Assembly: GCF_014647475.1 (NCBI RefSeq)
Contig: NZ_BMPG01000003.1
Span: forward strand, 469,176-533,175
Source of the DNA: Halocalculus aciditolerans
Lineage (GTDB): Archaea; Halobacteriota; Halobacteria; Halobacteriales; Halobacteriaceae
DNA: 64,000 nt
Direction of reading: 5' to 3'
Part shown: positions 1 to 64,000 of the stretch, piece after piece
How the letters are laid out: each line of letters opens with the position of its first letter
Position numbering within the stretch: position 1 is the first letter of the stretch
The notes under the pieces: generated by a model
Told to the model about the DNA's origin: nothing
Databases searched by the model: none
What the model saw: only the letters and a program-made list of their open reading frames with translations
Program-made: the position numbers and the translations under genes

Positions 1-2
1 CA

Positions 3-1313
3 CTTGCCGCGTGGCTCTATCGAGACTACCTCGACCGCGGCGAACTGACCTGCCTCGCGCTACTCCTCGCGGCGAACCCGATTCTCGTTCACTACTCGCG
101 GTTCGCTCGCAGTGATATTCTCGTCGCTACGTTCATGTTCACCGCACTCGGACTCCTGTTACGAACCTACCACACAGGGCACACACGGTACGTGGTGGGG
201 AGTGCGGTGATGCTCGCTCTCGGGACAACGACAAAAGAAAACTTCCTCCTCTACCTCGGCGCTTGGTTCGCTACTGGTCTCATCCTCTCTGCATTGAGAT
301 ATCGCCAGTATTCCGAGCGTAACGGGTTGCTGGTGCTCACACGACGCTGGAGAGAGTCGTGGTCTCGAGAATGGGCTCGAAAACTCAGTCTTGCCGCGTT
401 CGCCTTCCTCCTCGTCGTTCTGGAGCTCTATCTCCCACGAAACGTCAGCCAACCCTCGCTCTGGTCGTTGGTTCTCGCTCCGGAGAACGTCGGTGAAATC
501 CTCACCGTCGGACTAATTTCTCCCGCTCAAACCGGATTCTCGTACTGGGTGCTCGGAACCGGACACGTCGTACACTCGTACCTTGGGTTTCTCGTACTCC
601 TCATCGGGCTTCTTCTCGCAGGGGGCGCGGCGACTCTCGGTCTCGCCAGCTGGACGATTCGCGATGCATGGACAGACCGGCAGATTGTTCGGTTCGCAGC
701 GATATGGGCCGGTCTAAGTGTAATTGGCTACCCGTATTCGACGGATCTAATGAGCGCATGGATTGCACTCCACGTCCTTATTCCACTCACGATTCCAGCT
801 GCCATCGGGATGGCGAGGCTTGCTCGCTCCGCTGTGGGGCACAACTCACGCCGCACTGACATCGGATTCGCGGCTGTCATCGCGTATCTCGGTATCGCGC
901 TACTCCTCACAAGTTTTGTCGCACCCGGAGCGATATACAATCCACTCGCTCAGCCGAGTCAGATGCCTACACAGGCTCGGCCCGCGATGCACACAATCGA
1001 ATCTCAGCCGACGGGCAGGGGTGTTGATGTCGGGTATGTCGGGTCGTATTGGGCGAACTGGAATCATCGTCTTCCGCTCCCGTGGTACATTGCCCAAGCG
1101 AACGCCTCGTCGATTCAGGTTGACTCAACTGTTGGGCTCTCTGATAGGCGGCCGGCAGTACTCGTCACGACCCGCTCAAGCCGTACACGGGTTGAATCTG
1201 CCTTCCCTCGGTACAAGTGCCATACATACACGCGGATTCCATGGGTTGACTTCCGGCCAACGGGCCCACGACAGCGAGCTGTGATTTGCACGAAATCTGG
1301 GTCTACTGATTGA
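3..1313 (+). CDS. Agl23-like multi-spanning membrane protein (5' partial)
   Basis: The open frame runs in from the left edge, so the N-terminus lies outside the window; the first internal ATG is at 135 and is not the true start. Residues just inside the edge read NPILVHYSRFARSDILVA, followed by a TTKEN motif. Both are typical of the TIGR03663 family (flippase-associated protein Agl23), archaeal membrane proteins with a glycosyltransferase-C-like fold. Many hydrophobic helices follow, and the C-terminal third is a soluble extracytoplasmic domain. The likely role is in surface polysaccharide or lipid-linked sugar handling. The base composition is less GC-rich than in the genes after 3.6 kb. Family assignment is good; exact function is unknown. 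Confidence 0.7.
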   Translation, partial: LAAWLYRDYLDRGELTCLALLLAANPILVHYSRFARSDILVATFMFTALGLLLRTYHTGHTRYVVGSAVMLALGTTTKENFLLYLGAWFATGLILSALRYRQYSERNGLLVLTRRWRESWSREWARKLSLAAFAFLLVVLELYLPRNVSQPSLWSLVLAPENVGEILTVGLISPAQTGFSYWVLGTGHVVHSYLGFLVLLIGLLLAGGAATLGLASWTIRDAWTDRQIVRFAAIWAGLSVIGYPYSTDLMSAWIALHVLIPLTIPAAIGMARLARSAVGHNSRRTDIGFAAVIAYLGIALLLTSFVAPGAIYNPLAQPSQMPTQARPAMHTIESQPTGRGVDVGYVGSYWANWNHRLPLPWYIAQANASSIQVDSTVGLSDRRPAVLVTTRSSRTRVESAFPRYKCHTYTRIPWVDFRPTGPRQRAVICTKSGSTD

Positions 1314-1631
1314 TTTCTCTCGCACGACTCGATATCGAAGGGCCATCCATCACGGCCTGGATTTCTCGGATTCTGTAGAATTGGATGCGGCTGGTAGCGA
1401 ACTCCCAGATACCGTTTTGTTGCGATTGGCTATTGGGTGCATAATTCGATTCTTCAATTTCCGCGATTGGCAATACCGCCGGTCGTTCTGGGTTTTTGTC
1501 TGGAAGCTTTAGAGGCTGAAACATCGAATCGCGATTCGGTCCGCTTAACGGGTTCAAGCGCCTGTAATGGTTCGACTCGATGGTGGTCAATCCCGGCTGG
1601 AGGACGTATCAGATGTCCGGAGTGGGTTGCG
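1314..1631. other. Gap between Agl23-like gene and transposase; probable left end of the insertion sequence
   Basis: No gene is supported here. The stretch should contain the left end and promoter of the IS element. It holds a perfect 14-base palindrome at 1525-1538 and an ATG at 1567. That ATG opens a 25-codon frame ending at a TAG just where the transposase frame becomes convincing. I could not find terminal inverted repeats by eye. Confidence 0.4.
1525..1538. promoter_or_regulatory. 14-bp perfect palindrome upstream of the transposase
   Basis: CGAATCGCGATTCG reads the same on both strands. It lies shortly before a TTAAC box (1545-1549) and the possible start at 1567, so it could be an operator or part of the IS end. 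Function is inferred only from position. Confidence 0.3.
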
Positions 1632-3236
1632 GTGGCTGAACAAGCCGTAGAACAGCCAATTGTCGATGATGTTCACGACTGCCTTGGGAGCGCGCGAACA
1701 CTCATCGATCTCGTCGGGGACCTCCCTGTCACTACAGTTCTCCAGAATCGGGATTACGCATACTTCGAACAGCGAGAGTACGATGTAGAACCGATAGTCC
1801 GAGCAATCCTCTGCCGCGAACTTGGCGGCTTCTCCTGGAAGGGGCTCTACGAGTATCTCTCGACGGAAGCACGGGCAGTCCGCCTTGGTTTCGACCCGTC
1901 TAAATTCGGGAAGTACAACACGGCTCCGACGCGCCAGACGCTGACGGCCGCGTGGGACGACCACCTCTCCGACACAGCGAAACGCGGCATTCTCTCGGTG
2001 AGCGAGCGGCTCGTCGACGCCGCCTACGAGAACGACGGCGCTCTCGACCTCCGCCAACCACGACACGTCGAAGAGAACGACTCTGACCTTCGTGAGCGGC
2101 ACGTTGGCGAGTTCTCCAAAGACCAGATTCGAAAGCACGTCCGCCTCGCCAGAGACACGGTATTCGGGGCGTTCGATACGGGACGAGCAGAGAACGTGAA
2201 GTACCCCGACAGCCGGTTCGACGAGCTACAAGCGCTCATGGCAATGGGCGGGTGTGGAACGCCGACGGGTCAGTCACGGATGGAGAACTTCTTCGGCAAA
2301 GACTACACACCCCACGGCGACACCCATCTGCGTACCGTCAACAAGTTCTCCAGGGACGCGATTCAGGCAGGGTTCACGCAGTCGATAGAGAATCTGCTCA
2401 GCGTTGCCAACGATATCCAGATTCTCCAGCGTCCGGTGACGGCGGCGATAGACATCACGACGTGGGACTACCACGCCGACGACGACCTCCCCTCGGAGGT
2501 AAACGGGACGAAAGACCCGGGGCGGCGGGCGTACAAGTTCGCGACGCTCTCACTGGTCGGGAAGAGCATGCCGGTCATTCTCGCGTACGCGCCGGTCGTC
2601 GAGAGCTCGGCGTGGGACGAAAACCCCAGCCATCACTACCACAGAACCGTTCGAAAGCTCGTGAAACGCGCCCAAGAGTTCGTGAACATCGATCTGGTGC
2701 TCGCTGATCGGGGGTTCGAGTCACTCGACGTCTACCAGGCACTCGACGATCTCGGTGTCGACTACCTCCTGCCGAAGATCGAGCACTCGAGCGAACTCGA
2801 GGTCGCCGAGCGAATGGAGCAGAACGGTGAAGACGTCGCGGTTGAACGGACCGAAGTCGAGGTTAAGAGGGGCTCACACGAGTCACGGTTGCTCTACGTT
2901 CCCGGGAACGACGGGGAGACGCAGACGTTCATCACGAACCGTTCGATCGCTCCAGAGGACGCGGAAGCGTGGGTAGAGCACTACGCGAATCGGTGGTGTA
3001 TCGAGAACGAGTACCGCGCGATCAAGCAGGAGTTCCTCGCGCGGACGTCTTCAACGAATCACGAGTTGCGTATTTACTACTTCGTGTTCGGCATCCTCAT
3101 GTACAACGTCTGGCGGCTCGCCGACGTTCTCCTGAAGGCGACCGTTACCCGGGAGATTACTGACTACACGCCAGCGATCTCTGCGGGGGAGCTGGCGGAC
3201 TGGCTCGCGATTCACCTTCAGAACGAGCCCGATTAA
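1632..3236 (+). CDS. IS4-type DDE transposase
   Basis: This is the transposase of an insertion sequence and catalyses strand cutting and transfer. The three acidic catalytic positions are visible: Asp at 2451 (AAIDITTWD), Asp at 2706 (LVLADRGFES) and Glu at 3003 within Y-x2-R-x3-E-x6-K (YANRWCIENEYRAIK), the signature of the IS4 group. The C-terminus has the usual LRIYYFVFGILMYNVWRL tail. The frame is open from 1437, but the upstream residues do not look transposase-like. GTG 1632 is used here, giving 534 residues. A frameshift near 1632 joining the ATG-1567 frame (ending SGLRWL) to AEQAVEQ is an alternative. If so, the copy may be inactive. Confidence 0.8.
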   Translation: MAEQAVEQPIVDDVHDCLGSARTLIDLVGDLPVTTVLQNRDYAYFEQREYDVEPIVRAILCRELGGFSWKGLYEYLSTEARAVRLGFDPSKFGKYNTAPTRQTLTAAWDDHLSDTAKRGILSVSERLVDAAYENDGALDLRQPRHVEENDSDLRERHVGEFSKDQIRKHVRLARDTVFGAFDTGRAENVKYPDSRFDELQALMAMGGCGTPTGQSRMENFFGKDYTPHGDTHLRTVNKFSRDAIQAGFTQSIENLLSVANDIQILQRPVTAAIDITTWDYHADDDLPSEVNGTKDPGRRAYKFATLSLVGKSMPVILAYAPVVESSAWDENPSHHYHRTVRKLVKRAQEFVNIDLVLADRGFESLDVYQALDDLGVDYLLPKIEHSSELEVAERMEQNGEDVAVERTEVEVKRGSHESRLLYVPGNDGETQTFITNRSIAPEDAEAWVEHYANRWCIENEYRAIKQEFLARTSSTNHELRIYYFVFGILMYNVWRLADVLLKATVTREITDYTPAISAGELADWLAIHLQNEPD

Positions 3237-3592
3237 GGGGCACGACACCGGCGAGTTCGACGACTCCAGAGCAGCAGCTATCGGCTGACTCACCAATTCT
3301 CCTCAGCCAGGGCGGACTTTCACGCCGAATTTTGCTCATCCGCGATCTTCGAGGGGTTCGACAGCGTCCAAGTACCCGATTCGCCGATATTCTCGACGTC
3401 GACGGCAGAACTCTGAGTTACACTCCGAAGTCAGGGGGTGGGGTGGCGATTGCGGGAAGCAGGGTGTGTAATGCGGGAAAGCGACTCTGGGGGCGTCGAC
3501 GGCGTCGTGGTGTGGCGGCGGGACGCTGGCGGAATCGGCCGAAGGAGGTGGAACTAAGAGGTCTCCCACGAACGTTCGTGGTACGAGGAGCG
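3237..3592. other. Gap between transposase and CoA-transferase operon
   Basis: No gene is supported. The frame open from 3332 merely extends the CoA-transferase upstream with an arginine-rich, non-homologous stretch. The left part should contain the right end of the IS. The right part contains the CoA-transferase promoter and its palindrome at 3566-3581. Confidence 0.45.
3566..3581. promoter_or_regulatory. 16-bp perfect palindrome before the CoA-transferase start (candidate operator)
   Basis: CCACGAACGTTCGTGG is a perfect palindrome ending 11 bases before the ATG at 3593. In a leaderless haloarchaeal promoter this is where a bound dimeric regulator would block transcription. The two IclR regulators of the island are obvious candidates to bind it. 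Binding is inference. Confidence 0.5.
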
Positions 3593-4504
3593 ATGGGTAA
3601 CACGACAAGCATGCAGGCGGCGATTTCGAGCGCCGTCGACGACGGAGACAGCATCTATCTGGCCGGGTTCACGCATATGATTCCGTTCGCGGCCGGCCAC
3701 GAGATTATTCGGCAGGGCGTCGAGGACTTAGAGGTGATTCGGGCGACGCCCGACCTCGTCTACGACCAGCTCATCGCGGCGGGGTGTGTGTCGAAGGCGA
3801 CGTTCTCGTGGGCGGGCAACCCGGGCGTGGGGAGTCTGCGGGCGTTCCGCCGCGCCGTCGAAGAGGGCGTGCCGAACGAGCTCGAACTGGAGGAGTACAC
3901 GCACTTCGGGTTGACGGCGCGCCTGCACGCGGGCGCGGTCGACCTGCCGTTCGTGCCGCTGCGGACGTTCGCGGGCTCCGACCTCCCCGAGCACAACGAG
4001 AACATCCGAACAGTGAAATCGCCGTTCAGTGAGGAGGAAGTCTATGCGGTCCCGCCGTTGAACCCGGACGTCGCGGTCGTGCGGGCGCAGCGCGCGGACG
4101 CGAGCGGGAACGCGCACGTCTGGGGTATCTCGGGCGAGCAGAAGGAGGCGGCGTTCGCGGCCGAGACGGTCGTCTTGAGCGTGGAGGAGGTCGTCGACGA
4201 GGACGTGATTCGGAGCGACCCGAACCGCACGCTCTACACGGAGGACGTCGTGGACTACGTCGTCGAGGAGCCCTACGGCTCGCACCCCTCGTACGCGCAA
4301 GGGTACTACGACCGCGACAACGACGCCTACCTAGAGTGGGACGAGGTCTCGAAGTCCCACGACGGCATCGAGGAGTGGCTGGACGAGTACGTCTACGGCG
4401 TCGAGAACCGGCGGGAGTACGTGGAGAAGCTGTCGAGCGAGCGGCTGCTCGACTTACAGGGCGGGAACGACTACGCGGTGCCGATCGACATGGGGTCGTA
4501 CTGA
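3593..4504 (+). CDS. CoA-transferase family I, subunit A
   Basis: This is the alpha subunit of a two-subunit CoA-transferase of the glutaconate / 3-oxoacid type. Such enzymes move CoA from acyl-CoA to a free carboxylic acid in the cytoplasm. The N-terminus (DDGDSIYLAGFTHMIPFAAG) is the family's glycine-rich CoA-binding segment, and the 303-residue length is normal. The ATG at 3593 is chosen because homology begins there, not at the upstream in-frame ATG at 3332. The stop codon is followed directly by the ATG of the B subunit, so the two are co-transcribed and probably co-translated. The neighbouring thiolase and beta-oxidation genes suggest it activates an imported acid. The specific substrate cannot be read. 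Confidence 0.85.
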   Translation: MGNTTSMQAAISSAVDDGDSIYLAGFTHMIPFAAGHEIIRQGVEDLEVIRATPDLVYDQLIAAGCVSKATFSWAGNPGVGSLRAFRRAVEEGVPNELELEEYTHFGLTARLHAGAVDLPFVPLRTFAGSDLPEHNENIRTVKSPFSEEEVYAVPPLNPDVAVVRAQRADASGNAHVWGISGEQKEAAFAAETVVLSVEEVVDEDVIRSDPNRTLYTEDVVDYVVEEPYGSHPSYAQGYYDRDNDAYLEWDEVSKSHDGIEEWLDEYVYGVENRREYVEKLSSERLLDLQGGNDYAVPIDMGSY

Positions 4505-5251
4505 ATGAGTTACTCGAACACTGAGCTGATGGTGACGGCGGCGGCGAGCAGGCTGCGAGACGACGACTCCGTGCTCGTGGGGATCGGCGTGCCGAACCTC
4601 GCGTGCAACCTGGCGAAGCGCACGCACGCGCCGAACCTCCAGATGATCTACGAGTCCGGGACCGTCGGGTCGAACCCGTCGAAGCTCCCGCTCTCCGTGG
4701 GCGACCCCGTGCTCGCGTCGGGCGCGGTGAACGTCGAGTCGATGATGGACGGCTTCTCCTACTACCTCCAGGGGGGCCGCATCGACGTCGGCTTCCTCGG
4801 CGGCGCGCAGGTCGATAAGCGCGGGAACATCAACTCCACCGTCATCGGCGACTACGACGACCCCACGGTCCGTCTCCCCGGCAGCGGCGGGGCCTGTGAG
4901 ATCGCGGCGAACGTCGAGCGCACCATCATCATCGCCCCCCACCAGGAGCAGCGCTTCCCCGAAGAGGTCGACTTCGTGACGAGCCCCGGGTTCGTCGAGG
5001 GGGGCCGCGAGGAGAAGGGCCTCCGCGGCGGCCCCGAGGCCGTCATCACGGACAAGGCCATAATGGCGTTCGACGACGGCGAGATGTACGTCGACTCGCT
5101 CCACCCCGGCGTCACGAGGGCGGAAGTCGCCGACGCGACCGGCTGGGACGTCGACTTCGCCGACGACGTGACCGAGACGCCGCCGCCGACGGACGACGAG
5201 CTCGCCATCATCCGCGAGGACCTCGACCCCGACGGCGTCTACCTCGACTGA
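4505..5251 (+). CDS. CoA-transferase family I, subunit B
   Basis: This is the beta subunit partner of the gene ending at 4504, with no spacer between them. At 248 residues it has the family's usual size. Glu50 in MIYESGTVG sits where the catalytic glutamate, which forms the glutamyl-CoA thioester intermediate, is found in glutaconate CoA-transferase beta subunits. The GGAQVDKRGNINST segment is also conserved in the family. It would complete an A2B2-type enzyme. It converges on the DUF35-thiolase operon, whose last gene ends at 5369 on the other strand. Confidence 0.85.
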   Translation: MSYSNTELMVTAAASRLRDDDSVLVGIGVPNLACNLAKRTHAPNLQMIYESGTVGSNPSKLPLSVGDPVLASGAVNVESMMDGFSYYLQGGRIDVGFLGGAQVDKRGNINSTVIGDYDDPTVRLPGSGGACEIAANVERTIIIAPHQEQRFPEEVDFVTSPGFVEGGREEKGLRGGPEAVITDKAIMAFDDGEMYVDSLHPGVTRAEVADATGWDVDFADDVTETPPPTDDELAIIREDLDPDGVYLD

Positions 5252-5368
5252 GGAGACGCGGGAGAGTTCGGAAATTTCGGAGAGGGAGTGAGAGAACGTG
5301 GGTTGCGTCGGCAACCCGTCGGCTGTGCCTCGCCGTGCCGTTTCGCTGTCGAAGCGGCGCGTGTCGTC

Positions 5369-5782
5369 CTAGAGGGGGCGGAACTTCGCGCCGTAGCGGA
5401 CGACACCTTCGTCTTCGTAGATACGTCGGATAGTTGCTTCGACGCGGTCGCCGCGCTCGGGGCCGTGCGGGTCGCAGTCGGTGAGCATCCCGGGGAGGCG
5501 TGCGCCCCCGTCGAGTTCGACGAGTGCGACGCCGATTGCGCCTTCCGCGTCGAGGAGGGCTTCGAACTCGGGCGGTGCGCCGCCCTCGATGACGGTCTGT
5601 GCGACGATTGTCCCCGTGCCCTCGGGTTCGACGGGTTCGAGGGCGTCGACGGCGTTACAGTCGACGCACGCGCCTTCCGGAGGGAAAGTGTGTGCGCCGC
5701 ATTCGGTGCATTCGCCGACGACGAGGCGGTAGCGGCTGTCGAGCTGCCGCCACCACGTCGGGACGCTGACGTAGGCTCCCAT
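5369..5782 (-). CDS. DUF35 / OB-fold zinc-ribbon acyl-CoA-associated protein
   Basis: This is a 137-residue protein with an N-terminal rubredoxin-like zinc ribbon (CTECG and CVDCN pairs) and a C-terminal OB-fold, the DUF35 architecture. In archaea such proteins sit in a complex with thiolase and HMG-CoA synthase and form part of the shared CoA site. In bacteria they accompany SCP2-type thiolases and retro-aldolases. Its ATG overlaps the stop of the HMG-CoA-synthase-like gene as ATGA, and that gene overlaps the thiolase in the same way, so the three are made together. It probably forms a structural and CoA-channelling subunit. Confidence 0.85.
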   Translation of the reverse strand: MGAYVSVPTWWRQLDSRYRLVVGECTECGAHTFPPEGACVDCNAVDALEPVEPEGTGTIVAQTVIEGGAPPEFEALLDAEGAIGVALVELDGGARLPGMLTDCDPHGPERGDRVEATIRRIYEDEGVVRYGAKFRPL

Positions 5783-6747
5783 CAGTTCTCACCTCCGCTG
5801 GGGAGGACGTGGCCGCGTTTCCGCAGGTACTCGGCGTAGGTGATGTCCGTGGTGTCGTGCGTCCGGTCGACGTCGAGGTGTCCCTGAATCATGACTGCGT
5901 CCGCGCCCGCGCCGTCGCCGTAGCCGACGACGAGCGTCTCGTTCGCGTCGGCCTCCCAGGCGGCGAGGAGGGAGAAGAGCGCGCTCGCCGCGCCCGTGTC
6001 GCCGAGCTCGCCGGCGAGGTGCGTCACGTCGGCGTCGAGGCCGAGCGCGCGCGCCCCGCGGCCAGGGAGGCTGCCGTTCGGTGCCGTGAGCGCGAGCGCG
6101 TCCGGGTCGACGTCGAGCTGGTCGACCGCGCCCGCGAGCGCCGTGCTGTACGCGTCGCGCTCGTACGTCGTCGCGCCGTACTCTTCCACCGTGTCGCTGC
6201 CGCGCTGCCGGAACCGCGTCCCGGGATACTCGCGGGCGAACGTCGCCGAGTCGGCGAGGGCGACGCTCCCCGAGGGCCCGGTGAGGAGGGCGACCGCGCC
6301 CGCGCCGGCGGCGTGGTCGACGGCGTCGTTCGGCTCGCCGACCGGGGCGTCGGCGGCGACGGCGAGCGCCGGGCCGTCCGTGCGCGCGGCCGCGAGAAGC
6401 GCGCGCGTTCCCGCGCGCGTCGACTGCGTGAAGACGGAGACGTCGAGTTCGTCGGCGAGGCCGAGCATCTCCGCGACCTGCACGCCGATATCGCCCTCCT
6501 CGATTGGGGGCGTCGTCGTCGCGAGCGCGAGCGCTTCGACGTCCTCTCGCGATTCGTCGCTCGCGGCGAGCGCGTCCCGCGCGGCCTCGACGGCCATCGT
6601 GACGGCGTCCTCGTCGCCGGCCGGGACGCGCTTCTCGTGCACGCCGCGCGCGCGGAAGCCGTCCCACGCGTCGCCGATTTCTTCCGCCGTGATTCGGTAG
6701 CGGGGGACGTACGCGCCCGCCGCCTCGATGGGGTTCAGGGCGCTCAT
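5782..6747 (-). CDS. HMG-CoA synthase-like protein lacking the catalytic Cys and His
   Basis: This 321-residue thiolase-fold protein resembles archaeal HMG-CoA synthase along its length (IEAAGAYVPRYRI at the N-terminus, GELGDTGAASALFSL near the end). The nucleophile Cys of the ACYAG motif is Thr110 here (TQSTRAGT), and the His of the HxPNG motif is Thr221 (TAPNG). Normal HMG-CoA synthase chemistry is therefore unlikely. It may be a scaffold that channels intermediates to the thiolase, or may have another activity. The start at ATG 6747 is preferred over GTG 6753 because it forms an ATGA overlap with the thiolase stop. It is not the mevalonate-pathway enzyme. Confidence 0.75.
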   Translation of the reverse strand: MSALNPIEAAGAYVPRYRITAEEIGDAWDGFRARGVHEKRVPAGDEDAVTMAVEAARDALAASDESREDVEALALATTTPPIEEGDIGVQVAEMLGLADELDVSVFTQSTRAGTRALLAAARTDGPALAVAADAPVGEPNDAVDHAAGAGAVALLTGPSGSVALADSATFAREYPGTRFRQRGSDTVEEYGATTYERDAYSTALAGAVDQLDVDPDALALTAPNGSLPGRGARALGLDADVTHLAGELGDTGAASALFSLLAAWEADANETLVVGYGDGAGADAVMIQGHLDVDRTHDTTDITYAEYLRKRGHVLPSGGEN

Positions 6748-7913
6748 GCCCACCCCTCCTCGAAGACGTTGACGACGACGGCACCGCCCGAACCACCGAC
6801 GTTGTGCGTGAGTCCGCGGGAGAGCCCGTCGACCTGCCGGTCACCGGCCTCGCCGCGGAGCTGCTTGAACACTTCCACCGCCTGCCCGCCGCCGGTCGCG
6901 CCGATGGGGTGGCCCTTCGACTTCAGGCCGCCGGAAAGATTGACGGGACGTTCGCCGTCGGGGAGCGTCGCGCCGGACTCGATGTAGTCGCCGGCGTCGC
7001 CTTTCTCGCAGAACCCGAGGTCCTCGTAGGCCATGAGCTCCGCGATGGAGAAGCAGTCGTGGACCTCGGCGAACTCGATGTCCTCGGGGCCGACGTCCGC
7101 CTCGTCGTAGGCCTGCTCGGCGGCGTCTTCGGTGGCGGGAACGCCGGTGATGGTGTCGCGCTGGAAGAGGCCGACGCGGTCGCTCGCCTGCCCCGACCCC
7201 GTGAGCCGAATCGGTTTCTCCGTGAGCTCCTCGGCGGCGTCCTCGCTCGCGAGGAGCACGGCGCTCGCGCCGTCCGACGTCGGACAGCAGTCGTAGAGGT
7301 TGAGGGGGTCCGCGACCGTCGAGCCGTTCATCGCGTCCTCCAGCGAGCACTCGAACCCGAGGTGGGCGTGCGGGTTCTTCGAGCCGTTCGCGTGGTTCTT
7401 CACCGCGACGCGGGAGAGGTGTTCGCGCGTCGTCCCGTGCTCGGCCATGTGCGCGTCCGCCATCTGCGCGTAGACGCCGGAGAACGTCGTCCCCGCCATG
7501 CGCTCCCACTCGGTCTCGCCGGAGACGCCGAGCCAGTACCGCGTCTGCTCGCCGCTCATGTCCGTCATGACTTCGACGCCGCCCGCGAGGGCGACGTCGG
7601 CGACGCCCGCGCGAATCGCGAGCGCGGCCTGCCGGAGCGCGACGCCGCTCGCCGCACACGCGTTCTCCACGCGCGTCGACGCCGCGCCGTCGAGGCCGAC
7701 GTGCTCCGTGACGCTCGGGCCGGGCAGGCCGAGCTGGCGGCCGCCGACGCCGAGCGTCCCGATGTACGCCTCGTCCACGGAGTCCCGGTCGAAGTCGCCG
7801 TCGACGGAGTCGACGGCACCCTCGAAGGCCTCCGCGAAGAGGGAGCGATACGATTCGTCTGGGAAGGAGCCGTAGTCCGACTGGCCGGCTCCGACCATGT
7901 ACACGTCCCGCAT
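6744..7913 (-). CDS. Thiolase (SCP2/archaeal acetyl-CoA acetyltransferase type)
   Basis: This 389-residue thiolase-superfamily enzyme would cleave or form a 3-oxoacyl-CoA with CoA in the cytoplasm. Cys86 (VENACAASG) is the acylated nucleophile, and the HDCF motif (His285) and GHPIGATG motif (His335) are intact. The C-terminal CGGGxG loop of classical thiolases is replaced by HNVGGSGG, as in the SCP2-like group that pairs with DUF35 proteins. It is the first gene of a coupled trio with the HMG-synthase-like and DUF35 genes, and lies 104 bases after the TRAP permease. A promoter with an inverted repeat at 7937-7957 precedes it. It probably performs the final C-C cleavage of the acid oxidised by the island. 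Confidence 0.85.
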   Translation of the reverse strand: MRDVYMVGAGQSDYGSFPDESYRSLFAEAFEGAVDSVDGDFDRDSVDEAYIGTLGVGGRQLGLPGPSVTEHVGLDGAASTRVENACAASGVALRQAALAIRAGVADVALAGGVEVMTDMSGEQTRYWLGVSGETEWERMAGTTFSGVYAQMADAHMAEHGTTREHLSRVAVKNHANGSKNPHAHLGFECSLEDAMNGSTVADPLNLYDCCPTSDGASAVLLASEDAAEELTEKPIRLTGSGQASDRVGLFQRDTITGVPATEDAAEQAYDEADVGPEDIEFAEVHDCFSIAELMAYEDLGFCEKGDAGDYIESGATLPDGERPVNLSGGLKSKGHPIGATGGGQAVEVFKQLRGEAGDRQVDGLSRGLTHNVGGSGGAVVVNVFEEGWA

Positions 7914-7936
7914 ACCACACCATGTGTCACGGAGTG

Positions 7937-7957
7937 GGTAAACGGTTTCTATTTACC
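7937..7957 (-). promoter_or_regulatory. Thiolase promoter with short inverted repeat
   Basis: GGTAAA and TTTACC arms flank a nine-base centre and overlap the AT-rich box about 27 bases before the thiolase ATG. This is consistent with a leaderless transcript and a regulator site. The arms are only six bases long, so the repeat could be chance. Confidence 0.35.
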
Positions 7958-8017
7958 AAGAAAAACGAGACCGCGCAGGGGACCGCACCGACGTTCGACA
8001 GCGTCGTTCGGCGTGTT

Positions 8018-10009
8018 TCAGTTGGTCACCTCCGTGGGGTCGGTCGCGAGGACGCGCGTCTGGACGAGGAAGAGCGCGCCGCCGAGGGCGAGCGCGGCGA
8101 GGCGAACCGTCCGCGTCGAGATCGCCATCGCGGCGACGCCGAACACGACGAACGCGGCGCGCGCCGTGAGCGAGACCGCGCGGCTCGGGAGCCGCGACCG
8201 GTCGAAGTTCAGCCCGTGGATGACGAGCACGGAGCCGAGGAGGACGAGGAGGCCCGACCAGATGGTGTAGAGCGTCAGGCCGCCCGTCACGATCTCGGGG
8301 TTGTAGATGAACGCGAACGGCAGGATGAACAGCGGCGCGGCGAGCTTCAACGCTTCGAGGCTCGTCCGCCAGAAGTTCGACCCCGCGATTCCCGTCGTCA
8401 CCACGACCGCGATCGCAATCGGCGGTGTGATGCCGGAGAGGATGGCGGAGTAGAAGACGAAGAAGTGCGCGGCGAGGTCGGAGACGCCGAACTGGCTCGT
8501 CAGCGTCGGCGCGATGAGGAGCGCGACGATGGTGTAGGCGGCCACCGTCGGCATCCCGAGGCCGAGCACGAGACAGATGACCATCGCGAGGATGATGGTG
8601 ATGAGCATGACGCCGCCCGCGACGCTGATGAGCGCGAGGGAGAGTTTCCCCGGGACGCCCGTGGCGTTCAGCAGGTCGACGATGCCGTTCACCGCCGCGA
8701 TGATGATGGCGATGGGCGCGAGCGTCGTCGCGCCGTACTTCACGCCCTCGACGGTGTCGAGGACCTGTTTCTTGACCGTGGCGACGACGTCCGCCTCGCT
8801 CCGTACCGCGCTGAGGAGGATGGGGATGCCGGCCCCGGTGGCGACCATCGTGACGCACGTGTAGAGCGCGGAGGAGACGACCGTCCACTGCGCGACGCCG
8901 AGCAGGTAGAGGAGGATGGCGAACGGCACGCCGAACCGCACCGCCTCGACGACCGGGTGGTAGCCCGCGTCGAGGTCCTCGAGGCGCGATTCGAGCTGGG
9001 CCTCCCCCTCGTCGAGCTGCTTCGACGACATGTAGTGGACGCCGATAGCGACGGAGACGTAGAAGACGACCGCGGGGATGATGCCCGCGATCAGGACCTC
9101 AGTGTAAGTGATGCCGAGGAGCGAGGCCATGACGAACGCGGCCGCGCCCATCACGGGCGGCATGATCTGCCCGCCGGATGACGCGACGGCCTCGATGCCG
9201 CCCGCCGTCTCCGACTTCATCCCGTTGCTCTTCATCAGCGGGATGGTGAACGACCCGGTCATCGCGGCGTTCGCGGTCTGCGCGCCGTTGATGGAGCCGA
9301 CGATGAGGCTCGACAGGACGGCGGACTGCGCGACGCCCGATTTGAAGTACTTCGCGGCGTTGAACGCGAGCCGCATGATGAGCTGGAACGCCCCGTACCC
9401 CCGTAACAGCCCGGCGTAGAGGAGGAAGAGCGCGACCCAGGCGGCGACGATCTGCGTGATGGAGCCGAAGAAGCCGTCGAACTCCAGGACGAGGAGGTTG
9501 ACGACTTGGCGCTCGCCGACGCCGCTGTGCTGGAGCAGCCCGGGGAAGAACTCCCCGAAGCGCGCGTAGACGATGGCGAGCAGGATGACGCCGACGAACG
9601 CCGCGCCGAACGCCCGGTACGTGAGGTAGATTATCGTGATCGTGAACAGCGCGGCGAGCGCGTACTCGTACTCGAGTGCGTACCCGACGCGCGTCGTCGA
9701 CAGCACCTCGTAGTTGAGGTAGAGGTAGGCGCACGTGAACGTCGAGAGGCCGGCGAGCACCCAGAGACCGAGGCGTTCGAGGCGGTCTGCCTCCCCGAGG
9801 TCGATGAGCTCGTGGAGGACGTAGATGAGGACGCCGCCGCCGAGGAAAATCGTGCCGTACTGCGCCCGCGGAAGCTCCTGGTTCAGCGCGTACAACAGGA
9901 CGCGCGCCCAGAAGACCAGCGAGAGGAGCGTGAGCGCGTTGTTGAGCAGGTGCTCGCGCTCCAGCGACGCCGGCGACCAGACGGGGGGTTCGGAGTCGGT
10001 CTCACTCAT
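8018..10009 (-). CDS. TRAP transporter fused permease (4TM/12TM type)
   Basis: This 663-residue membrane protein joins the small (DctQ-like) and large (DctM-like) subunits of a TRAP importer. Such fused forms normally work with TAXI-type binding proteins to take up organic acids using an ion gradient. Hydrophobic helices fill most of the length. Family motifs include SINGAQTANAAMTGSFTIP, SSGGQIMPPVMGAAAF and GLGMPTVAAY. The ATG lies 12 bases after the TAXI gene upstream, so the two form an importer operon. With CoA-transferases and thiolase next door, it is likely the entry route for the acid the cluster degrades. Confidence 0.9.
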   Translation of the reverse strand: MSETDSEPPVWSPASLEREHLLNNALTLLSLVFWARVLLYALNQELPRAQYGTIFLGGGVLIYVLHELIDLGEADRLERLGLWVLAGLSTFTCAYLYLNYEVLSTTRVGYALEYEYALAALFTITIIYLTYRAFGAAFVGVILLAIVYARFGEFFPGLLQHSGVGERQVVNLLVLEFDGFFGSITQIVAAWVALFLLYAGLLRGYGAFQLIMRLAFNAAKYFKSGVAQSAVLSSLIVGSINGAQTANAAMTGSFTIPLMKSNGMKSETAGGIEAVASSGGQIMPPVMGAAAFVMASLLGITYTEVLIAGIIPAVVFYVSVAIGVHYMSSKQLDEGEAQLESRLEDLDAGYHPVVEAVRFGVPFAILLYLLGVAQWTVVSSALYTCVTMVATGAGIPILLSAVRSEADVVATVKKQVLDTVEGVKYGATTLAPIAIIIAAVNGIVDLLNATGVPGKLSLALISVAGGVMLITIILAMVICLVLGLGMPTVAAYTIVALLIAPTLTSQFGVSDLAAHFFVFYSAILSGITPPIAIAVVVTTGIAGSNFWRTSLEALKLAAPLFILPFAFIYNPEIVTGGLTLYTIWSGLLVLLGSVLVIHGLNFDRSRLPSRAVSLTARAAFVVFGVAAMAISTRTVRLAALALGGALFLVQTRVLATDPTEVTN

Positions 10010-10021
10010 CGTCTCGAAGCG

Positions 10022-11089
10022 TCACTCCTCGACGCTGCCGCGTTCGTAGCTGCTCACGTCGACGTCTTGCTCCTCGAGGAAGTCGTAGACGCCGGGGTGA
10101 ACGGGGAGCCCGTCGAGGTAGACTTCGGCCATCACTTCGGGGTCGCTGTGGTCGGCGTACGCGGCCTGGCCTTCCTGGATGGCGTCGACGTTTTCGTGGC
10201 TGATTTTGGCGAGTTCGTAGCCGACGTCGCGGGAGATATCGGAGCCGAAGAAGAACTGGAAGTCGGAGGGGAAGGTGCCGACGGTGTCAGCGCCCATGTC
10301 CTGGTTCCAGCCGTAGACCTCGATCTCCTTGTAGTTCGTACCGCGGGTCTGCTCGATGCCCTGCTGGAGCGTGTCCGTCGGCTGGACGACGTGGAGGTTC
10401 GCGCGGGCGTCCACTTCCGTCGCCCAGCCGGGGAGGTTCTGGAAGCCGGATCCGTAGGCGACGAGAGCGTCGACGCGGCCCTCTTCGACCGCGCCCGCGA
10501 CGTCGCCGGTGTCGAGGTTGACGACGTTCGGCTTGAGGTCCTCCCACATGCCGGCGTTCTTGAAGACGGTCTCGGTCTGCTGGCGCAGCCCCCAGCTCGG
10601 CGGGAGCGGCCAGAAGTTCTTCCCGATCAGGTCGTCGCTCGTCTCGATGCCGGAGCCGTCCACCGCGACGATGTGGAGGTGGAGCGACGCGATTTTGAAC
10701 GCCTGATTGGGGACGGATTCGACGGGGTTCTCCGAGAACGGCGGCGCGTCCTGCATCGCGGAGGCGATGACGAAGTTGCCGCCCGTCATGGCCTGTACGT
10801 TCCCCTGGTTGTACTGCCGGAGGCTCGGCGGGTCACCGCCCGTCTCCTGGCTGTTCCACGTGATGGTCCCTGCGGGCTCCGTGTCCGGGGACTGCTCTTT
10901 GACGACGCGCTGGAACGCGTTGCTCGCCTGTCCCGTCGTCGTGCTGGAGCTCGGGATGCCGACGCCGATGGACGTCGAGCCGTTCCCGCTACCGCCTCCG
11001 TCGCCGGAACAGCCGGCGAGACCGGTGATTCCCGCTGCGCCTGCGATACCTGTGGCCTTCAGCATCTGCCGCCTGCTAAATCGCACCAT
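10022..11089 (-). CDS. TAXI-family TRAP solute-binding lipoprotein
   Basis: This 355-residue extracellular substrate receptor serves the adjacent TRAP permease. The N-terminus FSRRQMLKATG is a twin-arginine signal, followed by the lipobox LAGC, so it is exported folded and anchored by a lipid. The TAXI-specific body follows (LPPSWGLRQQTETVFKNAG and nearby). A TTTA box 31 bases before the ATG marks a leaderless promoter. A near-identical paralogue of the same length lies at 59836-60903 without a permease. The ligand is not predictable from sequence. Confidence 0.9.
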   Translation of the reverse strand: MVRFSRRQMLKATGIAGAAGITGLAGCSGDGGGSGNGSTSIGVGIPSSSTTTGQASNAFQRVVKEQSPDTEPAGTITWNSQETGGDPPSLRQYNQGNVQAMTGGNFVIASAMQDAPPFSENPVESVPNQAFKIASLHLHIVAVDGSGIETSDDLIGKNFWPLPPSWGLRQQTETVFKNAGMWEDLKPNVVNLDTGDVAGAVEEGRVDALVAYGSGFQNLPGWATEVDARANLHVVQPTDTLQQGIEQTRGTNYKEIEVYGWNQDMGADTVGTFPSDFQFFFGSDISRDVGYELAKISHENVDAIQEGQAAYADHSDPEVMAEVYLDGLPVHPGVYDFLEEQDVDVSSYERGSVEE

Positions 11090-11114
11090 ACCCCAGACCG
11101 GTGTACCAAGGCAT

Positions 11115-11121
11115 ATTAAAC
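11115..11121 (-). promoter_or_regulatory. TATA-type box of the TAXI-TRAP operon
   Basis: On the minus strand the box reads GTTTAAT and begins exactly 32 bases before the ATG. The same heptamer lies at the same distance from the start of the paralogue at 59836. Confidence 0.55.
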
Positions 11122-11234
11122 GTTTTCATAAATAGTGTACGTTGTCCGGGAGAACGCGGGGCCGCGCTGGGTTCGGGAGGGACAGGGCTGTGAACTACAC
11201 AACACCTAAACCGCCTCGGTCGTGACGAGGTACC

Positions 11235-12416
11235 ATGCGGCCGTTAGAGGACATTACCGTTATCGACGCGACGCAGGCCCTCGTGGGCCCCCTGACCTCG
11301 CAGACGCTCGGCGACATGGGCGCGGAGGTCGTGAAGATCGAACGCCCCGGCCACGGCGACCTGACGCGGGCGTACTCGCCGACGTACGGCGACGAGCTCT
11401 CCGCGTACTTCGTGAGCCTGAACCGGAACAAGCGCAGTCTCACGCTCGACCTGGCGAGCGACGAGGGGCAGGAGATCCTCCACGACCTCGTCGCCGACGC
11501 CGACGTCTTCCTCCACAACTTCAGCCCGGGGAACGAGGAGACGTTCGCGGCGGACTACGAGACGCTCAGCGGCGTGACCGACGACCTCGTCTACTGCGGG
11601 ATGTCCGGGTACGGCGAGGGGAGCCCGTACACGGGCGAGAAATCCTTCGACATCATCCTGCAGGGCGAGTCCGGGATGATGTCCATCACGGGGAGCGAGG
11701 AGCAGCCGGCGCGCGTCGGCGTCTCCATCAGCGACATCTCGGGCGCGATGACCGCCATCTACTCCGTGATGACGGCGCTCTACCACCGCGAGCGGACGGG
11801 CGAGGGGCAGGAGATCGACCTCGCGCTCCTCGATACGAGCTTCCAGTTCCTGCTCTACCACGTCTCGAACTACTTCGCGACCGGGGAGAACCCGCAGCGG
11901 ATGGGGGCGCGCCACCCGAACCTGATGCCGTATCAGGCGTTCGAGACGAAGGACGACTACGTCATCGTCGGCGTCATCAGCGAGAAGCACTGGCCGCCGT
12001 TCTGCCGCGCGCTCGGCCACGAGGAGTGGGCCGACGACCCGAAGTACGCGACGTTCCCGGACCGCATCGAGAACCGGGACGAGCTCGACGCCATCCTCGA
12101 CGACATCTTCGTCGAGAAGACGACCGCGGAGTGGCTGGAGATCCTCGAAGCCGAGGACGTCCCGTGCACGCCGCTGAACTCCGTGGAAGACGTCGTGAAC
12201 GACCCGCACATCGAGGCGCGCGACATGGTGACGGAGATGGAGCACGAGGAGCTGGGGACGTTCAAGTCGCCGGCGAACCCCGTGAAGTTCTCCGACCTCG
12301 AAACCGACCGGGCGGAGGCACCGCCGAAGCTCGGCGAGCACACGGAAGAAGTGCTCGCGGAACTCGGCTACGACGAGGAGGAGATCGAGCGGTTCCGGGA
12401 GGACGGGGTCGTCTGA
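11235..12416 (+). CDS. Family III CoA-transferase (CaiB/BaiF type)
   Basis: This 393-residue enzyme transfers CoA between carboxylic acids through an aspartyl-CoA intermediate. It shows the N-terminal MGAEVVKIERPGHGDLTR segment, the NRNKRSLTLDL motif and the conserved Asp in EIDLALLDTSF. It is divergent from the TAXI-TRAP operon and begins a plus-strand run: the next gene starts on the base after its stop. A CCTAAACC box about 28 bases upstream suggests a leaderless transcript. It probably activates the imported acid. The choice of acid and CoA donor is unknown. Confidence 0.88.
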   Translation: MRPLEDITVIDATQALVGPLTSQTLGDMGAEVVKIERPGHGDLTRAYSPTYGDELSAYFVSLNRNKRSLTLDLASDEGQEILHDLVADADVFLHNFSPGNEETFAADYETLSGVTDDLVYCGMSGYGEGSPYTGEKSFDIILQGESGMMSITGSEEQPARVGVSISDISGAMTAIYSVMTALYHRERTGEGQEIDLALLDTSFQFLLYHVSNYFATGENPQRMGARHPNLMPYQAFETKDDYVIVGVISEKHWPPFCRALGHEEWADDPKYATFPDRIENRDELDAILDDIFVEKTTAEWLEILEAEDVPCTPLNSVEDVVNDPHIEARDMVTEMEHEELGTFKSPANPVKFSDLETDRAEAPPKLGEHTEEVLAELGYDEEEIERFREDGVV

Positions 12417-13319
12417 GTGGCGTCCGGCGTCGCCGCGCTCGCGGCACTCCCCGGTGAAGCGCTCGCGCTCGCCGCGGCGCTCGTCTCCTCGGTCGGCTAC
12501 GTGAGCGCGCGCCGCGGGCTCGACGACGTCTCCCCGGAGGCGCTCGTCACGGCGACGACGGCGGTGAGCGTCCTCATTCTCTCGCCGCTCGTCGTCCTCC
12601 TCGACCAGCCCCTTCTCTCCTCGACGGCCGCCGGGGTCTTCTTCGTGAGCGGCGTGCTCGGCTCCGGGCTCGGCCGGTTCATGCTCTCGCACGCCATCGG
12701 CCTCGTCGGGGCGGGCGTCGCCCACGCCGTGAAGTCCGCGAGCCCGATGGTCGCCGCCGCCTTCTCCGTCATCTTCCTCGGCGAGTCGCTCTCGCCGCTG
12801 CTCGCGGTGGGTATCGTCGTGGTCGTCGTCGGTCTCGTTATTCTCACGCGCGCCGACGCCGCGGACGGCGAGCGTCACGCCGGCCTCTCGACCACCGCCG
12901 TCATCGCGCTCGTTCTCGTCCTCTGGTTCGGCGTCACCCCCGTCATCCGGAAGTACGGGCTCAGCGTGCTCGACGCCCCGGTGCTCCCGGCGCTCGCGAT
13001 GAACTTCGCCGCCGGCCTGCTGGTCGGCCTCGTCATCGCGCTCGCCCGCGACCCCGGTCAGCTCCGCACCTTCACGCGCCCCGGCCCGCGGCGCTTCCTC
13101 GCCCTCACGGGCGTCTGCTGGACCGCCGCCATCACGATGTACTTCGCGGCGCTCGCCGTCGCCGACGCCGTCGTCGTCGTCCCCATCTTCAACGCCAGCC
13201 CGCTCTTCACTGTGACGCTCGGGATTCTCCTCCTCGACGAAGCGCAGGGCGCGCGCCGTCGGACGGTCACGGGCGCGGTCGTCACGGTCGTCGGCGTCGT
13301 GCTCGTCACGCTCGGCTGA
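12417..13319 (+). CDS. EamA-family DMT permease
   Basis: This 300-residue membrane protein has about ten hydrophobic helices in two similar halves, the EamA / drug-metabolite transporter architecture. The GTG start directly follows the TGA of the CoA-transferase, so the genes are coupled. Family members export or exchange small metabolites. Here it may move an acid or relieve a toxic intermediate of the pathway. Direction and substrate are unknown. Confidence 0.8.
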   Translation: MASGVAALAALPGEALALAAALVSSVGYVSARRGLDDVSPEALVTATTAVSVLILSPLVVLLDQPLLSSTAAGVFFVSGVLGSGLGRFMLSHAIGLVGAGVAHAVKSASPMVAAAFSVIFLGESLSPLLAVGIVVVVVGLVILTRADAADGERHAGLSTTAVIALVLVLWFGVTPVIRKYGLSVLDAPVLPALAMNFAAGLLVGLVIALARDPGQLRTFTRPGPRRFLALTGVCWTAAITMYFAALAVADAVVVVPIFNASPLFTVTLGILLLDEAQGARRRTVTGAVVTVVGVVLVTLG

Positions 13320-13333
13320 GGTCCCATGGGAAC

Positions 13334-13340
13334 GTTTATC
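13334..13340 (+). promoter_or_regulatory. TATA-type box of the beta-oxidation operon
   Basis: GTTTATC begins 32 bases before the ATG at 13366. This is the same distance as in both TAXI genes and suggests a leaderless transcript separate from the upstream permease. Confidence 0.45.
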
Positions 13341-13365
13341 GGGGCGGCGGGAGCCTCCTAGAAGT

Positions 13366-14247
13366 ATGCAGGTCGCCGTCATCGGCGCAGGCAGTATGGG
13401 TCACGGAATCGCGCAGGTCTCCGCGCAGGCCGGCCACGACGTCACGCTGAACGACGTGGACGACGAGCGCATCCAGGCCGGACTCGACAGTATCGAATCG
13501 AACCTCCAGGGCGGCGTCGACCGCGGGAAAGTCACCGAAGACGAGCGGGACGCGGCGCTCGACCGGCTCAGCGGGAACGCCGACCTCGAAGCCGCGGTCG
13601 CGGACGCCGACCTCGTCGTCGAGGCCGTCCCGGAGAACATGGACCTGAAGAAGGACATCTTCGAGCAGGTCGAAGAGGCGACAGGCGACGAGACGCTCAT
13701 CGGGTCGAACACGTCGAGTCTCTCCGTGACGGAGCTCGCGAGCGTGCTCGACGACCCGACGCGAGCCATCGGCCTCCACTTCTTCAATCCGCCGCACATC
13801 ATGCCGCTGGTGGAGATCGTCGTCGCCGAGCAGACGTCGAAGGCGACCGAGGACCGCGCGGTCGGCTACGTGGAAGGCCTGGAGAAAGAGCCCGTGGTCG
13901 TCCGCGACACCGCGGGCTTTGCGTCCTCCCGGCTGGGCGTCGCGCTCGGCCTCGAAGCCATCCGGATGGTCGAGGAAGGCGTCGCGTCAGTCGAGGACAT
14001 CGACACGGCGATGGAGGAGGGGTACAGCCACCCGATGGGTCCTCTCGAACTCACGGACCTCGTGGGGCTGGACGTCCGCCTCGACATCGCGGAGTACCTC
14101 CGCGAGGAGCTCGGCGAGCGCTTCAAGCCGCCGCAGGAGCTGAAGCGGAAGGTGCGCGCGGGGAAGCTCGGGAAGAAGACGGGCGAGGGGTTCTACGTCT
14201 GGGAGGACGGAGAGGTCGTCGGCGTCTCCGGTGAGGTGGACGAATGA
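13366..14247 (+). CDS. 3-hydroxyacyl-CoA dehydrogenase
   Basis: This 293-residue enzyme oxidises 3-hydroxyacyl-CoA to 3-oxoacyl-CoA with NAD. The N-terminal Rossmann motif GAGSMGHG is present, with an acidic residue after the second strand (LNDVD) favouring NAD. SNTSSLSV and the catalytic-His segment GLHFFNPPH follow, and the C-terminal domain ends KTGEGFYVW. Length is normal for a stand-alone bacterial/archaeal HBD-type enzyme. It overlaps the next gene as ATGA and is the first of three beta-oxidation genes. Confidence 0.9.
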   Translation: MQVAVIGAGSMGHGIAQVSAQAGHDVTLNDVDDERIQAGLDSIESNLQGGVDRGKVTEDERDAALDRLSGNADLEAAVADADLVVEAVPENMDLKKDIFEQVEEATGDETLIGSNTSSLSVTELASVLDDPTRAIGLHFFNPPHIMPLVEIVVAEQTSKATEDRAVGYVEGLEKEPVVVRDTAGFASSRLGVALGLEAIRMVEEGVASVEDIDTAMEEGYSHPMGPLELTDLVGLDVRLDIAEYLREELGERFKPPQELKRKVRAGKLGKKTGEGFYVWEDGEVVGVSGEVDE

Positions 14248-15056
14248 GCGACTCGCTCGCCGCCCGCTCGTTCGAGACGCTCCAAGTGGACGTCGGCGGC
14301 GACGCCGAGCGCGTGGCGACCGTGACCATCGACCGGCCGGACGCGCGGAACGCGCTCAACGGCGAGGTCCGCACGGAGCTGAAGGAGGCCGTGAAAGCCG
14401 CGGAGGACGACGACGGCGTGCGCGTGCTCGTCCTGACGGGGAACGCGGAGGGCGGGGCGTTCGTCGCGGGCGCGGACGTGACGGAGTTCGGCGACCGCGA
14501 CCAGTTCGAGCAGCGGCGGGTGAGTCGGCGGCCGCGCGTCTACGAGACCGTCGCCGACGCGACGCTTCCCGTCATCGCGGCCATCAACGGGCACGCGCTC
14601 GGCGGGGGCTGCGAGCTCGCGCAGGCGTGCGATATCCGCATCGCGAAGCGCGGCGGGAAGTTCGGACAGCCCGAGATCAATCTCGGTCTCATCCCGGGCG
14701 GCGGCGGCACGCAGCGCCTCCCGGACCTCGTCGGCGAGGGCCAGGCGCTGAAGCTCATCCTCTCCGGCGAGCTCGTCGACGCCGACGAGGCCCGAGAGAT
14801 GGGTCTCGTCGAGGAAGTCCACGACGAGGGCGAGTTCGAGGAGCGCGTCTACGACCTCGCGGGGGGTATCGCGGAGAAGAGCCCGCTCGCGCTCGAACTC
14901 GCGAAGGAGTCCGTCCGTGCGAGCTCGCGGATGGGGCGGCGCGAGGGCCTCGACTACGAGTCCGAGCTCTTCACCTCGCTCTTCGACACGGAGGACCTTC
15001 AGGAGGGCTTGGACGCGTTCTTCGAGGACCGCGAGCCCGAGTTCACGGGCGAATAG
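14244..15056 (+). CDS. Enoyl-CoA hydratase/isomerase family protein
   Basis: This 270-residue crotonase-fold enzyme would add water to a 2-enoyl-CoA. Both catalytic glutamates are in place, in GGGCELAQACD and in QPEINLGLIPGGGGTQRL. The oxyanion segment NGHALGGGCE is intact. Translation is coupled to the dehydrogenase upstream (ATGA overlap at 14244-14247). With the acyl-CoA dehydrogenase downstream it completes a beta-oxidation turn. Confidence 0.9.
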   Translation: MSDSLAARSFETLQVDVGGDAERVATVTIDRPDARNALNGEVRTELKEAVKAAEDDDGVRVLVLTGNAEGGAFVAGADVTEFGDRDQFEQRRVSRRPRVYETVADATLPVIAAINGHALGGGCELAQACDIRIAKRGGKFGQPEINLGLIPGGGGTQRLPDLVGEGQALKLILSGELVDADEAREMGLVEEVHDEGEFEERVYDLAGGIAEKSPLALELAKESVRASSRMGRREGLDYESELFTSLFDTEDLQEGLDAFFEDREPEFTGE

Positions 15057-15105
15057 GCAGGCGCGTTTCCGAGTTTTTAAGCGGGTCGCCACGAGAGTGC
15101 GGTGT

Positions 15106-16242
15106 ATGATAGCGCTCGACGACGAGCAGCGCATGGTACTGGACGCGATTCAGCAGGTCGCGGAGTCCGAGTTCGCGGAGAAGGCCTTCACTTGGCAGGG
15201 CGAGACGCCGTGGGAGAACGTCGAACTCCTCGCGGAGCAGGGCTTCCTCGGCATCAACATCGCGGAGGAGTACGGGGGCGGCGGAATGTCCGAGCTCGAG
15301 GCGATGCTCACCATCGAGGCGGTGGGCGAGGTCTGCCCGGACACGGCGCAGTTCCTCTACGAGCAACAGATGGTCGCGCCGCGCGCCGTCGAGATGTTCG
15401 GGAGCGACGCGGTGAAAGACGAGTATCTGCCGCGGGTGACGGGCGGGGAGACGATGATCGCCGTCGCCATCTCCGAGCCCGAGGCCGGCTCGGACGTCGG
15501 GTCGATGACCACCGAGGTAACCGAAGAGGACGGCGAGCTCGTCCTGAACGGGGAGAAGACGTGGGTGAGTTCGGTGCCGGAGTCGGCGGCGGCGGTGGTG
15601 TGGACGAAGTTCCCGGAGGGGCTCGGCACCGTGCTCCTCGACTTCGAGATGGACGGCGTCGAGGTGGCGGAGCACTACACGAACATGTCGGGGGCGACGC
15701 AGACGCAGTTCTACATGGAGGACGTCACGATTCCGGAGGAGAACGTCCTGACGCGGGGGCCGGAGGCGTTCAAGGCGCAGCTGAAGGCGTTGAACTGGGA
15801 GCGACTGGGGAGTGCGACGCTCGGGAACGCCGTGGCGCGCTGCGCAGTGGACAAGGCGCTCACGTACGCGGAGGACCGCGAGCAGTTCGGCCAGCCCATC
15901 GGGGAGTTCCAGGGGATGGAGTGGAAGTTCGCGGACATGGTGAAGCGTCTCGAAGCGTCGCGCGCGCTCACGTATCGGGCGGCGACGACGGCGGTCGAGC
16001 AGGGCCGCATTCCGGACCGGATGGAGACGAGCATCGCGAAGCTCTACTCGGCGGAGATGGTGGAGGACGTCGTGAGCGAGGCGCTGCAGGTGCACGGGTC
16101 GAACGGCTACCAGCAGGGTCATCCGCTGGAGTATCTGTACCGGATGCAGCGCGGCCGCCGCATCGCCGCGGGGACGGACGAGGTGCAGAAGAACCAGATC
16201 GCGAGCGTCCTGCAGAAACAGGGCCTCCCCGACCTCGCCTGA
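15106..16242 (+). CDS. Acyl-CoA dehydrogenase
   Basis: This 378-residue FAD enzyme introduces the alpha-beta double bond into acyl-CoA. It shows the acyl-CoA dehydrogenase middle-domain motif AISEPEAGSDVGSM, the REQFGQPIGEFQ segment and the C-terminal GSNGYQQGHPLE region, whose Glu sits at the usual catalytic-base position. The usual EGT motif is AGT here. The frame is open from 14917 but overlaps the hydratase; ATG 15106 is chosen because family homology starts there and a TTTA box lies 30 bases upstream. It therefore probably has its own promoter. Confidence 0.9.
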   Translation: MIALDDEQRMVLDAIQQVAESEFAEKAFTWQGETPWENVELLAEQGFLGINIAEEYGGGGMSELEAMLTIEAVGEVCPDTAQFLYEQQMVAPRAVEMFGSDAVKDEYLPRVTGGETMIAVAISEPEAGSDVGSMTTEVTEEDGELVLNGEKTWVSSVPESAAAVVWTKFPEGLGTVLLDFEMDGVEVAEHYTNMSGATQTQFYMEDVTIPEENVLTRGPEAFKAQLKALNWERLGSATLGNAVARCAVDKALTYAEDREQFGQPIGEFQGMEWKFADMVKRLEASRALTYRAATTAVEQGRIPDRMETSIAKLYSAEMVEDVVSEALQVHGSNGYQQGHPLEYLYRMQRGRRIAAGTDEVQKNQIASVLQKQGLPDLA

Positions 16243-16304
16243 GACGAATCGGGGCGAACGGCCGACGGCGGCGGCGCGATACTTGCCGGGTTCGTCGCGG
16301 GTGA

Positions 16305-16331
16305 CGAAACCGAAACCCGCAATCGGTTTCG
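16305..16331. promoter_or_regulatory. Inverted repeat in the IclR-1 promoter (candidate autoregulatory operator)
   Basis: Perfect eight-base arms CGAAACCG (16305-16312) and CGGTTTCG (16324-16331) are separated by 11 bases. They sit just upstream of the TTTA box (16343-16346) serving the ATG at 16376. A dimeric IclR regulator binding here would control its own gene. Confidence 0.5.
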
Positions 16332-16375
16332 CATCAGTGAACTTTATGTGGATGTGGGGAGGACGAGGAACTACC

Positions 16376-17167
16376 ATGACAGACCGGGAGCGCGCGGGTG
16401 ACGGCGGGCAGGGCGGTCGGGCAACCATCAAGAGCCTGGAGACGACGTTCACCATCGTGGAATCGCTGCAGGAGCTCGGCGGCGGTCGGCTGACGGAGCT
16501 CGCGACGCACACGGGAATCTCGAAGAGCACGGTGCACAAGCATCTCGCGACGCTCGTCGAGCAGGGGTACGTCGTGAAGGAGGGCGACGACTACCGGCTC
16601 GGCTTCAAGTTCCTCGACGTCGGCGGGCACGCGCGCGCCGAGTTCCTCGGGACGGACATCATCAAGCCGAAGATGCAGGAGTTAGCGGAGAAAACGAGCG
16701 AGACGGCGCAGTTCATGACGGAGGAACGCGGCCGTGCGGTCGTCCTCTATCGCGAGGCGGGCCGAAAGAGCGTGCCGTCGCGCACGCGCACGGGGAAGCA
16801 CATGTATCTCCACCAGACGGCGTCGGGGAAGGCCATCCTCTCCGGCCTGCCGGACGAGCGCGTGCACGAGATTCTCGACGAGCGCGGGCTGCCGCGGGCG
16901 ACGGAGTCCACTATCACGGACCGGGAGGCGCTCCTCGAGGAGCTCGCGGAGATTCGCGAGACCGGCATCTCGTACAGTTACGGCGAGAGCACGAAGGGGC
17001 TCTACGCCGTCGCCGCGCCGATGTACTCGCCCGACGACACGGTGCTCGGCGCGTGCGCGGTCTCGGGGCCGAGCCACCGGATGCGGGGCGAACCGATGAG
17101 CGAGGAACTCCCGAGCATCATTCTCAGCATCGTGAACGAGATCGAACTGAACATCGCCCACGCCTGA
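16376..17167 (+). CDS. IclR-family transcriptional regulator (IclR-1)
   Basis: This 263-residue cytoplasmic regulator has an N-terminal winged helix-turn-helix (residues about 15-80, including HTGISKSTVHKHLATLVEQGYV) and a C-terminal effector-binding GAF-like domain ending GPSHRMRG. IclR proteins in haloarchaea commonly control adjacent catabolic operons. This one lies between the beta-oxidation genes and the LeuC/LeuD genes. The ATG at 16376 is preferred to the upstream open frame because of the TTTA box 33 bases before it. Perfect inverted repeats lie on both sides of the gene. Confidence 0.9.
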   Translation: MTDRERAGDGGQGGRATIKSLETTFTIVESLQELGGGRLTELATHTGISKSTVHKHLATLVEQGYVVKEGDDYRLGFKFLDVGGHARAEFLGTDIIKPKMQELAEKTSETAQFMTEERGRAVVLYREAGRKSVPSRTRTGKHMYLHQTASGKAILSGLPDERVHEILDERGLPRATESTITDREALLEELAEIRETGISYSYGESTKGLYAVAAPMYSPDDTVLGACAVSGPSHRMRGEPMSEELPSIILSIVNEIELNIAHA

Positions 17168-17169
17168 CC

Positions 17170-17192
17170 GACGTTTCGTATCGAGAAACGTC
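17170..17192. promoter_or_regulatory. Inverted repeat just after IclR-1
   Basis: Perfect arms GACGTTTC and GAAACGTC are separated by seven bases and start three bases after the IclR-1 stop codon. This may be a second operator controlling the hydratase genes from 17410, or a transcription-end hairpin. The GTTTC/GAAAC half-sites are in inverted order relative to those upstream of IclR-1. Confidence 0.4.
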
Positions 17193-17409
17193 CGGCGGGC
17201 ATCATTTCTTACAATTGTACTCCCGTAAAGCAATTCGGTCGGCGTCGACGCCGAGGCCACACGGCGAGGAGAGCCGGCGGCGTCGAGCAGGAACGTTTAT
17301 TACAGATCGAGAAGAATAATGAGTGCCGAGAGTCTTCTGAACCCCGATTTTTTCTCGATAGTCGGGAGACAGGGGCATCGTTTTGTAAGTGGCCGTCCAA
17401 CGGCGGGGT

Positions 17410-18669
17410 ATGGCCGCAGGGACGATAGCCCAGCAGGTGCTATCAGCGCACGCTTCGCGAGACGACACGCCGTCGGCCGGTGAACACGTCACCGTCCGAC
17501 CGGACTGGATACTCTGCCACGACATCTCCGCGTACTCGGGGATGGAGCGGATGGGCGAGCTCGGCTACACCGAAATCGCGCATCCGGAGGACGTCATCAT
17601 GGTCTTCGACCACTACGTGCCGTCGCCGAACGAGCGCATCAGCACGCAGATGAACCAGCTCTCCGAGTGGGCGGACGCGCAGGGCATCGAGCACTTCTTC
17701 CGGTCCGGGAACGGCATCAGCCACAACATCATGAACGAGCAGGGGTACTCCCTGCCCGGTTCTCTCATTCTGGGCGCGGACTCCCACACCGTCACGCACG
17801 GGGCGTTCGGGTCGTTCGCGACCGGTATCGGACACACCGACCTCGGCGAAGTGCTCGGGTCGGGCGAGCTCTGGCTGAAGGTGCCGGAGACGCAGAAAGT
17901 CACGGTGGAAGGGATGCTCCCGGACGGCGTCGGGGCGAAGGACCTCGCGCTCGCGATGATGCGGGAGTTCACGACGACGGGCGCGATCTACGACTCCGTG
18001 GAGTTCTACGGTGAGGCGGTGGAGAACCTCGAGATGCACGAGCGCCACACCCTCTCGAACATCACGGTCGAGATGGGGGCGATGGCGGGTATCGTCCCAC
18101 CGGACGAAGTGACCGAAGAACACCTCGACGGCGTCGCCGTGCGCGACTACACGCCGGTCACGGCGAGCGCGGACGCGACGTACAGCCGGGAGCGCCGAGT
18201 GGACGCGAGCGACCTCGAACCGCTCGTCGCCGCGCCCGCCGCCGTCGACAACGTCTCGCCCGTCACCGACCATGAAGGAACCGCCGTCGACCACGTCTTC
18301 GTCGGCACCTGCAACAACTCCAGCTGGGCGGACATCGAGGCGTTCGCCGACCTCATCGACGGCGAGACCATCGCCCCCGACACCGACCTCGTGGTGACGC
18401 CGGGGACGAAGGAGACGCTGAAGCAGATGAACAGCACGGGCGTCTCGAACGCGATTATGGACGCGGGCGGGATGGTCGGCACGCCCGGCTGTGGCTCCTG
18501 CTTCGGCGCGCACGGCGGCATCCTCGGCGAGAGCGACACCTGCGTCGGGACGATGAACCGCAACTTCCCCGGGCGGATGGGGCCGGGCGAGATCTACCTC
18601 GCCAGTCCGCAGACCGCCGCCGCCGCGGCACTCTACGGCGAGATTACGGACCCCCGGGAGGTGCGCTAG
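17410..18669 (+). CDS. LeuC-type aconitase-family hydratase, large subunit (copy 1)
   Basis: This 419-residue catalytic subunit of a two-subunit aconitase-superfamily hydro-lyase is of the 3-isopropylmalate dehydratase / homoaconitase / dimethylmaleate hydratase type. The [4Fe-4S] ligands are Cys301 (VGTCNNSSW), Cys361 and Cys364 (GTPGCGSCFGAHGG). The ADSHTVTHGAFGSFATGIG substrate loop is conserved. It joins the small subunit directly (stop TAG, then ATG). There is no leuA or leuB beside it, and the catabolic setting argues against leucine synthesis. A convergent isocitrate-lyase-type gene suggests hydration of an unsaturated di- or tricarboxylate before C-C cleavage. Start ATG 17410 fits an AT-rich box about 28 bases upstream. 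Confidence 0.85.
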   Translation: MAAGTIAQQVLSAHASRDDTPSAGEHVTVRPDWILCHDISAYSGMERMGELGYTEIAHPEDVIMVFDHYVPSPNERISTQMNQLSEWADAQGIEHFFRSGNGISHNIMNEQGYSLPGSLILGADSHTVTHGAFGSFATGIGHTDLGEVLGSGELWLKVPETQKVTVEGMLPDGVGAKDLALAMMREFTTTGAIYDSVEFYGEAVENLEMHERHTLSNITVEMGAMAGIVPPDEVTEEHLDGVAVRDYTPVTASADATYSRERRVDASDLEPLVAAPAAVDNVSPVTDHEGTAVDHVFVGTCNNSSWADIEAFADLIDGETIAPDTDLVVTPGTKETLKQMNSTGVSNAIMDAGGMVGTPGCGSCFGAHGGILGESDTCVGTMNRNFPGRMGPGEIYLASPQTAAAAALYGEITDPREVR

Positions 18670-19209
18670 ATGGAGCGCTCTGGGCACGCACGCCTCCTCC
18701 CCGACGACGTCGACACCGACCAGATCATCCCCGGCGAGTACCTGAACACGATCCCCGAAGACCAGCTCGGCGAGCACGTCCTCGAAGGCTACGACGCCGA
18801 CTTCCCGGAGCGCGTCGCGGACGGCGACGTGCTGGTCGCGGGGAAGAACTTCGGGCTCGGGAGTTCGCGGGAGGCCGCGCCCATCGCCATCCGGAACGCC
18901 GGCGTCGCCGCGGTCGTCGCGGAGTCCTTCGCCCGCATCTTCTACCGGAACGCCATCAACGTCGGCCTCCCTATCGCCGTCGTCCCCGGAATCACCGAAC
19001 ACGTCTCCGAGGGCGACGTCGTCCGCGTCGACCTCACCGAGGGCCGCGTCGAGAACACGACGACGGGGAAATCGTTCTCCATCAGCCCGCTCCCCGACGA
19101 CCTCACCGAAATCCTCGAAGCCGGCGGGCTCGTCCCGCTCCGCCAGCGACAGCGAACAGCGGAGCGAGAGGCAGGTCGAGGTGCGGGACGGAACGAAGAA
19201 GGCGAGTAG
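18670..19209 (+). CDS. LeuD-type aconitase-family hydratase, small subunit (copy 1)
   Basis: This 179-residue swivel subunit partners the large subunit ending at 18669. DVDTDQIIPGEYL and GLGSSREAAPIAIRNAG are the family's substrate-binding motifs. The C-terminal tail is rich in charged residues beyond the usual end. Only three bases separate its stop from the end of the convergent lyase gene at 19213. Confidence 0.85.
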   Translation: MERSGHARLLPDDVDTDQIIPGEYLNTIPEDQLGEHVLEGYDADFPERVADGDVLVAGKNFGLGSSREAAPIAIRNAGVAAVVAESFARIFYRNAINVGLPIAVVPGITEHVSEGDVVRVDLTEGRVENTTTGKSFSISPLPDDLTEILEAGGLVPLRQRQRTAEREAGRGAGRNEEGE

Positions 19210-19212
19210 GCG

Positions 19213-20103
19213 TTAGTTCTCGGCTTCCCGGTCGGCGTAGCGGTCTTTCGCGGCGGCGTACTTCGCTTCGAGGGCTTCGACGTCGCCCATCTCGGTTATC
19301 TCGTCGCGTTCCTCCCACTCGACCATGCCGTCGAGGATGTTCTCCTGGCTGCGCTCGTCGATGAGCGTCTCGTAGGTGTCCTGGATGGTCTTCAGGGCGG
19401 CCTTGAAGGAGTCGGAGGGGTAGATGGCCATGTCGTAGCCGATGTCGGTGAGTTCCTCGGCGGGGATGGGCGGCGTCTTCCCCTTCGCGGCGAGGTTGGC
19501 GAGGAGCGGGCTCGGGGCCTCGCGGCAGACGCGCTCCATCTCCTCGCGCTCGGTCGGCGCTTCGACGAAGAGGACGTCCGCGCCCGCTTCCTTGTATAGT
19601 TGGGCGCGGCGGATGGCTTCGTCGAGGCCGTCGACGGCGAGCGCGTCGGTTCGCGCGATAACGAGGAAATCCTCGCTCTCGCGGGCGTCCGTCGCCGCCT
19701 CGATCTTCGCCGCGAACTCAGGTGCAGAGATGATGTCCTTGCCTTCGAAGTGCCCGCAGCGCTTCGGGAACGTCTGGTCCTCCAGCTGGATGGCGTTCGC
19801 GCCGGCGCGCTCGTACTCGCGGACCGTGCGGTAGGCGTTGAGTTCGTTGCCGTAGCCGGTGTCGCCGTCGACGATGAGGGGGACGTCGAGGACGCCGGCC
19901 ATCTGACGGGCGCGCCGCGTCATCTCCGTCATCGTCGTCAGTCCGATATCGGGGCCGCCGTGGACGGAGGAGGAGACGCAGGAGCCGGACATGTACACGG
20001 CTTCTGCGCCCGCTTGCTGTGCCATTCGGGCGGTCAGCGCGTCCCACGCGCCGATCGCCATCAGTAACTCGTCACGCTCGATGAGCTCGCGAAGCGACGT
20101 CAC
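19213..20103 (-). CDS. Isocitrate lyase/PEP mutase-family C-C lyase
   Basis: This enzyme of about 296 residues is of the methylisocitrate / 2,3-dimethylmalate lyase type. It would split a 2-hydroxy di- or tricarboxylate into pyruvate (or glyoxylate) plus another acid. The catalytic segment PKRCGH (Cys116) is present, together with metal-binding DGDTGYGN and LEDQ. The frame is open to 20130, but GTG 20103 is preferred because homology begins at SLRELIERDELL and a GTTTTTGG box lies about 28 bases upstream. It is the last gene of a minus-strand series after a second LeuC/LeuD pair, and converges on the first pair. The exact substrate is unknown. Confidence 0.82.
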   Translation of the reverse strand: MTSLRELIERDELLMAIGAWDALTARMAQQAGAEAVYMSGSCVSSSVHGGPDIGLTTMTEMTRRARQMAGVLDVPLIVDGDTGYGNELNAYRTVREYERAGANAIQLEDQTFPKRCGHFEGKDIISAPEFAAKIEAATDARESEDFLVIARTDALAVDGLDEAIRRAQLYKEAGADVLFVEAPTEREEMERVCREAPSPLLANLAAKGKTPPIPAEELTDIGYDMAIYPSDSFKAALKTIQDTYETLIDERSQENILDGMVEWEERDEITEMGDVEALEAKYAAAKDRYADREAEN

Positions 20104-20176
20104 GGGTGGAGAGTACGCGTGCGACACCAAAAACGTGCGCTTCTCGCGCGGAGAAGAAACGGAAGCGAAGCCGGGG

Positions 20177-20695
20177 TCAGTCGTCGGTGTGGCCGAGTTT
20201 CCGGCGGGTGTAGGGTTCGAGGCCGCCCTGGTCGACGAGGGACTGGAGGAAGTCGGGGAGGGGGTCGGCGTCGTGGGTTTCGCCGGTGGTGTGGTCGACG
20301 ACGCGGCCGTCGCCGAGGTCGAGGTGGACCTCGTCGCCGTCGGCGATGCGGTCGGCGTCGGGGCAGACGAGGAGCGGGAGGCCGATGTTGATGGCGTTCC
20401 GGAAGAAGATGCGGGCGAAGGATCGGGCGACGACGCCGGAGACGCCCGCGCCCCGGAGGGCGACGGGGGCGTGTTCGCGGGAGGAGCCGCTGCCGAAGTT
20501 CTCGCCGGCGACGACGAAGTCGCCGGGTTCGACGCCCTCGGCGAAGTCGGGGCGGTGGTCGGCGAAGGCGTGCGCGCCGAGGTCGGCGGGGTCGCTGGAG
20601 ACGAGGAAGCGCGAGGGGATGATCTGGTCGGTGTCGACGTCGTCGCCGAACGTCCAGGCGCGACCGGGAGTCACCGGGTCGCGGACGTCGCTCAT
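20177..20695 (-). CDS. LeuD-type hydratase small subunit (copy 2)
   Basis: This 172-residue small subunit of a second aconitase-family hydratase carries DVDTDQIIPSRFL and GSGSSREHAPVALRGAG. Its ATG overlaps the stop of the large subunit (ATGA, 20692-20695), so the pair is made together. The substrate loop (SRFLVSSDPADLG) differs clearly from copy 1 (GEYLNTIPEDQLG), suggesting a different substrate rather than a simple duplication. Confidence 0.85.
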   Translation of the reverse strand: MSDVRDPVTPGRAWTFGDDVDTDQIIPSRFLVSSDPADLGAHAFADHRPDFAEGVEPGDFVVAGENFGSGSSREHAPVALRGAGVSGVVARSFARIFFRNAINIGLPLLVCPDADRIADGDEVHLDLGDGRVVDHTTGETHDADPLPDFLQSLVDQGGLEPYTRRKLGHTDD

Positions 20696-22014
20696 GGCTG
20701 TGCCTCCGCGGGGGTGACGACGTCGTCGTCGTAGCGGGTCGTTTCGACCGTTCGCGGGTCGGTAATCTCGCCGTAGAGCGCGGACGCGCCGACGGTGGCG
20801 GGGCTGGCGAGGTAGACGCTGCTGTCCATGGAGCCTTCGCGGCCGGGGAAGTTCCGGTTCGCCGTGGCGAGGCAGACGTCGCCGTCGCCGAGGACGCCGT
20901 CGTGCGTGCCGAAACAGGGGCCGCAGCCCGCGCTCTGGACGATCGCGCCGGCGTCGACGAAGGTGTCGAAGACGCCGGTGTCCAGCATGCGGCGGTAGAT
21001 CGCTTTCGAGGCGGGGACGACGACCATGCGCGTGCCGGGGGCGAGGGTCTCGCCGTCGAGGATGTCGGCGACGACGCGGACGTCCTCGTACCGGCCGTTC
21101 GTGCAGGTGCCGACGAAGAGCTGGTCGACGGGGGTGCCGGCGACCGCGTCGACGTCGACGGCGTTCTCGGGGTTCGAGGGCTTCGAGACCTGCGGCGCGA
21201 GGTCGGCGGCGTCGTAGGTGTGGACGGCGGCGTAGTCGGCGTCGTCGTCGGGCGCGAGAGAGACGTCGAAGCTCGATTCGGTGCGGCCGGTCTGGCGGGC
21301 GAGAAAGCGCGCGGTGCGCTCGTCGGGTTCGACGAGACCCGCCTTCCCGCCCATCTCGATGGCCATGTTCGAGAGGACGAGGCGCTCGTGAATCGGGAGG
21401 TCCTGAACGGCGGAGCCGCCGTACTCGGCCGCCCGGTAGGTCGCGCCGTCGAAGCCGACGTCGCCGATGAACCGGAGGATGAGGTCTTTCGCGTAGACGC
21501 CGTCCGGGAGCGTGCCCTCGACTTCGAAGCGCACGGAGTCGGGCACGCGGAACCAGAGGTCGCCGGTCGCCATGGCGGTGCCGAGGTCGGTGGAGCCGAC
21601 GCCGGTGCCGAACGCGCCGAGGCCGCCGAAGGTCGTGGAGTGGGAGTCCGCGCCGACGACGAGGTCGCCGGGTTCGGCGAAGCCGTGCTCGACGAGGAGC
21701 TGGTGGCAGATGCCGTCGCCGACGTCGAACTGGACCGCGCCGAACTCGGCGGCGAAGTCGCGGACGGCGTTGTGGTTGTTCGCCGCCTGCACGCCGTCCG
21801 CGGGCGCGTGGTGGTCGATGGTGATGACGGTGTTCTCGGGGTCGGCGAGCGGGCCGTCGCCGTCGGTGACGCCGCGGAACACCTCGAAGGTGAGCGGGCC
21901 GGTGACGTCGTGCGTGAGCATCGCGTCGACTTCGGCTTCGACGTAGTCGCCCGCGCGGGCGTCGGTGTTCGACTTCTCGGAGAGTATCCGTTCGGCGAGT
22001 GTTTTTCCGGTCAT
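20692..22014 (-). CDS. LeuC-type hydratase large subunit (copy 2)
   Basis: This 440-residue large subunit has [4Fe-4S] ligands Cys304 (VGTCTNGRYED), Cys364 and Cys367 (SAGCGPCFGTHDG) and the GADSHSTTFGGLGAFGTGVG loop. The frame is open far upstream with arginine-rich sequence, which is the shadow of the lyase gene. ATG 22014 overlaps that gene's stop as ATGA and begins the homologous MTGKTLAERIL. Copies 1 and 2 share the family but are quite different in sequence. It is part of the minus-strand series with a CoA-transferase and lyases. Confidence 0.85.
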   Translation of the reverse strand: MTGKTLAERILSEKSNTDARAGDYVEAEVDAMLTHDVTGPLTFEVFRGVTDGDGPLADPENTVITIDHHAPADGVQAANNHNAVRDFAAEFGAVQFDVGDGICHQLLVEHGFAEPGDLVVGADSHSTTFGGLGAFGTGVGSTDLGTAMATGDLWFRVPDSVRFEVEGTLPDGVYAKDLILRFIGDVGFDGATYRAAEYGGSAVQDLPIHERLVLSNMAIEMGGKAGLVEPDERTARFLARQTGRTESSFDVSLAPDDDADYAAVHTYDAADLAPQVSKPSNPENAVDVDAVAGTPVDQLFVGTCTNGRYEDVRVVADILDGETLAPGTRMVVVPASKAIYRRMLDTGVFDTFVDAGAIVQSAGCGPCFGTHDGVLGDGDVCLATANRNFPGREGSMDSSVYLASPATVGASALYGEITDPRTVETTRYDDDVVTPAEAQP

Positions 22015-22958
22015 GGCTCTGCGTCGCTGGCGACGGTGTCGAGGACGCGGCGGGCGGTGCCGCCCATGAGGACGTGGCTCGTCGCGCCGAGGTCGAGGCG
22101 GTCGCTGATCGAGTGGGCGACCGCTTCGGTCCGCTCGAAGTCGAGGCCCGTGTCGACGCCCGTCTCGGTGAGCATGTGCGCGAGGTCTTCTGTCGGTGTG
22201 TTCCCGACGCCGGAGAGGCCCTCGGGGAGGACGACGCCGCCGCCGAGCCCGCAGACGGAGGCGTCGAAGCGGTCGACGCCGCACTGCATCGCGGCGAGCG
22301 TGTTCGCGAGGCTCATCCCGTTCGTGTCGTGGAGGTGGAGGCCGGCGTCGACGCCGGGGTGGCGGTCGAAGACCTCGGTGAACATCGCGTCCACCTGCAC
22401 GGGGTTCGCGAGCCCCATCGTCGTCGCGAGCGTCACTTCGTCGACGCCCGCCTCGACAACGCGGTCCACGACCTCGAGCGTGCGTTCCTGTGGGATGCGG
22501 CCCTCGTAGGGGCAGTAGAAGCTCGTTCCGATGCCGGCCTCCACGAGGACGTCCGTCCCCGCGGCGAGGTCGACGATTTGCTCGACTTCGTCGAGGATTT
22601 CGCTCGTGCTCATCGACTGGTTCTTCCGGCTGTACGACTCGCTCACGGTGACGAGCGCGTTCACCTTATCGACGCCGGCGTCGAGCGCGCGCTCCATCCC
22701 GACCGCGTTCGGGACGAGCGCGCGGTACGTCACGTCGTCGCGGCGCGTAATCCGCCGGGCGACTTCGTCGGCGTCCCGGAGGTTCGGCACGGCCTTCGGA
22801 TGCGTGAAGGACGTGAACTCGATTTCGTCCACGCCGGTCGTCGCGAGGTCGTCGATGATGGAGGCTTTTTCGTCCGTTGGGACGAAGCGGTCGAGGCGCT
22901 GGAAGCCGTCGCGCGGCAGCATCTCGACGACGTGCACGGAGTCGGGCAGGTCGAGCAT
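22011..22958 (-). CDS. HMG-CoA lyase-like DRE-TIM enzyme with altered active site
   Basis: This 315-residue TIM-barrel lyase resembles HMG-CoA lyase. It keeps the metal and substrate residues in MLPRDGFQ (Arg16, Asp17), EIEFTSF (Glu47), HLHDTNG (His208, His210) and VGNTPTED (Asn253). Two positions conserved in the mammalian enzyme differ: the GDTIG aspartate is Thr (ATTMG), and the catalytic loop GLGGC has Gly241 instead of Cys. It may act on another acyl-CoA such as a citramalyl- or methylmalyl-type thioester, or work differently. It is coupled to LeuC copy 2 (ATGA) and abuts the CoA-transferase. Confidence 0.75.
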   Translation of the reverse strand: MLDLPDSVHVVEMLPRDGFQRLDRFVPTDEKASIIDDLATTGVDEIEFTSFTHPKAVPNLRDADEVARRITRRDDVTYRALVPNAVGMERALDAGVDKVNALVTVSESYSRKNQSMSTSEILDEVEQIVDLAAGTDVLVEAGIGTSFYCPYEGRIPQERTLEVVDRVVEAGVDEVTLATTMGLANPVQVDAMFTEVFDRHPGVDAGLHLHDTNGMSLANTLAAMQCGVDRFDASVCGLGGGVVLPEGLSGVGNTPTEDLAHMLTETGVDTGLDFERTEAVAHSISDRLDLGATSHVLMGGTARRVLDTVASDAEP

Positions 22959-24170
22959 CTAGATCACCCCCTCGGATTCGAGGTCGCGCCGGGTTTCGGC
23001 GTCGTAGCCGAGGAAGTCGCCGTAGACGGCGTCGTTGTGCGCGCCGAGCGCCGGCCCGAGGTGGTCGACGCGGCCGGGCGTGTCACCGAACTTCGGGGTG
23101 ACGCCCTGCACGAGGCCGGAGCCGAGGTCGTCGTCGTCGACGTCGACGACGGCGTCTCGCGCCCGATAGTGGGGGTCCTCGACGATATCGGCGACGTTGT
23201 AGATGGGCGCGATGGTCGCGCCCGTGTCCTCGAAGACGTCGAGGACGGTCTCGCGGTCGCGGTCGGCCATCCAGTCGGCGATGACGGCGTCGAGTTCCTC
23301 GACGTGTTCGACGCGTTTCTCGTTCGTCGCGAAGCGCGAGTCGTCCTTCAGGTCGGGGCGGTCGATGGCGTCGAAGACCCGCATCGCCGTCGGCTGCGTC
23401 GACGCGGAGACGGCGACGTACCGGCCGTCGCCCGTCTCGTAGACGTTCCGCGGCGCGCTCGACGTCGAGCGGTTCCCGGACCGGCGGTCGACGTCGCCGA
23501 GCTGGTCGTAGCGGAGCGGCTGCGGGCCGAGGATGGAGAAGATGGGTTCGATGAGGCTCGTGTCGACGACCTGTCCGCCGCCGCCGTTCACCTCGCGGTT
23601 CCAGAGCGCGAACATCACGGAGAACGTCGCGTACATCGCGGCGACGCCGTCCGCCAGCCCGGTCGGCGGGAGGAGGGGTTCGCGGTCCGGGAAGCCGTTG
23701 AGGAACGCGAAGCCGCTCATCGACTCGGCGAGCGTCCCGAACCCGGGGCGTTCCGCGTACGGGCCGGTCTGTCCGAACCCGGAGATGCGGCACGCGACGA
23801 GGTCCTCGTTCACCTCGTCGGTGAGGCGCTCGGGGTCGAGCCCCCAGCGTTCGAGCGTCCCCGGTCGGAAGTTCTCCACGAGGACGTCCGCCTCCCGGAG
23901 GAGGTCCTCGAAGACGACGCGGCCCGCGTCGGTCGAGATGTCGAGCGTCACCGACTGCTTGTTGCGCCCGAGGTATTTCCACCAGAGGCCCGCGCCGTCC
24001 TTCTGGGGGCCGAACCGCCGGAGGTGGTCGCCGTCGGGGTGTTCGACCTTTATCACGGTCGCGCCGAAGTCGCCGAGGAGGCGACCGACGGTGCCCGCGG
24101 AAATCATCGTGCCTGCTTCGACGACGACGAGCCCGTCGAGGGGCCCGTCCGTCCCGGTAGTAGTCTGCAT
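22959..24170 (-). CDS. Family III CoA-transferase (CaiB/BaiF type), second copy
   Basis: This 403-residue CoA-transferase shows FGATVIKVEHPDGDHLR, LGRNKQSVTLDIST and the catalytic Asp in GGQVVDTSLIEP. Its stop is adjacent to the ATG of the lyase. It is only distantly similar to the family III enzyme at 11235. Between hydantoinase and lyase, it likely activates the free acid released by ring opening and deamination. The ATG at 24170 is chosen because the upstream open frame is a shadow of the hydantoinase. Confidence 0.85.
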   Translation of the reverse strand: MQTTTGTDGPLDGLVVVEAGTMISAGTVGRLLGDFGATVIKVEHPDGDHLRRFGPQKDGAGLWWKYLGRNKQSVTLDISTDAGRVVFEDLLREADVLVENFRPGTLERWGLDPERLTDEVNEDLVACRISGFGQTGPYAERPGFGTLAESMSGFAFLNGFPDREPLLPPTGLADGVAAMYATFSVMFALWNREVNGGGGQVVDTSLIEPIFSILGPQPLRYDQLGDVDRRSGNRSTSSAPRNVYETGDGRYVAVSASTQPTAMRVFDAIDRPDLKDDSRFATNEKRVEHVEELDAVIADWMADRDRETVLDVFEDTGATIAPIYNVADIVEDPHYRARDAVVDVDDDDLGSGLVQGVTPKFGDTPGRVDHLGPALGAHNDAVYGDFLGYDAETRRDLESEGVI

Positions 24171-24250
24171 GTCGTGGTGTGTGTTCGGTGGGTGTCGGGT
24201 GGTGCGGCCGGCCGCGAAGGCCAGCGGAGCGGTGCGCGCGAGCGGACGCC

Positions 24251-25651
24251 TCAGAGAGGCCGGTCGATGTGCGTGCCGTAGCCCTTCTCGCCGACGACGT
24301 CGCCGTCGTCGAAGGCGAGCTGGCCGCGGACGACGGTCTGCGTCGGCCAGCCCGTGACCGCCGTGCCCTCGTAGGGCGAGTAGTCGGGCGCGCCCTGGAG
24401 GAGTTCCGGGGTGATGGTCTTCGTCTCGTCGAGGTCGACGACGGCGAGGTCGGCGTCGCTCCCCACTCTGACTGTGCCCTTCTTCGGGTGGAGGTCGAAG
24501 GCCTTCGCCGTGTTCGTCGACGTGACTTCGACGGCGCGCTCCAGGCTGATGCGGCCCTCGTTCACGCCCTCGGAGAGGATGAGCGGGAGCATCGCCGGCG
24601 TGCTCGGGAAGCCCGGCAGGCTGTCGGGGACGTCGTCGCCGATCTTGTCCGCTGCGAGGTTCGCGCAGTGGTCCGTCCCGATCGTCGAAATCGTCCCGTC
24701 CGCGACGCGCTCCCAGAGCGTCTCCTGGTCCTCCTTCGAGCGGACGGGCGGGTTGACGTTCATGCGCTCGTCGCACTCCTCGGTCGTGAGGGTGAGGTAG
24801 TGCGTGCAGGTCTCGCCGGTGAGGCGGTAGCCGGCGTTCCGGAGCGCCGCGAGCTCGTCCGCCGTCTTCCCCGAGGAGATGTGGACCGCATAGAAATCGT
24901 CGTCGTAGTCGTGTTGTTTGGCGAGCGACGCCCCCGAGACCATGCTCTGGGTCTCGGCGTAGCCGGGGAACTGGTCGACGAGCGTCTGGTAGTCGCGGTA
25001 TTCGGCGTCGTCGTCGCGTTCGACGTCGAGGTAGGGGTTGTCGCCGAGCGAACTCGTGATCTCGACGTTCTCCGAGTGGTAGCCGAGCGTCGTGGGCGCG
25101 TCGACGTCCGCGAGCGCCTGAATGAAGGCGTCGCCGAAGTCGTCCCGCATCTCGCAGTCGACGCCGAACTTCTCCGTCGCGACGTACTTGTAGTTCATAT
25201 ACCACTTGAAAGAGGTGATACCGAGGTCCTCGACGATAGTCGGGATTTCCTCGACGTGCTCGAAGGAGAGCAGGCCGAGCGAGAAGAAGTAATCGTGGTA
25301 GTAGTTCTCCTCGGCCTGCTCGAAGTAGTCGCCCATGATCTCCTCGTAGGAGCCGGGGCGGCGGAAGTAGTTCCCGATGGTGGTGACGCCGCCGACGAGG
25401 TCGGCGCGGGATTCGGATTCGCCGTCGGCGTCGAGGCCGCGGTAGATGCCGTGGTGGGTGTGCGGGTCGATGGCTCCGGGGAGGACGTGCTTCCCGGACG
25501 CGTCGATTTCGGTCTCGCCGGAGAGCGTGCCGGGTTCGGCGACGGCGGCGATCTTCTCGCCCGACGCCGCGACGTCAGCTTCGAAGGTGCCGTGTTCGGG
25601 CGTGACGACCGTGCCGTTCGAGACGACGAGGTCGTACTCGCGGTCAGTCAT
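24251..25651 (-). CDS. Dihydropyrimidinase/hydantoinase-type cyclic amidohydrolase
   Basis: This 466-residue metal-dependent amidohydrolase opens cyclic amides or imides, forming an N-carbamoyl or amidated acid. It has the full metal set: His64/His66 (DPHTH), carbamylatable Lys149 (SFKW), His192 (GYHSEN), His257 (AVHISS) and Asp327 (GTDH). ATG 25651 is chosen; it overlaps the end of the amidase gene by eight bases. Pairing with an N-carbamoyl amidase-like gene is typical of hydantoin or pyrimidine degradation. An enamidase-like role on a six-membered lactam is also possible. Confidence 0.85.
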   Translation of the reverse strand: MTDREYDLVVSNGTVVTPEHGTFEADVAASGEKIAAVAEPGTLSGETEIDASGKHVLPGAIDPHTHHGIYRGLDADGESESRADLVGGVTTIGNYFRRPGSYEEIMGDYFEQAEENYYHDYFFSLGLLSFEHVEEIPTIVEDLGITSFKWYMNYKYVATEKFGVDCEMRDDFGDAFIQALADVDAPTTLGYHSENVEITSSLGDNPYLDVERDDDAEYRDYQTLVDQFPGYAETQSMVSGASLAKQHDYDDDFYAVHISSGKTADELAALRNAGYRLTGETCTHYLTLTTEECDERMNVNPPVRSKEDQETLWERVADGTISTIGTDHCANLAADKIGDDVPDSLPGFPSTPAMLPLILSEGVNEGRISLERAVEVTSTNTAKAFDLHPKKGTVRVGSDADLAVVDLDETKTITPELLQGAPDYSPYEGTAVTGWPTQTVVRGQLAFDDGDVVGEKGYGTHIDRPL

Positions 25652-26309
25652 CGAGGGCCTCCACATACGCCTCGACTTCCTCGGTCTCCAGGACTTCGGC
25701 GTACTTCATCCAGAGGTCCATCAGGCCGATCTTGTGCGACGCCTCGATGCGGTCGAAGATGCACTCCTGGGGGAGGAGGACGTCGAAGCCGTTCTGCTTC
25801 GCGTCGATGGCGGTCGCGCGCACGCAGCCGCTCGTGGAGTTCCCGACGACGATGACGGAGTCGTGGCCGCCACGGACGAGCCGGGAGAGGAGGTCCGTGC
25901 CGTAGAACGCGCTCGCGTACGATTTGTCGATGACCGTCTCGCCGTCCGCGGGAGCGACGGGGTCGACGATTCGGAGGTCGTCGTGGTCGGGGTCGTCGTA
26001 GCTCGACGGGACGACGCGCGTGTAGATGACGGGAACGTCGTGGTCGCGCGCGAAGTCGAGGAACGGCTCGATGTAGTCGATGGCGTCCCACGCGATCTCC
26101 CCCATCGCGGTGCGGTGTTTCTCGACGGCGTCGAGGATGGGTTCGTCGTCGCCGACGATGAGCTCCTGCATGTCGATGACGAGGACCGCGGGGTTCTCCC
26201 CGAGCCCGCGGGACTCCCAGGAGGACGCGCCCTCCTCGTCGTAGCCCGCTTTCGAAATCACTTGCTTGTCCCGCTCCGTGAGTAGATCTTCCCAGATACG
26301 CTCGGTCAT
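25644..26309 (-). CDS. Isochorismatase-family amidohydrolase (N-carbamoylsarcosine amidase-like)
   Basis: This 221-residue cysteine hydrolase has the triad Asp46 (VLVIDMQE), Lys129 (VIDKSYASAF) and Cys162 (NSTSGCVRATAIDA). The N-terminal YDEEGASSWESRGLG region resembles N-carbamoylsarcosine amidase. It probably releases ammonia, or carbamate, from the ring-opened product of the neighbouring hydantoinase. Members of the same superfamily act as RutB in pyrimidine use and as maleamate amidase in nicotinate use. ATG 26309 is preferred to GTG 26324. Confidence 0.85.
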   Translation of the reverse strand: MTERIWEDLLTERDKQVISKAGYDEEGASSWESRGLGENPAVLVIDMQELIVGDDEPILDAVEKHRTAMGEIAWDAIDYIEPFLDFARDHDVPVIYTRVVPSSYDDPDHDDLRIVDPVAPADGETVIDKSYASAFYGTDLLSRLVRGGHDSVIVVGNSTSGCVRATAIDAKQNGFDVLLPQECIFDRIEASHKIGLMDLWMKYAEVLETEEVEAYVEALDD

Positions 26310-26360
26310 GCTTGACAACCTCACACTACACTTTCGCCCGGGTTCGCTTAAACCTACTTC

Positions 26361-27347
26361 TTACACCGGTGTCGGCGCGAACGCGTCGAGGACGGCTTCG
26401 GCGAGGTCGCGGTCGGCGTTTGACGGCGCGCGCACGATGGGGAGGTCGACGCCCATCGCGCGGACCGCGTCGAGTTCCTCCCGGGCGTCTTCGGGGGTGC
26501 CCCAGATTGCGACGGTGTCGAGGAAGTCGTCGCCGAGGTGCGCTACGCCCGCCTCGGTGCTCGGGGCGTCGCGGACTGCCGCGACGTCGTCGCCGAACCC
26601 GGCCTCCTCGGCGGCGCGGCCGTAGTAGCCGGGGACGTCGCGGAGGTAGTAGGCGACGTGTTCGGCGGCCGCTCGGCGGGCGACGGCGGGGTCGTCGTCG
26701 ACGGCGGCGAGGACGTACATCGCCACGTCGATGTCCGCGACGTCGCGGTCGGCGCGTTCAGCGCCCGTCGCCAGCCACTCCTTCGCCTCGGCGAACTGCT
26801 CGCGTGGGTAGAGGTTCGGCAGCCAGCCGTCGCAGTACTCGCCGGTGAGGCGGACGTTCCCGGGGCCGAGCGCGCCGTTATAGATGGGGACGTCGGCGCG
26901 TTCGGGTTCGAAGGCGTCCCAGAAGCTCGTGCGCGCGGGGGTGAAGAACTCGCCGTCGAACGCCTCGGGCGTCCCAGACAGGTAGCGGCGGACGAGTTCG
27001 ACGTATTCGGCGAGTCGGGGGAGCGGGCGGTCGAAGGGAACGCCGTGAAAGTCCTCGACGACGCCGGGGTGGGCGACGCCGAGGCCGAGAATGGCGCGGC
27101 CGTCGGAGTGCGCGTCGAGGGTGGCGACGGCCTGCGCGAGCGCCGCCGGCGTCCGCGAGAAGACGTTCACGATGCCCGTGCCGAGTCGGACGTCGTCCGT
27201 GACGGTCGCCCAGCGCTCCAGTTTCCCGAACGCGGTCTTCCCCTGGCCTTCGGCGGCCCAGACGCTCTCGTAGCCGAGTGCGTCCGCGCGCCGGACGAGG
27301 TCGAGGTCGTCGCGGAGCGCGAACAGGACGCCGGTCCGTTCGGTCAT
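26361..27347 (-). CDS. LLM-class flavin (probably F420-type) oxidoreductase
   Basis: This 328-residue TIM-barrel oxidoreductase of the luciferase-like superfamily carries ADALGYESVWAAEG at the N-terminus and RLGTGIVNVFSRTPAALA, typical of F420-dependent archaeal members. It could reduce or oxygenate a ring substrate. It heads the minus-strand series and is 51 bases upstream of the amidase. An LLM enzyme beside an isochorismatase-type hydrolase recalls RutA/RutB, but the similarity is of family only. The open frame continues to 28928; ATG 27347 is where homology starts. Confidence 0.8.
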   Translation of the reverse strand: MTERTGVLFALRDDLDLVRRADALGYESVWAAEGQGKTAFGKLERWATVTDDVRLGTGIVNVFSRTPAALAQAVATLDAHSDGRAILGLGVAHPGVVEDFHGVPFDRPLPRLAEYVELVRRYLSGTPEAFDGEFFTPARTSFWDAFEPERADVPIYNGALGPGNVRLTGEYCDGWLPNLYPREQFAEAKEWLATGAERADRDVADIDVAMYVLAAVDDDPAVARRAAAEHVAYYLRDVPGYYGRAAEEAGFGDDVAAVRDAPSTEAGVAHLGDDFLDTVAIWGTPEDAREELDAVRAMGVDLPIVRAPSNADRDLAEAVLDAFAPTPV

Positions 27348-27441
27348 CGGCGGCCCTCCGCGGAGAGAGCGAGCGCACGCGGTGGTCGCTGCGGTGAGCG
27401 CATCATACCGTGGACGTTCGCGGCCGGGGGCATAACGGTAT

Positions 27442-27466
27442 CCCCGCGTGCGGGGCGATAGCTTTA
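27442..27466 (+). promoter_or_regulatory. Flavoprotein promoter with GC-rich inverted repeat
   Basis: CCCCGC and GCGGGG arms (27442-27455) lie just before a TTTA box at 27463-27466, which is 29 bases upstream of ATG 27492. The site is in the divergent region shared with the LLM gene and could control both directions. Confidence 0.4.
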
Positions 27467-27491
27467 GGCGGTGTGGGTCGAACCAGCGTGC

Positions 27492-28907
27492 ATGGTCGAG
27501 CAAGCAGAGAGGAGCGGCGAGCGCGTGGTATCGGTCGCGGACGTATCGTTCGACGTCGAGACGGACGTCCTCGTCGCGGGCGGCGGCGGCACGGGTCTCG
27601 TCGCGGCGCTCGCCGCGTCCGAGAACCCGGACCTGACCGTGACAGTGCTGGAGAAGAGCCCGGACGTCGGCGGGAACACGTCGCTCTCGACGGGGATGGT
27701 GCCGGCGGCGGGGACGCGCCTCCAGCGCGAGGCGGGCATCGAGGAGTCCCCTGCGGACATGGCGCGAGACATCTTGGAGAAGAACGACTACACGGCGGAC
27801 GAGGCGATGGTCCGGCGTCTCTGCGCGGAGAGCGCGGACCTCGTCCACTGGCTCGTGGACGACTGGGACGTATCGCTCTCGCTCGTGGACGATTTCAAAT
27901 ACCCCAAACACTCCGAGTATCGGATGCACGCGCCGCCGGGGCGGAACGGGGCGAACCTCGTCGCCGAGTTGCGAGCGCGCGTCGAGGAGACACCGAACGT
28001 CGAACTCCTGACGAACACGCCGGTGACGACGCTCGTAGCGGACGACGCCGGGGTTGTCGGCGTCGTCGCAGGCGACCGGCGCTCGGAAGCCATCGCCGCA
28101 GAGAAGGTAATTCTCGCGACGGACGGGTTCGGGGGGAACCGGGAGATGATCACGGAGTGGTGTCCGGAGATCGAGGACGCGGTGTACTTCGGCGCGGACG
28201 GGAACACGGGGGACGGCATCCGGTGGGGGGCGGCGCTCGGCGGCGAGCTCGCCTGCATGGACGCCTATCAGGGGCACGCGACGGTCGCGTCGGGACAGCT
28301 CTCGACCTATGCGGTGGTGATGAACGGCGGCGTGCTCGTGAACGAGCGCGGGGAGCGGTTCGGCGACGAGTCCGCGGGGTACTCGGCGTTCGCCGTCGAC
28401 GTCCTCAGGCAGCCGGGCGGGCACGCGTTCGAACTGTTCGACGAGCGCATCTTCGAGCGCCTCCGGGGCGAGTTCGACGACTTCGACGAGGCCGTCGAGA
28501 GCGGCGTCTACCACGAGGCCGAGTCGGTCGAGGCGCTCGCGGAGACGCTGGGGTTCGACGCCGACGCCGCGGCCGAAGCCGTCGAGAGATATAACGCCGC
28601 GGCGGCGGCGGGCGAGCCGGACGAGACGGGGCGAGAAGACGGCGTGCACGCGCTCGAAGCGCCGTTCTACGGCGCGAAGGTGACGGGCGCGCTCTTCCAC
28701 ACGCAGGGCGGGCTGGTCGTCGACGAGGACGCGCGCGTCCTCCGCGAGGACGGGACGGTCGTGGAGAACCTCTACGCGGGCGGCGGGACGGCGTGCGGCA
28801 TCAGCGGGCACGGGCCGGGCGGCTACCTGAGCGGGAACGGGCTCACGACGGCGCTCGGGTTCGGGCGGCTCGCGGGCGTCGACGCCCGCGAGCGGTGCCG
28901 AAACTAA
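27492..28907 (+). CDS. FAD-binding dehydrogenase (fumarate reductase flavoprotein / 3-ketosteroid dehydrogenase superfamily)
   Basis: This 471-residue FAD_binding_2 protein has an N-terminal dinucleotide-binding motif (VLVAGGGGTGLVAALAAS) and the C-terminal FAD-closing segment NLYAGGGTACGISGHGPGGYLSGNG. Relatives desaturate or reduce C-C bonds next to carboxyl groups, for example fumarate, urocanate or tricarballylate. It is divergent from the LLM gene and precedes the Liv importer. It would introduce or reduce a double bond in the imported acid. GTG 27471 is an alternative start; ATG 27492 fits the TTTA box. Confidence 0.8.
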   Translation: MVEQAERSGERVVSVADVSFDVETDVLVAGGGGTGLVAALAASENPDLTVTVLEKSPDVGGNTSLSTGMVPAAGTRLQREAGIEESPADMARDILEKNDYTADEAMVRRLCAESADLVHWLVDDWDVSLSLVDDFKYPKHSEYRMHAPPGRNGANLVAELRARVEETPNVELLTNTPVTTLVADDAGVVGVVAGDRRSEAIAAEKVILATDGFGGNREMITEWCPEIEDAVYFGADGNTGDGIRWGAALGGELACMDAYQGHATVASGQLSTYAVVMNGGVLVNERGERFGDESAGYSAFAVDVLRQPGGHAFELFDERIFERLRGEFDDFDEAVESGVYHEAESVEALAETLGFDADAAAEAVERYNAAAAAGEPDETGREDGVHALEAPFYGAKVTGALFHTQGGLVVDEDARVLREDGTVVENLYAGGGTACGISGHGPGGYLSGNGLTTALGFGRLAGVDARERCRN

Positions 28908-28937
28908 CGGATAACTGGCAAAAAACACCGCAAATCA

Positions 28938-28957
28938 TTTAGTGGGTGTCCCACCCA
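28938..28957 (+). promoter_or_regulatory. Promoter and palindrome upstream of the Liv importer
   Basis: A TTTA box at 28938-28941 is followed immediately by overlapping inverted repeats GTGGG-tgt-CCCAC and TGGGT-gtccc-ACCCA (28942-28957). This places a candidate operator between the box and the ATG at 28973. Confidence 0.45.
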
Positions 28958-28972
28958 TAGGTACATGCTACC

Positions 28973-30256
28973 ATGAGCAAGCGTGAGCAGTCTGCAGTGT
29001 CGAGTCGGCGTCGATACCTCAAACTCGCCGGTGTCTCGGGAGTCGCGGCCCTCGCGGGATGTTCCGGCGGTGGCGGCGAAACAACGACCTCGACGTCGGG
29101 CGGCACGACGACGGGGACGACGAACGGCGGCGGGAACGTCGAGGAAGTCATCATCGGATCGAACCACCCGCTCTCGGGCGGGCTGGCGTCGACGGGCGTG
29201 AAGATGGACAACGCGGTGAAACTCGCCGCGCAGCGGAAGAACGAAGCCGGCGGCATCGAGGCGCTCGGCGGCGCGGACGTGAAGGTCATCAGCGGCGACA
29301 ACCAGGGCGAGCAGTCCCTCGGCGGGCAGGTGAGCAACGACCTCATCGACCAGGGCGCGTCGGTCCTGACCGGCTGCTACTCCTCGCCGGTGACGACGGC
29401 GGCGACGCAGGCGGCGGAGCGCGCGCAGACGCCGTTCGTCGTCTCGGTCGCCGCCGACGACGCCGTCCTGCAGGGCCGCGGGCTCGACTACTCGTACCGG
29501 CCGCAGCCGCCCGCGAAGCGGATGGCGAGGGACTACGCGGAGTACGTCCCCGAGGTCATCCGGCAGAACGGCGGCACCATCGAAACCGCCGGGTTGTTCT
29601 ACGTGAACAACAGCTACGGGCAGGCGATTCGGGAGAGCCTGAACGAGTACCTCCCGCAGAACGGCGTCGAGGTCACCGTCGAAACGGCGCTGGAGTACGG
29701 CGCGGACAGCGCGGACACGCAGGTGACGAAGCTCAAGCAGAGCGACCCGGACACCGTCATCGCGACGACGTACGTCCCCGGCGGCGTCCTGCTCTCGCAG
29801 GCGATGCAGGACCAGGACTACCGCCCGCCGCACCTGACGGCGTGCGCGAGCGCGACGTTCCTCGACGACGAGGCGCTCGCCGACATCGGCGACTTCGCGA
29901 ACGGCGTCCTCGACAACAACTACGCGCTGAACAACACCATCGACAAGACCGCGGCCGTCCGCGAGGCCTTCCGGAACCAGTACGATAAGGGGATGGACGG
30001 ATCGACGGGGATGGCGTACGTCGCCACGGAGGTCATCATTCAGGCCATCGAGGAAACGGGGAGTACGGACCCCGAAGCCATCAACGAGACGCTCAGCTCG
30101 ATCCAGGTCGACGACCACATCGCGGCGATGGGCACCATCGACTTCCAGGAGAACGGCGAGAACGCGAACGCGCTCGCGCCCGTCAATCAGGTGCAAGACC
30201 TCGCCGCAAAAGTCGTCTACCCCGAGGAGTACGCGGAAGCACAGCCCCAGATCTAA
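28973..30256 (+). CDS. livK: Branched-chain-amino-acid-type ABC substrate-binding lipoprotein
   Basis: This 427-residue extracellular receptor is of the LivK/amide-binding family. A twin-arginine signal (SRRRYLKLAG) with lipobox LAGC is followed by a Ser/Thr/Gly linker and the GSNHPLSGGLASTG N-lobe start. In haloarchaea this family binds not only amino acids but also amides, urea and aromatic or dicarboxylic acids. It begins a five-gene importer operon that runs without a break into two MmgE/PrpD genes, so the ligand is probably their substrate or its precursor. Confidence 0.88.
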   Translation: MSKREQSAVSSRRRYLKLAGVSGVAALAGCSGGGGETTTSTSGGTTTGTTNGGGNVEEVIIGSNHPLSGGLASTGVKMDNAVKLAAQRKNEAGGIEALGGADVKVISGDNQGEQSLGGQVSNDLIDQGASVLTGCYSSPVTTAATQAAERAQTPFVVSVAADDAVLQGRGLDYSYRPQPPAKRMARDYAEYVPEVIRQNGGTIETAGLFYVNNSYGQAIRESLNEYLPQNGVEVTVETALEYGADSADTQVTKLKQSDPDTVIATTYVPGGVLLSQAMQDQDYRPPHLTACASATFLDDEALADIGDFANGVLDNNYALNNTIDKTAAVREAFRNQYDKGMDGSTGMAYVATEVIIQAIEETGSTDPEAINETLSSIQVDDHIAAMGTIDFQENGENANALAPVNQVQDLAAKVVYPEEYAEAQPQI

Positions 30257-30319
30257 GCGTCACCGCGACGCCCTTTCAGAGGCGGCATACACTACACAGA
30301 TGAGATTACTCGACACACC

Positions 30320-31276
30320 ATGATACCGGCGTTCGGTGCAGTACTGCTCCCGCTGTCGATGCTCTCGCGGTTCGTCGACCCGTTCTCGGCGATCCTGCGG
30401 GACGTCCTCGGTTTGAACCCCGTGCTCCTCCAGTTGGTCGCGTTCGCCCTCCTCCTCGGCGGAGTGTACGCGCTCACTGCGCTCGGACTGACGATGATCT
30501 TCGGCGTGATGGACGTCATCAACTTCGCGCACGGCATCTTCCTCGTCGTCGGGATGTACACGACACTGGTCGTCACGACGACGTTCGGCGTCAACCCCTT
30601 CCTCGCCATCGGGGTCGCCGTCGTCGTCCTGTTCGTCCTCGGCGTCGTGATGCACCTGAGCATCATCGAACCCATCCTCGACGCGCCCGACCAGAACCAG
30701 CTCATCGTGACGCTCGGCGCGCTCTTCGTCATCCAGAGCGTCATCGAGATCGGCTTCGGCCCGGACCCGCAGAGCATCGGGTTCAAGGCCGGGACGCTGG
30801 AGGTCGCGGGCGTCTTCATCCCGAACGGCCGGCTGTACGCGCTCGCGCTCGCCATCCTCGCGATGGTCGTCGTCTGGGCGTTCCTCCAGTACACCGACCT
30901 CGGCCGGGAGATTCGCGGCACGGCGAACAACCGCATCGGCGCGCAGTACGTCGGCATCAACGTCACGCGCATCAACTACCTCACGTTCGGCATCGGCGCG
31001 GCGCTCGCCGGCCTCGCCGGCGGCTCCGTCGCGCTCTTCAACCGCTTCGACCCGTTCTCGGGGAGCACCTACCTCATCAACGCGTTCGTCATCGTCGTGC
31101 TCGGCGGCCTCGGGTCGTTCCCGGGCGCGTTCCTCGGCGGGATGATCATCGGGTTCCTCCAGGTCTTCGGCTCCTACTACCTGCCGGGGACGACCTACCA
31201 GATTCTCATCTTCCTGCTCTTCATCGGGACGCTCCTCGTGAAGCCGGAAGGGATCTTCGGGGGTGAGTCGGCGTGA
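30320..31276 (+). CDS. livH: Liv-type ABC permease LivH
   Basis: This 318-residue inner permease shows the family pattern GLTMIFGVMDVINFAHGIFLVVGMY and the coupling segment near GSTYLINAFVIVVLGGLGSFPGA. Several membrane helices cover most of the protein. Its end overlaps the start of LivM (GTGA at 31273-31276). A shorter product from an internal Met at residue 14 is possible. Confidence 0.9.
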   Translation: MIPAFGAVLLPLSMLSRFVDPFSAILRDVLGLNPVLLQLVAFALLLGGVYALTALGLTMIFGVMDVINFAHGIFLVVGMYTTLVVTTTFGVNPFLAIGVAVVVLFVLGVVMHLSIIEPILDAPDQNQLIVTLGALFVIQSVIEIGFGPDPQSIGFKAGTLEVAGVFIPNGRLYALALAILAMVVVWAFLQYTDLGREIRGTANNRIGAQYVGINVTRINYLTFGIGAALAGLAGGSVALFNRFDPFSGSTYLINAFVIVVLGGLGSFPGAFLGGMIIGFLQVFGSYYLPGTTYQILIFLLFIGTLLVKPEGIFGGESA

Positions 31277-32331
31277 GCGAACTCCGCGAGCGCTACCGCG
31301 CCTTCGACGACCACCGGTACTCGGGCGTCGCGAAGGGCGCGCTCGGGTTCGGCCTGCTCGCCGTGCTCCCGCAGCTCATCGCGGTGAGCGTCGCCGGCGT
31401 CTCCATCGACCAGTGGGTGAGCGTGAAGATTCTCGTCCTCACGCTCATCTTCGCGTTCTCCGCGCAGGCGTGGAACATCATGTCCGGCTACACCGGGCAG
31501 TTCTCCTTCGGGCACGCCGCCTTCTTCGGCATCGGCGCGTACGCCACGCAGGCGCTGCTCGCCACGTACGGCCTGAACCCCTGGATCGGGATGCTCGTCG
31601 GCGGCCTCCTCGCCGCCGTCTACGGGCTCTTCGTCGGCGTGCTCTGCTTCCGCTACAACCTGAAGGGCCACTACTTCGCGCTGGCGACGCTCGCGTTCGC
31701 CGAACTGCTCCGCGTCGTCGTGCAGAACACCTCGGAGCTGAACGGCGCGAACGGCTACTACAAGCCGTTCGCCCGCGACTACGCCAGCGGCCCCGGACTG
31801 GCCGCGTTCCAGTTCCAGACCGACCTCCCCTACTACTACGTCATCCTCGCGTTCCTCATCATCGTCACCGCCGTCGCGTGGGCGATTCGGAACTCGTGGA
31901 TCGGCCTCTACTTCTTCTCCATCCGAGAAGACGAGGACGCCGCGGCGAGCGTCGGCGTCCCGACGAACCGCTACAAGATCTACGGCGTCGTCATCAGCGC
32001 GTTCTTCACCGCGTGGGCGGGCGCGTTCTGGAGCATGTACTACAACACCATCCAGCCGTCGACGGTGTTCGACCTGTTCTTGAACGTCCGCCTGCTCCTC
32101 CCCGCCGTCGTCGGCGGCCCGGGGACGCTCATCGGCCCCATCATCGGGTCGTTCTTCGTCACCCCGGTGAGCGAGGTGCTCCGGACGACGTTCGACCAGG
32201 TGAACGGGCTGAGCCACGTCGTCTACGGGCTCGTCCTCATCCTCATCGTCCTGTACAGTCCGAAAGGCATCGTGAACTGGCCGGCACGGTTCCGCGCGCT
32301 ACTCGGCCGCACGGAGGAAGACGATGACTGA
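31273..32331 (+). CDS. livM: Liv-type ABC permease LivM
   Basis: This 352-residue permease starts at GTG 31273, overlapping LivH. Motifs include AWNIMSGYTGQFSFGHAAFFGIGAY and the EAA-like segment SIREDEDAAASVGV. It forms the transmembrane channel with LivH. It overlaps LivG by eight bases. Confidence 0.9.
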   Translation: MSELRERYRAFDDHRYSGVAKGALGFGLLAVLPQLIAVSVAGVSIDQWVSVKILVLTLIFAFSAQAWNIMSGYTGQFSFGHAAFFGIGAYATQALLATYGLNPWIGMLVGGLLAAVYGLFVGVLCFRYNLKGHYFALATLAFAELLRVVVQNTSELNGANGYYKPFARDYASGPGLAAFQFQTDLPYYYVILAFLIIVTAVAWAIRNSWIGLYFFSIREDEDAAASVGVPTNRYKIYGVVISAFFTAWAGAFWSMYYNTIQPSTVFDLFLNVRLLLPAVVGGPGTLIGPIIGSFFVTPVSEVLRTTFDQVNGLSHVVYGLVLILIVLYSPKGIVNWPARFRALLGRTEEDDD

Positions 32332-33055
32332 GACGATACTGCACGCGACGGACATCACGAAGGAGTTCGGCGGGCTGGTCGCCCTGAGCGACGTCTCCCT
32401 CGACATCGACGAGGGCGAAATCGTCGGCCTCATCGGGCCGAACGGCGCGGGGAAGACCACGCTCTTCAACTGCCTGAGCGGCGCGCTGAAACCCACGTCG
32501 GGGACGGTGGAGTTCCGCGGCGAGGACATCACGGGGATGGAGCCCCACGAGGTCGCGAAGCGCGGGCTCGCGCGCACCTTCCAGATTACGCGGCCGATGG
32601 AGGACATGACCGTCCTAGAGAACGCGATGGTCGGCGCGCACATCCACACGCGGCGGCGCGGCCCCACGAGGGAGCGCGCACGGGACGCCCTCGACTTCGT
32701 CGGGCTCGCCGACGACGCCGACCGGAAGGCCGGCGGGCTGACGCTCGGGAAGCAGAAATCCTTAGAGCTCGCGCGGGCGCTCGCCACCGACCCCGAACTC
32801 GTCCTCGTGGACGAGATCATGGCGGGGCTCACGCCCGCGGAGTCCGAGCGCATCCTCGACCGCCTCGAAGCCGTTCGCGAGCGCGGCACGAGCCTCTTCG
32901 TCATCGAACACGACATGCACGCAATCATGGAAATCTCGGACCGAATCAAGGTGCTCGACAACGGGAAGGAGCTGGCGTTCGGCGCGCCGGCGGACGTCGT
33001 GAACGACCCGGCCGTCGTCGAGGCCTACATCGGCGAGGAGGTCGAGGATGTCTGA
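32324..33055 (+). CDS. livG: Liv-type ABC ATPase LivG
   Basis: This 243-residue ATPase has Walker A GPNGAGKTTL. The usual LSGGQ signature appears as LTLGKQK, a variant seen in some LivG proteins, and Walker B is LVLVDEIMAGL. It hydrolyses ATP on the cytoplasmic face of the LivHM channel. It overlaps LivF by eight bases. Confidence 0.9.
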   Translation: MTETILHATDITKEFGGLVALSDVSLDIDEGEIVGLIGPNGAGKTTLFNCLSGALKPTSGTVEFRGEDITGMEPHEVAKRGLARTFQITRPMEDMTVLENAMVGAHIHTRRRGPTRERARDALDFVGLADDADRKAGGLTLGKQKSLELARALATDPELVLVDEIMAGLTPAESERILDRLEAVRERGTSLFVIEHDMHAIMEISDRIKVLDNGKELAFGAPADVVNDPAVVEAYIGEEVEDV

Positions 33056-33761
33056 GATGCTCACCATCGACTCGCTGGAGGCCGGCTACGGCGAGATTCA
33101 GGTGCTGCACGGCGTCGACTTGAGCGTCGAGAAGGGCGAAATCGTCGCGCTCATCGGGTCGAACGGCGCGGGGAAGACGACGACCCTCCGCGCGGTCTCG
33201 GGCATCATCCCGGCGACCGCGGGGACGATCACGTACGACGGCGGCGACATCACGGACGCGGACACGGAGGACATCGTGGACCGCGGGCTGGTGCAGGTCC
33301 CGGAGAGCCGGGAGCTGTTCGGCGACCTCTCGGTGCGTGAGAACCTCCTGCTCGGCGCGCAGCGCGCGAGCGCCGTCGACGGCCGCGACGCGATGTTGGA
33401 CCGCGTCTACGAGCTGTTCCCGCGCCTCGAAGAGCGCGAGGAGCAGGCGGCGGAGACGATGAGCGGCGGCGAACAGCAGATGCTCGCCATCGGCCGCGCG
33501 CTGATGGGCGACCCCGACCTGCTCGTGCTCGACGAGCCGACGGAGGGGCTCGCGCCGAAGCTCGTGCAGGACGTCTTCGACGCGATCCGCGAGATTCACG
33601 CGGAGGGGATGACGGTCTTCCTCGTGGAGCAGAACGTGAAGCAGACGCTGTCGCTCGCGGACCGCGGCTACGTCATGGAGAACGGCCGCACGACGCTCTC
33701 CGGTACGGGCGAGGAGCTCTTGGAGGCCGACGAGGTCATCGAGGCCTACCTCGGCGCATGA
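33048..33761 (+). CDS. livF: Liv-type ABC ATPase LivF
   Basis: This 237-residue second ATPase has Walker A GSNGAGKTTT, signature MSGGEQQM and Walker B LLVLDEPTEGLAP. Its stop overlaps the ATG of the first MmgE/PrpD gene (ATGA at 33758-33761), which ties transport to the following enzymes. Confidence 0.9.
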   Translation: MSEMLTIDSLEAGYGEIQVLHGVDLSVEKGEIVALIGSNGAGKTTTLRAVSGIIPATAGTITYDGGDITDADTEDIVDRGLVQVPESRELFGDLSVRENLLLGAQRASAVDGRDAMLDRVYELFPRLEEREEQAAETMSGGEQQMLAIGRALMGDPDLLVLDEPTEGLAPKLVQDVFDAIREIHAEGMTVFLVEQNVKQTLSLADRGYVMENGRTTLSGTGEELLEADEVIEAYLGA

Positions 33762-35074
33762 CGCCCACCGAGCGACTCGCCGAGTTCGCTGTGTCTCTCT
33801 CTCTTTCTTCGGTCCCGAGGGGCGTGAGCGACCGCCTCGGGCTCGTCCTCGCGGATACGCTCGCCGCCGCGGTCGGCGGCGCGGACGACGACGCGGTGCG
33901 CGCGCTCGCGGCGGCGTGGGCCGACGACGGCGGCGTTCCCGTCCCCGGCACGACGGGGCTCGCGCGCGTCGACCGCGCGGCCTACCTCGTCGGGACGGCG
34001 GGGACGACGCTCGAACTGGACGAGGGCCACCGGTTCGCCGCCGGCCACCCCGCGATTCACGTGCTCCCGGCGGTGCTCGCGGACGCCGCGAGTCGAGACG
34101 CGGAGAAGGAGACGTTCCTCGCGGCGCTCGCGGCGGGCTACGAGGTGGCGGCGCGGGCGGGGATGGCGATGCAGCCGCTCGCGGACGGCTACCACCCGCA
34201 CGGCGTCTGGGGGGCGGTGGGCGCGGCGGCCGGCGTCGCGCGCCTCCGCGGGCTCGACGCGGCGACGACGGCGGACGCGCTCGCCGTCGCGGCGAACAGC
34301 GCCCAGCACACGCGCTTCGCCGCGGCGACGGAGGGCGCGACGGTCAGAAACACCTACGCAGGTGCGTCGAACCAGGACGGCCTCACGGCCGTCGACGCCG
34401 CCGAAGCCGGGTTCACGGGCCTCGCCGACGGCGTCGTTCGGCACCTCGCGCCCGCGACCGCCGACGGCGTCGACACCGACGCTCTCACGGGCGGGCTCGG
34501 CGAGACGTGGGAGGTCGAACACGGCTACTTCAAGCGGTTCGCCGCCTGCCGGTACACGCACCCCGCCGTGGAGGCGGCGCTCGCGCTCCGCGAGGGCGTC
34601 GACCCCGACGACGTCGAGCGCGTCGAGGTCGGGACGTATCCGGCGGCCGCGTCGCTCGACGAGAAGCGGCCGGAGTCCGCGCTCGCGGCGAAGTTCTCCG
34701 TGCCGTACGCCGTCGCAGCGGCGTTCGCGCTCGGGCACGCCGACAAGGCGGCGTTCGACCTCGACAGCGTTCCCGAGCGCGTGTTCGCGCTCGCGGCGCG
34801 GACGACCGTCTCGGTGGACGACGCGGTGGCGGCGCGAGCGCCGGACGCCCGCGGCGCGCGCGTCACCGTCCGGCTCGCCGACGGCACAGCGAAAACGAGC
34901 GAAGTCGAGCGCGCGAAGGGCGACCCGGAGCGCCCGTTCACGAGCAGCGAAATCCGGGAGAAGTTCGACGGGCTCGTCGCGCCCGCGCTCGGCGACGACG
35001 GGAGCGAGCGGCTCTGGAACGCCGCGGTCGGCGACACCGACCCGCGGGAACTCCTCAGACTGACACGACGATGA
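33758..35074 (+). CDS. MmgE/PrpD-family protein (first copy)
   Basis: This 438-residue member of the 2-methylcitrate dehydratase / cis-aconitate decarboxylase / iminodisuccinate epimerase family shows the conserved HPAIHVLPAVLADA and CRYTHPAVEAAL segments. It could dehydrate, decarboxylate or isomerise a tricarboxylate or similar acid. Translational coupling to LivF and to the second MmgE/PrpD gene (ATGA at both ends) indicates that substrate import and this step are one unit. Confidence 0.85.
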   Translation: MTPTERLAEFAVSLSLSSVPRGVSDRLGLVLADTLAAAVGGADDDAVRALAAAWADDGGVPVPGTTGLARVDRAAYLVGTAGTTLELDEGHRFAAGHPAIHVLPAVLADAASRDAEKETFLAALAAGYEVAARAGMAMQPLADGYHPHGVWGAVGAAAGVARLRGLDAATTADALAVAANSAQHTRFAAATEGATVRNTYAGASNQDGLTAVDAAEAGFTGLADGVVRHLAPATADGVDTDALTGGLGETWEVEHGYFKRFAACRYTHPAVEAALALREGVDPDDVERVEVGTYPAAASLDEKRPESALAAKFSVPYAVAAAFALGHADKAAFDLDSVPERVFALAARTTVSVDDAVAARAPDARGARVTVRLADGTAKTSEVERAKGDPERPFTSSEIREKFDGLVAPALGDDGSERLWNAAVGDTDPRELLRLTRR

Positions 35075-36440
35075 TTCCACAGACACCGGTCCGCGACTGG
35101 GAGGCACAGGTCTACGACTTCTTAGACGCGCCCGTCCCCGACGAGGCGCGGGCGGCCGGCGAGCGAATCGTCGCCGACGTGCTCGCCGCCGCCGTCGCCG
35201 GCTCCGAGGCCCCCGACGTTCGAGAGACGAGTGACGGAGGGTTCGGCGGCGGGCCGGCGCTCGTCCTCGGCACGAATCGGCGACGGAACGCGTCGCAGGC
35301 GGCGCTCCTGAACGCGGCGGCGGCAATCGCGCAGGAGATCGAGGAGGGCCACAACGAGGGCGGGCACGTCGGGGCGGCACTCGTCACGGGCGCGCTCGCG
35401 CTCGCCGAAACCCACGATTCTACGGTGTCGGGCGCGGATTTCGTGGACGCGTGCGTGAAGGCCTACGAAGTGAGCGCGCGCCTGGAGCGGGCGATTTTCG
35501 CGATGAAGGCGCGGCTGAACGAGTCGGTGCCGTGGCTGATTCGGGACCCGCACGCGACGTGGACGGTCGTCGGCCCGGCGCTCGCCGGCCTGCTCGCCGT
35601 CGACGCCGCCGACGACGTGCTGGTAGACGCGTTCCGCGCGGCGGCGAACACCGCGGTCGTCTCGATGTTCGACCCGTACGCGGAGGGCGCGCCAGCGCGG
35701 AACTTCACCGCGGGACACTCCGCGGCGACGGGCGTGAACGTCGCGCTCGCCGCGGCCGCGGGCGTCACCGGCTCGGCAGAGGCGTTAGAGCGCGTCTACG
35801 ACCCGCTGGACGAGATGCTCGACGGCGGGTTCGCGGAGTCGATGGTGTCGCTCGGGGAGCGCTGGTACGTCACCGAAGTCTACGTGAAGACGACGCCGTC
35901 CTGTCGGTACACGCACCCCCCGCTGGATGCGCTGCGCGAACTCGACGCGCGCCCCGACGCCGACCGCGTCGAGCGCGTCGACGTCTACACCTACGGGAAC
36001 GCCGTCGACATGGCGCGCGCCGACCCGGACACCTTCACCGGCGGGAAGTTCTCCATCCCGTACGTCCTCGCGCGCGAACTCGTCTCGAGGGACGTCACGC
36101 TCGACGACTTCACGCCAGAGCGGCTCGCCGACCCCGCGGTCCGCGACCTCGCCGGCCGCGTCAGCCTCCACGCCGACGCGGATTTCGAGGCGGCGTTCCC
36201 CGAATCGTGGGGCGCGCGCGTCGAACTCACGTTGACCGATGGGGCGACCCGCACCGGCGAGCGCGCGTACCCGTACGGCGACTACCGCGACCCGTCTCCG
36301 AGACCGAGTTCCGCGCGCTCGTCGCCGGCCTCCTCGACTACGGGCTCGCCGACGCCGACGACGACCTCGTCGACGCAGTCGTGAACGTCAGCGGGACACG
36401 CATCGACGCGCTCACCGCCGCGCTCTCCGACGCTACCTAA
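35071..36440 (+). pseudogene. MmgE/PrpD-family protein (second copy) with a single-base frameshift near its end
   Basis: The frame opens at ATG 35071 with normal MmgE/PrpD sequence (EIEEGHNEGGHVGAAL, PSCRYTHPPLDALREL) through GDYRDP at about 36294. It then turns into a serine/proline-rich tail ending at a stop at 36384. One frame over, the natural ending continues without gap as VSETEFRALVAGLLDYGLA to a TAA at 36438-36440. Restoring one base in the C/G run 36291-36294 gives a 456-residue protein. Either a recent 1-bp deletion, a sequencing error or programmed slippage explains this. The body is intact, so loss of the last 48 residues may or may not inactivate it. It overlaps copy 1 by ATGA. 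Confidence 0.85.
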
Positions 36441-36448
36441 CACCGGTT

Positions 36449-36478
36449 CGGTATCGGTAAACTCCCGGTATCGTTTTA
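36449..36478 (+). promoter_or_regulatory. IclR-2 promoter with direct repeat
   Basis: CGGTATCG occurs at 36449-36456 and 36466-36473, 17 bases apart. It is followed by a TTTA box at 36475-36478, 28 bases before ATG 36503. A similar TTCGGCATCGGT lies just after the gene, near 37274. These are candidate autoregulatory sites. Confidence 0.4.
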
Positions 36479-36502
36479 GCGGTCGGCGTCGTCTATCGGT
36501 GT

Positions 36503-37264
36503 ATGCCCACGGATGGACGAGTGAAGTCGGTCGACACCGCCTTCGACGTGCTCGAAGCGCTCCGGGACGACGACGGCATCACCGTGACCGCGCTCGCCGA
36601 CCGCTGTGACTGCTCGAAGAGCACGATTCACGCCCACCTGCGCACGCTCCGCGACCGCGGATACGTCGTCAGAGACGACGACGGCTACCACCTCGGCCTC
36701 CAGTTCCTCGACCTCGGGAACAGCGCGCGCAGCCGCTTCCACCTCTACCGGGAGGCACGCCCCGAGATCGACCGGCTCGTCGAGGAGACCGGCGAACGCG
36801 TCCAGCTCATGGTCGAAGAACAAGGGATGGGGACGTACATCTACCAGAGTCAGTCAGAGCGCGCCATCACGACCGACTCGCACACGGGCACGCGCGTCCA
36901 CCTGCACTCGACGGCCGTCGGCAAAGCCTACCTGGCCTTTCTCCCCGTCGAGCGCGTCCACGACATCATCGACGAACGCGGCCTCCCCGCCGTGACGGAG
37001 AACACCATCACCGACCGCGATGAATTCCTCGACGAACTCGACCGCGTCCGTGAGCGCGGCGTCGCGTTCAACGACGAAGAACGCATCACGGGGATGCGCG
37101 CCATCGGCGCGCCGATCACCGACGAGAACGGCGAGGCGACCGCCGGCGTCAGCCTCTCCGCCCCCACCACCCGCCTCTCCGGCGACCGCCTCGAAACCGA
37201 ACTCCCCGACGCGCTGAAACAGATCGCCCGCGTCATCAGCATCAAATCCACGTACTCCCAATAG
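36503..37264 (+). CDS. IclR-family transcriptional regulator (IclR-2)
   Basis: This 253-residue regulator has an N-terminal helix-turn-helix (CDCSKSTIHAHLRTLRDRGYV, about residues 33-55) and a C-terminal ligand-binding domain ending SAPTTRLSG. It closes the Liv-MmgE/PrpD operon region and probably senses the imported acid or a product. It is clearly different from IclR-1 at 16376, so the two halves of the island may respond to different signals. Confidence 0.9.
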   Translation: MPTDGRVKSVDTAFDVLEALRDDDGITVTALADRCDCSKSTIHAHLRTLRDRGYVVRDDDGYHLGLQFLDLGNSARSRFHLYREARPEIDRLVEETGERVQLMVEEQGMGTYIYQSQSERAITTDSHTGTRVHLHSTAVGKAYLAFLPVERVHDIIDERGLPAVTENTITDRDEFLDELDRVRERGVAFNDEERITGMRAIGAPITDENGEATAGVSLSAPTTRLSGDRLETELPDALKQIARVISIKSTYSQ

Positions 37265-37429
37265 CGAACCGGAGTTCGGCATCGGTGTATAGTAGGAATT
37301 CATCGCAAGCGTATCCGGTTCTTTCGGGAAGTCGACACAGGAGTGGAAAGAGCTGTTCGCCACGAGGGGTGCGTCGTTCTCTATGGGTACAGAGCGAGAT
37401 GGTCGCGACGAACAAGATTTTACAGACAT

Positions 37430-37750
37430 ACATTCGTAATTCGGCGGGTGGGATTCGCGGTCGTGCTGGGAGTTGACATCGACGACGCCCGTCGTCTTCT
37501 GGACGTGGCGGACGGGCCGGCTCTCTGTTCGGCGTCGGTAAGTTGGTCCGAGGGACGGACGAGTCGACGGAGCCGTGAAGACGTCGTCGACGACAATCGG
37601 GCACGGCGATACCCACGCCGACGACCCGCTCGTCCCAGCCCACGGCGCACTCTCGGTCGCGAACGGCGTCGAGTTCGGCTCGGATACCGTCGGGGTCGGT
37701 CTCCGCGAGGGGGAGAGATACGACACGAGAGCCCACGGGGACGCTCAATG
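37430..37750 (-). pseudogene. Remnant of an IclR-family regulator (C-terminal domain)
   Basis: On the minus strand RAELDAVRDRECAVGWDERVVGVGIAVPD matches the effector-domain end of IclR proteins (compare LDELDRVRERGVAFNDEERITGMRAIGAP in IclR-2). The next parts, PSDQLTDAEQRAG and VQKTTGVVDVNSQ, continue the pattern in the other two frames. At least two frameshifts have therefore accumulated, and no helix-turn-helix part is left. It is probably a fossil of a lost neighbouring operon. Confidence 0.55.
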
Positions 37751-37793
37751 TGCGACCGCACGTACCAGAAGTACCACCTTCAGAAACAATATG

Positions 37794-38072
37794 TCTCTCC
37801 GAGAGGTTCGGTATCGGCACTGGCGTTCCACCGTTCACAACTGGGTACAGCCAACCGACGGCCCGTTGAAAGAACCGGCTCCGGGTCACGTCGCGGGTAA
37901 CGAGGCGGCGATCCAGCTCACTCCGAACGCTATGGCTCCACGCCGAGGTCAATGCAGAGACGAACTAGCTACTCTAGCAGCTCGATTCGAGAGAGAACAG
38001 GCGGTAACCGAGGTGTTTCTCGAAGAGTTCCGCGAGAGATGTGTCGTTGATGATGAACCCCTCCCATACGTT
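37794..38072 (+). pseudogene. Degraded IS6-type transposase fragment
   Basis: The frame reads SLREVRYRHWRSTVHNWVQ, then GHVAGNEAAIQL, then QAVTEVFLEEFRERCVVDD. It follows the order of haloarchaeal IS6-group transposases (RSTVHNWVQ, HVAVDETVIQL, LTEMFLAELREKHLVDD) but lacks the part between the last two blocks. The catalytic VDET is VAGNEA here, so the first Asp is gone. The fragment is inactive. I could not define terminal repeats. Confidence 0.65.
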
Positions 38073-38469
38073 AAGAGATGTGTACGTTCAGGTAGGCTGC
38101 TGTCAGAATGGGCACCGGTTCGAACGCGAGACACACGAGGCCGGAGTGACATCGGAATTGTAATCTACAATAGTAATACGTCGAAAGAGCCATTTCTCGG
38201 ACTGTTTCAGGGACGCCGACACGGAGACCGTCGAAGATCGGCTGCGAGCTTTCGGCTCCGCGCGGAGTCAGCTAATCTGAACGCTATCCAATCGGATGGG
38301 AACGTGATGAGTGTCTCCGCCTACTCACGCTCCCAGCATCCAACGCTCGCTATCCTAGCGTCTCTCTAGGGGGTTCTTGGGTGCGGAGACACCGTAGAGC
38401 GGGCAAATCGGAGGTGCCCGTGAACGCGGAGCGTTCGCGATCCCGCGAGGAGGTATCGCGGCTATCGGT

Positions 38470-38826
38470 TTACAGCCCGAGGATGTCCTCGAGGTCGTCG
38501 CCGGTCAGGCCGGACTGGACGACCGCAGGGTAGTAGTCACGGTTCTTCTCCAGGGGTTCGCCGTGTTCGCGCTTGTGTCGCGCGTTGAGCTCGTCGAAGC
38601 GAATGTCGAGTTCGGTGCGGACGTCGTCCGGGAGGTACATGAGGACGCTCGGCCGCTCTTTCACCGAGACCTGCTCGTCCGCCTCGGACGCGGACTCGGG
38701 TTCGGACTTCGACTCTGATTCTTCTTCCGCCCTCGACGCCTCCGACTCTGTCTCTGCGTCGGCGTCGTCGTCTTTCTGCTGGAAGCGCTTGCTCAAGCGG
38801 TCGCTTCGAGTGTTCCGGTCGCTCAT
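38470..38826 (-). CDS. Small acidic ParA-associated protein
   Basis: This 118-residue protein has a highly acidic, Glu/Ser-rich N-terminal half (residues about 18-50) and a compact C-terminal part beginning RPSVLMYLPDDVRTELDIRFDELN. No named domain is recognised. Its ATG overlaps the stop of parA (ATGA). In two-gene partition cassettes the gene after parA usually encodes the DNA-binding adaptor, so a ParB-like role is inferred. The disordered acidic arm and small basic C-terminal domain are compatible with this. Confidence 0.6.
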   Translation of the reverse strand: MSDRNTRSDRLSKRFQQKDDDADAETESEASRAEEESESKSEPESASEADEQVSVKERPSVLMYLPDDVRTELDIRFDELNARHKREHGEPLEKNRDYYPAVVQSGLTGDDLEDILGL

Positions 38827-39602
38827 GCTGTGGCCTCCGCGTTCGCTTCGAGGTGGTCAGCGATGTCGAGGAAGACCGCCTCCATGTCGCACTCTTCGTC
38901 GTGGGCGAAGATGGAGTGGCCCTGATTCCACGCGCGCTTGAGCGCGACTCGTTTCCGGACCTCCCAGACTGGGACGCGACCCTCGAAGGTTCGCTCGAAC
39001 CAGTCCATCATGTCGTCGGCTTCGCCGTCCTGTTCGACGCGGTTCGCGACGAGGCCGACGTCCTCGATGTCGACTTCGTAGTTCGCTTCGAGCGTGTCGA
39101 TCTGGTCGAAGAGAATTTCGAGCGCGCGGATGCTCGTCCCTTCGGCGAGCGCGGGGATGAGGACGCGCTGGGTCGCGAGGAGGGCGTTGTCGGTGAGGTT
39201 CCCGAGCGACGGCGGGCAGTCGACGAGGAGGAAGTCGTAGTCGTGGTCGAGTTCGTCGAGCGCCATGTCGAAGCGTTCCCGGCTCCGCATCGCCGTGGTG
39301 AGTTCGGGTTCGGCGTTGAACATGTCGACGTTGCTCGGGAGGACGTCGAACTCCGCGTGGGGTTCGACGATGTCGTTGATGACCTCCTGGTTGTCCGTGT
39401 CGAGGAGGATGTCGTAGAGCGATGGCGGTTCGGCGTCGTAGGCGTCGGTGAGTCCGAGGCCTTCGGTGGCGTGACCCTGTGGGTCCATGTCGACGAGGAG
39501 GACGTCGTGCCCGCGCTCCGCGAGCGCGCCCGCGACGTTGATCGTGATCGTCGTCTTCCCGACGCCGCCTTTCTGGTTCGAGAGCGATAGTCGATACGTC
39601 AT
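38823..39602 (-). CDS. parA: ParA-family partition ATPase
   Basis: This 259-residue ATPase has the deviant Walker A KGGVGKTT (Lys11, Lys16), Walker A' LLVDMDPQGHATEGLG and Walker B-like LLVDCPPSLG. These are the marks of chromosome or plasmid partition ParA/Soj proteins. It would form ATP-dependent patches on DNA and move replicon copies via a centromere-binding partner. It is the first gene of a two-gene unit. Repeated TGTCTAAGA-type sites begin 22 bases upstream of its start, suggesting the partition site and autoregulation. Confidence 0.88.
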   Translation of the reverse strand: MTYRLSLSNQKGGVGKTTITINVAGALAERGHDVLLVDMDPQGHATEGLGLTDAYDAEPPSLYDILLDTDNQEVINDIVEPHAEFDVLPSNVDMFNAEPELTTAMRSRERFDMALDELDHDYDFLLVDCPPSLGNLTDNALLATQRVLIPALAEGTSIRALEILFDQIDTLEANYEVDIEDVGLVANRVEQDGEADDMMDWFERTFEGRVPVWEVRKRVALKRAWNQGHSIFAHDEECDMEAVFLDIADHLEANAEATA

Positions 39603-40213
39603 AACTCGCTACTCCCAGATAATAGTCTAAGACCGCATAAAACTTTGCGCGGAAACAGCCAGTGAAGAAGTCGTAGCTATCTAAGATACCATAACTGTCG
39701 TAACAAGGATAACTGGGATATCCAGTAATGCCGGCACAGACGGCTATTCGTGCTACGCCGTCGTAGCGAGGAACGACCGGAAAGAACGCTAATCAGGATT
39801 TACCTGTCGCACGGGCAAAGCCCACATATCGAGTTATGCTGGCTATGAGGATTGGCTTCTTCGCCGCAGGGAGAGAGAAAGGCGGCTTGAGGAGCGCTTT
39901 CTCGCAGGATATACGCGTCTAGTCGGTCATATCTGTCTAAGACTGCTTCTTCGGTAGGGTTCGACGACGACCAAAGAGCTCGAAGCGGAAATTCGTCATA
40001 GACGGGATAGCTCGTGATGCTGGCTTAGCTATCGTATCGGTCAATGCAGTGTGGGTTCGCAGAGCGCGCTGTGCGTGCATACCTCGATATTCTGTCTTAG
40101 AGAGAATATATGTCTGGGCGTGAGATGAGGGCGAAGAGAGTTTAGACAGATAGGATCAGTATGGCGGCTATTCCCGGTATGCGGTGAGAGCGGGCTGTGC
40201 GAGCGATACGGGG
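39603..40213. other. Gene-free 0.6-kb region upstream of parA; candidate partition site
   Basis: No coding frame is supported. Composition is AT-richer than the surroundings and the stretch carries several short palindromic repeats (next entry). The position upstream of parA fits a centromere (parS) region. A replication origin is possible, but no orc1/cdc6 or rep gene is in the window. Confidence 0.5.
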
Positions 40214-41177
40214 TCAGCCGAGAGCGAAGCCGGCGTTGGCGTAGACGCCGCGGCCAGTGAGAGCGGGTTCGGGGGTCGGGTAGGTCATCCGGGTGAGCGT
40301 TCGCGTGTCGGTGAGGCCGGCGGCGGCGAAGGCGGCGGCGGGAGCGGAGCCGAGCGCGTTGATCGTGAAGGAGTCGCCGTCGAGGGCGTCGCGGACGGCG
40401 GCGAGGAGGCGGTGGGTCGTCTGTCTGTCGTCGGCGAGGAGCGGGCCGACGGCCCAGCCGGTTCGCGTGGGCGTCGCGATGGCGTAGCCGGTGTCGTCGG
40501 TGGTGACGACGCCGCGCGTATCGGGGTCGTCGAGGAGGGAGGCGAGGAGGAACTCCCGGTCGACGGAGACGCGCGTCGCGTCGTACCCGGCGATCCGTGC
40601 GGCGTCGGTGAGCGGTTCGACGCCGCTCGCGTCGAGGTCGGCGCTGGGAGTGCCGGTGTAGACGGTCGCGGTGAGGACGTCGTCGAAGCCGGCGTCAGCG
40701 TAAATGGGTTTGCCGGTGTCGTTGGCGTCGAGGCCGACGACGTCGACGCGGTCGCGGACGTCGTCGAAAGCGCGCTCGAAGACGCGAGTGCCGAGCCCGC
40801 GCCGACGGTAGGGTGCGGCGACGACGATGGAACCAATCCACGCGACAGCGGCGTCGTAGCAGACAGCGGTCGCGGTCGCGACGAGCTCGCCGTCACGCCA
40901 GCCGCCGACCGTTCGGACGGCGGGGAGCGAGACGAATCGTTCCCAGTCCGTGCGGCGCATCCCCCATCCCACCGCCGTCGAGAGCGCGGCGGCGTCGCCC
41001 GCGTCACGCGCCGTGAGCGGGCGGAAGTCGACATCCATAGCTGCCGAAAAGGAGTCCACGGTGAAGACCATACCGAGCGGCGAACCGCGATGCTCGAACA
41101 GATAGCAAAGACAGCCAAGAAGGGACAGATAGTTAAGATAGAATAGGTAGCTCAGACGATATAGAGAGGTTAGACAG
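39625..41177. repeat. Dispersed near-palindromic TGTCTAAGA-type repeats (candidate parS)
   Basis: GTCTAAGAC occurs exactly at 39625-39633 and 39935-39943, with variants TATCTAAGATA at 39678-39688 and GTCTTAGAG at 40094-40102. Inverted forms are TTTAGACAGAT at 40141-40151 and GTTAGACAG at 41169-41177. The core is symmetric around one central A/T base. Clustering around parA suggests binding sites for its partner protein. Confidence 0.5.
40214..41038 (-). CDS. GNAT-family N-acetyltransferase (two-domain type)
   Basis: This 274-residue protein has an acetyl-CoA-binding motif A (SIVVAAPYRRRGLGTRVFERA) in its N-terminal GNAT domain. The C-terminal half resembles a second degenerate acetyltransferase fold (GPLLADDRQTTHRLLAAV, NALGSAPAAAFAAAG). 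The substrate is unknown. ATG 41038 is preferred, since the preceding Met at 41071 adds a non-conserved stretch. The longer open frame is a composition artefact. Confidence 0.8.
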   Translation of the reverse strand: MDVDFRPLTARDAGDAAALSTAVGWGMRRTDWERFVSLPAVRTVGGWRDGELVATATAVCYDAAVAWIGSIVVAAPYRRRGLGTRVFERAFDDVRDRVDVVGLDANDTGKPIYADAGFDDVLTATVYTGTPSADLDASGVEPLTDAARIAGYDATRVSVDREFLLASLLDDPDTRGVVTTDDTGYAIATPTRTGWAVGPLLADDRQTTHRLLAAVRDALDGDSFTINALGSAPAAAFAAAGLTDTRTLTRMTYPTPEPALTGRGVYANAGFALG

Positions 41178-41285
41178 TTCTCAGAGGGTGGAGGGGAGTG
41201 GCAGGAGTAGTACGGGGGCGAGGAAGGTGGAGAAGGCGTGAGAGGCGGAGAGGGCAGATGTGACGGTCGTGTCGACGGGTCGCAG

Positions 41286-42239
41286 TTAGGCGGTTTTGTC
41301 GCGTGCGTCGCGGTCGCGGGTTCGGTTGTATCGGTCGCGGAGGCGTTCGACGCGGGCGTCCATGGAGGGATGAGTGGAGAGCCAGCGGGAGAGCGTGCCG
41401 TCTTCGTCGCCGTAGGTGTAGAGCGGGGCGGTGACCCCCTGAGGGGGTTCGCTCGCGCGTTCGATTTTGCGGAGGGCGCGGGCGAGGGCGGCGGGGTCGT
41501 CGGTGACGTCGACGGCGCGGTCGTCGGCGTGAAACTCGCGGCCGCGAGAGTGTGCACGGACGAGGAGGGTGAGGAGAATGACGGCGAGGGCGACGACGCC
41601 GGCGAGGGAGTCGTGGAGGTCTCCGAAGACGCCTTCATCCCAGCGAGTCGGGTGGCCGCGGAGGAAGGCGGCGGCGCGTGCGAGTCCGGTGACGGCGAGG
41701 GTGACGGGGAGGAGCACGAAGACGAGGAGACCGACGGCGGACTGCGCGAAGGAGTACGCGAGCGTCTGGATGAGGCTGTCGCGGCTCTCGAGGTGGGCGA
41801 GTTCGTGGGCGAGCACGGCCTCGAGTTCGTCGGGGTCGAGGAGGCGGAAGAGGCCGACGTCGAAGACGATGGCACCGGGGCCGACGCCGCCGAGCGCGAT
41901 GGCGTTCGGGACGCCCATGGCGGCGGCGAGGACGGCGGGTTCGGCGAGGTCCATGCGCTCGCAGAGGCGGTCGAGGCGGCGGTAGAAGGCGGGGAAGCGG
42001 CCGCGTGGGAGCGGACGGGCGTCCATGGAGGCGAGGAGTCGTCTGGTCCCGTAGCGGTACGAGCCGTAGCCGAAGACGACGGTGAGGAGGGCGAGGAGGA
42101 GGAGCGTGGCCGCCGGGTCGGGGCGCGCCTGCCAGGCGAGCGAGAGGACGACGAACGCGCCGTAGGCCGCGCCGAGGTAGACGACGAGCAGGCAGACTCC
42201 GACGAGGGCGAAGAGCACGCGGAGCGTCAGTCGACGCAT
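41286..42239 (-). CDS. M48-family membrane metalloprotease (HtpX-like)
   Basis: This 317-residue protease has two N-terminal membrane helices, the zinc motif HELAH (residues 145-149) and the downstream Glu in SRGREFHADD as third ligand. Two further helices follow the active site, as in HtpX. It would degrade damaged membrane proteins at the cytoplasmic face. ATG 42239 is chosen over the 30-residue upstream extension. It is divergent from the MOSC gene. Confidence 0.88.
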   Translation of the reverse strand: MRRLTLRVLFALVGVCLLVVYLGAAYGAFVVLSLAWQARPDPAATLLLLALLTVVFGYGSYRYGTRRLLASMDARPLPRGRFPAFYRRLDRLCERMDLAEPAVLAAAMGVPNAIALGGVGPGAIVFDVGLFRLLDPDELEAVLAHELAHLESRDSLIQTLAYSFAQSAVGLLVFVLLPVTLAVTGLARAAAFLRGHPTRWDEGVFGDLHDSLAGVVALAVILLTLLVRAHSRGREFHADDRAVDVTDDPAALARALRKIERASEPPQGVTAPLYTYGDEDGTLSRWLSTHPSMDARVERLRDRYNRTRDRDARDKTA

Positions 42240-42327
42240 ACGGTGAGTGAGGAGTGAGCGCGGGAAACGCTTTTCGAGGCGGCGGGGACCCGCGGGTTTT
42301 TCGACGCGCGGCGCGCCACAACGAGAC

Positions 42328-43128
42328 ATGGCCTCTCTCGCCCGCGTCCGCGTTCACCCCGTGAAGTCTCTCGACCCGCTCGACCTCGCGTCAGCGTCGG
42401 TGCTGGAAGACGGCGGATTGACGCTCGACCGAGAGTACGCGATTCGTGACGCCGAAGGGCGGTACGTGAACGGGAAGCGCGAGCGCGCGGTGCACCGCGT
42501 CGATTCGACGTACGACCCCCGAGAGGGAACGCTGGCGCTCCGGGAACGCGGGGAGGACAAAAGCGGTCAGTCGGCGGCCGCGTTCCACCTGCCGGCGGAG
42601 CGGCCGGCGGCGGCCGACTGGCTCGCGGGTTTCCTCGGGTATGCGGTGTCGCTCGACCACGACGAAACGGGCGGGTTTCCCGACGACACGGACGCGACCG
42701 GGCCGACGGTCGTGAGCACGGCGACGCTCGAAACCGTCGCCGGCTGGTTCGACCTCCCCGTCGAATCGGTCCGGCGACGGTTCCGCGCGAACCTCGAAGT
42801 CGACGGCGTGCCGGCGTTCTGGGAGGACCGACTCTACGCGGGGGAAGGCGAAGCGGTTCGGTTCCGCGTCGGCGACGCGGTCTTCGACGGCGTGAACCCG
42901 TGCGCACGCTGCGTCGTTCCGTCTCGCGACCCCGACACGGGCGAAGAGACACCGGCGTTCAGGCGGACGTTCGTGGAGAACCGGGAGGCGACGCTGCCGG
43001 CGTGGGCGGACGAGTCCCGATTCGACCACTACTACCGGCTCATAGTGAACACGACCGTCCCCGAGGAGACGGTGGGTGAGTCAGTCGCGGTCGGCGACGA
43101 CGTCGCCGTGCTGGACGGCGAACGCTGA
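42328..43128 (+). CDS. MOSC-domain protein
   Basis: This 266-residue protein has an N-terminal MOSC beta-barrel domain (VRVHPVKSLDPL, LDREYAI) and the C-terminal MOSC core with the conserved Cys in NPCARCVVPSRDP. The family relates to the molybdenum cofactor sulfurase C-terminus and to mARC-type molybdenum enzymes that reduce N-hydroxylated compounds. Together with XdhC and MoeA at 49-52 kb, this is a second link to molybdenum enzymes. The start ATG 42328 is divergent from the M48 gene. Confidence 0.85.
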   Translation: MASLARVRVHPVKSLDPLDLASASVLEDGGLTLDREYAIRDAEGRYVNGKRERAVHRVDSTYDPREGTLALRERGEDKSGQSAAAFHLPAERPAAADWLAGFLGYAVSLDHDETGGFPDDTDATGPTVVSTATLETVAGWFDLPVESVRRRFRANLEVDGVPAFWEDRLYAGEGEAVRFRVGDAVFDGVNPCARCVVPSRDPDTGEETPAFRRTFVENREATLPAWADESRFDHYYRLIVNTTVPEETVGESVAVGDDVAVLDGER

Positions 43129-43154
43129 AGGCGGCTGGCTGCGTGAACGGAGGT

Positions 43155-43859
43155 ATGCGATACGAGCAGTTCGGCGCGGACGGCGACCCGTCGGTCGTGA
43201 CGATTCTGGGGTGGGGGAACCGCTTCCGGCACGAGAACGTGCAGTGGCTCGTCGGCCGCGTCGTCGACGCCGGCTACCGCGTGCACGGCTTCGAGCTCCC
43301 CGACGTGATTCGGGATTTCGACGCGGAGTACCGCGACCCGGTCGCGGAGCGCGTCGCCGACCTCGACGACTACCGCCTGCTCACGCATTCGACGGGCGGG
43401 CTCGTCGGTGAGTTCCTCGACGGCGTCGAAGCGAAAGTCCACCTGAGTCCGTGGTGGGGGTTCCACGACGCGCTCGACAACCCCGTCGTCTCGCTCGCGA
43501 TGCGACTCCCGATCGCGACGCCGATTCTCCCCGCGGGCATCGACCGCGAGGGCCTCGGCGCGCTGGCGACGGACGGACAGCTCGCGGACGTCCCCGGGCG
43601 CGCCGCCCCCACGTTCCTCCGAGAGGCGAAGCGCGCACAGGAACGCCTCCCGGCCTTCGACGCCGAGCGGACGAGCGTCTTCTACACGCCCGCGGACCGC
43701 GTCGTCGGCGTCGACGCCATCGAGCGGCGCGCACCGCCCGAGAACCGCGTGCAGTACGAGGGCGGCCACGAGCTCTTCGCGTCCCCCGCCCGCGACGACC
43801 ACGTCGACGCCGTGCTCGCCGCGCTCGCCGACGGCCCGAGCGCGCTCCCGAAGTCGTAA
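43155..43859 (+). CDS. Alpha/beta hydrolase
   Basis: This 234-residue alpha/beta-hydrolase has a nucleophile elbow THSTGG, an acid residue in YTPADRVVG and a catalytic His in GGHELF. The oxyanion segment is near LGWGNRF. It lies 26 bases after the MOSC gene. The substrate is unknown. The elbow has His instead of the first Gly of GxSxG, which is seen in some haloarchaeal members. Confidence 0.8.
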   Translation: MRYEQFGADGDPSVVTILGWGNRFRHENVQWLVGRVVDAGYRVHGFELPDVIRDFDAEYRDPVAERVADLDDYRLLTHSTGGLVGEFLDGVEAKVHLSPWWGFHDALDNPVVSLAMRLPIATPILPAGIDREGLGALATDGQLADVPGRAAPTFLREAKRAQERLPAFDAERTSVFYTPADRVVGVDAIERRAPPENRVQYEGGHELFASPARDDHVDAVLAALADGPSALPKS

Positions 43860-44328
43860 ACCAACAGTCGCGATACACACTGCTCGGGTGGGAGTTACTG
43901 GACCATCGGTATTGAGCGCGTCGTCAAGTTCGGGTGTCGGGTTTTTGCTGTCGCCGAAGATCGCACCTGCACTATTCGCAGCAGTGTTCGTAAGCGTAGC
44001 CGGTGTTTCGAGCGTGAGAAGTTCTTCCTCCGAGTAAATCGGGTCGTCTGGCCGAGGGAGGCTGAACGAAGGAATGACCACGGATCGAATCTCGTCGAGT
44101 ACCTCGCGCCAGTCCCGGCGAAGCATCCGTTGGATTGTCCGCTTTGACGGTTCTGAGTCCTTCTCGGACTCGCCTGTGGTGGTTCCGAGGTATGGCCACT
44201 CAGTCGTCGCACAAAGCATCTCGTCGACTCGCTCGACCAGATGATTCTGTGCGATCATCATCGTTGTTCGAGGGAAACGTACTGAATTGAGGGGTTCAGG
44301 GCTGTCGTGTACTTCTCATATCTGGGTG
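43860..44328. other. Gap holding an unrecognised minus-strand fragment
   Basis: A frame of about 122 codons runs from ATG 44261 down to about 43885 on the minus strand. It reads like a real protein N-terminus (WPYLGTTTGESEKDSEPSKR, DPIYSEEELLTLETPATLTN) and then runs antisense into the alpha/beta hydrolase gene with meaningless sequence. It looks like the 5' part of a gene truncated by rearrangement. I do not recognise the family; transposon debris is possible. Confidence 0.35.
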
Positions 44329-45873
44329 TCAGTCCTCACTCTCTACAGGGGTATCGTGGACTGCCGCGCGCTGCTCGGCACCGGATTCCTCCTTCAGGTC
44401 GAGGTTCGGAAGGGCGAGCGACGCGACGAGCGCAACGCCGAGGAGAGCGACACCAAAGAGGAAGACGTCGTGGAACGCGTTGACGAGCGCGCTGATGACC
44501 TGTTGTTGAAGCTGTGGGGATAACTGCTGGATCACCTGTGGGCTCTCCGAGACAGTGCTCGGGTCAACACCCGTTGGCAGTACGTCGCTGAGTTCGGCGG
44601 TGAGATGGCGATTGAAGACGATACCGAACGCGGAGACGCCGAGTGCCTCACCGAGGTTTCGGGCGAACGAGTAGAGCGAACTCACCTCGCCGATGTCGTT
44701 CCCGCTCACCGCGTTCTGAATCGCGGTCGCAAGCGTCGGTCCCGTCATCCCGATCGTTCCGGTGATGAACATATAGACCGCCGTCTGAAGCAAACTGACG
44801 TCTGCTCCCATCGTCGAGAGCAGATAGCAACCGACCATAGTGGTGAGCAGTCCGGCGACCGTGAGTGTCTTGTACCGTCCGAGCCTGCTCATGAGCTGAC
44901 CGGCGAGGACCGCACTCCCGATGGAACCGAGGGTAAACGGGATGAGAAGCGCACCCGTGTTCACGCCACTCTCCTCGAGGACCGTCTTCATGAAGACGGG
45001 GACGTAGTTGATTACGCCGAGCATAACGCCGCCGAGGAGCACCGAGAGCACGGTAATCAGGAGGACCGATCGGTTACGGAACAGGCCGAGCGAGACCATC
45101 GGTTCCTCGGTGCGCCGCTCCTGGACGAGGAATAGCACGGTACTGAGGACGGTGACGGCCGCGAGACCAAGGGTCGGGAGAGACGTCCACGCGTAGCGGC
45201 TGCCGCCCCAAGAGGCGACGGCGACGAGCGCGGAGACGGCGACGACGAGGAGGCCAGCGCCCTCGTAGTCGATCCGATGGTTCTCGCTGGGCACGGGAAC
45301 GTCGAGGGCGACCTGTACGAGTGCGAGCGCGAGGAGGCTGAGCGGGAGGTTGACGTAGAAGATCCACCGCCACGTGAAGTGGTCGGTGAGGAAGCCCCCA
45401 AAGAGCGGTCCGGCCATGATGGCGGTTCCATTGACGAGCTGGAGGTAGCTCATGTACTTGCCGCGTTCGCGGGCAGTGAAGATGTCGCCGATGCCAGCCA
45501 TCGCCATCGCCATGAGTCCGCCGGCCCCGACGCCTTGGAGACCGCGGAAGACGGCGAGCTGGAGCATAGACCCCGAGACTCCGGAGAGGACGGAGCCCAC
45601 GAGGAAGACGACGATCGCAATCTGTGTGAGTCGGCGACGACCGTAGACGTCCGATATCTTCCCGTAGAGGGGTGTGACGGCCGTCGAGGTGATGAGGTAG
45701 GCGGTAACGACCCAGAAGACTTGGTCGAGCGATCCGAGGTCAGTGGCGATCGAGGGGAGGGCGGTCGCGACGATGGTTTGATCGACTGCACCGAGGAGCA
45801 TCGAGAGGCCGAGTCCAGCGAACGCGACGTACTTCAGACGACCGTCGAGCGAGCCGCCTGCGGCCTCAGGCAT
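44329..45873 (-). CDS. MFS multidrug-type exporter (DHA2/EmrB-QacA family)
   Basis: This 514-residue protein of about 14 membrane helices has the DHA2 signature LDxTIVATALP as AVDQTIVATALPSIATDL, LYGKISDVYGRRR (motif A), and GPLFGGFLTDHFTWRWIFYVNLPL (motif C region). It is a proton-driven exporter of drugs or metabolites in the cytoplasmic membrane. ATG 45873 is chosen; the extension to 46035 overlaps the regulator's promoter. The divergent TetR gene probably represses it. Confidence 0.9.
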   Translation of the reverse strand: MPEAAGGSLDGRLKYVAFAGLGLSMLLGAVDQTIVATALPSIATDLGSLDQVFWVVTAYLITSTAVTPLYGKISDVYGRRRLTQIAIVVFLVGSVLSGVSGSMLQLAVFRGLQGVGAGGLMAMAMAGIGDIFTARERGKYMSYLQLVNGTAIMAGPLFGGFLTDHFTWRWIFYVNLPLSLLALALVQVALDVPVPSENHRIDYEGAGLLVVAVSALVAVASWGGSRYAWTSLPTLGLAAVTVLSTVLFLVQERRTEEPMVSLGLFRNRSVLLITVLSVLLGGVMLGVINYVPVFMKTVLEESGVNTGALLIPFTLGSIGSAVLAGQLMSRLGRYKTLTVAGLLTTMVGCYLLSTMGADVSLLQTAVYMFITGTIGMTGPTLATAIQNAVSGNDIGEVSSLYSFARNLGEALGVSAFGIVFNRHLTAELSDVLPTGVDPSTVSESPQVIQQLSPQLQQQVISALVNAFHDVFLFGVALLGVALVASLALPNLDLKEESGAEQRAAVHDTPVESED

Positions 45874-45961
45874 CGGTTCGACACCTCCCGATTCGATTCG
45901 ACACGTCGGCGTTCTCTTGGGCCATACTCCACTACTGTCCGTATGACTGTATATGTGTTTC

Positions 45962-46007
45962 CGTTCATAGAGCCATGCGCGTGACCACAAACGACATACG
46001 TTCATAG
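45962..46007. promoter_or_regulatory. Shared MFS/TetR control region with direct repeat
   Basis: CGTTCATAG occurs at 45962-45970 and again at 45999-46007 in the divergent intergenic region of 148 bases. The second copy lies 14 bases before the TetR ATG. These are likely regulator sites or promoter elements for the two divergent genes. Confidence 0.4.
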
Positions 46008-46021
46008 CGCCGACGTCGACC

Positions 46022-46636
46022 ATGCGAAATTTCACGGAAGAGGAGCGGGAAGCGATCCGGGAAGACCTCCTCGAGACGGGCCGGGAAGTCGTCGGTACCT
46101 ACGGCTTCCAGAAGACGACGGTCAGCGACATCACGGAACCAGTCGGCATCGCCAAGGGGACGTTCTACCACTTCTTCGACTCGAAGTCCGACTACTTCCT
46201 CGAGCTGATCTCCCGCGAACACGACCGGCGCTTCGACCGTATCGAGGACGAACTCGAAGACGTCACTGACGCAACGGAAGGACTGGAACGCCTCTTCTCG
46301 ACGTGGGCGCGTGAAACGGAGGACGGCTTCTTCTCCGAAGCCGATACGGAGGACCTCATGCGGTCATACGACCGCCAGCCAGGCAGAGACGAACGGGACC
46401 CCGAGTACGAGCGCTTCGTCTCCCGACTCCGCCCGATTCTCGACGCGCTCCGCGAACGGACGGACGAAGAATTCCCCGACCTCTCCGCTGGGCAACTGGG
46501 TTACCTGCTAGAGGAACTCGAAACGATCGTTCACTTCGGGGACCACCCGCACGACACCGAGATCGACGGCTGGACCGGATCGGTCCTCTACGACCTCCAT
46601 ATCCCGGCGCTCGCGAGAGGACTGACCGCGGACTGA
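46022..46636 (+). CDS. TetR-family transcriptional regulator
   Basis: This 204-residue regulator has an N-terminal TetR helix-turn-helix (GTYGFQKTTVSDI and VGIAKGTFYHFFDSKSDYF, residues about 24-61) and an acidic alpha-helical effector domain. Divergent placement from the MFS exporter suggests that it represses that gene and is released by the exporter's substrate. Confidence 0.9.
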   Translation: MRNFTEEEREAIREDLLETGREVVGTYGFQKTTVSDITEPVGIAKGTFYHFFDSKSDYFLELISREHDRRFDRIEDELEDVTDATEGLERLFSTWARETEDGFFSEADTEDLMRSYDRQPGRDERDPEYERFVSRLRPILDALRERTDEEFPDLSAGQLGYLLEELETIVHFGDHPHDTEIDGWTGSVLYDLHIPALARGLTAD

Positions 46637-46912
46637 GAGCACAGTCAGACACTGTCGTTTAGGTAGTTCGACCGGGGTTCCGGACCGGCTACTACCACTC
46701 GTAGAGTCGGATCACCCGGATCGGTTCGTCAGGAGACAGGGCCTGAGCGGCTCGTTTTCTGTAACCATGCCGTCTTCGCTATCGTATGTTCACTCCTCGT
46801 GAACGTTTCGTGTCGTTCGCAACGTACCCCAGGGTGAGGCCGTGGGGGAGCGGAACCGCTTGCGCGGGACGCGTCGAGAAATCGAACGCGGCGAGAAGGG
46901 CGAGCGACTGAG

Positions 46913-48955
46913 TCAGGCGTCGACGAGCGTGACGCCGGTGAACTCGAAGCGCGCGCCGCCGGATTCGCTCTCGGTGACGCGGACGGTCCAGCCGTGGGCG
47001 TCGGCGATTTCCTTCACGATGGCGAGGCCGAACCCGGTGCCGTCGGGCGCGGTCGTCTGGCCCGGCTCGAAGACGCGATCTCGCTCTCCCTCGGGAATGC
47101 CGGGGCCGTCGTCCGCGACGAAGAACCCGGTACGAGTCGGTTCGTCAGACGGCGAGGGACCGGTACGAGTCGGTTCGCCAGACGGCGAGTGACCGGTACG
47201 AATCGATGTGTCAGCCGCCGAGGTACCGGTACAAGCCGATGCGTCAGTCGGCTCGGTTGCGTTCTGTGGGTCGGGGTGGTCGTCGATGGGGCCGACAGTG
47301 ATGGTGACGCTGGGGGGGTCGTCGGGAGAGTCGTCGAGGGAGTGTGGGTGGGGGGATGTGTTGCTGTGCTCGACGCTGTTGCGGAAGAGGTTTTCGAGGA
47401 CGTGGCGGAGGCGGTCGGGGTCGCCGCGGATGCGGAAGTCGTCGGTGAGGTGGAGGCGGGCGTCGCCGGTGTCGACGGTGCTCCAGGAGCTGGCGGCGAG
47501 GTCGGCGACGTCGACGAGTGTTTCGTCGGCGACGGTGCGGCCTTGTTGGGCGAGGGTGAGGGTGTCGTCGGTGATGGCGGCCATGCGGTCGAGGGCGGCG
47601 TCGACCCGGTCGAGGGCGTCAGTGGGGGCGTCGGTGTCGCGTTGGGCGATGTCGAGCCAGCCCCGTGCGACCTGGAGGGGGTTGCGGAGGTCGTGGGAGA
47701 CGACGCTGGCGAAGTTGTCGAGGCGTTCGTTCTGGCGTTCGAGTTCGCCTTCGTAGGTGAGGCGGTCGAGGGCGGCTTCGGTGTTCGCGGCGAGGATGGA
47801 GGCGAGTTCGACGTCGCCGTAGTCGAAGGCGGCGACGGTGGGGTCGACGATGCAGAGGACGCCGTGGTCGCCGAGGGGGAAGTACATCGCGGAGCGGGCG
47901 TCGCCGCGGTCGTAGTCGTCGTCGATGTCGCGGACGTCGTCGAACTGGCGGGGTTCCTGCTCGGCGTAGGTGCGGCCGGCGGGGGTGTCGCCGGTCGCGG
48001 CGTAGGTGGGGCGGTCGCCCATCTCGGCGTGGGCTTGGTCGGTGACGCCGACCGGTTGGAGGGAGCCGTCGCGGGCGAGGCGGACCACGGTGCTCGTGTA
48101 GGCGAGGATGGAGTCGGCGGCGTCGGCGACGAGGCGGGCGACGCAGTCGGGGTCGTCGGCGGTCATCAGGCTGCGCGTGGTCTCGTGGAGCGCGGCGAGT
48201 TGGGATGCGCGTTCGCGTCGGGCGGAGACGTCGCGGAAGACGGCGGCGACGAGGCGGTGGTCGGCGAGGTCGAAGACGCGGGCGTTGATTTCGACGGGGA
48301 TGCAGTCGCCGGTGGCGGTTTCGGCGCAGATAGGCGAGCCGTCGGGGAGGCGGGTGAAGGTGGCGTGTTGCTCGGCGACGTGGCGTTCGAAGAGCGCGTT
48401 GTAGGTGTCTTCCTCGCCGGTCGGGTGGAGGAGCGTCTGGGGTGCGCCGATGAGGTCGTCGGCGTCGTAGCCGAGGAGCGCGGTCGCCTGTTCGTTCACT
48501 TCGACGATTTCTCTGGTGACGGCGTCCGTGATGAAGACGGGGTCGGGGGCGGCTTCGAGGATGGTCTGGTACTTCTGGCGGAGGGCGCGGCGGTCGCTGC
48601 GGTCGCGGACGGCGGCCATGACTTCGAGGTCGTCGCCGGCGTCGATGGGGCTGAGGCTGACCTCGACGGGGAAGTGCGTGCCGTCTTTCCGGCGGCCGGT
48701 GAGGTCGAGGTTCGCGCCCATCGGCCGGGTCTCGGGGGCGTCGAGGTAGGCGTCGCGTTTAGCGACGTGACCGTCGCGAACGGCCTCGGGGACGAGCACT
48801 TCGACGGGGTCGCCGACGAGGTCGTCGGGGTCGTAGCCGAACATCTCGCTGACGCGGTCGTTCGCGTACGTGATTCGGCCGTCGGCGTCGACGAGGATGA
48901 TCGTGTCCGGCGACGCCTCACACATCGCCTCGTAGCGGGATCGTGTGCTGGACAT
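46913..48955 (-). CDS. PAS-PAS-GAF sensor histidine kinase
   Basis: This 680-residue soluble kinase has PAS (about 8-120), PAS (about 128-245), a GAF domain (about 255-400), HisKA with phospho-acceptor His421 (VVSHDLRNPLQ), and HATPase with N box LRHVLENLFRNSVEH and G boxes DDGPGIP and GTGFGLAI. No membrane helix is seen, so it probably senses a cytoplasmic cue such as redox state or a small molecule. Between N and G1 boxes (residues about 566-609) an 11-residue repeat of the type TGxSPSxEPTR is inserted. No response regulator is beside it, as is usual in haloarchaea. Confidence 0.88.
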   Translation of the reverse strand: MSSTRSRYEAMCEASPDTIILVDADGRITYANDRVSEMFGYDPDDLVGDPVEVLVPEAVRDGHVAKRDAYLDAPETRPMGANLDLTGRRKDGTHFPVEVSLSPIDAGDDLEVMAAVRDRSDRRALRQKYQTILEAAPDPVFITDAVTREIVEVNEQATALLGYDADDLIGAPQTLLHPTGEEDTYNALFERHVAEQHATFTRLPDGSPICAETATGDCIPVEINARVFDLADHRLVAAVFRDVSARRERASQLAALHETTRSLMTADDPDCVARLVADAADSILAYTSTVVRLARDGSLQPVGVTDQAHAEMGDRPTYAATGDTPAGRTYAEQEPRQFDDVRDIDDDYDRGDARSAMYFPLGDHGVLCIVDPTVAAFDYGDVELASILAANTEAALDRLTYEGELERQNERLDNFASVVSHDLRNPLQVARGWLDIAQRDTDAPTDALDRVDAALDRMAAITDDTLTLAQQGRTVADETLVDVADLAASSWSTVDTGDARLHLTDDFRIRGDPDRLRHVLENLFRNSVEHSNTSPHPHSLDDSPDDPPSVTITVGPIDDHPDPQNATEPTDASACTGTSAADTSIRTGHSPSGEPTRTGPSPSDEPTRTGFFVADDGPGIPEGERDRVFEPGQTTAPDGTGFGLAIVKEIADAHGWTVRVTESESGGARFEFTGVTLVDA
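47129..47260. repeat. 33-bp tandem repeat inside the histidine kinase gene
   Basis: Three clear copies of a 33-base unit start at 47129, 47162 and 47195, and a fourth divergent copy starts at 47228. Each encodes 11 residues, so copy number can change without a frameshift. The insertion lies in the loop between the N box and the ATP lid. Confidence 0.75.
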
Positions 48956-49066
48956 TGGTGTTCGTGGCTGCGACCGCTGTGGGCGGCGACGGTCGGTACT
49001 GGATAGTCATCTAGCACGTCACCGGATATAGGTTTCCTCACACGACCAAGAATTGGCGAGCGCGGG

Positions 49067-50170
49067 TCAGTCGTCGGCGGCGGGGCGGTCGTGGATGTGG
49101 CCGTCGATGCGCCTGAGCGAGCCGCCGGTGCGGTCGTTGTGGACGGCGAGGGCTTCGGCGACGATGCTGAGCGCGACCTGTTCGGGCGCGCCGCCGCCGA
49201 GGTCGAGGCCGACGGGCGTGTAGACGCGGTCGAGTTGGGCGTCGGTGAACGTGACGTCCTCGTCGGCGAAGTCACCGAGCATCTCCTGGAAGCGGTCGTC
49301 GGGGCCCATGAGGCCGACGTAGGGCGCGTCGGTGTCGAGGAGGGCTTCGACGGCGAGGCGGTCGTCGACGTAGTTGTGCGTCATGACGACGACGACGGTG
49401 TCGGCGTCAATGTCGACGTCGTCGGTGAGCGAGCGGGGGCTGGTGGAGACGACGGCGTCGGCGGCGGGGAAGCGCTCGGCCTTCGACTTCGCGCCGCGGA
49501 AACCGGCGACGGTGACGGAGAAATCCATGCGGGCGGCGAGGTCGACGACGGGGCGGGCGTCGTGGCCGGTGCCGACGACGACGAAGTCCGCGGGGGCGTC
49601 GATGACGTCCACGAAGACGGTGGCGGTCCCGCGGTCGGTGTCGACGGTGGCGGCGTGGGAGCTTCCGCCGGGGTCTCGGTCTTCGAGAGCGGCGGCGACG
49701 TCGGGTGGGAAGCCGTCGAGGGCGTCGGCGTAGGCGCGGTCGCCGACGGCGAGGCGGTCGTCGTCGCTGGCGATGACGGTGTAGACGACGGTGTCGTCGC
49801 CGGCGGCGTAGGCGTCGACGGCGCGGCGGAAGGAGTCGTCGAGGGGTTCGAGGAGGACGTCGAGGACGCCGTTGCAGCCGACGCCCATGCCCCAGACGTC
49901 GTCGTCGGTCATGAGGTCGTAGGTCTCGACGCGGGCGTCGCCGGTGTCGAGGACGCCGCGCGCGAGCCGGCGGACTTCGTCTTCGAGGCAGCCGGCGGTT
50001 ATCGCGCCGACGCCGCCCTCGCCGGGGGTGACGACCATCTTCGCTCCGGGCCGCCGGTACGCGCTCCCGCGGACGTCGACGACCGTCGCCAGCATCGCGT
50101 CCGCGCCCTCGTCGAGGAGGTCGCCAGCGACGTCCATCACCTCCGACTCCGGCACGCTCCACTCGCTCAT
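49067..50170 (-). CDS. XdhC/CoxI-family molybdenum hydroxylase accessory protein
   Basis: This 367-residue protein has an N-terminal XdhC/CoxI domain (ATVVDVRGSAYRRPGAKM, GCLEDEV) and a C-terminal Rossmann domain (FVVVGTGHDARPVVDLAARM, VVMTHNYVDDRLAVEALL). Such proteins bind, sulfurate and insert the molybdenum cofactor into xanthine-dehydrogenase-type enzymes. CoxG and MoeA genes follow within 2 kb but no hydroxylase structural gene is in the window. ATG 50170 is the first of the homologous sequence. Confidence 0.88.
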   Translation of the reverse strand: MSEWSVPESEVMDVAGDLLDEGADAMLATVVDVRGSAYRRPGAKMVVTPGEGGVGAITAGCLEDEVRRLARGVLDTGDARVETYDLMTDDDVWGMGVGCNGVLDVLLEPLDDSFRRAVDAYAAGDDTVVYTVIASDDDRLAVGDRAYADALDGFPPDVAAALEDRDPGGSSHAATVDTDRGTATVFVDVIDAPADFVVVGTGHDARPVVDLAARMDFSVTVAGFRGAKSKAERFPAADAVVSTSPRSLTDDVDIDADTVVVVMTHNYVDDRLAVEALLDTDAPYVGLMGPDDRFQEMLGDFADEDVTFTDAQLDRVYTPVGLDLGGGAPEQVALSIVAEALAVHNDRTGGSLRRIDGHIHDRPAADD

Positions 50171-50266
50171 ACCTAGCGATAGTGAGTGATAGACTAAATA
50201 CTCTGGCCCGGCCCCCGAGAAAACTTCATAATCGTGCATGATGTACGTCCGTATGGAGTGGTATGC

Positions 50267-50554
50267 ATGCGCAACACACAGTCCGGACCGGTCGGCGAGA
50301 GAGCGGAGGCCGAGCGTGAGCACCGCGAGCGCGCCGGGAGCCGGCGAGGGAACTACTCTTGCGCGCTGGTGAGTTTCGTCGTCACCGTCGTCGTCGGCGT
50401 CCTCGCCTACCCGCTCCTCGTGGCGCTCACCCGACCGTTCACCGTGCTCGCGACGACGATGCTCGTCTTCGCGCTCCTCGGCATCCTCGCCGTCACTTGG
50501 CTCGCTCTCGACCTCCTCTGGGACTGGCGCGCCACCCACCGGCCCGCGCGGTAG
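50267..50554 (+). CDS. Small two-helix membrane protein
   Basis: This 95-residue protein has a charged N-terminal segment (about residues 1-30) followed by two hydrophobic helices (about 32-55 and 58-82) and an Arg-rich end. No family is recognised. GTG 50234 is an in-frame alternative start. It lies between XdhC and CoxG genes on the opposite strand. Confidence 0.55.
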   Translation: MRNTQSGPVGERAEAEREHRERAGSRRGNYSCALVSFVVTVVVGVLAYPLLVALTRPFTVLATTMLVFALLGILAVTWLALDLLWDWRATHRPAR

Positions 50555-50664
50555 AACGGATGGACTCGTGCGCGCACAGGCCGTGCCTCGACCGACGATC
50601 CCCGCGACAGAGGGAGCCCACCCGCATCGACCCCCTATTTCGGCGGTCCCGTGGGTTTCGCGCG

Positions 50665-51120
50665 CTACTCGGGCGCGCCGAGCGCCTCCTGGATGTTGTC
50701 GATGGTCTTCTTCACCTGTCGTTTCGCGACGGACTTCACGAGGCGACTCCCCATGTTCATCACGCGCCCCGTGACGTTCATCTCGACCTCGTAGTCGACG
50801 TGCGTGCCGGGGCCGTCCTCGCGCGGAACGAGGTACATCTCGCCCGTCGCCGACATCCCCGAATCGCCTTCCTCCGCGTCCCCGGTCAGTTCGACTTTCA
50901 CGTACTCCTCTTCTTCCTGTTCGAGGATTTCGATGTTCGAGTCGAACGTCGCGGAGATGTAGGAGATCTCGATACCGATAGTCGCCGTGTAGTGGGTGTC
51001 GTCGACGACGTCGACGTCCTGGCAGTTCGGGATGCAGCCGCCGAGTTCCTCGGGGTCGAGGACGAAATCCCAGGTCTCGCTCGGTGACGACGCCACGTCG
51101 AAAGTCCCGTCGAACTCCAT
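50665..51120 (-). CDS. CoxG-like SRPBCC-family protein
   Basis: This 151-residue SRPBCC/START-fold protein resembles CO-dehydrogenase subunit G (EFDGTFDVASSPSETWDFVLDPEELGGCIPNC). CoxG proteins help recruit or insert molybdenum hydroxylases at the membrane. Nearby XdhC and MoeA support that link. It is divergent from moeA. Confidence 0.85.
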   Translation of the reverse strand: MEFDGTFDVASSPSETWDFVLDPEELGGCIPNCQDVDVVDDTHYTATIGIEISYISATFDSNIEILEQEEEEYVKVELTGDAEEGDSGMSATGEMYLVPREDGPGTHVDYEVEMNVTGRVMNMGSRLVKSVAKRQVKKTIDNIQEALGAPE

Positions 51121-51207
51121 GTGTCACGTATTATCGTGATACGATAAAACTCTTCGCCGCGAGCGAGTCGAGCGAACCGTTATCACGCCACGCGACAAGA
51201 AGCACGT

Positions 51208-52419
51208 ATGGCCGATCACCCCGACCTGGTGACGCGCGACCGCGCCGTCGGCGACGTGCTCGCGGCGCGCGAATCCGCCCTCGCGTCCCGCGACACGGAG
51301 ACGGTCCCGCCCGACGAAATCGGCGGTCGGGTGCTCGCCGAAGACGTCGTCGCGGACGCGGACGCGCCGCCCGTGAGCCGGGCGACGATGGACGGGTTCG
51401 CGTTCGACGCGACCGACGACTATCCGCTCACCCTCGGAGAGGGCGAGGTGTTTCCGGAGGACGACCCGGGCGACCTCGACGCGGGGCACGCTCGCCGCGT
51501 CGCCACGGGCGCGCCGATTCCGCGCGGCGCGAACGCCGTGTTGAAGCGCGAAGACGCCCGCGTCTCGGACGGCCGCCTCCGCGGGAAGCGCGTCGAGCCG
51601 GGGACGTACGTCTCCGAGCGCGGGAGTAACTACGCGGCCGGCGACGCGCTCTTCGCGGCGGGCGAACGCCTCTCCGCGAAGGACGCGATACTCCTCGGCG
51701 ACCTCGGCGTCGACGACGTCGCGGTCTTCGAGCGGTTCTCCGTCGGCGTGCTGGCGACGGGAACGGAGATTCACGAGGGCGTGACGGCGGACCTCGACTC
51801 CGACATGCTCGCGGGCCTCGTCGAGTCGTGGGGGCACGACGCGGTCTACGAGGGCTCAGTGCCCGACGAGGGCGACCGCGTTCGGGACGCTATCGAGTCG
51901 CTGGCGCGCGAGCACGACGTCGTCGTGACGACGGGCGGGACGAGCGTCGGGCACAAGGATTACGTCGTCCGCGCGCTCGCCGACCTCGGCGAGATCGACT
52001 TCCACCGCGTGCGCCTGCGCCCGGGCAAGCCGCTCGCGCTCGCCCGCCTCCCCGAGCACGACGCGGTCGCGTTCGCCGTCCCGGGGAAGCCCGTGGGCGC
52101 GCACACCGTCGCGACGCTCGTCGCGCGGCCGTTCTTCACGGGCGACGCCCGCCACCCCACCGTGTCCGCAGAAGTGACCGTCGACCTCGAACTCGGTCCG
52201 TCGGGGTTCGACTACGCGATTCCCGTCACGCTCGACGGCGACCGAGCGACGCCGCTCGGCCACGCCTCCTCGGCGCTCGCAGTCTACGAAGACACCTACG
52301 ACCCGAGCGTGCTGTCGGCGAGCACCCGGGCGACGCGCGCCGACGGCCTCGTCGTCACTACCGACGCCCTCACCGCCGGCGAACGCGTCGAAGTCGTCCC
52401 GTACTCGGTCCTCGACTGA
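51208..52419 (+). CDS. moeA: Molybdopterin molybdotransferase MoeA
   Basis: This 403-residue enzyme inserts molybdenum (or tungsten) into molybdopterin-AMP. Family motifs are RATMDGFAFDA, TGAPIPRGAN, LATGTEI, TTGGTSVGHKDYV and the LRPGKP / VPGKPVGAHT pair. The product supplies cofactor to enzymes such as the hydroxylase implied by XdhC and CoxG next door. Haloarchaea often carry several moeA paralogues, so it may be a dedicated copy. Confidence 0.9.
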   Translation: MADHPDLVTRDRAVGDVLAARESALASRDTETVPPDEIGGRVLAEDVVADADAPPVSRATMDGFAFDATDDYPLTLGEGEVFPEDDPGDLDAGHARRVATGAPIPRGANAVLKREDARVSDGRLRGKRVEPGTYVSERGSNYAAGDALFAAGERLSAKDAILLGDLGVDDVAVFERFSVGVLATGTEIHEGVTADLDSDMLAGLVESWGHDAVYEGSVPDEGDRVRDAIESLAREHDVVVTTGGTSVGHKDYVVRALADLGEIDFHRVRLRPGKPLALARLPEHDAVAFAVPGKPVGAHTVATLVARPFFTGDARHPTVSAEVTVDLELGPSGFDYAIPVTLDGDRATPLGHASSALAVYEDTYDPSVLSASTRATRADGLVVTTDALTAGERVEVVPYSVLD

Positions 52420-52597
52420 CCGCTGTTCCCGGGTCGTCGACTCCGGAGCGGCGCTCCCCTCCTCGCGAGACAGGTTGGATGTGCGAGAGGTGGGACGACG
52501 TGTCACATCGGTTGAACCGCCGCGTGTGTGAGTCAGTCCCGTGTCGTGTCCGGCCAGTTGTCTTTTCAGCCGTGACCAGTAAACGCGTTGTAGAGCA

Positions 52598-54010
52598 ATG
52601 TCTGGAGACGGGGCTGCGGACGGGCGGTCGGAGAGCGAGGGGGAGCTAGAGACGTCTCGACGGGATTTCGCGCTGGGCGTCGGCGGCCTCGGCGCGCTCG
52701 CGCTCGGCGGGGCCGGCGCGTATCTCTCGACCGCCGACTCCTCGACAGGTCAGACGTACATCGTCAAGCAGGGGAAGCTCCGGTGGGAGGCGTCTCCGGT
52801 CTCCTACAAGGATAAGACCGTGGAGACGTTCTACGGCTATCAGTCAGCGTCGGAGTCGGCGAACCCCGCGATAGACCTCGCGAGCGACGGGGCGGCGTCC
52901 CGGCTCTTCCTCTACGAGGGACCAGTAGGAACGTCGCTCGTCTTCCTGCACGGGGGCGCGGACGCCGAGCAGGGCGGGACGGCCTTCTTCAAGTTCTCCG
53001 GGCTCTCCCGGTCGTCGGGCGAGTGGGCGGTCCGCGACGACGCGGTGAGCGTCGACGACGACTTCGAGAAGTGGGAGGGCGGGAACGCGAAGGTGAAGTG
53101 GGAGTGGGGCGCGGGCGAGACGGACGGCGGCGCGTTCTGGGGCGTCGGCGACACCGAGTCCACCATCAAGGTCTCGGCGAAGACGCTCCGCGGCGTCGAC
53201 GCCTGGACGTTCCGCTCGGGCGACGACGGGTCGCGGTCGTTCGAAGTGACCGACGCGAAACCCGTCTCCATCAGGTCGGCGGAGAAGAAGTCGGTGAAGC
53301 GGGTGAACGTCGACATCATGCCGGAGTCGGACGCGAACACGTTCGACCCGTACGCGAAGGACGCCATCACGGTCGCGGTGAAATCGCCGCCGGACGGGGC
53401 GGACGAGAGCGAGTGGGTGTCGCCGGGCGACGTCGACCCCGGGAACGTCTCCGTGAACTTCGGGTCGCGGCGCTACCTCGCGGGCGGGAACGGCGCGAGC
53501 CCCCAGCGGTACTCCCGGCAGAACGGCGCGCTCTACCTGGAGTATAAAGTGAAGGCGGCGAGCTTCTCGCTCGACTCCGCGTACGGCTTCCTGGTCGGGA
53601 AGACGGACTCGTACACGTGGTTCCGCGGGAAGGACGCCGTCCAGCCGGGCGGGTTCAACAACGCGGATTCGGAGACGCCGCTCGTCGTCACCGACCTGAA
53701 CGCGAACCCCGAGGGCGGCGACGCCGAACACCTCGCCGCGGAGTACGTCGAGTTCACGAACGACGGCGACGCGGCGCTCGACCTGACGGGGCACACGGTG
53801 ACGGACAGCGAGGGGTGGGAGTTCCACTTCCCGGACGGTTTCACGCTCGACGCGGGCGCGTCCGTCCTCCTCCACACCGGCGGGGGCGAGTGGACGGATG
53901 CCGACCTCTACTGGGGGCTCGACACGCCGGTCTGGGGGAACGAGGGCGACACCATCCGCGTGACCGACGCGGACGGCGACACGATCCTGCGGCACACGTA
54001 CTCGCGGTAG
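52598..54010 (+). CDS. Tat-exported protein with C-terminal lamin-tail domain
   Basis: This 470-residue secreted protein has a twin-arginine motif (TSRRDFALGVGG, residues about 19-30) followed by a hydrophobic stretch. A long middle region has no recognised domain (many Trp/Gly/Asp residues). The C-terminal lamin-tail domain (AEYVEFTNDGDAALDLTGHTV through DTPVWGNEGDTI, about residues 365-465) is a beta-sandwich often used for surface attachment or nucleic-acid/sugar contact. The glycosyltransferase starts 22 bases later. Confidence 0.75.
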   Translation: MSGDGAADGRSESEGELETSRRDFALGVGGLGALALGGAGAYLSTADSSTGQTYIVKQGKLRWEASPVSYKDKTVETFYGYQSASESANPAIDLASDGAASRLFLYEGPVGTSLVFLHGGADAEQGGTAFFKFSGLSRSSGEWAVRDDAVSVDDDFEKWEGGNAKVKWEWGAGETDGGAFWGVGDTESTIKVSAKTLRGVDAWTFRSGDDGSRSFEVTDAKPVSIRSAEKKSVKRVNVDIMPESDANTFDPYAKDAITVAVKSPPDGADESEWVSPGDVDPGNVSVNFGSRRYLAGGNGASPQRYSRQNGALYLEYKVKAASFSLDSAYGFLVGKTDSYTWFRGKDAVQPGGFNNADSETPLVVTDLNANPEGGDAEHLAAEYVEFTNDGDAALDLTGHTVTDSEGWEFHFPDGFTLDAGASVLLHTGGGEWTDADLYWGLDTPVWGNEGDTIRVTDADGDTILRHTYSR

Positions 54011-54032
54011 CGGCCGAACGAGGGGGATTTCG

Positions 54033-55400
54033 GTGACCGAGAACGACCGATCCGACGGGGCGGGGGACGAGCGAGCGGGCGAAGAGCGCTCGCTCCGACC
54101 GGACTGGTGGTGGGCGAGCGAGGGGTCGCTGTGGGAGCGGTTCCCGACGCCGGCGCGCGACGCCTTCCCCGGGCCGATATCGGTCGAGACGGAGAGGGCG
54201 TTCGCGGCGGACCGCCTGCTCGCGGGCTTCTTCGTCGCGGTGTTCGTCGCGGGCGCGCTCGCCGTGCTCGGCTACTTCACCGGGCATTCGCTCCGGGAGG
54301 AACTGCTCTGGTTCGTCTACCTCGGACTGTGGCTATTCGTGCTCGCGTACGCGATTCCGACCGTCGTCTGGGGGTACGAGGCCTGGGTCGGCCGGCGGTA
54401 CGAGCCGCCGCCGCCCGAGTACGGCGCGGACGACGTCCAGGTTCGGATTCTCACCGTGGACGCCGAGGACGTCGTCCAGCACACCGTCGACGCGCTCCCC
54501 GACGCGTTCACCGACCGGCACGTCGTCGCCGAGGAGCCGCTGGACGTCGACGGCGCGACCGTGCACGTCGTTCCCGACGGCTTCGAGTGCGAGGCGACGA
54601 ACAAGGGCCGGGCGCTGGAGTGGGCGCGCCGGACGCTCGACTGCGAGCGGGAGTTCGTGCTCTTCCTCGACGAGGACACGCTCGTCACGGAGTTCGACGG
54701 GCTTCCGGACGCCGACGTCGTCCAGTTCCGCGAGTGGCCGATGTACACGGGGTCGTACGTCACGTACTGGGCGGAAGTCCTCCGGATGGGCTACCAGACG
54801 GAGCAGACCGGGTTCGAGGAGTGGAACATCCCGCTGTACGCGTGGGGCGGCGGCATCGCCGTGCGGAAATCCGTCGAGGACGCGGTGACGTGGAACTTCG
54901 ACACGCTCATCGAGGACACGGTGTTCACGTGGGAGGCGACGAAGCAGGGCGCGGACTTCGAGGTGTTGGAGACGAAGTTCCGGAATCAGGCCCCGCCGTC
55001 CATCGGGGCGATGTTCGAGCAGCGTCGGCGCTGGCTCGTCGGCACGCTCCACGAAGAAGACCACCTCCCGCCGTGGTTCCACGCGCTCGACGCGGTGCGG
55101 AACGTCACGTGGGTGTTCAGCCCCGTAACGCCCTTCCTCTTGCTCTTCAGCGCGCTCCTCCCGACGAATCTCCCCGGACACGTCGCCTTCCACGTCGTCG
55201 CGCAGGGCTTCTTCCTGTTCTCGCTCGTCTGGGTGCTCCAGGGCTGGCGGTACTACGAGGGGCCGTCGCTCCGCACGCTTCCCGTCTTCTTCGTCTACCC
55301 GCTCGTCACCGCCGTCCACGCCGGCGGCGCGGCCTGGGGGTTCGTCGACCCGCCGGAGTCGTTCGAAACAACGACGAAGACCGACGACCACCGGGACTGA
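54033..55400 (+). CDS. Membrane GT2 glycosyltransferase
   Basis: This 455-residue GT2 enzyme is of the processive, cellulose-synthase-like type. Two N-terminal helices (about 60-115) are followed by a catalytic domain with FLDEDT as the DxD-like nucleotide-sugar site, IEDTVF as the catalytic acid, and QRRRW. C-terminal membrane helices follow. It starts at GTG 54033. Close spacing to the lamin-tail secreted protein suggests that the two act together on a surface polysaccharide. Confidence 0.85.
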   Translation: MTENDRSDGAGDERAGEERSLRPDWWWASEGSLWERFPTPARDAFPGPISVETERAFAADRLLAGFFVAVFVAGALAVLGYFTGHSLREELLWFVYLGLWLFVLAYAIPTVVWGYEAWVGRRYEPPPPEYGADDVQVRILTVDAEDVVQHTVDALPDAFTDRHVVAEEPLDVDGATVHVVPDGFECEATNKGRALEWARRTLDCEREFVLFLDEDTLVTEFDGLPDADVVQFREWPMYTGSYVTYWAEVLRMGYQTEQTGFEEWNIPLYAWGGGIAVRKSVEDAVTWNFDTLIEDTVFTWEATKQGADFEVLETKFRNQAPPSIGAMFEQRRRWLVGTLHEEDHLPPWFHALDAVRNVTWVFSPVTPFLLLFSALLPTNLPGHVAFHVVAQGFFLFSLVWVLQGWRYYEGPSLRTLPVFFVYPLVTAVHAGGAAWGFVDPPESFETTTKTDDHRD

Positions 55401-55494
55401 CGGCCTCGCCCAGTGAGCGCCGCGTGCGTGACACGCGCTCGCTCGCCGGCCGCGAGAAGCGAACGACTATCCTTCGATGGGGCGATTGACAGGT

Positions 55495-56208
55495 ATGTCC
55501 GTGTCAGCGTCCCGGTCACCGAGTCTCGCTCGCGTCGGCGTCGAAGTGGTCACGCTCCTCGTCGTCGCCCTCGTCGTGTCGCTCGTCGCGGGCGTCGCGT
55601 TCGTCGTGCCCGCGCTCGTGCTCGGCTACGGCATCGATACGACCGGCGTCCTCCTCGGGTCGACGGCCGCCGGCCAGCTCGCCTTCCTCGCCGTCGGCTA
55701 CGCCTACACGCGCTACCGCGACGTCGAGGTTCCCGTGCGCCGCCCGTCGAAGCGCGACCTCCTCTTCGCCGGCGGCGGCGTCGTCGCCGCGCTCGCGCTC
55801 GCCATCGCGCTCTCCCTCGCCCTCACCGCGCTCAACCTCGTTCCGGACTCCGTCATCGGCGAGGTCGCGGCGACGGACCCGGCGTTCCTCCTCGGCCTCG
55901 CCGTCCTCTCCGTGCTCATCGTCGCGCCCGCGGAGGAACTCCTCTTCCGCGGCGCGATACAGGGCCGCCTCCGCCAGCGCGTCGGCCCCGCGGGCGCGGT
56001 CGTCGGCGCGGCGCTCGTCTTCGGGTCGGTCCACCTCGCGAACTACACCGGCGCGTTCGCCCCCATCGTCGCGGGCGCGCTCCTCATCGCCGCCGTCGGC
56101 TGCGTCTTCGGCGTCCTCTACGAGTACACGGAGAACCTCGTCGTCCCGGTCGCCGCGCACGCGACCTACAACGTCGTCCTCCTCGTCACCTCCTACCTCG
56201 CCGCCTGA
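55495..56208 (+). CDS. CPBP-family intramembrane metalloprotease
   Basis: This 237-residue protein of several membrane helices has the three CPBP (CAAX/Abi) motifs: EELLFRG, FGSVHLAN and AAHATYN, whose Glu and His residues form the metal site. Such enzymes cleave within membranes or modify prenylated peptides. It starts at ATG 55495. Confidence 0.88.
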   Translation: MSVSASRSPSLARVGVEVVTLLVVALVVSLVAGVAFVVPALVLGYGIDTTGVLLGSTAAGQLAFLAVGYAYTRYRDVEVPVRRPSKRDLLFAGGGVVAALALAIALSLALTALNLVPDSVIGEVAATDPAFLLGLAVLSVLIVAPAEELLFRGAIQGRLRQRVGPAGAVVGAALVFGSVHLANYTGAFAPIVAGALLIAAVGCVFGVLYEYTENLVVPVAAHATYNVVLLVTSYLAA

Positions 56209-56289
56209 CCGCCCGCAGCGACCACGCGAACTGGGACCACCGACAGGTCGGGCACGGCGCTTTTCCCCGCACCGGCCGAACGGCGACCC

Positions 56290-56664
56290 ATGGAAACACA
56301 CGCTGAGAGCGCCGTCGACGAACTCGAAGCCGAGTTCGGGGATACGCTCCGCGCGATCGCGACCTACGACCGCGACGGCTACGAAGTCCAGTACCTCGGC
56401 GCGAAGGCCGAAGCGAACTACGACGAACTCGACCTCGACGCGATATACGACGACGTCGTCCTCCAAGACCTCGAACGGCCCTTTCAGGAGCAGCTGTTCG
56501 ACGACCTCGGCGACGTCCGCGGGAAGATCCGGCTGTTCGAGGACGGAACGGTCGCGCACTTCTGGCCGACGGACGAACGGAAGGGGGTCTTCGTCGGGTT
56601 CGACGCCGACGCCGACCCCGGCGTCCGCTCCCTGTTCGAGATGGTCGGCGACGTCTACGACTGA
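56290..56664 (+). CDS. Conserved haloarchaeal hypothetical protein
   Basis: This 124-residue acidic soluble protein starts METHAESAVDELEAEFGD and contains GKIRLFEDGTVAHFWPTDERKGVFVGFD. No enzyme motif or domain is recognised. It lies 81 bases after the CPBP gene on the same strand. Confidence 0.65.
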   Translation: METHAESAVDELEAEFGDTLRAIATYDRDGYEVQYLGAKAEANYDELDLDAIYDDVVLQDLERPFQEQLFDDLGDVRGKIRLFEDGTVAHFWPTDERKGVFVGFDADADPGVRSLFEMVGDVYD

Positions 56665-56727
56665 GACGGGGGACGTCGGTCGAGACGGGGGGTGTTGGTC
56701 GGAAACGGACGGCGAGAGCGCCGACGC

Positions 56728-57768
56728 CTACGCGTTCGAGTAGTGGATGGCTGACGCGCGGTGCTGGTCGTCGTAGGCGTCGACGCCGTCGCCGAACGCC
56801 CAGCGGAGGCGGTAGGTGTCGTACATCGTCGAGTGACTGTAGTCGAGGAAGGTCATCGGGACGACGAGCCCGCCGTCGGCGCGGACGGCGCTGGCGAGCG
56901 CGGCGTACATGTGGTTGTGGCGGTCGTCGCGGACGATCGCGCCGAGGACGGGCGCGGTCTGTCGATGCGGCGGGGCGACGTGGAAGGCCTCGATGGCGCG
57001 GACGGTGTACTCCCAGCAGTAGAGACCGGTCGAGCCGTCGAGGAGCGTGTGGAAGGCGGTCGATTCGGCGTCGTACGCGCGGAGCGGAACGGTGTCGAAG
57101 AGGAGGTAGTCCTGAAGGAGGCCGACGACGTATCGAGTGACGTCGAAGTGTGAGTGCTCGCGGAAGCCGTCGGCGAGCCCGTCGACGAGGGCTTCGGGGT
57201 CGCGGGGGTCGCGGCCGGTGAATGCGCGGACGGTCGTCGCGGACGGCTGGCGGTAGTGTTCGCCGCGGAGCGTCGCGACGGTGAACGGCCGCGTGCGGGC
57301 GTCGGCGAGCCGGTCGAAGAACGCCCGGGTGTCGAGGAACTCGAAGGCGACGTCGCCGGCGTCGAGCGCGTCGAGGTCGGCGCTCAGGGCGCGAAGCGGC
57401 GATGAAACGCCGTAGGCTGCGCCCGCGTCGGCCGCCTCGTCGGGCGTCGCGTCCGCGACCGGGACCGTCGTTCGTCGGTCGCCGTCCGCAGCGTGGAGGG
57501 TGACGGCGTCGCCGTCGAATCGGAGTCGCGTGCCGGCGGCGGTGAGGTCGAAAGGGTGCGTGTCGAGTCGGCGGGCGGCGAGCGGGGCGAGGTCCTGTTC
57601 GGGGAGGTTCGTCCCGAAGACGCGGCCGTAGCCCGTCACCTCGTAGCCGACGCGAGCGCCGCCGAGGCCGAGCGCGCCGCCGCCGGCGAGGCGGAGGAAG
57701 CGGCGGCGGCCGCGGTCGACGCCGCGCTCGGGCGTCGATTCGTCGGGATTCCCGTCGCGCTCACTCAT
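56728..57768 (-). CDS. Tat-exported protein of unknown function (possible transglutaminase-like fold)
   Basis: This 346-residue protein has a twin-arginine signal (GRRRFLRLAGGGALG, residues about 20-34). The middle and C-terminal parts contain GLYCWEYTVRAIEAF, APPHRQTAPVLGAIVRDDRHNHMY and DYSHSTMYDTY. This order of Cys, His and Asp residues would suit a papain/transglutaminase-like triad, but this is a guess. No family is recognised. Confidence 0.55.
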   Translation of the reverse strand: MSERDGNPDESTPERGVDRGRRRFLRLAGGGALGLGGARVGYEVTGYGRVFGTNLPEQDLAPLAARRLDTHPFDLTAAGTRLRFDGDAVTLHAADGDRRTTVPVADATPDEAADAGAAYGVSSPLRALSADLDALDAGDVAFEFLDTRAFFDRLADARTRPFTVATLRGEHYRQPSATTVRAFTGRDPRDPEALVDGLADGFREHSHFDVTRYVVGLLQDYLLFDTVPLRAYDAESTAFHTLLDGSTGLYCWEYTVRAIEAFHVAPPHRQTAPVLGAIVRDDRHNHMYAALASAVRADGGLVVPMTFLDYSHSTMYDTYRLRWAFGDGVDAYDDQHRASAIHYSNA

Positions 57769-57848
57769 CGGTCACCGGTTCTCGCGAACCCCGGATAAGG
57801 CTTCGCCGACAGTCGATACGTGAACATCGTGTGGTATGTGCCGCCGAA

Positions 57849-58418
57849 TCACGGCGTTCGCAGCCCGTCTCGGGCGGTCGTGGAGAGCGTCCCGGAGAGG
57901 GTGACGAGCGCCGCGCCGAGCGCGTCGACGACGAGGTCAAGGACGGTGTCAGTGAGGTAGTCGAGCGTCGTCCACTGGTGCCAGAAGGTCTTGACGAGGA
58001 ACTCGTAGGTTTCGAAGCCCGCGCCGACGGCGAGGACGAGGGCGACGATCCACCACGCGGAGACGCCGTCGGGGACGGTCTCGCGGAGGCCGACGCTGAG
58101 GATAGCGGCGACGCCGACGCCGCCCATCGCGTGCGCGAGGATGTCGAGGTCGGGGACGTGGGTGTACTGGTCGTGGGCGAGCCAGGTGTAGTGGAGGGCG
58201 AGGAGCGCGCCGCCCCAGGTGAGCGACGCCGTCCACCGGCCGACGCGCGTCCGCGAGCGGGCGTCGGCGAGGAGCTGGGCGGTGAGGGCATGAGCGAGCC
58301 GCGGCGTCGAGGGCGTTTCGGGCCAGAGCCGCCGCATCACGCTTCTCGCGGAGAGGGCGGCGAGGACGGCGAGCACCCCCACGACGAGTCGCGGGGAGGC
58401 CTGCGGGAGCGAGGACAC
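57849..58418 (-). CDS. Integral membrane protein, YjdF/VanZ-like
   Basis: This 189-residue protein of about four to five helices carries conserved acidic positions in LDILAHAMGG, GFETYEFLVKTFW and DTVLDLVVDALGA, the pattern of the YjdF/DUF2238 group related to VanZ. Function in this group is not established. Confidence 0.6.
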   Translation of the reverse strand: MSSLPQASPRLVVGVLAVLAALSARSVMRRLWPETPSTPRLAHALTAQLLADARSRTRVGRWTASLTWGGALLALHYTWLAHDQYTHVPDLDILAHAMGGVGVAAILSVGLRETVPDGVSAWWIVALVLAVGAGFETYEFLVKTFWHQWTTLDYLTDTVLDLVVDALGAALVTLSGTLSTTARDGLRTP

Positions 58419-58473
58419 CTCGCACTTTTTCGGACCGTTGGGTAAGTGTCTTTTGAGGAACGAGTCGGGTGTG

Positions 58474-59331
58474 TTACTCGATGCGGGCGGGGAGGTCGAG
58501 CCGGCGCAGCGCGGCCTCGACGCATCCGGCGAGGGCGAAGAGTGCGAGAACGGCGAACCACGCGCCGAAGTAGAGCGAGTGCGGGCCGTCGACGCTCGCG
58601 GTGAGTTGCGCGCGGGCGTCGAGCAGGACGAGCGCGGCGAGGAGTGTCACGGGCGCGAACAGCCGCCGCGTGAGGAGGAAGTAGATGGGGGCGGCGGCGA
58701 GCAGCCACGCGCCGACGGCACCGAAGGCCAAGACCGACCACGCGGACCACACCGTGACCGTAACGCCGAGTCGGACCGCCAGCCACGTCATGGCGAGGGC
58801 GTGGAGAACGCCGCCGACGCCGGCGACCGCCGCGGCCTGCCGGTTGGTCGGCGCGGTGAGCCACGGCGGCGCGACCGGGAGTCCGGGGAGGGCGCTCGAA
58901 CGCGTGCGGGCCGCGGCTTCGACGAGACCAGTGAGGAGGAACCCGACGACCCAGACGGACGCGTTCACCATGTAGTGAACGATGTAGAGGCCGTGCTCGA
59001 CGACGATGATACCGGTCGGTTCGGCGAGGCGTTCGAGTTCGGCGACGTCGCGGAACGTCGGTCCGGGCGGCGTGAGTTCGACGCCGAGGACGTAGCCGGA
59101 CGCCGCGAGGAGCGCGACGAGCGGGGCGGCGAGGCGGAAGCGGAGCGCCAGCCAGACGGGGAGCGCGGCGACGACGACGAGGCCGCCGTACCGCCAGAAC
59201 AGCCCGAGAAGCGTGTACGCGTCCGGGCCGACCGCGTAGCCGAGGTAGAGGGCGACGGCGAGGAGGAGCGCCGCGTGGAGGACGCCGAAAGCGAGGCTCG
59301 CGGCGAGCGGGCGATGGCGCATACGTGACAT
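58474..59331 (-). CDS. Integral membrane protein of unknown function
   Basis: This 285-residue protein of about seven helices has an extracytoplasmic loop (LTPPGPTFRDVAELERLAEP, about residues 85-104). No family is recognised. The start at ATG 59331 is supported by an AT-rich box (ACAAAACC) about 28 bases upstream; ATG 59322 is nine bases further in. It follows the zinc-ribbon gene on the same strand. Confidence 0.6.
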   Translation of the reverse strand: MSRMRHRPLAASLAFGVLHAALLLAVALYLGYAVGPDAYTLLGLFWRYGGLVVVAALPVWLALRFRLAAPLVALLAASGYVLGVELTPPGPTFRDVAELERLAEPTGIIVVEHGLYIVHYMVNASVWVVGFLLTGLVEAAARTRSSALPGLPVAPPWLTAPTNRQAAAVAGVGGVLHALAMTWLAVRLGVTVTVWSAWSVLAFGAVGAWLLAAAPIYFLLTRRLFAPVTLLAALVLLDARAQLTASVDGPHSLYFGAWFAVLALFALAGCVEAALRRLDLPARIE

Positions 59332-59425
59332 CGCGGCCGCCGACCGCTTGGGTTTTGTCCCGGGCGAGCCACGGGCTCCGGGCAAACCGAATCGGGGAGG
59401 CGGCGACTAGCGGGTGACGGGCGTC

Positions 59426-59578
59426 CTACGCGTCGAGTTGGTAGCGAGCGACCTCGCTGCCGCCGCAGGCCGTGCACTCTGCGGTGTCGGGGGCGAGTTT
59501 GGTCCCGCAGTGGCGGCACTCGACGAGCGTCCCGGGCGACGCCGACTGGGTGAGTATCGACTTGAGGTCTTCGAGCAT
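59426..59578 (-). CDS. 50-residue zinc-ribbon protein
   Basis: This gene encodes a 50-residue protein with two Cys pairs (CRHC and CTAC) about 13 residues apart, the pattern of a single zinc ribbon. It starts MLEDLKSIL and ends RYQLDA before a TAG at 59426-59428. Similar small zinc-finger proteins are common and conserved in haloarchaea and may act in regulation. Its frame carries the third-position bias of the neighbours. No partner can be named. Confidence 0.7.
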   Translation of the reverse strand: MLEDLKSILTQSASPGTLVECRHCGTKLAPDTAECTACGGSEVARYQLDA

Positions 59579-59803
59579 CCGTGTGAATCCGTGGACGGAA
59601 CGCGGGCCGGCGTGATATCGCGTCGGTGACGCGGTCTGTTCAACTGTTCTTCAGGGTCGACGCGGCTAAGTAAGTTGGGCAAACGACTCAGAGATGTTGT
59701 CACGCAACAAATTAGACGTTCAGGCAGATATTGCACACGAGAGAGGGGAGTGTTTCTTACGATGTAGCTTTTTCCCCGGTGTAGTCGAACCATTTTTAGA
59801 AAT

Positions 59804-59810
59804 GTTTAAT
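59804..59810 (+). promoter_or_regulatory. TATA-type box of the orphan TAXI gene
   Basis: GTTTAAT begins exactly 32 bases before GTG 59836, as in the paralogue at 11089. This supports GTG 59836 rather than ATG 59809 as the start. Confidence 0.55.
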
Positions 59811-59835
59811 GGTGTGGGTTCGGGTCGTCGACATA

Positions 59836-60903
59836 GTGTCGAATCACACACGGCGGCAGCTACTGAAGGCCACAGGTATCGCAGGTGCAGCGGGAATCAC
59901 CGGTCTCGCCGGCTGTTCCGGCGGCGGAAGCGGTAGCGGGAACGGCCCGACATCCATCGGAGCGGGTATCGCGAGCGCGAGCACGACGACGGGGCAGGCG
60001 AGCAACGCGTTCCAGCGCGTCGTCAAAGAGCAGTCACCGGACACGGAGCCCGCCGGGACCATTCAGTGGGCGAGTCAGGAGACGGGCGGCGACCCGGCGA
60101 GCCTCCGGCAGTACAACCAGGGGAACCTCCGGGCGATGGGCGCGGGGAACTTCGTGATGGCGTCGGCGATGCAGGACGCGCCGCCGTTCTCGGAGAACCC
60201 CGTCGAATCCGTCCCCCACCAGGCGTTCAAAATCGTCTCCATCCACCTCCACATCGTCGCGGTGGACGGCTCCGGCATCGAGACGAGCGACGACCTGATC
60301 GGGAAGAACTTCTGGGCGCTCCCGCCGAGCTGGGGGCTGCGCCAGCAGGCCGAGACCGTCTTCGAGAACGCCGGCATGTGGGAGGACCTCGAACCGAACG
60401 TCGTCGACGCGGATATCGGCGACGTCGCGGGCGCGGTCGAAGAGGGTCGCGTCGACGCCCTCATCGCCTACGGATCCGGCTTCGACAGCCTCCCCGGCTG
60501 GGCGACTGAAGTGGACGCCCGCGCGGACCTCCACGTCGTCCAGCCCTCCGACCAACTCCAGCAGGGCATCGAGCAGACCCGCGGCACGAACTACAGAGAA
60601 ATCGACGTCTACGGCTGGAACCAGGACATGGGCGCTGACACCGTCGGAACCTTCCCCTCCGACTTCCAGTTCTTCTTCGGCTCCGACATCTCCCGCGACG
60701 TCGGCTACGAACTCGCCAAAATCAGCCACGAAAACGTCGACGCCATCCAGGAGAGCCAATCGGCGTACGCCGACCACAGCGACCCCGAAGCGATGGCGAG
60801 CGCGTACCTCGACGACTTCCCCGTTCACCCCGGCGTCTACGACTTCCTCGAGGAGCAAGACGTCGACCTCGCCGACTACGAACGCGGCAGCGTCGAAGCG
60901 TAA
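59836..60903 (+). CDS. Orphan TAXI-family TRAP solute-binding lipoprotein
   Basis: This 355-residue paralogue of the TAXI protein at 10022-11089 has the same length and differs at only about one residue in eight by eye. Tat signal (HTRRQLLKATG) and lipobox LAGC are intact. No permease gene lies beside it, so it likely shares the fused TRAP permease at 8018-10009. Differences in the ligand lobe (FWPLPP to FWALPP, VVNLDT to VVDADI) may alter specificity. GTG 59836 is chosen from promoter spacing. Confidence 0.88.
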   Translation: MSNHTRRQLLKATGIAGAAGITGLAGCSGGGSGSGNGPTSIGAGIASASTTTGQASNAFQRVVKEQSPDTEPAGTIQWASQETGGDPASLRQYNQGNLRAMGAGNFVMASAMQDAPPFSENPVESVPHQAFKIVSIHLHIVAVDGSGIETSDDLIGKNFWALPPSWGLRQQAETVFENAGMWEDLEPNVVDADIGDVAGAVEEGRVDALIAYGSGFDSLPGWATEVDARADLHVVQPSDQLQQGIEQTRGTNYREIDVYGWNQDMGADTVGTFPSDFQFFFGSDISRDVGYELAKISHENVDAIQESQSAYADHSDPEAMASAYLDDFPVHPGVYDFLEEQDVDLADYERGSVEA

Positions 60904-60950
60904 GGACGGCTCGCAGTTCCACGATTCACACTCGGGCCTCCGGGCCTCGT

Positions 60951-61101
60951 TCCGAATCTCGTTACTCGCGCGAACGATAGTGAGTGCGAGCAGGGAGGAA
61001 CTCGTTCCGACCGTGCTCACGCCTCGCCTCACTCCGCTCGGCTCAGCGTTCGTATTTCCGAGATTCTCGAACGCTGTCGCGTTCTCCGAATCTCGTTACT
61101 C
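60951..61101. repeat. 17-bp direct repeat between the TAXI and malic enzyme genes
   Basis: TCCGAATCTCGTTACTC occurs exactly at 60951-60967 and 61085-61101. The second copy overlaps the end of the malic enzyme gene (TTA at 61096-61098 is its stop). It could have arisen by duplication of the gene's 3' end when the orphan TAXI gene was inserted, or by replication slippage. Confidence 0.6.
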
Positions 61102-63351
61102 CTCTTGGGCGTCGACGACCGCCACGCCGGCGAGGTTGACGATGTCCTTGACTTCGTCGCCGCGCTGGATGACGTGAACGGGCTCGTCCATCCCGGCGAG
61201 AATCGGACCGATGGCGTCGGCACCGCCGAGGCGCTGGAGGAGTTTGTAGCCGATGTTCCCGGCTTCGAGGTTGGGGAAGACGAGGCAGTTCGCCGGCCCG
61301 TCGAGTTCGGCGAAGTCGTAGGTGTCGTCGAGGATGTCCTCGACGACGGCGGTGTCGGCCTGCATCTCGCCGTCGACCGGGAAGTCGACCGTCGGGTCGT
61401 CGTGGAGTTTCGCGACGGCGTCGCGGGGTTTCGCCGTGCCCGCGTTCTCGACGCTCCCGAAGTCCGAGTAGGAGAGAAGGGCGACGCGCGGTTCGATGTC
61501 GAACTGGCGCGCGGTCTCCGCGGTGTGCCGGGTGATTTCGGCGAGTTGCTCGGGCGTCGGGTCGAGGTTGACGGTGGTGTCGGCGCAGAAGATGACGCGG
61601 TTCTTGAACGTGAGCATGTAGATTCCCGCGACGTAATCCGTATCGGGCGCGGTGCCGACGACCTGAAGAGGCGGGCGGAGCGCCGACGAGTAGTGGTGGG
61701 AGAGCCCGGTGAGGAAGGCGTCGGCGTCGCCCTGTTCGACCATGACGCTCCCGAAGTAGTTCGAGTCGCGCTCGACGAGTTCGGTGGCTTCGCTGTGCGT
61801 CACGCCCTTGCGCTGGCGGAGTTCGTGGAGGCGGTCGGCGTACGCGCCGGGGGCGTCGGTCGCCGGGTCGACGACTTCCGGGGTGAAGTCGAGACCGAGG
61901 TCGTCGGCGGTCGACGCGATTCCGTCGTGGTCACCGATGAGAACGGGATCGGCGATACCCTGGTCCTGGAGCTGGTAGGCGGCGCGGATCATCTTCTCGT
62001 TGTCGCCCTCGCCGAGCGCGACGCGCTTCGGATCGTTCTGCGCCTTATTCAAGACGATGCGCATCATCTCGCGGCTCTTGCCGAGGCGGGCTTCGAGGCG
62101 CTCCCGGTACGCGTCGAGGTCCACGTCTTCGCGCGCGACGCCGGACTCCATGGCGGCGTCGGCGACGGCCGGTGCAATCTCGAAGAGCACCCGCGGGTCC
62201 AGCGGCTTCGGCAGGATGTACTCGGGGCCGAACTGGAGGGGTTGGTCGCCGTAGGCCTTCACGACCTGGTCGGGAACGTCCTCCTTCGCGAGGTCCGCGA
62301 GTGCTTCGGCGGCGGCGACCTTCATCGACTCGTTGATGTCCGTCGCCCGCACGTCCAGCGCTCCTCTGAAAATAAAGGGGAAGCCGAGGACGTTGTTCAC
62401 CATGTTCGGGTAGTCCGAGCGCCCCGTCGCCATGATGACGGTGTCGTCCCGAGCGTTCTTCGCCTCCTCGTAGCCGATCTCCGGCTCCGGGTTCGCCATG
62501 GCGAACACGATGGGGTCGGCCGCCATCGACCGGATCATCTCCTCGCTCACGATGCCCCCCACCGAGAGTCCCACGAAGACGTCCGCACCCGCGATGATGT
62601 CCGCGAGCTCGCCGGACTCGACGCCGCGGGCGAACGGCTCGGCGTGCGGGCTGAGGTCGCCCGCCTCCGCGCGCGCTTCGGAGAGCACGCCGTCGATGTC
62701 GCACATCCGGATGTTCTCCGTCGGCACGCCCAGAGAAGCGTAGAATTTCGCGCAGGACACCGCCGCTGCGCCCGCGCCCGAGAACGCCACTTCGAGCTCG
62801 GAGAGGTCTTTGTCGACGAGTTCGATGGCGTTCAACAGGGCCGCGCCGCTGATGATGGCCGTCCCGTGCTGGTCGTCGTGGAAGACGGGGACATCCATTC
62901 GCGAGCCCAGTCGCTCTTCGATCTCGAAACACTCGGGGGCCTTGATGTCCTCGAGGTTGACGCCACCGAACGTCGGCTCCATCGCCGCGACGCTCTCCAC
63001 GAACGCATCGACGTCGTCTTGGTCGAGTTCGATGTCGAAGACGTCGATGTCCGCGAACCGCTTGAACAGCACGCCCTTCCCCTCCATCACGGGTTTCGAC
63101 GCCTGCGCGCCGATGTCGCCGAGGCCGAGCACCGCGGAGCCGTTCGAAACGACGCCCACGAGGTTCCCCTTCGCGGTATACTTGTAGGCGTCCGCGGAAT
63201 CCGCGGCAATCTCTCGACACGGCGCGGCGACGCCCGGCGAGTAGGCGAGGGAGAGGTCGCGCTGCGTGTTCGTCGGCTTCGTCGTCGAAATCTCAATCTT
63301 TCCGGCCGGTTCCTCTTCGTGATACGAGAGCGCGTCTTCGTCGAGCCCCAT
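61096..63351 (-). CDS. maeB: Malic enzyme with C-terminal phosphotransacetylase-like domain
   Basis: This 751-residue protein has an N-terminal malic domain ([49 protein letters not shown]) that decarboxylates malate to pyruvate with NAD(P). A C-terminal PTA domain (about residues 425-745: [19 protein letters not shown]-like [11 protein letters not shown]) is usually regulatory in this family. This matches the MaeB type. ATG 63351 is chosen over the 33-residue extension. It would turn C4 acids from the catabolic pathways into pyruvate. Confidence 0.9.
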
Positions 63352-64000
63352 ACGCGCTATTCGTAGCCGGAGCGAAAAAACCACAGGACACCGCGCGCCT
63401 CGGACGACCCAGGTCACCCTCACACCCCATCCGCATATCTCGACCCGCACAGCGCCGTCGACGGCCCGCGAAATTCACCGGCGAGCACGAGGAAGCGAAG
63501 AAGGGTGAGACTGAGTCTCGTCGCCGTCATTTCCGAGAGAATAGAGTGAAAACTCCGCGAGTACGCAAAAGGGGGATGCATAGATGCTGGCGGAAACCAG
63601 CGAAGAGTACGTGCAATCCTAAGACAGCCGTGATACGGATTTCAGCAGCTTCCTCGCCGCAAACGCGTCACCTCCATCCCGAACGGAATTGAGGACGCGA
63701 CGAGTTCGACGCTCTCGAAAGCGAACGCGACACCCTACCGAGCCGCGAAACATAGTCGAGCCCGAGAGGAACCAGTCACCCCACGTCCGAGAACACGTTG
63801 TGGAAGCGAACTGTTACCACCCCCCAACCACTCGTGACCCACCGCTATGTATACCGAGAAAAATCCCCGAACAACAACAACCCCGATGGCTGTCGCTCCT
63901 CGGAGACTAATGATGAACGCGACCACACACCAGTATGTGTGGCCGCGGTAAGTATGAATGGGTAGGCGGCGAACCGGATTTCCCAGAGGCTCGCGCACTC
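63352..64000. other. Gap at the right edge
   Basis: Apart from the promoter of the malic enzyme near 63360-63400, I see no gene, RNA or repeat that I can support. A frame of 87 codons on the minus strand (63735-63998) has no recognisable motif and is likely spurious. The composition is more AT-rich than in the preceding gene. Confidence 0.45.

Follow-up and report, generated by a model that had tools for sequence, protein, structure and literature searches.

A conserved haloarchaeal operon putatively involved in the degradation of a five-membered cyclic imide

Which substrate could require ring-opening hydrolases, a CoA-transferase, a C-C lyase and an aconitase-type hydratase within one gene cluster? 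This question is raised by a locus in the window, i.e. the whole stretch of 64,000 nucleotides of contig NZ_BMPG01000003.1 of Halocalculus aciditolerans analysed here (Table 1). The original prediction had described eight genes of one direction at 19213-27347, and all eight ORFs were found there on the minus strand. By Pfam and NCBIfam they belong to the families PEP mutase/ICL, LeuD, LeuC, HMGL-like, class III CoA-transferase, dihydropyrimidinase-like, isochorismatase and F420-type LLM. The motifs predicted for AMI, HYD, LeuC and the ICL-type protein were each recovered with the same residue numbering.

Table 1. Features of the locus, with positions in the window.
Feature	Position	Strand	Assignment	Basis
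Cluster	19213-27347	-	HMGL-containing cluster, eight ORFs	ORF calls, Pfam/NCBIfam families
CoA-transferase III, EamA transporter, 3-hydroxyacyl-CoA dehydrogenase, enoyl-CoA hydratase, acyl-CoA dehydrogenase	11235..16242	+	Beta-oxidation-type set upstream of leuC2/leuD2	
leuC2	17389..18669	+	Second LeuC-type large subunit	
leuD2	18670..19209	+	Second LeuD-type small subunit, loop YLNT, converging on ICL	
ICL	19213..20130	-	Methylisocitrate-lyase-like, PEP mutase/ICL family	KRCGH motif
LEUD	20177..20695	-	Small subunit, isopropylmalate/citramalate-isomerase type	Best PDB match 3vba, FLVS loop
LEUC	20692..22014	-	Aconitase/isopropylmalate-dehydratase large subunit	C304/C364/C367
HMGL	22011..22958	-	HMG-CoA-lyase-family C-C lyase without signature Cys	NF004283
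COAT	22959..24170	-	Class III (CaiB/BaiF) CoA-transferase	PF02515
HYD	24251..25666	-	Hydantoinase/dihydropyrimidinase-like cyclic amidohydrolase, predicted imidase	Families, metal ligands
AMI	25644..26324	-	Isochorismatase-family amidohydrolase, predicted half-amide hydrolase	PF00857
LLM	26361..27347	-	Luciferase-like, F420-type oxidoreductase	PF00296
FAD	27471..28907	+	Flavocytochrome c/fumarate-reductase-fold flavoprotein without three substrate residues	
SBP	28973..30256	+	Binding protein of LIV-type ABC importer	PF13458
livH, livM, livG, livF	30320..33761	+	LIV-type ABC permeases/ATPases	livG by homology to annotated neighbours
mmgE1	33758..35074	+	MmgE/PrpD family	PF03972/PF19305
mmgE2	35071..36384	+	MmgE/PrpD family	
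IclR	36503..37264	+	IclR-family regulator	No model at cut-off

Gene order and co-occurrence in haloarchaea

The genes are densely packed, with overlaps of 4 bp (LeuD/LeuC and LeuC/HMGL) and 8 bp (HYD/AMI, from their likely ATG starts at 25651 and 26309) and spacings of 0 (HMGL/CoA-transferase), 80 (CoA-transferase/HYD), 51 (AMI/LLM) and 46 bp (ICL-type/LeuD). Among 46 orthologous haloarchaeal loci (HYD at least 70% identical), AMI adjoins HYD in all 46, LLM lies no more than 12 kb from HYD in 41, and the order AMI-HYD-CoA-transferase-HMGL-LeuC-LeuD is intact in 39, so that the arrangement is more than chance. In a survey of 391 sampled haloarchaeal genomes, the source genome included, HYD (at least 70%) was carried by 39 and HMGL by 40 genomes, with 38 carrying both (Fisher p = 3e-49, an overstated value, since the genomes of related species do not count as independent). 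The cluster thus occurs in about a tenth of the sampled haloarchaea, and the operon is often plasmid-borne.

The seven-gene unit at 20177-27347 is a conserved operon, and the eighth gene, ICL, is not a regular member of it. Of the 46 stretches, 7 have an ICL-type gene at most 15 kb from HYD, and 9 have one when wider stretches are considered, which added L086 and L088. The reading as a single pathway is thus retained for seven genes, from ring opening to cleavage, and given up for the eighth; separation in other genomes, named in the original prediction as evidence against it, was looked for, and those seven stay together.

Enzymes of the operon and a putative pathway

HYD possesses the binuclear metal ligands of D-hydantoinases and dihydropyrimidinases (H64xH66, K149, H192, H257, D327). 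The K, H, H and D ligands are kept in 68/68 alignment rows and HxH in 55, the remaining 13 being gapped. The catalytic triad of AMI (D46/K129/C162) is conserved in 59/59 rows, except for one gap at D. Its best PDB match is N-carbamoylsarcosine amidohydrolase (1.6e-23), slightly ahead of 3ot4/3uao (4.9e-20), which we take to be maleamate amidase.

The LeuCD pair of the operon appears to be of the isopropylmalate/citramalate-isomerase type, judged by the Fe-S cysteines of LeuC, the LeuD family model (TIGR02087, 187.3 vs 108.95 bits) and the loop that presumably sets specificity. This loop is hydrophobic in 40/40 proteins (F[LI]V[SL]) and resembles YLVY of 3vba, the small subunit of isopropylmalate/citramalate isomerase and best solved relative (E 2.8e-51), unlike YLRT of homoaconitase 2pkp (E 2.5e-37). 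Since hydratases of the aconitase superfamily work on a maleate core, the substrate ring is suggested to be of the maleimide type. Another LeuC is encoded elsewhere in the genome (C1:786636), some 4 kb from a further HMGL-like gene (C1:792200); the pair in the operon therefore looks like an extra copy. Its regular partner is the CoA-transferase/HMGL pair and not the ICL-type lyase.

Taken together, these genes lead us to a tentative proposal, to which we assign somewhat less than even probability: the operon would degrade a five-membered cyclic imide via an alkylmaleate, hydration, CoA activation and C-C cleavage. HYD would open the ring to a half-amide, from which AMI would release ammonia; the remaining 2-alkylmaleate would most likely be citraconate. 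Its hydration by LeuCD would give a 2-alkylmalate, probably (R)-citramalate, whose CoA ester would be formed by the CoA-transferase and cleaved by the HMGL-type lyase. The predicted products are acetyl-CoA and a 2-oxoacid, probably pyruvate, and the likeliest skeleton is that of citraconate/(R)-citramalyl-CoA. The proposal draws on gene content, gene order, conservation, catalytic motifs and specificity loops. Among the motifs, the LeuD loop, the missing signature cysteine of HMGL and the three fumarate-reductase residues lost from the FAD enzyme (see below) agree with it. The cyclic imide was one of two options in the original prediction and is favoured here, as are its ring opening with amide hydrolysis and its succession of CoA activation, hydration and C-C cleavage. 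If true, imide ring opening and citramalyl-CoA-type cleavage would be joined in one operon, and the genes that are labelled 'dihydroorotase', 'hydroxymethylglutaryl-CoA lyase' and '3-isopropylmalate dehydratase' in the haloarchaea concerned would obtain a common testable function.

Alternative functions of the cluster

It is rather unlikely, though the likeliest of the alternatives, that HYD and AMI degrade a hydantoin or another cyclic ureide, with an N-carbamoyl amino acid as intermediate, and that CoA-transferase, HMGL and LeuCD receive the deaminated skeleton. The best matches of HYD in PDB and NCBIfam are D-hydantoinases, and the top PDB match of AMI likewise fits. Furthermore, a sister clade of HYD (56-63% identical; L060-L063, L091, L099), in whose stretches no AMI was detected near HYD, adjoins genes for urocanase and an aromatic-amino-acid/histidine ammonia-lyase in the two loci scanned (L060, L063); hydantoin or imidazolone rings may therefore be the substrates of HYD relatives. 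The hut genes of Haloferax alexandrinus begin about 2.8 kb downstream of LeuD. However, genes for an aminotransferase or ammonia-lyase are lacking from the window's unit and from the MmgE-to-LeuD stretch annotated in H. alexandrinus, HYD misses the dihydropyrimidinase equivalog cut-off (TIGR02033, 258.8 vs 393.25 bits) and AMI that of RutB, and the downstream modules all resemble the chemistry of dicarboxylates, which an imide would yield directly. The Rut pathway of pyrimidine degradation, invoked in the original prediction, shares the LLM and isochorismatase folds, but is not supported for LLM and AMI, which score far below both equivalog cut-offs (RutA 20.6 vs 498.3 bits; RutB 26 vs 377.95).

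That HMGL is a true HMG-CoA lyase, acting after hydration of a 3-methylglutaconate-type skeleton to HMG and its CoA activation, and releasing acetyl-CoA and acetoacetate, is regarded as quite unlikely; the skeleton could derive from a six-membered ring or a leucine-like acid. HMGL does exceed the cut-off of the HMG-CoA-lyase subfamily model NF004283 (277.9 vs 246 bits), and the CoA-transferase, for which no NCBIfam equivalog model reached its cut-off, has the succinate--hydroxymethylglutarate CoA-transferase 9br7 as a solved relative (E 1.1e-46). On the other hand, the cysteine of the GLGGC signature is catalytic in HMG-CoA lyase and present in PDB 1ydo and 6nds, but GLGGG replaces it in 40/40 HMGL orthologues, which argues against a plain HMG-CoA lyase. 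This loss does not fix the substrate, since four bacterial HMGLs following a CoA-transferase retain the cysteine. To our knowledge, no LeuCD-type enzyme hydrates glutaconates. The (R)-citramalyl-CoA lyase of Chloroflexus is reportedly an HMGL-family member (attributed to Friedmann, 2007).

We consider it unlikely that the halves of the operon are mere neighbours, with HYD-AMI supplying nitrogen and CoA-transferase-HMGL-LeuCD degrading an unrelated dicarboxylate such as citraconate. CoA-transferase-HMGL(-LeuCD) modules without HYD-AMI nearby do occur in Cupriavidus, Priestia, Paraburkholderia and Caballeronia, in Cupriavidus necator N-1 as CoA-transferase-HMGL-LeuC-LeuD beside the binding protein of a tricarboxylate transporter. 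G086 and G185 possess the CoA-transferase-HMGL pair with no HYD or LeuCD within the stretch. The module is also detached from HYD-AMI in L056, L086, L087 and L088; in wider stretches it lies at most 30 kb away in the last three, and it was not found in the L056 stretch. Some HYD-AMI pairs are accompanied by other modules. Against this stand the contiguity of the halves in 39/46 loci and their near-perfect co-occurrence described above, the p value of which is inflated by kinship.

Very unlikely, finally, is the original version, in which all eight genes form one pathway and LeuCD and the ICL-type lyase end a nicotinate- or methylcitrate-like route. ICL carries KRCGH, resembles methylisocitrate lyase while staying below the PrpB equivalog (TIGR02317, 308.8 vs 354.4 bits), and has the 2,3-dimethylmalate lyase 3fa3 among its PDB matches. 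In L057, L066, L089, L090 and L096 the immediate convergent neighbour of LeuD is an ICL-type gene of lower identity (45-49%), and bacterial HYD-AMI clusters include ICL-type genes, two of them together with AcnA. However, apart from the rarity of ICL-type genes near HYD, the closer orthologues (67-90%) adjoin leuC2/leuD2 (L052, L086/L113, L087, G265, Halomarina BND7), with the exceptions of G276 (68%) and G322 (55%), and leuC2/leuD2 end 3 bp from ICL in the window itself. The predicted partner of ICL is therefore leuC2/leuD2 rather than the operon. Matches of ICL at E <= 1e-90 were obtained in 6/391 genomes, including the source genome. leuC2/leuD2 (17389-19209) were left out of the original prediction.

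Divergent genes and related systems

The interval originally considered ends before divergent plus-strand genes (27471-37264). The FAD enzyme, the ABC importer and the MmgE/PrpD genes recur beside the operon in orthologous loci, with FAD within 12 kb of HYD in 39/46 loci and SBP in 26/46 stretches. At the positions of Arg402, His504 and Arg544, which we take to be the substrate residues of fumarate reductase, FAD has Tyr, Phe and Tyr (40/40 archaeal and 3/3 bacterial homologues), as one would expect if the substrate has no free carboxylates. The PDB relatives of mmgE1 are IRG1 (aconitate decarboxylase type) and IDS-epimerase; no NCBIfam model matched the MmgE/PrpD genes at E <= 1e-40. The best NCBIfam models of LLM are F420-type, none reaching its cut-off. 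A SnoaL/NTF2 partner of LLM occurs near 39/46 HYD loci and had no match in the source genome. In the proposed imide pathway, the importer may bring in the ring itself or the corresponding succinimide, the MmgE/PrpD enzymes may interconvert stereoisomers and FAD may dehydrogenate the succinimide to the maleimide. As the weakest step, LLM might make or unmask the imide, e.g. from a hydroxylactam.

Both archaea and bacteria have related gene sets that carry other lyases. Halomarina BND7 has a paralogous HYD-AMI pair beside a CoA-transferase and a lyase of the CitE type. The single model match of this lyase (153 bits, cut-off 375) is RipC/Ccl, the lyase of itaconate degradation; L056 and L086 share this set. 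Nicotinate fermentation in Eubacterium barkeri ends with dimethylmaleate hydratase and dimethylmalate lyase. The window's leuC2/leuD2 and ICL likewise combine a LeuCD-type hydratase with an ICL-family lyase, whereas the operon's LeuCD partners HMGL and a CoA step, absent from that fermentation's end. Neither enamidase, 2-methyleneglutarate mutase nor other upstream enzymes of that route were identified among the scanned window genes.

According to PMC9304392, nicotinate degradation in Aspergillus nidulans proceeds via an imidase (HxnM), a half-amidase (HxnN) and a dicarboxylate, which parallels the ring opening, amide hydrolysis and hydroxy-dicarboxylate proposed here. HxnM, which acts on a six-membered ring, is described there as closest to HpPgdA/PuuE-type enzymes, whereas the operon pairs hydantoinase- and isochorismatase-type enzymes with a CoA-transferase/lyase module. 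Succinyl-CoA:(R)-citramalate CoA-transferase (EC 2.8.3.20) and (R)-citramalyl-CoA lyase (EC 4.1.3.46) are known enzymes (PMC8307300). The operon similarly combines a CoA-transferase with an HMG-CoA-lyase-family enzyme, but links them to LeuCD and ring-opening genes. The itaconate-methylsuccinate cluster of Pseudomonas and Cupriavidus also contains a CoA-transferase, a C-C lyase and MmgE/PrpD and handles branched C5 dicarboxylates; according to PMC12290011 and PMC9875883 its lyase is specific for (S)-citramalyl-CoA. The former paper assigns its MmgE/PrpD protein as (S)-(R)-methylsuccinate isomerase, and the latter states that Pseudomonas putida carrying the cluster does not use (R)-citramalate or citraconate. 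The operon would accordingly, if the proposal holds, be the citraconate/(R)-citramalate counterpart of this S-specific route.

A further speculation, which we consider improbable, is that the island degrades maleimides and succinimides from broken chlorophyll, heme or bilin rings, with separate hydrolase pairs feeding separate lyases. Methylmaleimide would give (R)-citramalyl-CoA, and disubstituted maleimides would give 2,3-dialkylmalates; the ICL-type lyase would cleave these, and the resulting acid could enter the adjacent beta-oxidation set. According to one paper (PMC7318184), chlorophyll is made and degraded on a yearly scale of 10^12 kg, and the fate of its pyrrole rings would, if this is true, be open to direct test. 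On this reading, the three HYD-AMI pairs within one island of Halomarina would correspond to several ring types of a single pigment.

The conserved gene unit and its distribution

All eight genes of the original prediction were found as stated, with the catalytic residues at the positions given there. According to Pfam and NCBIfam, the products belong to the PEP-mutase/isocitrate-lyase (ICL), LeuD, LeuC, HMG-CoA-lyase-like (HMGL), class III CoA-transferase, hydantoinase-like (HYD), isochorismatase (AMI, the amidase) and luciferase-like (LLM) families; the start codons of ICL, HYD and AMI are uncertain by some residues. The closest named relative of HYD is that of Salarchaeum sp. III (87% identical). 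The end of the window coincides with the end of its contig, C3.

Features of the window and of compared loci
Feature	Position	Strand	Content
Main unit	20177-27347	-	LeuD, LeuC, HMGL, CoA-transferase, HYD, AMI, LLM
ICL-type gene	19213-20130	-	ICL
Second acid-degradation gene run, converging on ICL	11235-19209	+	CoA-transferase III, EamA transporter, 3-hydroxyacyl-CoA dehydrogenase, enoyl-CoA hydratase, acyl-CoA dehydrogenase, IclR, leuC2, leuD2
Second LeuC/LeuD-type pair	17389-19209	+	leuC2, leuD2
Flavoprotein	27471..28907	+	FAD
Transporter genes	8018-11065	-	TRAP-type DctM transporter, NMT1-like binding protein
Genes between LLM and HYD, module C	L086:14461-16148; L129:1-593		AtuA family protein, DUF4387
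Aminobacter sp. MSH1 HMGL	L110:7983-8984		GYGGG, no signature Cys; near acyl-CoA dehydrogenase and CoA-transferase genes

Of the 391 genomes sampled from the class, 42 contain relatives of HYD with at least 57% identity and 39 contain relatives with at least 70%, the source genome counted. From 33 named and 28 further stretches, 52 loci on 51 contigs remained once repeats were removed, and these hold 46 HYD genes of at least 70% identity, the window's own left out. AMI adjoins HYD in all 46 loci; the CoA-transferase comes next in 40, and HMGL, LeuC and LeuD are each present in 39. The stretches cover about 10 kb on each side of HYD and many are cut by contig ends, so that counts of neighbours are lower bounds: LLM lies near HYD in at least 41 of the 46, the flavoprotein FAD and a SnoaL/NTF2 gene each in at least 39, and the binding protein (SBP) of a LIV-type importer in at least 26. 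Of the seven loci that lack the full run, L041 and L048 stop at a contig edge, and in L052, a 15-kb MAG contig, leuC2/leuD2 and ICL take its place at a greater distance. In the other four (L056, L086, L087, L088) the acid module stands apart from HYD-AMI; it lies elsewhere on the island in L086, L087 and L088 and was not found in the L056 stretch.

An independent search detected HMGL in 40 of the 391 genomes, 38 of which are among the 39 HYD carriers. G366 (contig edge) carries HYD without HMGL, and G086 and G185 carry HMGL without HYD; since the species are related, a p-value for this co-occurrence cannot be read as the probability of a chance result. The HMGL match of G185 contains one internal TAG.

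The unit was found on plasmids in Haloferax, Halorubrum, Halomarina and Natrinema, and the two plasmids whose typing was examined are called non-mobilizable. On Haloferax alexandrinus pBNX82-2 the order is MmgE-MmgE-livFGMH-SBP-FAD / NTF2-LLM-AMI-HYD-CoA-transferase-HMGL-LeuC-LeuD-MFS, MmgE denoting the MmgE/PrpD family. The divergent plus-strand genes of the window recur with the unit. The SnoaL/NTF2 gene gave no match in the source genome, although LLM is retained. The unit is a real, conserved and often plasmid-borne catabolic unit, and a new combination of enzyme families that are already known; no description of this combination was found in the open-licence literature searched.

A 63531-base contig of Haloferax massiliensis carries two whole copies in opposite orientation with equal identities to the window (L044, L045), which is either an inverted duplication or an assembly artefact. 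L134 and L135 hold CoA-transferase-HMGL pairs (50% and 67-68% identical) in stretches from which HYD, AMI and LeuCD are absent.

Probable imide catabolism and competing routes

The route probably belongs to imide catabolism. In the best-supported reading, HYD would open an imide to the half-amide, which AMI would convert to an alkylmaleate and ammonia; LeuCD would form the 2-alkylmalate, the CoA-transferase its CoA ester, and HMGL would split this ester into acetyl-CoA and a 2-oxoacid. The substituent of the ring is most likely methyl, because citraconate/(R)-citramalate would suit both the closest solved relative of LeuD and a known CoA-transferase/lyase pair (PMC8307300). According to PMC9875883, neither (R)-citramalate nor citraconate is used by Pseudomonas putida with an S-specific itaconate cluster, so that an R route would be complementary. 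An MmgE/PrpD protein is described in PMC12290011 as a methylsuccinate isomerase inactive on citraconate and mesaconate, which suggests, by analogy, that succinate-level stereoisomers may enter the pathway.

All 40 LeuD orthologues have F[LI]V[SL] as their substrate loop, which resembles that of the solved isopropylmalate/citramalate isomerase small subunit, not that of homoaconitase. In HMGL, Gly replaces the Cys of GLGGC in 40 of 40 orthologues, while RDG is conserved in all 40 and HLHDTNG in 39; compared with Cys-bearing bacterial HMGLs, the loop has three extra residues. In an alignment of five bacterial HMGLs, the Cys is present in four, each of which follows a CoA-transferase, and absent in that of Aminobacter. 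At the positions equivalent to Arg402, His504 and Arg544 of Shewanella fumarate reductase, FAD has Tyr, Phe and Tyr in all 40 archaeal and all 3 bacterial sequences compared. This loss of the residues that hold two carboxylates would fit a neutral ring substrate.

Several observations count against the imide reading. AMI is equally close to N-carbamoylsarcosine amidohydrolase and to 3ot4/3uao, which we take to be maleamate amidase, and HMGL scores above the cut-off of the HMG-CoA-lyase model. A plain HMG-CoA/leucine route was rejected because the signature Cys of HMGL is missing. Downstream of the unit in Haloferax alexandrinus, the one unit searched for such genes, lie hut genes; they speak against an imide and were not counted to the unit. 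In a sister clade of HYD (56-63% identical; L060-L063, L091, L099) AMI is absent nearby, and in L060 and L063 HYD adjoins genes for urocanase and an aromatic/histidine ammonia-lyase, so the HYD family at large extends beyond imides. L063 also carries genes for an MttB-like methyltransferase and an N-methyltryptophan-oxidase-like protein; these neighbours possibly serve the catabolism of methylated histidine.

The RutA/RutB chemistry invoked in the original prediction was not supported, as the scores lie far under both cut-offs. An isonicotinate/citrazinate route to aconitate was discarded because the LeuD loop is of the alkyl type and lacks the Arg loop of homoaconitase; a literature search for this route gave nothing. 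An enamidase-type nicotinate route was also rejected: it would leave AMI without a role, and no methyleneglutarate mutase was seen among the window genes scanned.

Parallel modules and bacterial counterparts

Three kinds of carbon module accompany HYD relatives. Module A, that of the window, is CoA-transferase-HMGL-LeuC-LeuD. Module B consists of a CoA-transferase and a CitE-type lyase, whose sole model match, RipC/Ccl, is under the cut-off, and has its own HYD (63-66%) and AMI (46-50%). In module C, leuC2, leuD2 and an ICL-type lyase are accompanied by SnoaL-LLM and by a HYD of 34-36% identity; the module's own AMI was seen in L086, L087 and Halomarina BND7 and none in L052 and genome G265. 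An acyl-CoA ligase and an acyl-CoA dehydrogenase are additionally present in G265 and BND7, and AtuA-DUF4387 in G305 and BND7. The island at ~260-298 kb of the BND7 plasmid (L124, L129) holds three HYD-AMI pairs and modules A, B and C within ~38 kb, with CoA-transferase-HMGL-LeuCD ~31 kb from the HYD-AMI pair orthologous to that of the window. The predicted reaction of each of the three modules is cleavage of a hydroxy-dicarboxylate, and the case for a ring that would yield a dicarboxylate, as an imide does, rests mainly on this.

Among bacteria, 11 of the 27 AMI relatives listed were opened, ten of them annotated (Rhizobium jaguaris is without annotation). An HYD-like gene together with ICL-type, AcnA or MmgE/PrpD genes occurs in 5 of these 10, a share biased upward because loci were partly picked for a visible ICL-type gene. 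A further locus has ICL-type, MmgE and FAD genes and stops before any HYD; an HYD-like neighbour is absent in 4 of the 10. Methylobacterium nodulans carries ICL-AMI-SBP-liv genes-MmgE-FAD-MmgE-HYD in a row, Variovorax SBP-liv genes-MmgE-FAD-MmgE-CobW-HYD-AMI, and Antarctobacter ICL / AcnA-NTF2-HYD-AMI, followed 5 kb further on by an LLM gene; related gene sets occur in Shinella and Hydrogenophaga. The window FAD is 45-47% identical to those of Methylobacterium and Variovorax, and the window HYD 32-35% to the HYDs of these five bacteria. Upstream of the HMGL relatives, of which 5 of 30 listed were opened, a CoA-transferase lies directly in four, and LeuCD is present in one. This one, Cupriavidus necator N-1, shows CoA-transferase-HMGL-LeuC-LeuD in the order of the window, without ring-opening genes nearby and with a LeuC only 32% identical. 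A hemC gene near the Shinella HYD-AMI was dismissed as a tetrapyrrole link, since the wider stretch contains amino-acid-type genes and no second tetrapyrrole gene.

Pigment-derived maleimides as possible substrates, and the ICL-type gene

More speculatively, the several imide modules per island would suit a mixture of maleimides from chlorophyll or heme. PMC7318184 gives a breakdown scheme with methyl maleimide, methyl ethyl maleimide, methyl vinyl maleimide and hematinic acid, and reports of maleimides and hematinic acid from senescent leaves and lake sediments; its own study found hematinic acid and no maleimides. Standards for fossil chlorophyll include 2-methyl and 2-ethyl-3-methyl maleimides (PMC9620498). 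Glutarate as lyase product, the hematinic-acid idea, gained no support from model searches with the acyl-CoA dehydrogenase beside leuC2, which reached 183 bits on the glutaryl-CoA dehydrogenase model versus a cut-off of 470 and passed no model.

The original prediction had counted the ICL-type gene to the unit, of which it is not a regular member, being near HYD in at least 7 of the 46 stretches. Matches at E <= 1e-90 occur in 6 of the 391 genomes: that of the window, G265, G305, G349, G276 and G322. ICL adjoins leuC2/leuD2 in the first four, and likewise in L052 and Halomarina BND7; in the window, leuD2 and ICL are convergent, 3 bp separating their stop codons. In G276 no query gene lies near ICL, and in G322 its neighbours are genes of the acyl-CoA dehydrogenase and CoA-transferase types, a leuD2-like gene being ~9 kb away. 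In L057, L066, L089, L090 and L096, LeuD of the unit faces a convergent ICL-type gene of 45-49% identity, so that some species may use an ICL-type enzyme together with it.
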